A stretch of DNA of 32,778 nt, taken from assembly GCA_016793045.1 (NCBI GenBank), contig JAEUKZ010000240.1, positions 1 through 32,778 on the forward strand. The letters run 5' to 3'. Positions 1-32,778 of this stretch are shown here, in pieces. Below the pieces are notes generated by a model. That model did not search any database, had not been told where the DNA came from, and saw only the letters and a program-made list of their open reading frames with translations. The translations under genes were made by a program, and so were the position numbers. The first letter of the stretch is position 1, and each line of letters opens with the position of its first letter. The stretch is from Alphaproteobacteria bacterium (GTDB taxonomy: Bacteria; Pseudomonadota; Alphaproteobacteria; CACIAM-22H2).

Positions 1-51
1 GCCGTCGCGCTTGTACGCGTCGACCTGCTGCTGGGTCAGGACCTTTGGCAT
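1..51 (-). CDS. Phytanoyl-CoA dioxygenase-family protein, N-terminal fragment (runs off the window)
   Basis: Only the first 17 codons are inside the window, beginning MPKVLTQQQVDAYKRDG. The pattern LT-x-x-Q-V-x-x-Y-x-R-D-G is typical of the N-terminus of PhyH-type Fe(II)/2-oxoglutarate dioxygenases, which hydroxylate organic acids or acyl-CoAs in the cytoplasm. A purine-rich stretch (GAGGGAG) lies about 8 nt upstream of the ATG. The gene follows the TRAP large permease by 34 nt on the same strand, so it is probably the last visible gene of that operon. A second, complete PhyH gene sits at 19452-20294, also in an operon with a TRAP system. No catalytic residues are visible, so the call rests on the N-terminal motif and context. 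Confidence 0.5.
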   Translation of the reverse strand, partial: MPKVLTQQQVDAYKRDG

Positions 52-85
52 AACCCTTACTCCCTCTTTCAATGCCCGTGCGGCT

Positions 86-1372
86 TCATCCGAACGCCCA
101 GTTCGGCAGGAACAGCACGAGCCACGGCACGTAGGTGATCAGGAACAGAACCGCGAACATCGCGGCCATGAACGGCAAGGCCTCGATCGTAAACTTGTCG
201 AGCGGGACCTTCATGATCGCGGCCGTCGTGTACATCAGCGTGCCGACCGGCGGCGTCACCCCGCCGATCGTCAGGTTGACCACGATGACCAGTCCGAAAT
301 GCACCGGGTCGATGCCGACGCTGGTGATAACGGGCACGAAGATCGGCGTGAGCAGGATCAGCGCCGCGGTGCCTTCGATCAGCATGCCGACGATGATCAG
401 CCCGACATTGATGATCAGCAGCAGCAGCCAGGGCTCGCGGGTGACCGTGACGAGCCAGCCCGCGATCGTGCGCGGGATGCGCTCCCACGTCATGTAGTAG
501 GCGAAGGCCGAGGCGCAGCAGATGATGATCATGATGACGGCGGTCGACAGCGCGGCCTCCAGCATGATCTCGGGCAGCTTGCCGACCGTCAGCTCGCGAT
601 GCCAGAAGAACCCGATCGCCAGCGCGTAGAGCACGGCCATCGCGCCGGCCTCGGTGGGCGTGAAGATCCCGTAGCGCAGGCCGATCAGGATGAACGCCGC
701 GATCGACAGGGCGCCGAGCGCTTCGACGAACGTTCTGCCGACTTCCGCCAGCGGCGCGCGATGGGGCCGTTCGGGCTTGTAGCCGCGCTTGCGCGCGACC
801 AGGTTGACCGCGAGCATCAGGCTGGCGCAGAGCAGAATGCCGGGCACGATCCCGCCGACGAAGAGCCGACCCACCGACACGTCGGCGAGGAAGCCGTAGA
901 CGATGAGGCCGATTCCGGGCGGGATGATCGGCGTGATGACGGAAGCGCTCGCGGTGATCGCCGCCGCGAAGGCCGGCGTGTAACCGCGCCGGACCATCTC
1001 CGGCCCGAGCATCTTGGCCTGCATCGCGGCGTCGGCATTGGCCGAAGCGGACATCCCACCCATCAGCGTGGCGAGCACGACGTTGACCTGGCCGAGCGCG
1101 CCCATCCAGTGGCCGACCAGCGCGTCGGCAAATGCCATCAGCCGGCGCGTGATGCCGGCGTGGTTCATGATCACGCCGGCAAGGATGAAGAACGGCACCG
1201 CGAGCAGCGGGAACGAATCGGTCGGCGCGATCAGGCGCTGCACGAAAATGTCGGTCGGCAGGCCGTCGGCGAAGACCATGAAGTAGACCAGCGCCGAGAT
1301 CCCCATCGCGAAGCCGACGGGAACGCGGATCGCGAAGAACACGAACATCAGCAGGAGCGGAATGAACGCCAT
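86..1372 (-). CDS. TRAP transporter large permease (DctM type)
   Basis: A 428-residue protein made almost entirely of hydrophobic segments, the usual length and layout of a DctM subunit (12 or more membrane helices, inner membrane). Family signatures include the segment around residues 115-165 (GGMSASANADAAMQ, then a stretch ending TPIIPPG) and a C-terminal copy ending GGVTPPVG. DctM carries out sodium-coupled translocation of organic acids delivered by the periplasmic DctP protein. It lies 3 nt downstream of the small permease and 34 nt upstream of a PhyH-type gene, all on the minus strand. The substrate cannot be read from the sequence. Confidence 0.95.
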   Translation of the reverse strand: MAFIPLLLMFVFFAIRVPVGFAMGISALVYFMVFADGLPTDIFVQRLIAPTDSFPLLAVPFFILAGVIMNHAGITRRLMAFADALVGHWMGALGQVNVVLATLMGGMSASANADAAMQAKMLGPEMVRRGYTPAFAAAITASASVITPIIPPGIGLIVYGFLADVSVGRLFVGGIVPGILLCASLMLAVNLVARKRGYKPERPHRAPLAEVGRTFVEALGALSIAAFILIGLRYGIFTPTEAGAMAVLYALAIGFFWHRELTVGKLPEIMLEAALSTAVIMIIICCASAFAYYMTWERIPRTIAGWLVTVTREPWLLLLIINVGLIIVGMLIEGTAALILLTPIFVPVITSVGIDPVHFGLVIVVNLTIGGVTPPVGTLMYTTAAIMKVPLDKFTIEALPFMAAMFAVLFLITYVPWLVLFLPNWAFG

Positions 1373-1375
1373 GGC

Positions 1376-1894
1376 TCAATCCCTTCCGGGACCGACCCAG
1401 CGCGGGGCGGCGGCCTGGGCGTAGCGGATGGTCATCAGAACGAAGCCGACCGTCGCGCTCATGTAGTGGATCGCGTAGGGCATGTGGAGCGACGGCGTCG
1501 GATTGTCCCAGTTGTCCATGGTGAAGCCCCAGGACACCCAGGAAATGTAGAGACAGAACGCAAACATCATCGCGTCGACGGCCATCAGGATCAGCCGCTT
1601 TCCTGTCGGCGGCAGCGAATCCACCAGCATGTCGATCGCCACGTGCAGGCCGCGTTTGAAGCCGGCGGCCGAGCCGATGAAGATCAGCCAGGCGAAGGCC
1701 GCGGCGCTGATCTCTCCCGCCCAGGTCGCCGGCGTCGCCGTGATGTATCGGGTGATGACGGCCCAGCAGACCGACAGCACGATGAATGCGAGTGCGAGGC
1801 AGGCAAGCGCCTCCTCCGCGTTCGCGGCAATGCCGCCGGCAAAGGTCTGACCTTCGCCGGCGGTCTCCGCCGACCCCAAAGCCCCATCGTTCAT
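1376..1894 (-). CDS. TRAP transporter small permease (DctQ type)
   Basis: A 172-residue protein with four hydrophobic segments. It shows the DctQ pattern of a Trp/Glu-containing loop after the first helices (ATPATWAGEISAAAFAWL) and a positively charged GFKRGLHVAIDML segment. DctQ pairs with DctM in the inner membrane. The first 30 or so residues are hydrophilic and Ala/Glu-rich before the first helix. It sits between the substrate-binding protein (15 nt upstream) and the large permease (3 nt downstream), the standard P-Q-M order. The ribosome binding site is weak, so coupling to dctP translation is possible. Confidence 0.92.
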   Translation of the reverse strand: MNDGALGSAETAGEGQTFAGGIAANAEEALACLALAFIVLSVCWAVITRYITATPATWAGEISAAAFAWLIFIGSAAGFKRGLHVAIDMLVDSLPPTGKRLILMAVDAMMFAFCLYISWVSWGFTMDNWDNPTPSLHMPYAIHYMSATVGFVLMTIRYAQAAAPRWVGPGRD

Positions 1895-1909
1895 GTACGT
1901 ACGCTTCTG

Positions 1910-2905
1910 TCAGGCGGCGGCGAGAATCGCGCGCACACGGTCGTAGAGTCCGGGCGACCAGCCCGGGATCGCCGAGTAGACGCTCGCCGTCGCCCGCGTC
2001 ATCGCCGGAATGTCGATGTCGCGCACCACTTGAATGTTCGCAGCCTCGAAGCGCCGGATCAGGTCGTCATTGGCGGCCATCGTGAGTTGGGTGAGATGGT
2101 CGCCCATCTTGGCGCCCTCCTCGACCAGCATCGTCTGCACGTCCTGCGGGAAACGGCGATAGACCTGCTCGTTCATCACCAGCCCGATCCAGGCGTTGAA
2201 GTGGTTGGTGAGCGAGATCACGCGGCGCGTCTCATGCAGGCGCGAGCCCCACAGCGAGGCGAGCGGCGCCTCGACCGCCTCGACGACGTTCTGCGACAGC
2301 GCGTTGTAGACTTCCGGCCAGGGCACCGTCACCGGGCGGGTGCCGAGCGCCCGGAAGGTCTCGAGCCACATCTGCGTCGGCGGCACGCGGAAGGCGACGC
2401 CGCGCATGTCGTCCGGATTGCGCAGCGGCTTGGTTCCGAGCGAATGGCGCGGACCGAAGAAGCCGTTCATGGTGACGATGCGCATGCGCTGCTGCGCCGA
2501 GCGCTCGATCAGCTCGCGATACCAGTCCGAGCGCAGGATCTTGCGATAGTCCAACGGGTTCGTGAGCAGATAGGGCCCGTTGAGCACGCCCCAGTCGGGA
2601 ATGAAGTCGCTGACGCCCGACGGGTCGACGAGCGACATCACGTTGGCGCCCTGGCGCACGAGCTCGAAGATTTCGCGGTTGCCGCCGAGCTGGCCGGCGC
2701 CGAAGACCTGGATCTGCACGCGATTGTTGGTGCGCTGCGCGACATTGCGCGCCATCCATTCGCACGCGTCGTGCGCCGGCTCGGCCTGCGACAGCACGTG
2801 GGCGATGCGCAGCGTGATCGTCTGCTGCGCTGCAGCAGGGCGAATGAAGGGCGCTGCGAGCGAAGCAAGCGCGGTCGTGGCCACGAGGCGTCGGCGTGAG
2901 ATCAT
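1910..2905 (-). CDS. TRAP transporter substrate-binding protein (DctP type)
   Basis: A 331-residue periplasmic solute receptor. The ATG at 2905 is chosen because it follows a good GGGAGG site and opens with a signal peptide. The leader MISRRRLVATT runs to a PAAA-Q cleavage site near residue 27, and its SRRRL motif resembles a Tat signal. The mature part starts with the family pattern TLRIAHVLS. It contains the conserved Arg region (GVAFRVPPTQMW) and the segment GTRPVTVPWPEVYNAL, both characteristic of DctP ligand binding. It is the first gene of the TRAP operon and diverges from the IclR regulator at 3118, which probably controls it. An in-frame extension back to 3028 lacks a ribosome site and would bury the signal peptide. 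Confidence 0.94.
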   Translation of the reverse strand: MISRRRLVATTALASLAAPFIRPAAAQQTITLRIAHVLSQAEPAHDACEWMARNVAQRTNNRVQIQVFGAGQLGGNREIFELVRQGANVMSLVDPSGVSDFIPDWGVLNGPYLLTNPLDYRKILRSDWYRELIERSAQQRMRIVTMNGFFGPRHSLGTKPLRNPDDMRGVAFRVPPTQMWLETFRALGTRPVTVPWPEVYNALSQNVVEAVEAPLASLWGSRLHETRRVISLTNHFNAWIGLVMNEQVYRRFPQDVQTMLVEEGAKMGDHLTQLTMAANDDLIRRFEAANIQVVRDIDIPAMTRATASVYSAIPGWSPGLYDRVRAILAAA

Positions 2906-3117
2906 GTTCCCTCCCGAGGGATTTGGGTTCGATCCGGTCGATCGGCCGCGCAAACCGGGCAGTCCGGACCGATGTGTCGTAACCGACAGGTCGGAGCCGC
3001 GCCGCGCATCTGCGACGAACGGTCGCAATTTTCATGGACAGTAGTCAGTTTCACTCTTGAAAGCAACGTCCGATGACAAATCTTCTCGCGGAGGGCGGCG
3101 CGACCTAAGATGTAACG
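2906..3117. promoter_or_regulatory. Divergent control region between TRAP operon and IclR gene, with palindrome 2975-2988
   Basis: This 212-nt gap separates two divergent starts and must hold both promoters. It contains the inverted repeat TGTCG-TAAC-CGACA at 2975-2988 and the 8-bp palindrome GTCCGGAC at 2962-2969. Both are plausible operators for the adjacent IclR protein, which usually binds short palindromes near its own promoter. No hexamer pair stands out. A poor minus-strand candidate pair (TTGCTT, 17 nt, TACTGT) lies around 3022-3050. Operator and promoter assignments are inferences. Confidence 0.4.
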
Positions 3118-3942
3118 ATGGCAAAGAATCACAACAAGCCGGCAGCTGCAGGGGAACGCGCCAAGCGCGACGAGCAGGCGCGCTATTCGGCGCCGGCGCT
3201 CGACAAGGGACTCGACATCCTCGAACTGCTCGCCGATGAGCCCGAAGGAGCGACGCAGAGCGAGATCGCGCGGCGGCTCGACCGCTCGATCAGCGAGATC
3301 TTCCGCATGCTGATGACGCTCGAACGGCGCGGCTATGTCGTGCAGCTGCAGCCGGGCCAGCGCTACTCGCTCTCGCTCAAGCTGTTCGAGATCAGTCACC
3401 GCCATCCGCCGATGCGCCGGCTGCTGACCAAGGCGCTGCCGCTGATGGGGTCGGTCGCCGCCGAAACACATCAATCCTGCCATCTCGCGATCATCCGCGA
3501 GGGCCGCCTGATGGTCGTCGCGCATGTCGACAGCCCGCATCGGTTCGGCGGGTTCGCCGTGCGCGAAGGCGCGATCGAGGATCTGTTCCTCGCGTCGTCG
3601 GGCTTCGTCATCCTCGCGCATCAGACGCCCGAGCGGCAGCGCCAGATCGTCGATTCGTGGCGCTCGCTCAATCGCGGCAAGCAGCCGCCGCGCAGCCTTG
3701 CGGCCCATCTCAGGCGCATCCGCAGGCTCGGCTACGAGGAGACGGTGAGCTATCGCGTGCGCGGCATCATCAACATGAGTTTTCCGATCATCGATGCGTC
3801 GGGCGGCGCGGTGGCCGCCATCACCGTGCCGTACCTCCAGGAGATCGGGTCGCACATCACCGATGCGCATGTCCGCACGGCGCTCGGCAAGGCTGCGGCG
3901 CGGCTGTCGCGCGAACTCGGCAGCCTCGGCACGCGCGCCTGA
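3118..3942 (+). CDS. IclR-family transcriptional regulator
   Basis: A 274-residue cytoplasmic DNA-binding protein. Residues about 25-85 form the IclR winged helix-turn-helix (ALDKGLDILELLADEP, then SEIARRLDRSISEIFRMLMTLERRGYV), followed by the effector-binding domain (about 100-265). That domain contains the typical VAHVDSPHRFG strand and a late segment INMSFPIIDASGGAVAAITVP. The first 22 residues are a charged Lys/Arg-rich tail before the wHTH. The ribosome site is weak; an ATG nine bases upstream is followed at once by TAA, so 3118 is the sensible start. It diverges from the TRAP operon and converges (5-nt gap) with the acyl-CoA dehydrogenase operon. Its likely targets are one or both of these; its effector is unknown. 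Confidence 0.93.
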   Translation: MAKNHNKPAAAGERAKRDEQARYSAPALDKGLDILELLADEPEGATQSEIARRLDRSISEIFRMLMTLERRGYVVQLQPGQRYSLSLKLFEISHRHPPMRRLLTKALPLMGSVAAETHQSCHLAIIREGRLMVVAHVDSPHRFGGFAVREGAIEDLFLASSGFVILAHQTPERQRQIVDSWRSLNRGKQPPRSLAAHLRRIRRLGYEETVSYRVRGIINMSFPIIDASGGAVAAITVPYLQEIGSHITDAHVRTALGKAAARLSRELGSLGTRA

Positions 3943-3947
3943 CGGGG

Positions 3948-5096
3948 TCAATCCGGCTCGAGGCCGCCCGATGCGGCGAGCCGGCAGAGATGATGGTCGG
4001 CGTCGCCGAACAGCGTGTCGATCGTCGTCAGCCGCTTGAAGGCGTGCCCGGCCTTGCATTCCGCCGTCATGCCGATGCCGCCATGAAGCTGGATGGCCTG
4101 CTGGCCGACGAAGCGGCCCGATCGCCCGATCTGGATCTTCGCCGCGGCGATGTGGCGGTGACGCAAGAGATGATCGGATTCGGCAACCATCATCGTCGCC
4201 AGCATCGCCATGCTGCGCGCCTGTTCGACCGCGACATACATGTCTGCGGCGCGGTGCTGCAGCGCCTGGAACGAGCCGATCGCGGCGCCGAACTGGCGGC
4301 GCGTCCTGAGATGGTCCACCGTCTGCGCGTGCAGGGCGAGCATCACGCCGACGGCCTCGGCCGCGAGTGCGGCCATCGCCTCGTCGACGACGCGTTCGAC
4401 GACGGGCAGCGCGCCCTCCGGATCGCCGAGCGCGGCGACCGCATCGACGCGGACATTCGCGAGCGCGACGTGCGCGGCGCGCCGTCCGTCCTGCGTCGCA
4501 TAGCCGCGTCGCGTCACCCCGTCGGCCCCTGCATCGACGGCGAATAGGCCGATGCCGCCGCGGTCGCGCCGGCCGCCGGCGGTCCGCGCCGTGACCAGAA
4601 GAACATCCGCGCTGTCGCCATGCAGAACGACCATCTTCTCGCCGTCGAGGATCCACGCGCCGCCGTCGCGCCGAGCGCGGCAGGCGACGTCGTGGAGATC
4701 GTAGCGCGACTGCCGTTCGGTATGCGCGAAGGCGAGGATGAGACCGCCGGACGCGACACGCGGCAGCAGCGACGACTTCTGCTCCGCGCTTGCGCAATGG
4801 CGCAACAGTCCGGCGCCGAGGACGACCGTCGCCAGATACGGCTCGAGCGCCAGCGCGCGGCCGAATTCCTCCATCGCGATCATCGTTTCGACCGGTCCGC
4901 CGCCGCTGCCGCCATGCGCCGCGTCGAACGAAAGGGCAAGCAGTCCCATTTCGGCGAGCCGCGACCAGACTTCGCGGCTCCATCCGGTCTCCGACCTGGC
5001 ATAGGTGTCGCGCTGCGCGAAGGCATAGTGACCGGCCAGAAGGCGGCCGATGACGTCCTTGAACAGCGACTGCTCTTCGCTCAGGTCGAAATCCAT
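3948..5096 (-). CDS. Acyl-CoA dehydrogenase, small subunit of a paired (PimD-like) enzyme
   Basis: A 382-residue FAD-dependent acyl-CoA dehydrogenase fold. It opens MDFDLSEEQSLFKD, has the middle beta-domain near residues 120-230, and carries the C-terminal motifs RRQFGAAIGSFQALQH and QLHGGIGMTAE. The sequence resembles the small subunit of pimeloyl-CoA dehydrogenase-type pairs. Its start codon lies 1 nt after the stop of the larger dehydrogenase, which implies translational coupling and a hetero-oligomer. The C-terminal segment that holds the catalytic Glu of medium-chain enzymes reads TLFGDADHH instead. The active site probably lies in the partner or in the pair together. Start 5096 was chosen over a longer in-frame extension that overlaps the upstream gene. 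Confidence 0.9.
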   Translation of the reverse strand: MDFDLSEEQSLFKDVIGRLLAGHYAFAQRDTYARSETGWSREVWSRLAEMGLLALSFDAAHGGSGGGPVETMIAMEEFGRALALEPYLATVVLGAGLLRHCASAEQKSSLLPRVASGGLILAFAHTERQSRYDLHDVACRARRDGGAWILDGEKMVVLHGDSADVLLVTARTAGGRRDRGGIGLFAVDAGADGVTRRGYATQDGRRAAHVALANVRVDAVAALGDPEGALPVVERVVDEAMAALAAEAVGVMLALHAQTVDHLRTRRQFGAAIGSFQALQHRAADMYVAVEQARSMAMLATMMVAESDHLLRHRHIAAAKIQIGRSGRFVGQQAIQLHGGIGMTAECKAGHAFKRLTTIDTLFGDADHHLCRLAASGGLEPD

Positions 5097-5097
5097 G

Positions 5098-6297
5098 TCA
5101 CAGCCCCAGGATCGCCTTGGCGATGATGTTCCTCTGGATCTCGTTCGAGCCGCCGTAGATCGAGACCTTGCGATGGTTGAAGTAGGACGGTGCGACGGTT
5201 GCGGCCCAGTCGGGGCCGATCGGCGGTTCGTTCCAACCGTCCTCCTGCTGGGGCTGCCAGGGCAGCGCATGGGGTCCGGCGACCTCCAGCAGCAGCTCGG
5301 TCGTCGCCTGCTGCAACTCCGAACCCTTGAGCTTGAGGATCGATGAGACGGGGTCGGGTTTGCCGCGTTCGCTCTTCCGCTCGCCGGCGACGACACGCAG
5401 CAGGGTCATCTCAAGCGCCTTGAGCTCGACTTCGATCGCGGTCAGCCTTTCGCGGAAGCGGCGGTTGTCGAGCATCGTGCCTTCGCCGTCGCGCTCCTGC
5501 GCCGCGATGCGGCGGATGCGGCGCAGCCATTCCTTGGTCTGGCCGACCCGGGCGATGCCGGTACGCTCGTTGCCGAGCAGGAACTTGGCATAGTCCCAGC
5601 CCTCGTTCTCGGCACCGACGAGGTTCTCCACCGGCACGCGCACGTCGTCGAGGAACACCTCGTTGATTTCGAATCCGCCGTCGATGGTCTGAATCGGGCG
5701 CACGGTGATGCCGGGCGTGCGCATGTCGACGAGCAGGAACGAGATGCCCTTCTGCTTCTTCGCCGCCGGATCGGTGCGCACCAGGCAGAACATCCAGTCC
5801 GCGTGCTGCGCGAAGGTCGTCCAGGTCTTCTGGCCGTTGACCACGTAGTGGCCGCCATCGCGCCGCGCGGCGGTGCGCAGCGATGCGAGGTCCGAGCCCG
5901 CGCCCGGCTCCGAGAAACCCTGGCACCACCAGTCGTCGAGATTGGCGATGCGCGGCAGGAATCGCCGCTTCTGCGCCTCGTTGCCGAAGGCGATGATGAC
6001 CGGACCGACCATGTTGACGCCGAACGACAGCATCTGCGGCGCGCCCGACTGCTGCAGCGCGTCCAGAAAGATGTACTGGCGGACCGGGTCCCAGCCGGTG
6101 CCGCCCCGTTCGACCGGCCAGTGCGGCACCGCCCAGCCCTTCGCGTTGAGGATGCGCGTCCACGCGACGACGTCGTCCTTGGAGAAAGGGCGGCCGAGCG
6201 CCGCCTTCGTCCTGAGCGGCTCGGGCAAGGCGGCGGCGATGAAGCCCCGCACCTCGGCCCGGAAGGCCAGTTCGTCGCTGGTGAAGCGGAGGTCCAT
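5098..6297 (-). CDS. Acyl-CoA dehydrogenase, large subunit of a paired (PimC-like) enzyme
   Basis: A 399-residue acyl-CoA dehydrogenase starting MDLRFTSDELAFRAEV. It has the FAD-binding segment CQGFSEPGAGSDLASL (residues about 125-140), the strand NGQKTWTTFAQHADW, and the C-terminal IYGGSNEIQRN. The medium-chain-type catalytic Glu near the C-terminus is Gly here (YGGS rather than YEGT). Glu244 in the LGNERTGIA segment occupies the isovaleryl-CoA-type position and is the candidate base (inference). It oxidises an acyl-CoA to the enoyl-CoA and passes electrons to ETF. It sits 16 nt after a CoA ligase and 1 nt before the small subunit. Length and pairing match PimC-type enzymes; the true acyl substrate is unknown. 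Confidence 0.92.
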   Translation of the reverse strand: MDLRFTSDELAFRAEVRGFIAAALPEPLRTKAALGRPFSKDDVVAWTRILNAKGWAVPHWPVERGGTGWDPVRQYIFLDALQQSGAPQMLSFGVNMVGPVIIAFGNEAQKRRFLPRIANLDDWWCQGFSEPGAGSDLASLRTAARRDGGHYVVNGQKTWTTFAQHADWMFCLVRTDPAAKKQKGISFLLVDMRTPGITVRPIQTIDGGFEINEVFLDDVRVPVENLVGAENEGWDYAKFLLGNERTGIARVGQTKEWLRRIRRIAAQERDGEGTMLDNRRFRERLTAIEVELKALEMTLLRVVAGERKSERGKPDPVSSILKLKGSELQQATTELLLEVAGPHALPWQPQQEDGWNEPPIGPDWAATVAPSYFNHRKVSIYGGSNEIQRNIIAKAILGL

Positions 6298-6313
6298 CGT
6301 CGGGTCTCCTGGA

Positions 6314-7981
6314 CTAGACGGCCGGCTGCCGGCGCCGCTCCTCCTCGCGCAGGGCAAGGCGCGACAGCTTGCCGACGGCGGTCCGCGGCAGAGCCTCGCG
6401 GATCTCGAGCGCCGCCGGCAGCTCGTGGCGGCCGAGCTTGTCCCGCAGGAACTGCCGCAGCGCGTCGAGCGTGAGCGGCGGCGCGCCCACGCGCAGCGTG
6501 ACGAAAGCCTTGGCCGCCTCGCCGCGATACGGATCGGCGACGCCGACCACCAGGGCCTCCGTGACGTCAGGGTGCTCGTAAATCGCCTGTTCGATCATCT
6601 GCGGATAGACGTTGAAGCCGCCTGAGATGATCATGTCCTTCTTGCGGTCGACCAGGAAGACGTATCCGTCCGCATCCATCCGCCCGACATCACCGGTGAG
6701 GAAGTAGACGCCGGCGAACGCGGCCGCACTCTCTTCCGGGCGGTTCCAGTAGCCTGCGGTCACGTTGCGCCCCTTGATCGCGATCTCGCCGACGGTGTCC
6801 GGCGGCAGGATGCGCCGTGGATCGTCGAGCGCCACGATGGCGATCTCGATTCCCGGCAGCGGCAGGCCGATCGACCCCGGCTTCGCCGGGCCCGCGACCG
6901 GACGATGGGTGCCGGCGGGCGACGTCTCGGTCATTCCCCAGCCGCCGCCGAGCCGCCGTCCCGTCAGCCGCTCGAAGCGCTGCGCCACTTCGAGCGGCAG
7001 CGGCGCGCCGCCGGAACTGCAGTAGCGCAGCGACGACAGGTCGCGCCGCTCGATGCCGGGATGATTGGCGAGCGCGATCCACATCGTCGGCACGCCCTGG
7101 AAGCACGTCGCGCGCCCGACCTCGATGTCATGAAGGGTCCGTTCGACATCGAAGCGCGTGCGCAGCAGGATGACATTGCCGTTGTCGAGGTGCCGCAGCA
7201 GGATCGTCGTCAGCCCGTAGATGTGGAACAGCGGCAGGACGCACAGCACGCGCTCTTTCCCGGGATGCGTAGCGCCCTGCCCGTTCAGCCATTCGTTGTA
7301 CATGCCGACCGCGACGGTCAGGTTGGCGTGGGTCAGCATCGCGCCCTTGGGCAGGCCGGTCGTGCCGCCGGTGTACTGCAGCAGCGCGAGATCGGAGGGG
7401 ACGACCGCCGGCCATGCGGCGGGCGGGACAGTGCCTTCGGTGAAGTCGGCGAGCCGTTGGAGCCGTGTGTCGAAGTCGATCTCCGCGCCCGGCTCCGCCG
7501 CGTCGCCCCACGCGGCCTCTTCGGCGACGATGACGCGATCGAGATGCCCGGCGTCGAGCAGGCGCAGCGCGGCCGGCAGCAGCTCGGCGCGGTCGCTGGC
7601 GATCATCATGCGCGCGCCGCTGTCGCGCAGCTTGTGGGCGAGCACGCGCTCGCCGTCGAGCGGGCTCAACATGACGACGCGCGCGCCGGTCCTCGCACCA
7701 GCGAAGAACGCGATCGGCAGGTCGGGCGTGTTGGGCAGGTGGATCGCCAGCGCGCCGCCGGGACCGATACCCGCGCGCAGCAACGCGGCGGCAAGACGGT
7801 CCACCGCGCGGCCGAGTTCCGCATAGAGGATCGCGCGACCGCGGAAGTCGATGGCGGTGCGCGGACCGTAGGCGCGGACGGCGGCGTCGAACAGCGCCGG
7901 AACGGTCGAAGCGGCGATCGGCGCGTCCCAGCGAACGCCGGCGGGGTAGGAACGCTCCCAGCTGAACGGCCGCTCGATCAT
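6314..7981 (-). CDS. AMP-forming acyl-CoA synthetase (class I adenylate-forming, fatty/organic acid CoA ligase)
   Basis: A 555-residue protein with all signature motifs of the family. These are the P-loop YTGGTTGLPKGAMLTH (residues about 203-218), GGWGMTETSPAG, TGDVGRMDADGYVFLVDRKKDMI with the hinge region, and the C-terminal catalytic lysine in PRTAVGKLS (Lys538). It activates a carboxylic acid with ATP and CoA through an acyl-adenylate. Its neighbours are another CoA ligase (27 nt upstream) and the paired acyl-CoA dehydrogenase (16 nt downstream), so the operon encodes activation followed by alpha,beta-oxidation. No signal peptide is visible. Chain length or aromatic specificity cannot be decided from the motifs. 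Confidence 0.94.
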   Translation of the reverse strand: MIERPFSWERSYPAGVRWDAPIAASTVPALFDAAVRAYGPRTAIDFRGRAILYAELGRAVDRLAAALLRAGIGPGGALAIHLPNTPDLPIAFFAGARTGARVVMLSPLDGERVLAHKLRDSGARMMIASDRAELLPAALRLLDAGHLDRVIVAEEAAWGDAAEPGAEIDFDTRLQRLADFTEGTVPPAAWPAVVPSDLALLQYTGGTTGLPKGAMLTHANLTVAVGMYNEWLNGQGATHPGKERVLCVLPLFHIYGLTTILLRHLDNGNVILLRTRFDVERTLHDIEVGRATCFQGVPTMWIALANHPGIERRDLSSLRYCSSGGAPLPLEVAQRFERLTGRRLGGGWGMTETSPAGTHRPVAGPAKPGSIGLPLPGIEIAIVALDDPRRILPPDTVGEIAIKGRNVTAGYWNRPEESAAAFAGVYFLTGDVGRMDADGYVFLVDRKKDMIISGGFNVYPQMIEQAIYEHPDVTEALVVGVADPYRGEAAKAFVTLRVGAPPLTLDALRQFLRDKLGRHELPAALEIREALPRTAVGKLSRLALREEERRRQPAV

Positions 7982-8008
7982 GGTCGTGCGGGAGGCATCG
8001 GGGCCGAT

Positions 8009-9622
8009 TCAGGCCGATCCGTAGAGGCGGCGAAGCTCGCTCTTCAGCAATTTGCCGGTTGCGGTGTGCGGCAGGTCGTCGACGACGACGACATCGTCCG
8101 GTACGCACCAGGACGCGACCTTGCCCTGGTAGAAGGCGCGCAGATCGGCCGCCGTGACCGCCTCGCCCTTTTCGAGCGCCACGATCAGCCGCGGCCGTTC
8201 GCCCCATTTGGCGTCAGGCCGTGCGATCACCGCCGCCTCGCGGACCGCCGGATGCGCGATGGCGATGTTCTCGAGCTCGATCGAGCTGATCCATTCGCCG
8301 CCGGACTTGATGACGTCTTTCACCCGGTCGACGATCTGGATGTTGCCGTCGGCATCGATCGTCGCGACGTCCCCGGTCTCGAACCAGCCCGCCTCCTGGT
8401 GCGACGGCACGACGTCCGAGTTGAAATAGCGGCCGCAGACCCACGGCCCGCGCACCTTGAGCGCGCCGAAGGCGGTGCCGTCCCACGGCAGTTCGTTGCC
8501 GGCGCCGTCGACGATCTTCATGTCGACGCCGAAGACCGGCCGGCCCTGCCTGGCGGCGAGCGCGTCGCGTTCCGCCGGGGGCAGATCGACCTGCTTGCGC
8601 TTCGGGTGGTTGGCGGTGCCGAGCGGGCTGATCTCGGTCATGCCCCAGGCGTGGACGACCTTGACCCCGTAGCGGTCGCGCAAGGTCTCGATCATCGACG
8701 GCGGGCAGGCCGAGCCGCCGATCACCACGCGCTCGAGCCTGCCCAGGCTCTTGCCGGACTGCGCGAGGTGATTGAGCACGCCCATCCACACCGTCGGCAC
8801 GCCGGCGCTGAACGTGACGCCTTCGTCGTAGATCAGGGCCTGCAGGCTCGCCCCGTCGAGATTGGGGCCGGGCATCACCAGCTTGGCGCCGGTCAGCGGC
8901 GCCGCATAGGGCAGGCCCCAGGCGTTGACGTGGAACATCGGCACGACCGGCAGCACCGCCTCGCGCGCCGACAGGCCGAACACGTCGATCAGGCTGACCG
9001 CGTAGGAATGCAGCACGGTCGAACGGTGGCTGTAGAGCACCCCGCGCGGGTTGCCCGTCGTGCCCGACGAATAGCAGAGCGACGACGCGGTGTTCTCGTC
9101 GAGCACCGGCCAGACGAACGCGTCGCGCTCCGCCTCGACCAGCGTCTCGTAGCACAGCGCGTTCGGCAGCGTGGTCCGCGGCATGTGCGCCGCGTCGGTC
9201 ATCACCACGAAGCCCTTCACGCCGGGCAGCTTGTCGGCGAGCGTTTCCAGCAGCGGCACGAAGGTGAGGTCGACGAAAAGCCAACGGTCCTGCGCGTGGT
9301 TGATGATGTAGACGATCTGCTCCGCGAACAGCCGGGGGTTGATCGTGTGGCAGATCATGCCGGAGCCGGAGATCGCGTAGTAGAGTTCGACATGGCGGTA
9401 GCCGTTCCAGGCGACGGTGCCGACGACGTCGCCCGGCGCGAGGCCGAGCCGCACGAGCGCGTTGGCGAGCCGGCGCGCGCGCGCCGCCGCGTCGGCATAG
9501 CCGTAGCGGTGCAGAGGGCCTTCGACGGTCTTCGAGACGATCTCCGTGTCGGCGTGATACTTCGCCGCGAAGTCGAGCAGCGCCGACACGTTCAACGGCA
9601 CGTCCATCATCAAGCCGCGCAT
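8009..9622 (-). CDS. Acyl-CoA synthetase of the 3-(methylthio)propionyl-CoA ligase (DmdB-like) group
   Basis: A 537-residue adenylate-forming ligase. The N-terminus [20 protein letters not shown], the segment [13 protein letters not shown]-x-x-HRY, and the AWNGYRH and [16 protein letters not shown] regions are typical of the group usually annotated as DmdB or medium/long-chain fatty-acid CoA ligase. The P-loop is [17 protein letters not shown] (residues 183-199), with [25 protein letters not shown] and the catalytic lysine in [10 protein letters not shown] (Lys524). The ATG at 9622 follows a strong GGGAGG site. The in-frame extension upstream to 9961 is a shadow of the selenoprotein gene. It is probably the first gene of the ligase/dehydrogenase operon, with the selenoprotein 94 nt upstream on the same strand. 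Whether methylthiopropionate is the substrate is not shown. Confidence 0.92.
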
Positions 9623-9659
9623 GGATCCTCCCTCGGGTGCTCGCGCCGCAGCGCTCTTG

Positions 9660-9680
9660 AGGGCCGATATCGCCGGCCCT
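9660..9680. repeat. Inverted repeat between the selenoprotein gene and the CoA ligase
   Basis: A 7-bp perfect inverted repeat, AGGGCCG and CGGCCCT with a 7-nt loop, lies in the 94-nt gap between the two minus-strand genes. The minus transcript could fold it into a stem, but no run of U follows, so it is not a standard intrinsic terminator. It may be an RNA-processing stem, an operator or chance in GC-rich DNA. Confidence 0.3.
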
Positions 9681-9716
9681 GGCCCGAAGGATACGCCAGT
9701 CCGCTCCGGTCGGATT

Positions 9717-10802
9717 TCAGTTTTTGCGCGGCGCCGCGAAGCCGGGCAGGTCGGGCGGCGGATAATAGGGCTTGTCGCCGAGCGCCTGGACGCGCGCCCA
9801 GAATTCGGGACCGCCCGCCTTGCCGACCGCCTCGAGATCGGCAGCCTGCCGCCACATCGACCACGAGTCGGGGTGAAGCCGGCTCGCCGCCGCGAAATGC
9901 GCCGCCGCCTCCGCGGCGCGGCCGTTGCGCTGCAGCCAGACGGCGAGGCGGAACCGCGCATGCGCTTCGGCGATCTCCGGCGTCAGCTTCGGCAGCGCGC
10001 GCTTCACCGCGTCGGGCGGCAGAGCGTGCCTGCCCGTCGTCACCCAGTCCTTCACCGCCGCGAGATAGTCGGTGCGCGCCTGCTGGCGCGCCTGCGCGAG
10101 TTCCGGCGCGAGCGTGCGCGTCGTCATGTCCATGCGCCGGAAATGGTCGGTCGAGCCCGCGGTCTCGGGCGGGCGGACGATGCGGCCGGCCTCGTCGATC
10201 CACACCGCCTGCGGCACGTTGACCATGCCGTAGAGATCGGCGACGCGATGCTCGGTGTCGACCAGGCACCAATAGCTCGCCTTGGCCTGTTCGACCCAGG
10301 TCCGCGCGTGGTCGGCGCCGCGGCTTTCCTCCGCCACGGCGACCACCATGAAGTTCCGGTCTGCGAGGTCTGCGAAGAGTTGCTGCCACACGGGCAAGTC
10401 AAATCGGCAGCCTCACCACGAGGCCCAGGTGGAGAGAAAGACCTTTCTCCCGCGCAGTTCCGAAAGCCGGCGCGTCACCCCGGCGAAATCGGGCAATGCG
10501 AAGTCCGGCGCGGCGTCGCCGGCCAGCGCGTCGCGGCGGGCTGCCGCACCGGCGCCGAGCGCCCAAACCTGCCGGGCTTCGTCGTGGACGACCGGATTGC
10601 CGAGGCGGCGCCAGAAGCCGGCGACATCGACACGCCCGGCCGCGACCATCGCTGCCGGCAGAGGGACGCAGAGGTCGTCGCAGCACATGCCTTCGGGCTT
10701 GAGCACCCAGCCGGTCGCGCGTTCGGCATCGGCGGCGTCGAGCCACAGTCCGTCGTCGGTCGCGGCGGTCAGCTCGCCGCGGTCCGTGAGTATGGTCGCC
10801 AT
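9717..10802 (-). CDS. Thioredoxin-fold (ResA/AhpC-like) redox protein with in-frame UGA: probable selenoprotein
   Basis: The reading frame runs from ATG 10802 to the stop at 9717 with one internal TGA at 10413-10415. With the TGA read as selenocysteine it gives 361 residues, with Sec at position 130. Residues 1-90 contain a Cys-rich motif (EGMCCDDLCVPLP, Cys39/40/44). Residues about 93-220 are a redoxin domain (GDAAPDFALPDFAG, then KVFLSTWASW-U-GCRFDLPVW), and the C-terminal 120 residues are Ala-rich and helical. The TGA falls where thioredoxin-fold proteins carry the first active-site Cys after the WA-x-W strand; the second Cys is Cys132, giving U-G-C. Coding character and family pattern continue in the same frame on both sides, with no indel. 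Other genes here use TGA as a normal stop. The alternative is a nonsense-mutated pseudogene, made less likely by the exact position of the TGA and the stem after it. The start lacks a clear ribosome site. Confidence 0.82.
10382..10415 (-). promoter_or_regulatory. Candidate bacterial SECIS stem-loop immediately after the UGA
   Basis: In the minus-strand mRNA the UGA (10415-10413) is followed after one base by GCUGCC (10411-10406). That pairs perfectly with GGCAGC (10387-10382), leaving an 18-nt loop GAUUUGACUUGCCCGUGU. A stem starting right at the UGA with its loop about 16-20 nt downstream is where bacterial SECIS elements sit for SelB recognition. A G lies 18 nt after the UGA near the loop centre. 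The upper stem is weak in my hand folding and the usual G at the start of the apical loop is not clear, so this is a candidate. No selA/B/C/D gene lies in the window. Confidence 0.55.
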
Positions 10803-10881
10803 GCGTCATGCCCCATTGCGTGGTTGTTGCACCAGCCTAGGAGAATTTACGCGCGGCGCACGGTCACGGTTTCGTGCCCGC

Positions 10882-10915
10882 AAAACAAAGAAGGGTCGCC
10901 CGAGGGGCGACCCTT
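10882..10915 (-). terminator. Intrinsic terminator of the small transcription unit
   Basis: A perfect 10-bp stem, AAGGGTCGCC (10891-10900) and GGCGACCCTT (10906-10915), has a 5-nt loop. Read on the minus strand it is followed by CTTTGTTTTG, a U-rich tail in RNA. On the plus strand no T run follows, so it terminates minus-strand transcription. It lies 80 nt upstream of the selenoprotein start, so it either ends an independent small RNA or mRNA or acts as an attenuator in the selenoprotein leader. A second stem, GCGGTCA-3 nt-TGACCGC, lies just before it at 10931-10947. Confidence 0.8.
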
Positions 10916-10960
10916 CCCATGTCGAACCGCGCGGTCAACGTGACCGCCTGCACCCCTCGT

Positions 10961-11032
10961 TCAAGCGGTGCGGATCGCGCTCGAGGCGATAATCCAGGTC
11001 ACGACGGCCGACGATTCTCGATGATTAGACAC
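10961..11032 (-). CDS. Small ORF (23 codons) behind an exceptionally strong ribosome binding site
   Basis: The GTG at 11032-11030 is 6-7 nt after AAAGGAGG and opens a 23-codon frame that begins MSNHRESSAVV and ends ASSAIRTA before TGA. The middle is mildly hydrophobic (VVTWIIA). A second, overlapping frame (VIQCLIIENRRPS, 13 codons, 10999-11040) starts inside the ribosome site and is less plausible. The ORF is framed by a candidate promoter, the ribosome site and an intrinsic terminator on the same strand. This makes it likely to be a real small gene, leader peptide or sRNA precursor. I do not recognise the peptide. Translation itself is inferred from the ribosome site. Confidence 0.5.
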   Translation of the reverse strand: MSNHRESSAVVTWIIASSAIRTA

Positions 11033-11048
11033 TGGATCACCTCCTTTC
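11032..11048 (-). promoter_or_regulatory. Extended Shine-Dalgarno: 17 nt complementary to the 16S rRNA 3' end
   Basis: The plus strand reads CTGGATCACCTCCTTTC, identical to the conserved 3' end of bacterial 16S rRNA. The minus transcript is therefore complementary to it over 17 nt, against the 5-7 nt of a normal ribosome site. The flanking plus-strand bases do not match the rest of 16S helix 45, so it is not an rRNA fragment. Confidence 0.75.
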
Positions 11049-11068
11049 GTTGTGGACGGGACACCGCA

Positions 11069-11097
11069 ACTATGCAGCCCGGCGCCGCGACATACAA
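11069..11097 (-). promoter_or_regulatory. Candidate sigma-70-type promoter of the small transcription unit
   Basis: On the minus strand TTGTAT (11097-11092) and CATAGT (11074-11069) are separated by exactly 17 nt, with four of six matches to each consensus hexamer. Transcription would start near 11062, about 30 nt before the small ORF, and run about 180 nt to the terminator. Spacing and position are good but the hexamers are imperfect. Confidence 0.45.
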
Positions 11098-11303
11098 GGG
11101 GCTGGGCCAAGCCGTTCGGTATTCGAACGCATTATGCATCCGCATAACGCCAGAATCGATGAAAATTCAATCGAATCAATCAGATACGGCGGCCCTATGC
11201 AGTATTCACCCGCTCGCCAATGGCCGGGGCAATCGCGCCCGGCGCGTGCGGCGGGCACGCCGATCCGCCGGTATATATAAGTGTCGCCGCGAAGCCTTCA
11301 AGC
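11098..11303. other. Non-coding stretch with two operator-like inverted repeats
   Basis: This region lies downstream of the nine-gene minus-strand operon and upstream of the small transcription unit, and is clearly more AT-rich than its surroundings. It contains GTTCG-5 nt-CGAAC at 11114-11128 and TTATGC-ATCC-GCATAA at 11132-11147, two dyads only 3 nt apart that look like regulator sites. A TATATATA run lies near 11271-11278. No convincing ORF, RNA gene or U-tailed terminator for the upstream operon was seen. Confidence 0.35.
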
Positions 11304-12611
11304 TCACGGGCCGAGCAGGCGCGGCAGGGTCATCGCGATCGCCGGGAAGGCGGTGATCAGCGCGAGCAGGATCAGGTCGGCGGCGATGAACGGTGCCACC
11401 CCGCGATAGATCGTCTTCATCGCGATCTGCGGCGCGAGGCCGTGGATCAGGAAGACGATGATCCCGATCGGCGGAATGATCATGCCGAGCTCGATGACGA
11501 TGACGTTGATCACCCCCCACCAGATCTGCTCGTAGCCGAGCCGCTCGATGATCGGCAGCACCAGCGGCAGGGTGATCAGCATCGCCGCGATCTCGTCGAA
11601 CACCGCGCCGAGGATCAGGTAGGCGACGAGCAGCGCCGCGATGATGACCAGCGGCGGCAGCTGCAGCGCGCCGACCGCCTCGATCAGCGCATCGGGCACC
11701 CGCGCGACGGTGAGGAAATAGGTGAACACCGAGGCGCCGATGATGATGATGTAGATCATCGCCGTCGCCGCCGCGGTCTCGCGCAGGCCCCGCCACGCGC
11801 CCGCCCAGTTGAGCCGCCCCATGGCGAGCGCGAACGCGAAGGACAGCACCGCGGCGACCGACGCGGCCTCGCTGACCGTGAACACGCCGCTGTAGAGCCC
11901 GGCGAACACCGCCGCCATCAGCACCAGGACCGGTCCGGCGCGGCGCAGCGCCGCCAGCCGTTCGGGCCAGCCGACCGGCTCGCTCACCGGCGCGGCCGCG
12001 GGATTGCGCCACACCACCAGCTTGACCGCGAGCACGTTGAGCGCGATCGCCAGCAGCGCCGGCACGATCGCGGCGACGAACAGGTCGAGGATGAAGGTGC
12101 GCGAGACGATGCAGTAGAGCACCATCACGATCGAGGGCGGGATCAGCGCCTTGAGCGTGCCGCCGGCGGCGATCGTGCCGGCCGAGAACGCCGGCGCGTA
12201 GCCGCGCCGCAGCATCTCCGGCAGCGCCGCCTTGGCGAAGGTCGCCGCGGTCGCAGTCGACGAGCCGCACACCGCGCCGAACACCGCCGAGCCGCCGATC
12301 GTCGCGTAGGCGAGCCCGCCCCGGCGGTGGCCGAGAAAGGCGGCGGCGGCGGCGTAGATGTCGGCCGAGAAGCCCGCCGCGGTCGCGAAGGTTCCCATCA
12401 TCAGGAACAGCGGCACGCTGGCGAGGTCGACGCTCGACAGGATGCCCGACGGCTCCCCCGCCAGGATCGACAGCGCCGGCCCCCAGCCCGATTGCAGCGC
12501 GAAGCCGACGACGCCGACGACGATCATCGCGATGCCGATCGGCACCTGGATCAGGATCAGCGCGAACATCGCGGCCATGCCGAGCGCGCCGATGACGAGC
12601 GGGTCGCTCAT
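11304..12611 (-). CDS. TRAP transporter large permease (DctM type), second system
   Basis: A 435-residue polytopic membrane protein of standard DctM length. Family hallmarks are the N-terminal MFALILIQVPIGIAM helix, GAVCGSSTATAATFAKAALPEM (the SGSSxATAA-like region, residues about 110-130), ALIPPSIVMVLY, and the C-terminal LGMIIPPIG. It is the last gene of the operon that begins at 20294, 3 nt after the small permease. It presumably imports the substrate of the upstream dioxygenase/hydroxylase enzymes. It differs clearly in sequence from the other two DctM proteins of the window. Confidence 0.95.
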   Translation of the reverse strand: MSDPLVIGALGMAAMFALILIQVPIGIAMIVVGVVGFALQSGWGPALSILAGEPSGILSSVDLASVPLFLMMGTFATAAGFSADIYAAAAAFLGHRRGGLAYATIGGSAVFGAVCGSSTATAATFAKAALPEMLRRGYAPAFSAGTIAAGGTLKALIPPSIVMVLYCIVSRTFILDLFVAAIVPALLAIALNVLAVKLVVWRNPAAAPVSEPVGWPERLAALRRAGPVLVLMAAVFAGLYSGVFTVSEAASVAAVLSFAFALAMGRLNWAGAWRGLRETAAATAMIYIIIIGASVFTYFLTVARVPDALIEAVGALQLPPLVIIAALLVAYLILGAVFDEIAAMLITLPLVLPIIERLGYEQIWWGVINVIVIELGMIIPPIGIIVFLIHGLAPQIAMKTIYRGVAPFIAADLILLALITAFPAIAMTLPRLLGP

Positions 12612-12614
12612 CGT

Positions 12615-13133
12615 TCAGGCCCGCTCGTCGCCGCGGTCGGCGCCGGTGAGCCGGGCGATGTCGCGCAGCACCACCACCGCCTGCACCGGCACGCAGAGCG
12701 CGATCAGCACCGTCGTCGCCTGCCAGAACGGCGCCACCTTCCACTGCAGCACCCAGGTCGTCTGGCCGGCGCGCGCCAGGCCGTTGGTGAAGAGCTGGAA
12801 CTGCCACGCCATCGCCGCCATGACGACGAGCACGACGATGCCGGCGACGACGTTGCACAGGCGCGCGCCGAAGCGGCCGAACAGCGCTTGGGCGAATTCG
12901 ACCGTGATGTTGGCGCGCTCCGCCAGCACCACGGGCAGCGACGCCGCCACCGCGTTGGCGATGATGAGCGCGCCGACGTCGCGCACGCCGTCGATCGGCT
13001 GGTTGGCGAGCCAGCGCATCATCCCGTCGACGACGGTCATGCCCGCGAGCACCAGCAGCAGCACGAGGCCGAGAACGGCGGTCGCCCGCGTGAGGCGGAC
13101 GACCAGCCGTTCCAGCGTCAGGACAAGGTCCAT
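12615..13133 (-). CDS. TRAP transporter small permease (DctQ type), second system
   Basis: A 172-residue protein with four hydrophobic helices. The DctQ-type second segment reads VRDVGALIIANAVAASLPVVLAERANITVEF, here split by a polar ERANI loop, and a Trp-containing third loop (QTTWVLQWKVAPFW) follows. It lies between the receptor (7 nt upstream) and the large permease (3 nt downstream), and forms the inner-membrane complex with the latter. The C-terminus is short and charged (RLTGADRGDERA). Confidence 0.9.
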   Translation of the reverse strand: MDLVLTLERLVVRLTRATAVLGLVLLLVLAGMTVVDGMMRWLANQPIDGVRDVGALIIANAVAASLPVVLAERANITVEFAQALFGRFGARLCNVVAGIVVLVVMAAMAWQFQLFTNGLARAGQTTWVLQWKVAPFWQATTVLIALCVPVQAVVVLRDIARLTGADRGDERA

Positions 13134-13140
13134 CCGCCGC

Positions 13141-14163
13141 CTAGCTGCGGGTGGCGGCGCGCACGCGGGCGAGCTCGGCGTCGAGTTCGGCCTTCAGCTC
13201 GCGGTTGCGCGGGGTGCGCGCAACCCACTCGTCGCGCACCGCGGCGAGCGCCTGCTGCGCCGCCGCCTGCTCGGCGTCCGACGGCATGACGACGCGGTGG
13301 CGCGGGTTGTCGCGCAGCCGCTGCAGCAGCTCGTCGTTGTAGCGGCCGATCGAATCCGAGAAGACATTGCCGAGCCCCTCGCCCGCATGCTGGCGCAGGG
13401 CCGCCTGCGAGGCCGCCGGCAGCGCGTCGAAACGCCGCTTGCTCATCAGGATCGCCAGCGGCACGACGCCGAGGCGGATGAAGAAGTGGTTGTTGGTGAC
13501 GCGCTCCAGCCCGAAATCGAACAGCGGCGACATGTGCGAGGTGGCGCCGTCGATCGCGCGGCGCGTCATCGCCTCGGGGATCTCGGTCACCGGCATGCCG
13601 ACCGGCACCGCGCCGAGCGCCCTGATGCCGGCGCTTTCGATCGCGCTCGAGGCGCGGATCTTCTTGCCGCGCAGGTCGGCGATCGAATTGACCGGGAAGT
13701 TGGTGTGGATCGAATAGGGTGCCGTGCAGAACAGGCCGATGACGAAGAAATCGTCGTAGCCGCGCAGCACGTTGCGCTGGATCAGCCGCGAGGAGACCGT
13801 CGTCGCCTCGCGCAGGTTGTTGAAGACGCCCGGCAGCTCGAGCACCTCGTTCTCGGCGAAGCGCCCCGGCGTGTAGGACGGGATCACCCAGGCGATGTCG
13901 GCGACGCCGTCGAGCACCAGCTGCGGCTGCTGTGCCGGATTGCGGCCGAGCCCGCCATTGGGGAAGAACTCGACGGTCAGCGCATTGTTGGTCTGGCGCT
14001 GCACCGCCTCGGCATAGGGGCGCATGACGGTGAGGTAGGTGACCTCGCGGTCGGGCGTGAACACCGCCCACTTCACCTTGTCCTCGGCGCGCGCCGCACG
14101 CGTCCCGGCAAGCGTTGCGAGCGAAGCGGCCGTGGCGGTCGACAGGAAATCGCGTCTCTTCAT
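13141..14163 (-). CDS. TRAP transporter substrate-binding protein (DctP type), second system
   Basis: A 340-residue periplasmic receptor. The ATG at 14163 follows an AGGGAGG site and opens with MKRRDFLSTATAA, a clear twin-arginine (RRDFL) leader with cleavage near ARA-E (residue 27). A longer in-frame start at 14196 would displace this leader. The mature part has the DctP pattern: RPYAEAVQRQTNN near the start, the Arg-containing segment SIADLRGKKIRASSAIES, then GAVPVGMPVTEIPEAM. Gene order P-Q-M is conserved. It is the seventh gene of the operon, 29 nt after a CoA ligase, which links transport with CoA activation of the same compound (inference). Confidence 0.93.
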   Translation of the reverse strand: MKRRDFLSTATAASLATLAGTRAARAEDKVKWAVFTPDREVTYLTVMRPYAEAVQRQTNNALTVEFFPNGGLGRNPAQQPQLVLDGVADIAWVIPSYTPGRFAENEVLELPGVFNNLREATTVSSRLIQRNVLRGYDDFFVIGLFCTAPYSIHTNFPVNSIADLRGKKIRASSAIESAGIRALGAVPVGMPVTEIPEAMTRRAIDGATSHMSPLFDFGLERVTNNHFFIRLGVVPLAILMSKRRFDALPAASQAALRQHAGEGLGNVFSDSIGRYNDELLQRLRDNPRHRVVMPSDAEQAAAQQALAAVRDEWVARTPRNRELKAELDAELARVRAATRS

Positions 14164-14192
14164 CGGTTCCTCCCTGGTTGTCGTTCGATCGG

Positions 14193-15731
14193 TCATTGCG
14201 GCCGCTGGTCGAGACTATACTCGACCACCGCGCCGTAGCGGGCCTTGGCTTCGCGCCGCAGCACCTTGCCGACGGGGCTTTTCGGCAGATCGCGGGCGAA
14301 ATGGATCGTCTTGGGCGCCTTGACCGGCCCCAGCGCCTCGCGCGCGAAGGCGATCAACGCCTCCGGCGTCGTCGCGGCGCCGTCGCGCAACTGCACCGCC
14401 GCCTCGACCCGCTCGCCCCATTTCGCATCGGGCACGCCGAAGACGATGCATTCGTGGACCGCGGGATGCTGGGCGAGCCGCGCCTCGACGTCGCTCGGGT
14501 AGACGTTGAAGCCGCCGGAGATCACGACGTCGCGCAGCCGGTCCTTGATGAAGAGGAAGCCGCGCTCGTCGAGCGCGCCGACATCGCCGGTGTGCAGCCA
14601 GCCGTCGACCAGCGTCGCCGCGGTGACATCGGGCATGTCGAGATAGCCCGACATCAGCAGGTCGCCGCGCGCGACGATTTCGCCGGTCTCGCCCGGCGGC
14701 AGCAGGCGGCCGTCGCCGTCCATGATGCCGATTTCGGTGAGCGCGGTGGCGCGGCCGCACGAGGCGAGGTTGGCATCGTCCATGAAGTCGCCGGCGCGCA
14801 TCGCCGCGAGCAGCATCGGCGCCTCGGTCTGGCCGTAGCAGGCCTCGAAGCCGCCGCGGAAGACGCGCCGCGCCTCGCGGATGCGCTCCGCCGGCATCGG
14901 CGCCGCACCCCAGATGAGATGACGCAGTTCGGGGAAGCGCATGGTCTCGACCCCGGGATGGCCGAGCATGGCGTAGATCACCGTCGGCGGCAGGAACACG
15001 GTCGAGACGCCGCGTTCGACGAAGGCTTCGAGGATCTCCGGCGGCTTGATGCGCTCGCGCAGGATGTGCCGGCCGCCCACCGCGAGGATCGGCAGCACCA
15101 TGCAAGAGGTGCCGTGGGTGAGCGGTGCCGCGCAGAGATTGCAGTCGTCGCGGGTGAAGCCGTAGGTGAGCAGGAACGAGGCGACCAGCGTGTTGATGCA
15201 GCGATAGGACTGCAGCACGCCCTTGGGCCGGCCGCTCGACCCGCCGGTGAACTTGACGCCCTGGATGTCGGCGAGCGTGCGCTGCGGCCAGGCCGGGCGC
15301 TTGCCGCGGTGGCGCGCGATGGCGCCCGCCAGCGTGTCGGCCGCGTCGCTCGCGGCCGCGGTGCGCGCGAGCAGACGCGGCGTGCCGGCGAGGTCGATGC
15401 GCTCGAGGCAGGCTTCGTCGACGATCACCATCGATGGGCGCGTCAGCGCCACGATCGCGTCGAGCTCCGCCTTGGCGTTGCGCGGGTTGAGCGGCACCCA
15501 GGTTGCCCCGGCGGCGTAGACCGCGAGCATCGCGACCATGTGCTGGAGGTTGTTCTCGGCGCAGATGCCGACACGGTCGCCGGCGCCGACGCCGCGATCC
15601 TGCAGCGCCGACGCCGCCGCCTCGACCTCCGCCACCAGCGCGCGATAGGTCAGCGCACGCGCATCGTCCTCGGCGGCGATGCCGCCGGGATTGAGCGCGA
15701 GGCCGCGGTAGAGAAAGCCGATCGGGAACAT
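14193..15731 (-). CDS. AMP-forming CoA ligase in the nine-gene operon
   Basis: A 512-residue adenylate-forming enzyme. The P-loop is FTGGSSGRPKGVLQSY (residues 161-176), with Ser-Ser where most members have Thr-Thr. Other motifs are ACYGQTEAPM, LHTGDVGALDERGFLFIKDRLRDVVISGG, and the catalytic Lys489 in SPVGKVLRRE. It converts a carboxylic acid to its CoA thioester. Its ATG overlaps the stop of the FAD hydroxylase gene (TGATG), a sign of translational coupling. An in-frame extension to 17546 is only a shadow of the hydroxylase and lyase genes. The substrate is probably the acid made or imported by the operon; benzoate-, coumarate- and aliphatic-type substrates are all possible. Confidence 0.92.
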   Translation of the reverse strand: MFPIGFLYRGLALNPGGIAAEDDARALTYRALVAEVEAAASALQDRGVGAGDRVGICAENNLQHMVAMLAVYAAGATWVPLNPRNAKAELDAIVALTRPSMVIVDEACLERIDLAGTPRLLARTAAASDAADTLAGAIARHRGKRPAWPQRTLADIQGVKFTGGSSGRPKGVLQSYRCINTLVASFLLTYGFTRDDCNLCAAPLTHGTSCMVLPILAVGGRHILRERIKPPEILEAFVERGVSTVFLPPTVIYAMLGHPGVETMRFPELRHLIWGAAPMPAERIREARRVFRGGFEACYGQTEAPMLLAAMRAGDFMDDANLASCGRATALTEIGIMDGDGRLLPPGETGEIVARGDLLMSGYLDMPDVTAATLVDGWLHTGDVGALDERGFLFIKDRLRDVVISGGFNVYPSDVEARLAQHPAVHECIVFGVPDAKWGERVEAAVQLRDGAATTPEALIAFAREALGPVKAPKTIHFARDLPKSPVGKVLRREAKARYGAVVEYSLDQRPQ

Positions 15732-17299
15732 CAGGCGAGCATCCCGCGCAGGGTTCGTGCGGCCGCCATCGCGCCGTCCGCCTCCGCCGCCGCGGCGACG
15801 TAGCGGTCCGGCCGCACGAAGGCGATCGCGGCTCGGTTGGCGGCGAACCAGGCGCCCAGCCGCCCGGTGACGTCGCCGACCGCCAGCGTGTCGGTGTTGA
15901 GGCGCAGTTCGCCGCCGCCGCGCACCGCGACGAAGCGCGCGCCGGCGGCGCGCCAGGGTTCCGCCTCCGCGCCGAGCATCGAGGCGGGATCGAGTTCGTT
16001 GCCGGCGATGACGAAGCCGGAGCCCACGGCGTCGTCCCACAGCCGCTCCGCGCCGCCGGCAGCGACGCGCGGCTGGATGAACATGCGGCCGACCGCCTGG
16101 TCCTCGGTGCCGCGGCCCGCGAAGAAGCCGGCACCGTAGCGCGGCGGCGGCTTGAAGCGCATGTTGAAGACGTAGTCGCGCGCGCGCTTGTGGCCGGCGA
16201 CGCCGTGCAGGAGGCGGTCGCGCGCCCAGGCGCCCACCCGGCTCGTCGTCATGATGATGCGGCCGATGCGGCGCGACAGGTCGATCATCCGGCGCACATG
16301 GTCGCGCCGTTCGGCCTCGTAGCTGTCGAGCAGCGTGTCGCCGGCGCGCCCGGTTGCCGCAAGGGCGAGCTTCCAGGCGAGGTTCTGCGCATCGCGGATG
16401 CCGCTGTTGAGGCCCTGGCCGGCGAAGGGCGGCATCAGATGCGCGGCATCGCCGGCGAGGAAGGCGCGGCCGACGCGGAAGCGCTCGGCGAGCCGCGCGT
16501 GGAAGGTATAGACGCGCTTGCGCACGATGCTGATCTTCGCCGGATCGGGAACGAAGCGGCCGAGCAGCCGCACGATCATCGCCGGGTCCAGCAGTTCGGC
16601 CTCCGTCTCGCCGGGCAGCAGCATGAACTCCCAGCGGCGGAAGCCGCCGGGCAGGTGGACGCAGACGGTCGGCCGGCGCGGGTCGCAGTACATGCCGGTG
16701 AAGGGGTGGTCGAGCGGATCGTCGGCGATGTCGATGACCAGCCATTGCTGCGCGAAGGTGTCGCCGTCGAGCGCCACGCCGAGCTGCGCGCGCAACGACG
16801 AGCGCCCGCCGTCGCAGCCGACGACGTAGTCGGCCGCGAGCGTCGTCAGCGTGCCGGACGGGTCGCGCAGGACGAGGCGCGCGTGCCCGCCGCTGTCCTC
16901 CAGCGCCTCGAACTGCCAGCCGAGCCGGACGTCGACATGCGCGAAGCGTCCGGCCCCGGCGCGCAGCACCGCTTCGAGCTCGGGCTGAAGAAACGTGTTG
17001 CGTCGGCGCCAGCCGAACTCGGTCGTCGGCGGATCGATCTCGGCGATCGGCCGCCAGCGCGAATCGAAGAAGCGCATCGGCGGGCCTTCGACGAGCCTGG
17101 GCCGTATCGCCTCGGCGAGGCCGATCGCCTGCAGCGAGCGCAGCGCCTCGTCGTCGATGCCGACCGCGCGCGGATAGTCGACGATCGCGCTCTCGCGCTC
17201 GATCAGGCAGGTGCGAATGCCGGCCTGGCCGAGGAAATTGGCGAGCGTGAACCCGACCGGGCCGCCGCCGACGATCGCGACCGCCGCGTCCGCGCTCAT
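15731..17299 (-). CDS. FAD-dependent aromatic hydroxylase (MhpA/PheA-type flavoprotein monooxygenase)
   Basis: A 522-residue class A flavoprotein monooxygenase. It has the Rossmann motif AIVGGGPVGFTLA (residues 8-20), the DG motif GCDGGRSSLR (161-170) and the FAD-ribityl GD motif FLAGDAAHLMPPFAGQGLN (280-298). The C-terminal 120 residues form the usual thioredoxin-like extension. Such enzymes hydroxylate phenolic rings with NAD(P)H and O2; the closest type by pattern is 3-(3-hydroxyphenyl)propionate hydroxylase. The regulator at 20437 resembles MhpR, which fits. The ATG overlaps the preceding stop as ATGA. No other mhp genes (extradiol ring-cleavage enzyme, hydrolase, hydratase, aldolase) are present, so the pathway is not the classical one. 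Confidence 0.9.
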   Translation of the reverse strand: MSADAAVAIVGGGPVGFTLANFLGQAGIRTCLIERESAIVDYPRAVGIDDEALRSLQAIGLAEAIRPRLVEGPPMRFFDSRWRPIAEIDPPTTEFGWRRRNTFLQPELEAVLRAGAGRFAHVDVRLGWQFEALEDSGGHARLVLRDPSGTLTTLAADYVVGCDGGRSSLRAQLGVALDGDTFAQQWLVIDIADDPLDHPFTGMYCDPRRPTVCVHLPGGFRRWEFMLLPGETEAELLDPAMIVRLLGRFVPDPAKISIVRKRVYTFHARLAERFRVGRAFLAGDAAHLMPPFAGQGLNSGIRDAQNLAWKLALAATGRAGDTLLDSYEAERRDHVRRMIDLSRRIGRIIMTTSRVGAWARDRLLHGVAGHKRARDYVFNMRFKPPPRYGAGFFAGRGTEDQAVGRMFIQPRVAAGGAERLWDDAVGSGFVIAGNELDPASMLGAEAEPWRAAGARFVAVRGGGELRLNTDTLAVGDVTGRLGAWFAANRAAIAFVRPDRYVAAAAEADGAMAAARTLRGMLA

Positions 17300-18054
17300 G
17301 GCGCCTCGGTCCCGAACTGCCGCTCGACCGCGGTCCAGACGTCGCCGGCGATCGGGCTGGCGCGTTCCTCCGCGACGTGGGCGAGCAGGCCGGCCGCGCG
17401 CGCGACCACGGCGACGCCGCGCATGATCTCCGCTTCCAGCCCGATGCCGCGCAGCAGGGCGGCGCTGGCCCCGGTCGCGTTGATGGTGACGTGGCGGCCG
17501 GCCGCCGCATCGACCGCGCGGCCGAGCAGGCGCAGCGCCGCGACATGCGCGCGCCCCACCCCGGCCTTGCCGGCGAGCGCGAGCAGGCGGGGCGTGCGCG
17601 GATCGTCGGGCTTGTGGAGGTTGTGGCCGAAACCCGGGACCGGCCGGCGCGCCCGGCGATGCTCGGCGGCGATCGCGCGGGCCAGCGCCGCGCGCTGCTT
17701 CGCCGGTGCCGCGACGATGCGGTCGAGCAGCCGCGCGCAACCCTCCATCGTGCCGACGAAGCGGTCGCCGATGCCGAGCAGCCCGGCGGCGATGGCGCCC
17801 TGCACCGAATCGGGCGCGCCGTGCAGCGTCATGCGTGCGGCGATCGCGCTCGGCGTCAGGCCGTGCTCCATCAGCGTCACCAGCACGGCATCGAGCACCG
17901 CCACCGTCGCCGCCGAGGCCCTGCGGCCGGTGACGTGGTGATAGAGCAGCGCGGTGAAGCCGACCTTGCCGATGAGTTCGCCGACGAGGTCGCGCCCGCG
18001 CAGCGCGATGGCATCCGGCCCGTAGTGGCAGAGGCGCGAGCGCGCGGCGTTCAT
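17296..18054 (-). CDS. Citryl-CoA lyase / short citrate-synthase-like protein
   Basis: A 252-residue protein of the citrate-synthase superfamily, about 60% of full length as is usual for citryl-CoA lyases. It keeps His64 (LMEHGLTPSA), the QGAIAAGLLG segment, and GFGHNLHKPDDPRTPRL (His144), which carry the two catalytic histidines and the CoA-binding region. The place where family members usually show Asp (N-x-D-G) reads INATG, with Thr194. It may therefore run a different reaction, such as a citryl-CoA-like C-C cleavage or condensation, or be impaired. It overlaps both neighbours by ATGA junctions. The start 18054 removes a 65-residue shadow extension. The substrate is presumably a hydroxy-acyl-CoA produced in this operon (inference). 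Confidence 0.82.
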   Translation of the reverse strand: MNAARSRLCHYGPDAIALRGRDLVGELIGKVGFTALLYHHVTGRRASAATVAVLDAVLVTLMEHGLTPSAIAARMTLHGAPDSVQGAIAAGLLGIGDRFVGTMEGCARLLDRIVAAPAKQRAALARAIAAEHRRARRPVPGFGHNLHKPDDPRTPRLLALAGKAGVGRAHVAALRLLGRAVDAAAGRHVTINATGASAALLRGIGLEAEIMRGVAVVARAAGLLAHVAEERASPIAGDVWTAVERQFGTEAP

Positions 18055-18635
18055 CGGGCGGCGCGCGCCGCCTTGCGCTTCGGCTTGGCCGCGGCCGCGC
18101 CGGCAAGCCGGCGCTTGAAGTCGCGCCGCCACGCGGCGGCCGGCTGCAGCGAGCGGTCGCCCGCGTGGCGCTTGCGCGTGCGCGCGCGGATGGCGCGGTC
18201 GCTGAGCGCGAAGTCGAGCGGCTCGGCGAGCGGCTGCGAGACGTACCACGGCGCATCGACGAACATCTCGATGCGGTTGCCCTCGGGATCGCGGAAATAG
18301 ACCGCCCAGGCGTTGCCGTGGTCGATCGGGGTGATGTCGCGCACGCCCGCCGTGGCGGCGATGCGGCGGTGCATGCGGCGCAGATCGGCGAGGCTCGGCA
18401 GGCGGAACGAGATCTGGTTGAGCGAGGTCTCCGCGGGATTGCCGGTGCGCCCGGCGACCAGCACCACCTCGTGGTGTTCGCGCGGATTGCGCGACAGGAA
18501 GACGAGATCGCGGCCGCGCAGCACGCCGCGGTCGGTCACCGCGAAGCCGAAGACCTTGCGGTAGAAGCGCTCCATCGTCCGGATGTCGAAGACGTTGAGG
18601 CCGGCATGGCTGAAGGCGAAGCGCGGGATGGTCAT
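18051..18635 (-). CDS. VOC-superfamily protein (glyoxalase / extradiol-dioxygenase fold) with basic C-terminal tail
   Basis: A 194-residue single VOC unit. The first beta-alpha module starts FSHAGLNVFDIRTMERFYRKVFGF (His10 as metal ligand). The second ends FRDPEGNRIEMFVDAPWYVSQP, with Glu123 as ligand. The usual His in the L-N-H-I-A-F strand is Gln74 (LNQISF), so the metal site is not a standard His-His-Glu. The phrase APWYVSQPLAEPLDFALSD is shared with proteins annotated as catechol-type dioxygenases. The last 45 residues are Arg/Lys/Ala-rich and resemble no catalytic domain. The start at 18635 has GAGGGG just upstream; a start at 18647 overlapping the GST stop is the alternative. In context it may be a ring-cleavage or isomerising enzyme. 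Confidence 0.85.
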   Translation of the reverse strand: MTIPRFAFSHAGLNVFDIRTMERFYRKVFGFAVTDRGVLRGRDLVFLSRNPREHHEVVLVAGRTGNPAETSLNQISFRLPSLADLRRMHRRIAATAGVRDITPIDHGNAWAVYFRDPEGNRIEMFVDAPWYVSQPLAEPLDFALSDRAIRARTRKRHAGDRSLQPAAAWRRDFKRRLAGAAAAKPKRKAARAAR

Positions 18636-18643
18636 GGGTCCCC

Positions 18644-19459
18644 TCATGCCGCCGGGCGGACCAGCGACGGGTTGTTCGCGGGCGGGAAGCCGAAGGCCGA
18701 GCCGGTCCAGCTCGGCCGCGCGCGCACGCGGTCGAGGAAGGCGCCGATGCGCGGAAAGCGCTGCGGCAGATCCTCGACGCCGATGCGCGGGAACATGTCG
18801 AGCCGCGGCGCGAGCGCGATGTCGGCGAGGCCGAAGCGGCCGCCGACCAGCCAGGTGCGGCCGTCGGCGAGCCGCGCCTCCATCAGCGCCAGGCGGTCGA
18901 ACAGGATCGCGCGGCGTTCGGCGATCAGCGCCTCGTCGGGCGGCTCCATCAGCACCTTGAGCGCGTGGCGCAGGTGGTATTCGGCGCGGGTGTTGCGGCC
19001 GATCCGCTCCGCCAGCGCATCCGGCGTCATGCCGCTCGCCTGGGCGCGCTTCTTCATGTGGGTTTCGTAGATCGCGTCGCGGAACGGCTTTGCCCAGTCG
19101 AGCTCGTAGGCCATCCACATCCGCGCCTGCGCCTGCTCGTGCGCGTCGGCCGGCATCAGCCGCGGCGCCGGGAACACCGCGTCGAGATACTCGTTGATGA
19201 CGTTCGATTCGTGGATCGCGCGGCCCTCGTGCACCAGCGTCGGCACGATGCCGCTCGGGTTGAGGCGCAGATACCAGTCCTGCTTCTGCTCCATCGCGCC
19301 GAGGTCGAGCCAGCGGATCTCGAACGGCACGCCCTTTTCCAGCAGGCACATGCGCACGCGCCGGCCGCACGGGCTGGTCGGCGAGTCGTAGAGGATGACG
19401 CCCCTGCCGCTGCCGAGCGGCGCGGCGGCGAAATCCGGCCGGCTGGGAAACTCAGGCAT
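18644..19459 (-). CDS. Glutathione S-transferase family protein
   Basis: A 271-residue protein. The N-terminal thioredoxin-fold domain (residues about 19-100) contains SPTSPCGRRVRMCLLEKG, the cis-Pro motif NPSGIVPTLVHEG, and the glutathione-gamma-Glu site HESNVINEYLD. A helical C-terminal domain follows (about 110-260). It binds glutathione and may open or isomerise an intermediate, as GSTs do in aromatic pathways (maleylpyruvate isomerase, beta-etherase or dehalogenase roles are all possible). Its start overlaps the end of the PhyH gene by 8 nt and it precedes the VOC gene, so it is embedded in the operon. The exact reaction is not decidable here. Confidence 0.9.
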   Translation of the reverse strand: MPEFPSRPDFAAAPLGSGRGVILYDSPTSPCGRRVRMCLLEKGVPFEIRWLDLGAMEQKQDWYLRLNPSGIVPTLVHEGRAIHESNVINEYLDAVFPAPRLMPADAHEQAQARMWMAYELDWAKPFRDAIYETHMKKRAQASGMTPDALAERIGRNTRAEYHLRHALKVLMEPPDEALIAERRAILFDRLALMEARLADGRTWLVGGRFGLADIALAPRLDMFPRIGVEDLPQRFPRIGAFLDRVRARPSWTGSAFGFPPANNPSLVRPAA

Positions 19460-20294
19460 GCGCGCGCGCGCGCTCCCACGCGATCGGGAACACGCCGTCG
19501 AGCACCAGCGGATCGCCGGCCTTGAGCGTCGCCTCCGGCGCGCCCTCGACGCGCATCACCGCGGGGCGCGGGTCCCAGCGCGCGTCCTTGCCCGCGTAGC
19601 GCACCGAGATCGCCGCGCGCCGCCGGCCGAGCGGATTGCCGCCGGCGCCGTGGACCGTGAGCGGATGGTGGCAGATGACGTCGCCGGGCTCGCAGCTCCA
19701 CGACAGGAAGCGGTAGCGCGGGTCGCCCTTCATCGTGGAGAAGTCCGGGCAGGGCTCGAGCTTCGAATCGCTGAAGCGCGGGTCCTCGTCGGGCGTCGCG
19801 GCGCGATAGAACTTGTTCCACTTGTGCGAACCGGCGATGTACTCGAGGCCGCTGCCCTCGACCGAAACCGGCGTCAGCGCCACCCACAGCGAGACGATGT
19901 CGCCGCCGAGCGCCGGCCAGAACGGCAGGTCGTGGTGCCACTGCGTCACCTCCCTCGTGCCCGGCTCCTTGACGAAGGCCTGGTCGTAGAACAGCGACAC
20001 GCGGTCCGCCCCCATCAGCGCCGCGGCGACCTCGGGCAGCGGCGATTCGAGCGCGAAGGCGCGGAAATCCGGGTCCCAGCGCCACATGAACACGTTCATG
20101 TGGAAGCGGCCGGGACTGCCGGCCTTGGTCGCCTCGCGCGCGCGGTTGCCGGGATTGGCGAGCAGGCGGTCGACCGCGGCGTTCATGCGCGCGACCCATT
20201 CGGCATCGAAGACGCGGCGCAGGCAGATCGCGCCGTCTTCCTGGAAGCGCGCGATGTCCTCGCGGCCGACCGGATTCAGGGGATGTCGGTTCAC
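19452..20294 (-). CDS. Phytanoyl-CoA dioxygenase-family Fe(II)/2-oxoglutarate oxygenase
   Basis: A 280-residue PhyH-type enzyme, first gene of the nine-gene operon. The Fe(II) triad is visible as His120-x-Asp122 (TQWHHDLPFWPAL) and the distal His215 (LTVHGAGGN). Arg226 or Arg232 (GRRRAAISVRYAG) is available for 2-oxoglutarate. It hydroxylates an organic acid or CoA ester using O2 and 2-oxoglutarate. The start is GTG at 20294, set by a GGAGGGAG site 7 nt upstream; no better ATG exists. It diverges from the MhpR-like regulator, with the palindrome at 20385-20403 about 90 nt upstream. Confidence 0.9.
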   Translation of the reverse strand: MNRHPLNPVGREDIARFQEDGAICLRRVFDAEWVARMNAAVDRLLANPGNRAREATKAGSPGRFHMNVFMWRWDPDFRAFALESPLPEVAAALMGADRVSLFYDQAFVKEPGTREVTQWHHDLPFWPALGGDIVSLWVALTPVSVEGSGLEYIAGSHKWNKFYRAATPDEDPRFSDSKLEPCPDFSTMKGDPRYRFLSWSCEPGDVICHHPLTVHGAGGNPLGRRRAAISVRYAGKDARWDPRPAVMRVEGAPEATLKAGDPLVLDGVFPIAWERARAHA

Positions 20295-20384
20295 GTGCGT
20301 TCTCCCTCCATCGCGGACTTCGGCGTCCGTCGTCGCCGCGACTTTGCGCCGCAGCGCTTTTCAAGCGCAACACTCTCGGCCAGA

Positions 20385-20403
20385 ATGTCCACGCTGTGGA
20401 CAT
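20385..20403. promoter_or_regulatory. Operator-like palindrome in the divergent promoter region
   Basis: A perfect 8-bp inverted repeat with a 3-nt spacer (ATGTCCAC-GCT-GTGGACAT) lies in the 142-nt gap between the PhyH operon and the MhpR-like IclR gene. A further half-site TGGACA follows at 20418-20423. Position and symmetry fit an IclR-family operator controlling both directions. It is 34 nt upstream of the regulator ATG. Confidence 0.65.
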
Positions 20404-20436
20404 CGGGTCGCGGCTTTTGGACAGGATGGCGGATCG

Positions 20437-21225
20437 ATGGCAGGACCGGTCAGGGCCTTCGCGCGCGGCCTCAACGTGCTGGCGGCGCTCAACAAGCTCG
20501 GCGCGGCGAGCTCGGCGGCGGTCGCCGCGGCGGCGGGGCTGCCGCGCCCGACCGTGCACCGCCTGCTCGAAACCCTGCAGGCCGAAGGCTACGTGGCGCG
20601 CGGCGCGGCGCGCGACCAGTTCCGCCTGACGCTCGCGGTGCGCCGGCTCTCCGAAGGCTTCGACGACGACGCCTGGATCACCGAGATCGCGCAGCCGGTG
20701 CTGGCCGATCTCGTCCATGTCGTCGTGTGGCCGACCGACATCGCAACCTTCGAGCGCAATGCGATGGTGATCCGCGCCTCGACCCACCGGCAGAGCCCGC
20801 TGTCGATCGACCGTGCGATGCTCGGCACGCGGCTGCCGATCCTGCGCACCGCGACGGGGCGCGCCTACCTCGCCTTCTGCCCGCCGCGCGAGCGCGAGAC
20901 GATCCTGGCGGCGCTGGCGCGCGGCGACGACGAGGATGCCGCGATCGCGCGCAAGACCCGCGCGGTGCAGCAGACGCTCGCCGAGATCCGCCGGCGCGGC
21001 TACGCGACGCGGCGTCGCGAATACGTGCGCGAGACCTCGAGCATCGCGCTGCCGATCCGCCACCGCAACGCCGTGCTCGGCTGCCTCAACATCATCTGGA
21101 TCGACGCCGCGATCGTTTTCCAGGACGCGGTGAAGCGCTATCTGCCGGCGTTGCGCAACGCCGTCGCGCGCGTCGAGGCGGAGCTTCAGCGCACCGCCGC
21201 GCAGTCCGGCGTCGTCGGCGACTGA
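20437..21225 (+). CDS. IclR-family transcriptional regulator (MhpR-like)
   Basis: A 262-residue regulator. Residues about 4-65 form the winged helix-turn-helix (AFARGLNVLAALNKLGAA, then AGLPRPTVHRLLETLQAEGYV). The effector domain contains LTLAVRRLSEGFDDDAWI, VVVWPTDIATFERNAMVIR, LPILRTATGRAYLAFCP and SIALPIRHRNAVLGCLNIIW. These phrases are the pattern of the MhpR group, activators of phenylpropionate catabolism. It is divergent from the operon containing an MhpA-type hydroxylase and almost certainly controls it (inference). The ATG 20437 is preferred because upstream in-frame sequence has no domain content; AGGA lies 11 nt before it. It converges with the amidohydrolase gene, 1 nt apart. Confidence 0.9.
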   Translation: MAGPVRAFARGLNVLAALNKLGAASSAAVAAAAGLPRPTVHRLLETLQAEGYVARGAARDQFRLTLAVRRLSEGFDDDAWITEIAQPVLADLVHVVVWPTDIATFERNAMVIRASTHRQSPLSIDRAMLGTRLPILRTATGRAYLAFCPPRERETILAALARGDDEDAAIARKTRAVQQTLAEIRRRGYATRRREYVRETSSIALPIRHRNAVLGCLNIIWIDAAIVFQDAVKRYLPALRNAVARVEAELQRTAAQSGVVGD

Positions 21226-21226
21226 C

Positions 21227-22735
21227 TCAGGGCCCGTCGAGCCGTCGGCGCAGGCCCATGTCGCGGGCATGCGCGCGCCGATACATCTCGCGGTAATGGA
21301 CCTCGAGGCGGCGCGCCGCCGCGTCGAAGCCGCGCATGTCCTGGCGGTACTGCGCCATCAGTTCGCGCGCCTCGCGCTTCAGCGCGGCCTCGTCGACCAT
21401 CGTGAGCCTGCCGTTCTCGCAGACGACGCGGCCGGCGACGATGGTCATGCGCACCGACGACCCGTTCTCGCAGTAGACGAGCTGCCGGCGCAGGTCGTTG
21501 AGCGGCGTGAAGGCGAGCGTGTCGAGATCGACCAGGATGATGTCGGCCTCGCGCCCGGCCGCGAGCGCGCCGATGCGGTCGGGCCAGCGCAGCGCGCGCG
21601 CCCCGCCGGCCGCCATCGTGCGCAGGATCTCCGGCGCCGCCGGCCAGGTGCGGTAATCCACGTCGGCGAGCGTATGGACGAGGCCCGCCGTCTTCATCAC
21701 CGCCCACAGATTGACGCTGTCGTCGACCGTCGCCTCGTCGGTGCCGAGGCAGATCGGCACGCCGGCGTCGCGGAGCGCGCGGAACGGCATGATGCCGCTG
21801 CCGAGCCTGAGGTTGCAGATCGGGTTGTGCGCGACCGTGGCGCCGGAGCGCGCCAGCAGCGCGATGTCCTCGCCGTCGATCCAGATCGCGTGGATGACGA
21901 CCATGCGCTCGTCGAGCAGGCCGAGGTCGTGCACGTAGCGCACCAGCGACTTGCCGAATTTTTCGGCACCGAGCACGCGCTGGAGCTTGGTCTCGAGGAT
22001 ATGGACGTTGAACGGCAGGTCGCGGCGCGCGCTCAGCGCCGACAAGGCCTCGATGTAGGGCACCGTGACGCGCTGCGCCGCCGAGCACGACAGCGCCGCG
22101 CCGAGGCGCCCATCGGCCGCGCCGTCCCAGCGCGCGATCAGGTGGTCGTAGAGCGCCAGCAGCTCCGCATCGGACTGCAGCGGCGCCGCTTCCATGTCGC
22201 GGCGCAGATCCTCCGGCAGGATCTCCTTCAGGAACGGGTACTTCTCGTACTCGACGATGTTCGGCTGGTCGATGGCGAGGCGCGCGCGGATGCCGCAGTC
22301 GCGATAGGCCTCGGCAATGCCGTCGACGCCTTCGGCCGACGCGACGGGGATGTGGAAGGCGTCGTCCATCACCGTGGTGATGCCGAGCTTCAGCATCTCC
22401 ATCGCGCCGATCATCGTGCGCACGTAGTTGAGCCGCTTCACCGGCGCGCCGCGCGTGAGCGGCGGCACCTCGTAGAGCATGAAGATCTCGAGCGGCAGGC
22501 CGTCGAGCATGCCGCGCATGAAATTGCCGGGCGAATGGAAATGCGCGTTGACGAGGCCCGGCATGGCGAGCTGGCCCGCCGCATCGATCACCCGCAGATC
22601 CTCGCCCGAGGGCGGCGCGAGATCGGGGCCGATCGCCGCGATCGTCCGTCCGCGCACGAGGATGTCGGCGCGCGCATGCTCGCGGTCCGCCGCGTCGAGA
22701 GTCAGGACATGCGCGTTCTTGATGAGGAGAGCCAT
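21227..22735 (-). CDS. Metal-dependent amidohydrolase (TrzA/AtzA/deaminase type)
   Basis: A 502-residue cytoplasmic hydrolase of the amidohydrolase superfamily. Metal ligands are visible as His65-x-His67 (LVNAHFHSPGN), His245 (NVHILETK), His282 (VIHAIWI) and Asp333 (CLGTDEA), with the subtype III segment VAHNPICNLRLGSGIMP. Members hydrolyse or deaminate N-containing rings, including guanine-, SAH- and triazine-type substrates. The ATG at 22735 is followed by the usual beta-strand LLIKNAHVLTLD. It diverges from the SDR operon and converges with the MhpR-like gene, so it appears to be a single-gene unit. The substrate is unknown. Confidence 0.92.
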   Translation of the reverse strand: MALLIKNAHVLTLDAADREHARADILVRGRTIAAIGPDLAPPSGEDLRVIDAAGQLAMPGLVNAHFHSPGNFMRGMLDGLPLEIFMLYEVPPLTRGAPVKRLNYVRTMIGAMEMLKLGITTVMDDAFHIPVASAEGVDGIAEAYRDCGIRARLAIDQPNIVEYEKYPFLKEILPEDLRRDMEAAPLQSDAELLALYDHLIARWDGAADGRLGAALSCSAAQRVTVPYIEALSALSARRDLPFNVHILETKLQRVLGAEKFGKSLVRYVHDLGLLDERMVVIHAIWIDGEDIALLARSGATVAHNPICNLRLGSGIMPFRALRDAGVPICLGTDEATVDDSVNLWAVMKTAGLVHTLADVDYRTWPAAPEILRTMAAGGARALRWPDRIGALAAGREADIILVDLDTLAFTPLNDLRRQLVYCENGSSVRMTIVAGRVVCENGRLTMVDEAALKREARELMAQYRQDMRGFDAAARRLEVHYREMYRRAHARDMGLRRRLDGP

Positions 22736-22842
22736 TCGATCCACCTGCGGCCTGGGCGCGAAGAGTAGTACGAGCCGCCGCCGCAAGGGGAGTCGGTTCG
22801 GCCGGGCCGCCCGACGAAACCCTGCGACAAGCGGAACGCGGT

Positions 22843-22852
22843 TTGCTAGCAA
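22843..22852. promoter_or_regulatory. Palindrome in the amidohydrolase/SDR divergent region
   Basis: A 10-bp perfect palindrome, TTGCTAGCAA, lies 24 nt before the SDR start within the 141-nt divergent gap. It could be an operator or overlap the -10 region of the SDR promoter. No regulator gene is adjacent, and chance occurrence is possible. Confidence 0.3.
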
Positions 22853-22876
22853 CGGGGCGAACGAAGGGATGACACG

Positions 22877-23656
22877 ATGACGACGACTGTTCTCGCCGGG
22901 CGAAACGCGCTGGTGACCGGGGCCGGCACCGGGATCGGCCGCGCGATCGCGCGCGCGCTGGCCGGGGCCGGGGCGCGTGTGTTCGTGACCGACATCGATG
23001 CCCTGGCTGCCGAGCGCGCGGCGGCGGAGATCGGCCCCGCGGCGGGCGCCGCGCGGCTCGACGTCACCAGCGCCGCCGAGACCGACGCGGTGTTCGCCGC
23101 CGCGATCGACGCGTTCGGGCGGCTCGACATCGTCTGCGCCAATGCCGGCATCTCGACCATGCAGCGCGTCGTCGACCTGACCGAGGCCGAATGGGACGCC
23201 AACATGGCGGTGAACGCCAAGGGCGTGTTCCTGACCGACCGCGCGGCGGTGCGCCACTTCCTCGCCCGCGGCGGCGGCGGCGCCATCGTCAACACCGCCT
23301 CGCTCGCCGGCAAGGTCGGCGCGGCGCTGCTCGCCCACTATTCGGCGAGCAAGTTCGCGGTGGTCGGGTTCACCCAGGCGCTGGCGCGCGAGGTCGCGCG
23401 CGATGCGATCCGCGTCAACTGCGTGTGCCCCGGCTTCGTGCGCACCTCGATGCAGGCGCGCGAGCTCGAGTGGGAGGCGAAGCTGCGCGGCATGACGCCG
23501 GACGCGGTGCGCGCCGAATATGTTTCACTGACGCCGCTCGGCCGGCTCGAGGAGCCGGAAGACGTCGCCGATGCGGTCGTGTTCCTCGCCAGCGACGCGG
23601 CGCGGTTCATGACCGGGCAGGCGGTGCTCGTCGACGGCGGGATCTACATGGGATGA
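22877..23656 (+). CDS. SDR-family NAD-dependent oxidoreductase
   Basis: A 259-residue classical short-chain dehydrogenase. The nucleotide motif is TGAGTGIGRAIA (residues 14-25), with NAG at 89-91 and the catalytic Ser142, Tyr155-x-x-x-Lys159 (ASLAG, then HYSASKF). Asp39/Asp41 at the end of the second strand (VTDID) argues for NAD rather than NADP. Substrates of the family are alcohols, polyols or sugars. It starts an operon with a BtpA-family gene (7 nt downstream) and an FGGY kinase. It is therefore plausibly a polyol or sugar dehydrogenase making the ketose that is then phosphorylated (inference). Confidence 0.93.
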   Translation: MTTTVLAGRNALVTGAGTGIGRAIARALAGAGARVFVTDIDALAAERAAAEIGPAAGAARLDVTSAAETDAVFAAAIDAFGRLDIVCANAGISTMQRVVDLTEAEWDANMAVNAKGVFLTDRAAVRHFLARGGGGAIVNTASLAGKVGAALLAHYSASKFAVVGFTQALAREVARDAIRVNCVCPGFVRTSMQARELEWEAKLRGMTPDAVRAEYVSLTPLGRLEEPEDVADAVVFLASDAARFMTGQAVLVDGGIYMG

Positions 23657-23663
23657 CCAGCAC

Positions 23664-24488
23664 ATGACGACCTTCACGCCTTCCCCGCCGCTCGTCTTCG
23701 AGGGCGGCGCCAAGCCGATCATCGCGATGGCGCATCTCGGGCCCCTGCCCGGCGCGCCCGGCTTCGACCGCGCCGGCGGCATGGCGAAGCTGATCGACGG
23801 CGTGGCGCGCGACGTCGAGGCGCTGCAGGCCGGCGGCGTCGACGCGATCATGTTCGGCAACGAAGGCGACCGGCCCTATGTGCTGAAGGCGGCGCCCGAG
23901 GGCCTTGCCGCGATGGCGTCGATCGTCGCGGCGCTGCGCCCGGCGCTGCGCGTGCCCTTCGGCGTCAACTATCTGTGGGACCCCGTGGCGACCGTCGCCC
24001 TCGCGGTCGCATCGGGCGCCGCCTTCGCGCGCGAGGTCTTCACCGGCGTCTATGCCAGCGACATGGGGCTGTGGCAGCCCGACTGCGCCGGCGCGCTGCG
24101 CCTGCGGGCCGATCTCGGCCGGCCCGACCTCAAGCTGCTGTTCAACGTCAACGCGGAGTTCGCCGCCCCGCTCGACACGCGGCCGACCGAGAAGCGCGCC
24201 GAGAGCGTGGTGTTTTCCTCGCTCGCCGACGCGATCTGCGTTTCCGGCGCGATCACCGGCCAGGCGGTCGACCAGTCCGAGCTCGCGCGGGTGAAGAGGG
24301 CGATCGGCGCGGTGCCGGTGCTCGCCAACACCGGCGTGCGCATCGACAACGTCGAGACCATCCTCGCCACCGCCGACGGCTGCGTGATCGGCACGCACTT
24401 CAAGGTCGACGGCAACACCTGGAACGCGGTCGACCGCGCGCGCGTGGCGCGCTTCATGGACAAGGTGCGGCACTTGCGCGGGCGCTGA
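23664..24488 (+). CDS. BtpA/SgcQ-family TIM-barrel protein
   Basis: A 274-residue single-domain protein matching the BtpA family. It has an N-terminal IIAMAHLGPLPGAPGF, DVEALQAGGVDAIMFGNEGDRPY (residues about 52-74), a VNYLWDP strand, and the C-terminal VLANTGVRIDNVETILATADGCVIGTHFKVDG. The last segment looks like a TIM-barrel phosphate-binding end. The family was named for photosystem I biogenesis, but SgcQ-type members occur in sugar operons. Its position between an SDR and an FGGY kinase (2-nt gap to the latter) supports action on a phosphorylated sugar, perhaps as an aldolase or epimerase. That role is inference; the biochemistry of these members is not established to my knowledge. Confidence 0.88.
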   Translation: MTTFTPSPPLVFEGGAKPIIAMAHLGPLPGAPGFDRAGGMAKLIDGVARDVEALQAGGVDAIMFGNEGDRPYVLKAAPEGLAAMASIVAALRPALRVPFGVNYLWDPVATVALAVASGAAFAREVFTGVYASDMGLWQPDCAGALRLRADLGRPDLKLLFNVNAEFAAPLDTRPTEKRAESVVFSSLADAICVSGAITGQAVDQSELARVKRAIGAVPVLANTGVRIDNVETILATADGCVIGTHFKVDGNTWNAVDRARVARFMDKVRHLRGR

Positions 24489-24490
24489 GC

Positions 24491-26014
24491 ATGGCGCCGA
24501 CGACCGCGGCACCGCCGACCGGGGCACCGCCGACCGGGGCGCTGACGATCGGGATCGACATCGGCACCACCTCGACGATCGGCATCGCCATCGATACGGC
24601 CGGGCGGGTGCTGGCGCTGGCATCGCGCCCGGTCGATCTCGCCTCGCCGCATCCGGGCTGGGCGGAGGAGGACCCGCGGCAGTGGTGGGCGAATGTCCGC
24701 GCGATCGTTCCCGAGCTGCTGCGCGACGCCGCAATCCGCAGCGAACAGGTGGCGGCCGTGGGCGTGACCGGCATGCTGCCGGCGGCGGTCCTGCTCGACG
24801 ATGCGGGCGCGCTGCTGCGGCCGAGCATCCAGCAGAGCGACGGCCGCACCGGGGCCGAGGTCGACGCGCTGGCGCGCCAGATCGACGCCGCTCCGTTCCT
24901 CGCACGCACCGGCCAGGGCATCACCCAGCAGCTCGTCGCACCCAAGCTGCGCTGGCTCGCCCGCCACGAGCCCGCCGTGTTCGCGCGGATCGCGACCGTG
25001 TTCGGGTCCTACGACTTCATCAACTGGAAGCTCACCGGCCATCGCGGCACCGAGCGCAACTGGGCGCTCGAGGCGGGTTTCCTCGACCTCGCGACGGACG
25101 ACCTGGCGCCCGACCTGGTCGCGCTCGGCGGCGTGCCCGCGTCGGCCGTGCCGCGCGCGCGCGCGGCGCAGGACGTGATCGGCACGGTCAGCGAGAGCGC
25201 GGCGCGCGAAACCGGGCTCGCCGCCGGCACGAAGGTGATCGCCGGCTGCGCCGACCATGTCGCCTCCGCCTTCGTCGCCGGCATCGTCGATCCCGGCGAC
25301 CTGCTGATCAAGTTCGGCGGGGCCGGCGACATCCTGCTGTCGGTCGCGCAGGCCATGCCCGACCGCCGGCTGTTCCTCGACTATCACCTGATCCCCGGCC
25401 GCTTCATGCCGAACGGCTGCATGGCGGCCTCGGGCGCGGTGCTCAACTGGATCCGCCGCGAATTCGCGCCGCACGAAACCCATCGCAGCCTCGACGCGCG
25501 CGCGGCCGCCCTGCCGCCCGGCGCCGACGGGCTGGTCATGCTGCCCTATTTCCTCGGCGAAAAGACGCCGATCCACGACCCGGCGGCGCGCGGCACGCTG
25601 GTCGGGCTCGGCCTCCACCACACGATCGGCCATGTCTGGCGCGCGGCCCTGGAAGCGGTGTGCTTCGGGTTCCGCCATCACGTCGAGGTCATGCGCGCGC
25701 TCGGCTACGACGTGTCGCGCGTCGTCGCCTCTGATGGCGGCGCCGCCAGCCCGGTGTGGATGCAGATCGCGGCCGACGTGCTCGGGCAGCCCGTGCAGCT
25801 GCTCGCCGGTCATCCCGGGTCGTGCCTGGGCGCCGCCTATGCCGCGGGCGTCGGCGTCGGCGCGATCGCGGACTGGGGCGCCATCGACCGCTTCGTCGCG
25901 CGCGCATCGGTGGTCGCACCCGATGCGGGCCGGCACGCCGCGTATACGCGCATCTATGCCGCGTACCGCGAAGTCTACGACCGTTTGCACACTTTATATC
26001 CGCGACTGACGTGA
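24491..26014 (+). CDS. FGGY-family carbohydrate kinase (xylulokinase-like)
   Basis: A 507-residue sugar kinase of standard FGGY length. The phosphate-1 motif is IGIDIGTTSTIG (residues 20-31) and the catalytic base is probably Asp255 (AGCADHVASAF). FGGAGDILLS follows, then the adenosine motif SDGGAASPVWMQIAADVLGQPV (414-435) and GSCLGAAYAAG. It phosphorylates a ketose, polyol or sugar acid with ATP. The first 18 residues (MAPTTAAPPTGAPPTGAL) are a Pro/Ala/Thr-rich tail containing a duplicated pentapeptide and are not part of the kinase fold. It ends the SDR-BtpA-kinase operon; a sigma-54 promoter for the next TRAP genes begins 5 nt after its stop. Confidence 0.92.
   Translation: MAPTTAAPPTGAPPTGALTIGIDIGTTSTIGIAIDTAGRVLALASRPVDLASPHPGWAEEDPRQWWANVRAIVPELLRDAAIRSEQVAAVGVTGMLPAAVLLDDAGALLRPSIQQSDGRTGAEVDALARQIDAAPFLARTGQGITQQLVAPKLRWLARHEPAVFARIATVFGSYDFINWKLTGHRGTERNWALEAGFLDLATDDLAPDLVALGGVPASAVPRARAAQDVIGTVSESAARETGLAAGTKVIAGCADHVASAFVAGIVDPGDLLIKFGGAGDILLSVAQAMPDRRLFLDYHLIPGRFMPNGCMAASGAVLNWIRREFAPHETHRSLDARAAALPPGADGLVMLPYFLGEKTPIHDPAARGTLVGLGLHHTIGHVWRAALEAVCFGFRHHVEVMRALGYDVSRVVASDGGAASPVWMQIAADVLGQPVQLLAGHPGSCLGAAYAAGVGVGAIADWGAIDRFVARASVVAPDAGRHAAYTRIYAAYREVYDRLHTLYPRLT
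24508..24537 (+). repeat. 15-bp tandem duplication inside the kinase 5' end
   Basis: GGCACCGCCGACCGG occurs twice in direct tandem, coding the repeated pentapeptide around APPTG. It is in frame, so it lengthens the N-terminal tail without disrupting the kinase. It probably arose by slippage and may vary between strains. Confidence 0.85.
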
Positions 26015-26018
26015 TTCA

Positions 26019-26034
26019 TGGCACGACGCTTGCT
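26019..26034 (+). promoter_or_regulatory. Sigma-54 (-24/-12) promoter of the third TRAP operon
   Basis: TGGCACG-ACGC-TTGCT matches the core sigma-54 consensus TGGCACG-N4-TTGCW at every specified base. It lies 79 nt before the receptor ATG, leaving a leader of about 65-70 nt from the expected start near 26045. Such promoters require an enhancer-binding activator; none is encoded in the window. An overlapping dyad, CGCTTG-5 nt-CAAGCG (26027-26043), may be coincidental. Confidence 0.75.
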
Positions 26035-26112
26035 TGCCAAGCGGGCGGCAATGTGGCCGAATTCCAGGGCGCCGGGACTTTTGCGGCGCTGCGTTCCGTC
26101 CGGGGGATCAAC

Positions 26113-27171
26113 ATGAAAAGCACGAAGTTCATCGCCCGCCTCGCCATGGCGGCCTTCTTCGGCGTCGCGGCCGGCACGGCGGCCGACGCGCAGACCGCGC
26201 TGCGCCTGCTCAGCCAGTCGCAGACCAACTCGACGCAGTTTCCGATCGAAAATGCGGCGGTCGAGCGCATCAACGGCACCGCCGGGCTCGGCGTCACCGT
26301 GACGCGCCAGGAATACCAGGCGCTCGGCCTGCAGATGGGCGACGCGCTGCGCCTCGTGCGCGCCGGCACCTTCGACGTCATCTCGACCCAGGTCGGGCTC
26401 GCCTCGCGCGACGACCCGTTCGTCGAAGGGATCGACCTGATCGGCGTGTCGACCAACATGACCGAGCTGCGCGCGGCCGTGGACGCCTTCCGCGAGGTGT
26501 TCGACCGCCGCATCCAGGAGCGCTTCGCCGCCAAGGTGCTCGCGGTGTGGCCATTCGGCCCGCAGGTGTTCTTCTGCAACCAGCCGATCCGCACGCTCGA
26601 CGACCTTCGCGGCCAGAAGGTGCGCTCCTTCACGCCGTCGATGTCGCAGCTCATCGAGGCGCTCGGCGCCACGCCGGTGGCACTCGCCTTCCCCGAGGTC
26701 TACCCGGCGCTCCAGCGCGGCGTCGCCAATTGCGGCATCACCTCCCCCACCTCCGCCAACACCGGACGCTGGCCCGAGGTGACGACCCACCTGCTGCCGC
26801 TTTCGGTTTCCGGCTCGGTGCAGGCGCATCTCGCCAACCTGGCGTGGTGGAACCGCCTGTCGGCGCCGCAGCAGACCGCGCTCACCGCCGAGTTCCGGCG
26901 GATGGAGAACGAGCTGTGGGATCTGGCGACGACGACCAACGAGAACGCCACGGCGTGCAGCACCGGCGTCGCCGGTGCCGCCTGCACCGTGCACACGCGC
27001 TACAACATGACGCTGGTGCAGGTTTCGCCGGCGGACATGGAGCGCGTGCGCCGGGTGGCGCAGCAGACGATCCTCACCGACTACGCGCAGCGCTGCGCGC
27101 GCGTCCTGCCCAACTGCAAGCAGGTGTGGAACGACACGGTCGGCCGGGCGCGGGGGCTGCAGATTCCCTGA
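26113..27171 (+). CDS. TRAP transporter substrate-binding protein (DctP type), third system
   Basis: A 352-residue periplasmic receptor. The ATG at 26113 follows GGGGGA by 6 nt and opens with a Sec signal (MKSTKFIARLAMAAFFGVAAG) cleaved near ADA-Q (residue 26). DctP features are RTLDDLRGQKVRSFTPS with the ligand-binding Arg171, and ATPVALAFPEVYPALQRGVANCG. The mature protein has six cysteines (155, 207, 282, 291, 328, 335), unusual for DctP and suggestive of up to three disulfides. It is the first gene of the P-Q-M operon, driven by the sigma-54 promoter. The substrate may be that of the SDR/kinase set upstream. Confidence 0.93.
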   Translation: MKSTKFIARLAMAAFFGVAAGTAADAQTALRLLSQSQTNSTQFPIENAAVERINGTAGLGVTVTRQEYQALGLQMGDALRLVRAGTFDVISTQVGLASRDDPFVEGIDLIGVSTNMTELRAAVDAFREVFDRRIQERFAAKVLAVWPFGPQVFFCNQPIRTLDDLRGQKVRSFTPSMSQLIEALGATPVALAFPEVYPALQRGVANCGITSPTSANTGRWPEVTTHLLPLSVSGSVQAHLANLAWWNRLSAPQQTALTAEFRRMENELWDLATTTNENATACSTGVAGAACTVHTRYNMTLVQVSPADMERVRRVAQQTILTDYAQRCARVLPNCKQVWNDTVGRARGLQIP

Positions 27172-27196
27172 GCCGCGCCGCGACGGACGCCGCATC

Positions 27197-27784
27197 GTGT
27201 CGGCGTTGATCGAACGCGCCTTGCGGTCCGTCACCGCCGCGCTGGCCATCGTGGCCGGCGCGGCGGTGCTGCTGCTCGCCTTCGCCATCTGCTTCGACAT
27301 CGTCTCGCGCAAATTCTTCGGCTTTTCGTTCGAAGGGTCCGACGAATACGGCGGCTACGTGCTGGCGATGATCGGCTCGGTCGGGCTGCCCTATGCGCTG
27401 CTGCAGCGCGGCCACACCCGGGTCGACATCCTGATGCCCTACCTGCCGCGGCCGGTCCTGACCGCGGTCAACGTGCTGGCGCTCGCCTCGCTGCTCGGCT
27501 ACGCCGCGCTGATCGCCTATTTCTCCTACCAGGCCTTCGCCGAGACGCTCGAGTTCGACAGCCGCGCAAACTCGGCGCTGCAGACTCCGCTGTGGATTCC
27601 GCAGGCGATCTGGGTGGTCGGCACGTGGTCGTTCCTCGTCGTCGTCGCGTGGGCGCTCCTCGACGCGCTCTCCCGGCTGCGCAACCCAGACGAGGTCAAC
27701 CGCCGTTACGGGCCGCTGACGGCGGTGCAGGAAGTCGTCGAGCTCTCCAAGGAACTTTCGAGCGACCGCGGCGAACGCCGCTGA
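27197..27784 (+). CDS. TRAP transporter small permease (DctQ type), third system
   Basis: A 195-residue four-helix protein beginning at GTG 27197, with no better ATG and a weak ribosome site. It shows the DctQ signature FEGSDEYGGYVLAMIGSVGLPYALLQRGHTRVDIL, an especially clear match (helix 2, then R-G-H-x-R-V-D). The C-terminal tail of about 30 residues is charged (LSRLRNPDEVNRRYG onward). It is positioned 25 nt after the receptor and 24 nt before the large permease. Confidence 0.92.
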   Translation: MSALIERALRSVTAALAIVAGAAVLLLAFAICFDIVSRKFFGFSFEGSDEYGGYVLAMIGSVGLPYALLQRGHTRVDILMPYLPRPVLTAVNVLALASLLGYAALIAYFSYQAFAETLEFDSRANSALQTPLWIPQAIWVVGTWSFLVVVAWALLDALSRLRNPDEVNRRYGPLTAVQEVVELSKELSSDRGERR

Positions 27785-27808
27785 GATCGCCGCGCGCGGA
27801 AAGACGTC

Positions 27809-29113
27809 ATGATCAGCATCCTCGGCATCGCGATCGGCTTCGGCTTCATGCTGCTCATCATGCTCGCGGGCCTGCACGTCGCGACGACGCTGTTCGCGAC
27901 CGCGGCGCTCGGCTCCTGGTGGTATTTCGGCGGCACGATGTTCCAGCCCCTCGGCACCATGATGTGGGGCACGCTCAACAACTTCATCCTGGTGTCGATT
28001 CCGCTCTATATCCTGATGGGCGAGCTCCTGGTGCGCGGCGGCGTGACCGAGCGCATGTACGTGGCGCTCGCGGACTGGCTGCATCCGCTGCCCGGCAGCC
28101 TGCTTCACACCAACATCGCGGCCTCGACCCTGTTCGCGTCGATCTCGGGCTCGTCGGTCGCCACCGCCGCGACGATCGGTACGGTGGCGCTGCCGTCCTT
28201 CCGCAAGCGCGGCTACGAAGAGAAGTGGGTGCTCGGATCGGTCGCCAGCGGCGCCACGCTGGGCATCCTCATTCCGCCCAGCATCAACATGATCATCTAC
28301 GGCGCCATCACCAGCACCTCGATCGGCGCGCTGTTCGCCGCGGGCTTCGTGCCCGGCCTGCTGCTCGCGGCGATGTTCTCGGGCCTCATCGTCGTTGCGG
28401 CGATTCTCAAGCCGTCGATCGTCGGGCGGCGCGAAGCCGCCCCGCCGCTGCGCGAGCGCATCGGGCGGCTCAAGGACCTGCTGCCCCCAGTGTTCATCTT
28501 CCTGACCGTGATGGGCAGCATCTATGCCGGCTGGGCGACGCCGACCGAGGCCGCGGCCGTCGGCGTGGTCGCCTCGTTCGTGCTCGTCGCCGCGACCGGC
28601 AATCTCAGCCTCGTCATGCTCAAGCAGTCGCTGCTGGCGACGACCAGCGTCAGCGCGATGATGCTGCTGATCCTGATCGCCGCGTTCTACCTCAACTTCA
28701 TCATCGGGGTGCTCGGCGTGCCGGCCATGGTCTCCGGCTTCATCGCCGGCTTCGACGTGGCGGCGTGGCAGATGATTCTCCTGCTGACGATCCTCTACCT
28801 CATCCTCGGCTGCTTCATGGATTCGCTGGCGATGATGATCGCGACGATCCCGATCGTCATGCCGGTCGTGACCAGCCTCGGGTACGACCCGGTGTGGTTC
28901 GGCATCTACCTCGTGATCATGTGCGAACTCGCGCTGATCACGCCGCCGGTGGGCATGAACCTCTACGTCGTCCAGGGTGTCCGCGGCCAGGGCACCGTGG
29001 CAGAGGTGATCTCCGGGGTAACGCCGTTCCTGATCTGCCTGCTCGGCCTCACCGCGCTGATCACGGCCTTCCCGGAGATCGTCATGTGGCTGCCCCACAT
29101 GCAGGGGCGCTGA
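27809..29113 (+). CDS. TRAP transporter large permease (DctM type), third system
   Basis: A 434-residue membrane protein of standard DctM length. Signatures are IPLYILMGELLVRGGVTERMY, FASISGSSVATAATIGTVALPSF (residues about 110-133), LGILIPPSINMIIYGAIT, and the C-terminal ELALITPPVGMNLYVVQGV. It is the translocating subunit of the third TRAP system and the last gene of that operon. It converges with the racemase-family gene with only 4 nt between, so no separate terminator is visible. Confidence 0.96.
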   Translation: MISILGIAIGFGFMLLIMLAGLHVATTLFATAALGSWWYFGGTMFQPLGTMMWGTLNNFILVSIPLYILMGELLVRGGVTERMYVALADWLHPLPGSLLHTNIAASTLFASISGSSVATAATIGTVALPSFRKRGYEEKWVLGSVASGATLGILIPPSINMIIYGAITSTSIGALFAAGFVPGLLLAAMFSGLIVVAAILKPSIVGRREAAPPLRERIGRLKDLLPPVFIFLTVMGSIYAGWATPTEAAAVGVVASFVLVAATGNLSLVMLKQSLLATTSVSAMMLLILIAAFYLNFIIGVLGVPAMVSGFIAGFDVAAWQMILLLTILYLILGCFMDSLAMMIATIPIVMPVVTSLGYDPVWFGIYLVIMCELALITPPVGMNLYVVQGVRGQGTVAEVISGVTPFLICLLGLTALITAFPEIVMWLPHMQGR

Positions 29114-29117
29114 CCCC

Positions 29118-29858
29118 TCACCCCCGGTACAGCGCCTGGATGGCCGGCGCGACGTCGACCAGCTCCTTTTCCGGCACCGCGGCGTAGCTGCCCGAGCGCG
29201 GCTTGGGCAGTTTCATCGCGGCCAGCATCTCGGCAAGGCGCGTGCCGCAGTTGACGCCGTCGATCGCCGGCACCTTGAGCCGGTCCTGCACCCGCCGCGG
29301 CATGCCCGCCATCGCCGCACCGCTGATGATGATGACGTCGACGTTGTCCTCCTCGACCAGCTTCTGCCCCGCCTCCACCACCTTGGCCTCGACGATCGAC
29401 GGGTCGCGATACATGTCGGCGGGGCTGGCCTGGATCGAGCGCAGCGCGCCGAGCCGCGCGGTCAGCCCGTAGCCGGCGATGATCTCGCGATAGACGGCCT
29501 CCGAACGGCGGTCGAAGGTGATCATGCCGAAGCGCCCGCCCAGGAAGCAGGCGCTGTGCAGCGCCGCCTCGGTCATTCCGACGACCGGGATCGGCAGCAA
29601 TTCGCGCACGGCGGCGAGCCCGGTGTCGTAGGACACGCCGATCAGCACCGCGTCGCACCCGCGGTGATGTTCGGCGACGAGTTCGACCATCGCATGATGC
29701 GCGATCGCGTTCTCGGCCCGGGTGCTGATGATCCGCGCGCCGAAGCGCCCGGTGGCACAGACGATCTCCGTGCCCGGCTGCGCCGCGCGGCGCGCCTCCT
29801 GCACGACGAGGTCGGTGACCTGCGGCGAGGTGTTGGCATTGACGACGAGGAGCTTCAT
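29118..29858 (-). CDS. Asp/Glu/hydantoin racemase superfamily protein lacking the usual catalytic cysteines
   Basis: A 246-residue protein opening MKLLVVNANTSPQVTD, the typical hydantoin-racemase start (N-x-N-T-S). The ATG at 29858 is chosen for this reason over a longer frame. The fold has two alpha/beta halves, each normally with a catalytic Cys. Here the first site reads VLIGVSYDTGL (Val75/Ser76 where C-F-x-D-P-G-L is usual) and the second reads IISGAAMAGM where G-C-A-G-M-A-G is usual. Other cysteines (34, 68, 104, 204) are elsewhere. It may therefore be a lyase, isomerase or binding protein rather than a two-Cys racemase. It diverges from an amidohydrolase 35 nt away, a pairing common in hydantoin- or amide-type pathways. 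Confidence 0.85.
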   Translation of the reverse strand: MKLLVVNANTSPQVTDLVVQEARRAAQPGTEIVCATGRFGARIISTRAENAIAHHAMVELVAEHHRGCDAVLIGVSYDTGLAAVRELLPIPVVGMTEAALHSACFLGGRFGMITFDRRSEAVYREIIAGYGLTARLGALRSIQASPADMYRDPSIVEAKVVEAGQKLVEEDNVDVIIISGAAMAGMPRRVQDRLKVPAIDGVNCGTRLAEMLAAMKLPKPRSGSYAAVPEKELVDVAPAIQALYRG

Positions 29859-29893
29859 TCTGACGCCCTCCACCAGGGACGCGACCCGACACC

Positions 29894-31348
29894 ATGACCG
29901 CCAAGACGAACGCAACGACATGCATCCGCCGTGCCGACTGGGCCATCGTATGGGACGAGGCGCGCGGCGGCCACGCCTATCGCCGCGGCGCCGACATCGC
30001 TTTCGCCGGCGGACGCATCGTCCATGCCGGCGGGCGCTACGACGGCGCGGTGGCGCGCGAAATCGACGGCACGGGCTTCCTGGCGATGCCCGGGCTGATC
30101 AACGTGCACTGCCACCCGTCCGGGGCGCCGATCTTCCGCGGCTTCACCGAGGAGTTCGGCAATCCGCGGCTGTTCTACAGCAGCCGCCACCACTTCCGGC
30201 AGGCCTTCGTGACCGACGTGGCGGCGCAGCAGGCCGCCGCGCGCTTCGCGCTGTGCGAGCTGCTCGCCGGCGGCGTCACCACCATCGTCGACCTGTCGCA
30301 CGCCTATCCGGGCTGGCTCGACCTGCTGGCGGAAAGCGGCATCCGCGCCTGCGCGGCGCCGATGTATCGTTCCGCCGAGTGGTACACCGACACGGGCCAG
30401 GAGACGCAGTACCGCTGGGCGGCCGACGACGGCCGCGCCGCCTTCGCCGAGGCGATCGCGACGATGGACGAAGCCGACCGGCATCCGTGCGGGCGCCTCA
30501 CCTCGATGGTCTCGCCGGCCCAGGTCGACACCTGTTCGGAAAGCCTGCTGCGCGATTCGATCGCGCTCGCGAAGCGGACCGACCGGCCGCTGCACATCCA
30601 CGCCGCGCAGAGCTATGCCGAGTTCCAGGGCATGACGCGCCGCCATCCGGGCGTGACGCCGATCGAGTTCCTCGACCGCGTCGGCATTCTCGACGAGCGC
30701 ACGATGCTCGGCCACGCGGTGTTCACCGACGCCCATCCCTGGCTGCACTGGCCGACGCGCCGCGACGTCGATCTGCTGGCGTCGCGCCGGGTCAGCATCG
30801 CGCATTGCCCGACCGTGTTCGCGCGCGACGGCTCGCTGCTGCACGATCTCGGCATCTACCTCGCGCGCGGCATCAATGTCGGCATCGGCACCGACACCCA
30901 CCCGCACAACCTGCTCGAGGAGATGCGCAACGCCGAGACGCTGGCGCGCGTCGCCGCCGGGCCGACGCATTCCACCTCCACCGCCGACCTCTTCGCCTGC
31001 GCCACCACCGGCGGTGCGCGGGTTCTGCGGCGCGGCGACCTCGGCCGGCTCGCCGCCGGGGCGCGCGCCGATCTCGCGCTCGTGGCGCTCGACCATCCGG
31101 CGATGCAGCCGCTCTACGACCCGCTGCGCAGCCTCGTCTACGCCGCCGCCGAGCGCGCGATCCGCCATGTCTTCGTCGACGGCCGGCAGGTGGTCGAGGA
31201 CGGCACGGTGACGACGCTGGACCGCGCCGAAGCGGTGCGCGCGCTGGGGATGGCGCAGACGCGCATCGCCGCCGACGTCGGCAGGCACGATCCCGAAGGC
31301 CGGCCGATCGAGACCCTGGCGCCGCGGGCGCTGCCGATCGTGGGGTGA
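29894..31348 (+). CDS. Metal-dependent amidohydrolase family protein
   Basis: A 484-residue enzyme of the amidohydrolase superfamily. Metal ligands are His72-x-His74 (LINVHCHPSGAP), His234 or His236 (LHIHAAQS), His274 (MLGHAVF) and Asp334 (GIGTDTHPHNLLEEM), plus the IAHCPTVFARDGSLL strand. It is cytoplasmic, with no signal peptide. Its closest superfamily relatives are guanine/cytosine deaminase- and atrazine chlorohydrolase-like hydrolases. It diverges from the racemase-family gene with 35 nt between the starts, so they must share overlapping control sequences. It differs clearly from the amidohydrolase at 21227, so the two are not a recent duplication. Confidence 0.92.
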   Translation: MTAKTNATTCIRRADWAIVWDEARGGHAYRRGADIAFAGGRIVHAGGRYDGAVAREIDGTGFLAMPGLINVHCHPSGAPIFRGFTEEFGNPRLFYSSRHHFRQAFVTDVAAQQAAARFALCELLAGGVTTIVDLSHAYPGWLDLLAESGIRACAAPMYRSAEWYTDTGQETQYRWAADDGRAAFAEAIATMDEADRHPCGRLTSMVSPAQVDTCSESLLRDSIALAKRTDRPLHIHAAQSYAEFQGMTRRHPGVTPIEFLDRVGILDERTMLGHAVFTDAHPWLHWPTRRDVDLLASRRVSIAHCPTVFARDGSLLHDLGIYLARGINVGIGTDTHPHNLLEEMRNAETLARVAAGPTHSTSTADLFACATTGGARVLRRGDLGRLAAGARADLALVALDHPAMQPLYDPLRSLVYAAAERAIRHVFVDGRQVVEDGTVTTLDRAEAVRALGMAQTRIAADVGRHDPEGRPIETLAPRALPIVG

Positions 31349-31358
31349 GCGCGCGCGG

Positions 31359-32396
31359 TCACCCTTCGCCCGCCCACGCCTCGTAGACCGCCTCGAGCGC
31401 CGGCAGCGCGGCGTCGCCGTTGGAGAGCAGCACGAGCGCGCGGCCGCGCGCCGGCTCGGCGGCGGCGATGGCGCGCCAGCCCCTGTTCATGCCGTGATGG
31501 CCGATGACGCGCCGGCCGTCGGCGCGCTCGTCGACCTCGCAGCCGAGCCCGTAGCCGGCCCACAGCCCGTCGACGCGGCCGGTCTGGGCGAGCGGCGTCG
31601 CGATGAGGCGCAGTGCCGCCGGCGAGACGATGCCCCCTTCCCTGCCGTCATGCGCCGCGATCAGGGCGCCGAGGAACCGCGCGAGATCGCCCGCGGTCGT
31701 CAGCATGCCGGCCGCGGCGAGGCCGTCGAAGCGGAAGAACGGCACCGGCCGGCCGTAGCGGTCATGGCCGGTCGCCGCCTGCGCCACCAGCGCCTCGTCC
31801 GACGTGAAGCCGCTCTGCACCATGCCGAGCGGCGCGAAGATCGTGCGGCGGATGTGGCCGGCGAACGCCTCGCCGGTGATCTCCTCGATCAGCAGCTGGA
31901 GCAGGGTGAAGCCGCCGCCCGAATAGAGGAACGCGCCGCCCGGCGGCGCGATCACCCGCAGATCGCCGCCGCCATTGGTCGCGCCCGACAGCGACTGCTC
32001 GAGCGTCGGCATCGCCGCGCCGGGATCGAAGCCGGGATAGTCGGGCAGCGACAGGCCGGCGCTGTGGCAGAGCACGCGGCGGAGGGTGACGCCGTCGAGG
32101 TCGTGCGGCGTCTGCGGAAACGTCCAGCGCCTGACGCGCCGCGGCACCGCGTCGTCGAGCGCGAGCGCGCCCGCCTCGACCAGGCGCAGGATCGCGCAGG
32201 CGGTGACGAGCTTGCCGATCGACGCCGCCTGGAAGACATTGTGGGCGCGCAGCACCCGGCCGCTGCCGAGATCCGCGCGGCCATAGGCGGCAATGCGCGG
32301 CGCGCGGCCGGCATCGATCCGCGCGACCGCGATCCCCGGCACCTCCTTGCCGGTGACAGCGCGCTGCGCTTGCGCCAGGATCGCATCCTGGCTCAT
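31359..32396 (-). CDS. Serine hydrolase of the class C beta-lactamase/esterase family
   Basis: A 345-residue protein with the catalytic Ser59-x-x-Lys62 (QAASIGKLVTA), the Tyr158-Ser-Gly motif (FLYSGGGFTLLQ) that replaces Y-x-N, and a His300-x-Gly302 motif (GHHGMNRGW) in place of K-T-G. These variations are typical of EstB-like esterases or D-aminopeptidase relatives. No signal peptide is visible, which argues against a periplasmic beta-lactamase. It converges with the amidohydrolase (10 nt) and diverges from the deacetylase-like gene (20 nt). Its role may be hydrolysis of an ester or lactam in the same pathway (inference). Confidence 0.9.
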   Translation of the reverse strand: MSQDAILAQAQRAVTGKEVPGIAVARIDAGRAPRIAAYGRADLGSGRVLRAHNVFQAASIGKLVTACAILRLVEAGALALDDAVPRRVRRWTFPQTPHDLDGVTLRRVLCHSAGLSLPDYPGFDPGAAMPTLEQSLSGATNGGGDLRVIAPPGGAFLYSGGGFTLLQLLIEEITGEAFAGHIRRTIFAPLGMVQSGFTSDEALVAQAATGHDRYGRPVPFFRFDGLAAAGMLTTAGDLARFLGALIAAHDGREGGIVSPAALRLIATPLAQTGRVDGLWAGYGLGCEVDERADGRRVIGHHGMNRGWRAIAAAEPARGRALVLLSNGDAALPALEAVYEAWAGEG

Positions 32397-32416
32397 GCGC
32401 GGGAGAAACCTGGACG

Positions 32417-32778
32417 ATGCGGCTCGCCGGACATGGACGCTATCCCTACTCCCCGATCGCGGGCCGGCCGGTCTTCGACTGGCGCGACGGACGGCGACTC
32501 GCAGTCTATATCGCCCTCAACATCGAAGAATATGCGTTCGGCGAAGGGCTGACCGAGGAGATCGTGCCCGGCGGACCGCAGCCCGACGTGCTCAATTTCT
32601 CCTGGCGCGACTACGGCAACCGCGTCGGCGCCTGGCGCCTGATCGATCTTTTCGCCGAACTCAAGCTGCCCTGCGCGGCGCTGCTCAATTCGGCGGTCTA
32701 CGATGCGGCGCCGCAGCTGCCGGCGGCGTTTCGCGCCCGCGGCGACGAGATCGTCTGCCACGGCCGCACCAACTCGGA
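32417..32778 (+). CDS. Polysaccharide deacetylase-family protein (PuuE-like), N-terminal part, cut by window end
   Basis: The frame from ATG 32417 stays open to the end of the window, giving 120 residues. The start MRLAGHGRYPYSPI is followed by LAVYIALNIEEYAFGEG, the VLNFSWRDYGNRVGAWRLIDLF segment, and DEIVCHGRTNS. This pattern fits the NodB/PuuE group of polysaccharide deacetylases (allantoinase PuuE and relatives), where N-x-E and H-G-R-T-N-S surround the active site. In this group the substrates are often cyclic ureides or amides rather than polysaccharides, which would fit the neighbouring amidohydrolase and racemase-like genes (inference). The C-terminal half is missing. Confidence 0.75.
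   Translation, partial: MRLAGHGRYPYSPIAGRPVFDWRDGRRLAVYIALNIEEYAFGEGLTEEIVPGGPQPDVLNFSWRDYGNRVGAWRLIDLFAELKLPCAALLNSAVYDAAPQLPAAFRARGDEIVCHGRTNS

Follow-up and report, generated by a model that had tools for sequence, protein, structure and literature searches.

A nine-gene operon that most likely serves import and degradation of a hydroxylated aromatic acid, with a CoA ligase and a predicted "citryl-CoA lyase"

Operon layout and control region

The window (the whole 32,778-nt stretch of alphaproteobacterial DNA that was analyzed) contains nine genes on the minus strand that encode six enzymes or enzyme-like proteins and a TRAP importer, with a divergent IclR-family regulator gene upstream (Table 1). 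A preliminary description of this DNA had proposed that the nine genes form one coupled unit held together by an 8-nt overlap, two ATGA overlaps and a TGATG, and our recomputation of coordinates, strand and overlaps bore this out. The PhyH and glutathione S-transferase (GST) genes overlap by 8 nt and an 8-nt gap separates GST from VOC. ATGA overlaps join VOC to lyase and lyase to hydroxylase, and the hydroxylase and ligase genes share 1 nt within TGATG. Gaps of 29, 7 and 3 nt then separate ligase from DctP, DctP from DctQ and DctQ from DctM. Third-position GC ranges from 0.92 to 0.97 across the operon reading frames, as in real genes (the contig is 70% GC), and every operon protein scored above the curated cut-off for its own Pfam family.

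Table 1. Features of the operon and its flanks (window positions)
Feature	Position	Strand	Basis
DctM, TRAP large permease	11304..12611	-	PF06808, TIGR00786
DctQ, TRAP small permease	12615..13133	-	PF04290
DctP, TRAP solute-binding protein	13141..14163	-	PF03480, NF037995
AMP-forming acyl/aryl-CoA ligase, 512 aa	14193..15731	-	PF00501/PF13193
MhpA-type FAD aromatic hydroxylase, 522 aa	15731..17299	-	NF004831
Citrate-synthase-fold predicted CoA-ester lyase, NCBI label "citryl-CoA lyase", 252 aa	17296..18054	-	NF004868
One-domain VOC protein, type-I extradiol-dioxygenase-like, 194 aa	18051..18635	-	PF00903
Glutathione S-transferase-like protein, 271 aa	18644..19459	-	Pfam GST_N/GST_C
PhyH-family Fe(II)/2-oxoglutarate oxygenase, 280 aa	19452..20294	-	PF05721
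Divergent IclR regulator, MhpR-type, 262 aa	20437..21225	+	NF007341 (PRK09834)
Candidate regulator-binding palindrome, ATGTCCAC-GCT-GTGGACAT	20385..20403	.	Repeat search
Terminator-like hairpin 3' of DctM	10888..10918	-	14-pair stem, 9 G-C; weak

The IclR protein reached 273.5 bits against a cut-off of 269 for the MhpR-type equivalog in NCBIfam (PRK09834/NF007341). Inside the 142-bp divergent gap between its gene and the PhyH gene lies a perfect 8+8 palindrome, the only match to this sequence in the window at up to 3 mismatches (0.03 expected). These features support the proposal of a single transcription unit with its own TRAP importer and an MhpR-type regulator, which would control the one transcript. 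The hairpin downstream of DctM is weak evidence for a terminator because terminator-like sites in the whole scan showed no excess over shuffled sequence.

Importer, hydroxylase, VOC protein and accessory enzymes

The TRAP set is complete: DctP scored 82.8 against a cut-off of 50 (NF037995) and also matched PF03480, DctQ scored 45.2 against 28.3 (PF04290), and DctM scored 276.7 against 268 (TIGR00786). DctP, whose structural relatives include 5i5p and 7nr2, carries a GKKIR motif at residue 166. In the DctP family the Arg of this motif binds the substrate carboxylate, and we counted its presence in favor of the pathway proposed below.

The hydroxylase scored 604.4 bits against a cut-off of 546 for the MhpA-type equivalog NF004831 (3-(3-hydroxyphenyl)propionate hydroxylase). 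This supports the earlier suggestion of an aromatic or hydroxylated acid, with an aromatic hydroxylated acid as the likely substrate. It is 43 to 47% identical to MhpA proteins encoded on E. coli and Klebsiella replicons and contains the GxGxxG, DGxRS and GD motifs. Its identity to a Caballeronia MhpA that has a LigB-type MhpB partner (42%) exceeds that to VOC-linked hydroxylases (35 to 39%), and this was counted against the proposed pathway.

The VOC protein matched the catechol 2,3-dioxygenase profile at 41.8 bits. In an alignment to 1mpy, residues H54, H106 and Y113 correspond to XylE His199, His246 and Tyr255 and are kept in 39/39 sequences, as is H10 (XylE H153); E123 (E265) is kept in 36/39. 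At the position of the XylE metal ligand His214, however, the protein has Gln74, with Q in 26, H in 10 and E in 3 of the 39 sequences, so the 2-His-1-Glu triad (H153, H214, E265) of type-I extradiol dioxygenases is incomplete. This substitution also counted against the proposed pathway. The Gln ligand raised the idea of a methylmalonyl-CoA-epimerase-type isomerase, which we disfavor in view of the retained extradiol catalytic residues and of the His found at this position in those 10 sequences.

BphC2, BphC3 and BphC6 are one-domain type-I extradiol dioxygenases (PMC4250580). Likened to this group through XylE numbering, the VOC protein shares the single domain of about 190 aa and the residues H153, H199, H246, Y255 and E265 but differs in having Gln for the His214 ligand, as do most sequences in the alignment. 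In two Variovorax records, in Paraburkholderia and in Allorhizobium, genes for VOC relatives have MhpA-like hydroxylase, FAH hydrolase and IclR regulator genes as neighbors. A Streptomyces relative stands first in a meta-cleavage set that also includes a hydrolase, a hydratase and an aldolase. These neighborhoods and the conserved XylE residues were counted in favor of the proposed pathway.

The GST fell below the cut-off of every NCBIfam equivalog, including FzlA (82 against 300) and maiA; the latter score (72.5 against 171) led us to reject a role as maleylpyruvate/maleylacetoacetate isomerase. It aligns over a long stretch with LigF (4xt0). At E<=1e-40, relatives other than the protein itself numbered one among 385 genomes of the class and none in 364 genomes of the phylum. 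PhyH scored 114.7 bits against a cut-off of 22 (PF05721) and retains the iron triad and 2-oxoglutarate Arg (HxD at H120-D122, distal H215 and R226). Its closest solved relative is MysH (9pze/9c9n; E ~3e-40). We set aside a mycosporine-related role, as the likeness is at family level only and the rest of the operon points elsewhere.

The citrate-synthase-fold protein and its ligase partner

The protein annotated as citryl-CoA lyase scored 292.6 bits against the NF004868 cut-off of 193, and its AlphaFold2 model (pLDDT 95) matched 6hxp best in the PDB (TM 0.81). The preliminary label "citryl-CoA-lyase-like" thus holds for the fold; it fails for the active site. From the catalytic trio His274, His320 and Asp375 (citrate synthase numbering), the operon protein lacks two residues. 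Across 118 homologues, only 2 have His at the His274 position, where F, I, V or L predominate; the Asp375 equivalent is never D/E but T, N, S, Q or K; and His320 is kept in 117. His238 is also kept. Residues G101 and H147 are newly conserved (invariant or nearly so), as are, in most sequences, T102 and T194. The protein therefore appears to be mislabelled or re-tooled, and splitting of a CoA thioester is no more than predicted with two of the three residues missing, which counted against the proposed pathway.

Loss of the enol-stabilizing His and the acid/base Asp raises the alternative that the protein is no lyase and instead catalyzes condensation, or serves as a CoA-ester hydrolase, an isomerase or a decarboxylase. 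The substitution pattern at both positions and the new conserved residues favor this alternative. Against it stand the retention of His238 and His320, a fold shared with citryl-CoA lyase (6hxp), and the usual pairing with an enzyme that activates with CoA; we consider it unlikely.

As in the citryl-CoA synthetase plus lyase system of Hydrogenobacter (Ccl, 6hxp), a CoA-activating enzyme accompanies a stand-alone citrate-synthase-fold lyase. Unlike the operon protein, 6hxp keeps the His274 and Asp375 equivalents, and whereas the partner in two-step citrate cleavage is citryl-CoA synthetase, the partner here is an AMP-forming ligase. In 46 of the 72 homologous loci with enough upstream sequence, the gene immediately before the lyase gene encodes such a ligase. 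The operon ligase has the FTGGSSGRPKG P-loop and the YGQTE, TGD and GKVLRRE (C-terminal Lys) motifs, and it is 44 to 64% identical to lyase-adjoining ligases elsewhere, compared with 28 to 32% to the other two ligases of the window. By sequence it falls in the same clade as the ligases that neighbor the lyase elsewhere, an observation counted in favor of the proposed pathway.

Genomes of many proteobacterial groups carry a "citryl-CoA lyase" gene beside a CoA ligase with the defining residues mostly absent. Tentatively, and with considerable doubt, we suggest that this subfamily is a distinct, widespread enzyme with a rebuilt active site that forms, with the AMP-ligase, a portable "activate and split" unit, here replacing the C-C hydrolase of a pathway that cleaves aromatic rings. 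The operon links the pair to recognizable aromatic-degradation enzymes and so suggests substrates for assay. If the suggestion is true, a common annotation would be corrected, and the routes for aromatic ring-fission products would be joined by a CoA-dependent one.

Proposed pathway and its alternatives

Most likely, the operon imports a hydroxylated aromatic acid and then degrades it. What the sequence itself shows is the layout of the operon, the family of each protein and the recurrence of the two gene pairs. Homology and gene neighborhood point to the early steps: the TRAP system would import a (meta-)hydroxylated aromatic carboxylate, the hydroxylase would convert the acid to a catechol by ring ortho-hydroxylation, and the VOC protein would open the catechol ring by extradiol cleavage. 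For the later steps and their order we infer that (i) the GST, with glutathione, may isomerize or otherwise process the ring-fission product, (ii) the ligase would convert an acid intermediate to its CoA thioester, (iii) the lyase would split a C-C bond of this thioester, yielding an oxo compound together with an acyl-CoA that is probably acetyl-CoA, and (iv) PhyH may add one further hydroxyl. The ligase and lyase would then take the place of the MhpC or fumarylacetoacetate-type hydrolase of related clusters. We regard this joint pathway as plausible, with a likelihood slightly short of even.

In Achromobacter, Bordetella and Advenella, ligase and lyase pairs lie beside SDR oxidoreductases and importers with no ring-cleavage gene detected, so the pair can act on an acid without ring opening. 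The two enzymes might therefore act first on the side chain, converting a hydroxyphenyl-3-hydroxypropionate-like acid through its CoA ester to acetyl-CoA and a hydroxybenzaldehyde or ketone, before hydroxylase and VOC protein process the ring. An imported aryl-alkyl acid would fit the TRAP system and AMP-ligase. However, the operon has no aldehyde dehydrogenase, the MhpA-type hydroxylase family favors acids with the side chain still attached, and the interleaved gene order favors neither sequence of steps; this order of events seems improbable.

The operon is the union of two gene pairs found apart elsewhere, hydroxylase/VOC and ligase/lyase. Neither hydroxylase, VOC, GST nor PhyH occurred within 10 kb of the lyase in any of 80 lyase loci. 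A second complete cluster was not found through the lyase (61 + 385 genomes), the VOC protein (23 + 385), the GST (385 + 364) or the hydroxylase (385), or in the 80 named loci, and plasmid nucleotide similarity to the operon was limited to fragments. The preliminary description had named a lack of co-conservation as grounds for refutation; by that check the nine-gene set is not co-conserved and the two pairs are. The absence of the full set from every other examined genome counted against the joint pathway.

This separability at all other examined loci would suit two unrelated pathways on a common transcript and importer, with hydroxylase, VOC and GST serving an aromatic acid and ligase, lyase and PhyH an aliphatic hydroxy acid. 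Also fitting is a second lyase homologue in the same genome, with genes for a CoA-transferase and an intradiol dioxygenase as well as a TRAP system nearby. Nevertheless, the VOC-lyase-hydroxylase-ligase order interleaves the two pairs with start/stop overlaps, an arrangement that fits a single joint pathway and is unlikely if the pathways were unrelated. We judge this alternative quite unlikely.

Literature searches on this set of genes, on a part for citryl-CoA lyase in the catabolism of aromatics and on 3-hydroxyphenylpropionate clusters with a linked TRAP system returned no fitting paper, and citryl-CoA lyase goes unmentioned in the Sagittula PAH paper (PMC11705938). The earlier impression that the mixture matches no recognized pathway stands for the searched literature, but the mixture is not random, since both pairs recur elsewhere. 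As a kind of operon it is ordinary; its combination of genes is new, and one of its enzyme families merits assay.

With the gentisate and maleylpyruvate pathways the operon shares a hydroxylase, a ring-cleavage candidate and a GST in a single operon but lacks their FAH hydrolase and cupin dioxygenase, and its GST is below the maiA equivalog cut-off. With the mhp pathway for 3-(3-hydroxyphenyl)propionate (MhpR-ABCDFE) it shares the MhpA-type hydroxylase and the divergent MhpR-type IclR regulator. Pfam and NCBIfam searches found no MhpB (LigB type), MhpC, MhpD, MhpE or MhpF among its genes. The lack of an MhpC, MhpD or FAH gene counted against the joint pathway, as did the fact that nothing fixes the substrate. 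The VOC protein stands at the place of MhpB and the TRAP system replaces MhpT, while the CoA ligase, citrate-synthase-fold lyase, GST and PhyH are extra. Two LigB-family genes are present on other contigs of the genome.

Layout and regulation of the operon

The start/stop overlaps claimed for the nine-gene operon in the preliminary description are present on recomputed coordinates, and all nine genes have third-position GC of the coding type and a clear Pfam assignment. The window contig (32,778 bases) belongs to a 5.3-Mb genome in 462 contigs. The divergent IclR regulator passes the MhpR-type NCBIfam equivalog, and the gap between its gene and the PhyH gene holds a perfect 8+8 palindrome. This palindrome is unique in the window, and its position makes it a plausible candidate operator.

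Features located in the window
Feature	Position	Strand	Remark
Nine-gene operon	20294 to 11304	-	recomputed coordinates
Divergent IclR gene	20437 (start)	+	start located
TRAP system, first of three	86-2986	-	
IclR regulator, two acyl-CoA dehydrogenases, two AMP-ligases	3118-9529		adjoin first TRAP system
Selenocysteine-containing ResA-like protein	9717-10802	-	in-frame TGA at WASW-U-GC motif; NF041054, 311.4 of 300 bits
TRAP system, operon's own	11304-14163	-	
SDR, BtpA-family, FGGY-kinase, TRAP, Asp/Glu racemase, amidohydrolase genes	22877-31348		
TRAP system, third	about 25756-29113	+	

Hydroxylase and VOC protein

The hydroxylase passes the MhpA-type NCBIfam equivalog (604.4 of 546 bits) and is 43-47% identical to enterobacterial MhpA. 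Together with the MhpR-type regulator, and from family knowledge, these scores suggest that the likeliest class of substrate is a hydroxyphenyl-alkanoate or a related meta-hydroxy aromatic acid.

The VOC protein consists of a single domain similar to the second one of catechol 2,3-dioxygenase; in AromaDeg, one-domain extradiol dioxygenases form a lineage whose members are mostly uncharacterised (PMC4250580). All of 39 VOC sequences have the XylE residues H153, H199, H246 and Y255, and nearly all have E265. At the position of the metal ligand H214, 26 sequences (the operon's included) carry Gln, 10 carry His and 3 carry Glu; this Gln had looked invariant in a smaller ten-sequence set, which the larger set overturns. 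Ring opening is the best reading, a tentative one in view of the altered H214 position.

In two Variovorax records, Paraburkholderia and Allorhizobium, VOC relatives have MhpA-like hydroxylase, FAH hydrolase and IclR genes as neighbours, and in Streptomyces one heads a hydrolase-hydratase-aldolase set. Downstream of the Caballeronia relative come genes for a porin, an MFS carrier, two hydrolases, MhpD, acetaldehyde dehydrogenase and DmpG, and then a complete mhp set that includes MhpB. Others adjoin GST (loci L186-L188), and some are solitary. At locus L217 (G326:C137, 7559-10132), the gene for a hydroxylase 45% identical to the window's directly precedes a VOC gene that contains two glyoxalase-type stretches, an arrangement that further supports the hydroxylase-VOC pairing. 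Apparent duplicated, two-domain VOC forms, in which a single open frame of 421-471 aa contains both matches, occur on sampled contigs G229:C26, G318:C13, G395:C2 and G124:C5.

The lyase family and its proposed place in the pathway

The point of interest of this operon is the lyase family, which is common, mostly partnered with CoA activation, and has a rebuilt active site. The earlier term "citryl-CoA-lyase-like" holds for profile (NF004868, 292.6 of 193 bits) and fold: the confident structure model (pLDDT 95) best matches the Hydrogenobacter citryl-CoA lyase 6hxp (TM 0.81, 27% identity). It extends only in part to the active site. An alignment of 118 homologues to 6hxp and a citrate synthase shows the equivalents of His238 and His320 retained. 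Only 2 of the 118 have His at the His274 position, where F, I, V or L predominates; at the Asp375 position the homologues have T, N, S, Q or K, and in no case D or E. Unlike this family, 6hxp retains both His and Asp. A rival reading here is that the citrate-synthase-fold protein is not a lyase, and the substitutions weaken the citryl-CoA lyase label; C-C cleavage would still be compatible with them, since the role of the Asp375 counterpart in ATP-citrate lyase, D1026, is itself debated as general base or allosteric (PMC10115795). No experimental test of the family was found in the literature searched.

Among the best 80 lyase loci listed, 72 have at least 1.5 kb of upstream sequence, and in 46 of these a same-strand AMP-ligase lies directly upstream; several other lyase loci have a CoA-transferase nearby. 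The operon's ligase is 44-64% identical to these partner ligases and 28-32% to the window's two other ligases. The pair is also linked to maleylacetate reductase, in Cupriavidus necator N-1 pBB2 (L045, with two YciI genes and an intradiol dioxygenase) and in Pseudomonas (L088, L117), which is another ring-cleavage setting. In the window's genome a second lyase homologue (40%; L071, G000:C362:15000-34900) precedes a CoA-transferase gene (45%); an intradiol dioxygenase and a TRAP system are encoded close by.

A survey for conservation of the gene set found that none of the best 80 lyase loci listed has a hydroxylase, a VOC, a PhyH or a GST gene within 10 kb of the lyase (E<=1e-15), and that the lyase is absent from every VOC or hydroxylase neighbourhood examined. 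A second joint operon elsewhere is possible, because these loci are the best matches listed and the requested flank exceeds the length of many contigs. Such separation could reflect two separate pathways on a single transcript. In the order VOC-lyase-hydroxylase-ligase, however, each recurring pair has a gene of the other pair between its two members, and the genes overlap, an interleaving that argues for one joint pathway put together in the window's lineage.

By homology and gene neighbourhood, this joint pathway would run from TRAP import through ortho-hydroxylation to extradiol opening. CoA activation and C-C cleavage might follow, with ligase and lyase substituting for a C-C hydrolase, and GST and PhyH may perform accessory steps; a rival order places side-chain cleavage first. 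The operon is known parts newly combined: the suggestion of an unrecognised pathway, possibly for an aromatic or hydroxylated acid, stands for the combination, which matches none described in the papers searched, while its parts are in some measure recognisable as aromatic catabolism.

Other genes of the window

The DctP proteins of the three TRAP systems are mutually distant: they align partially, at 25-34% identity. The cluster adjoining the first system looks beta-oxidation-like, and the SDR-to-amidohydrolase genes are probably another catabolic cluster. The ResA-like protein belongs to an already known family, and ordinary ORF calling cuts its gene in two; the genome encodes tRNA-Sec (78 bits) and SelB (420.8 of 242 bits).
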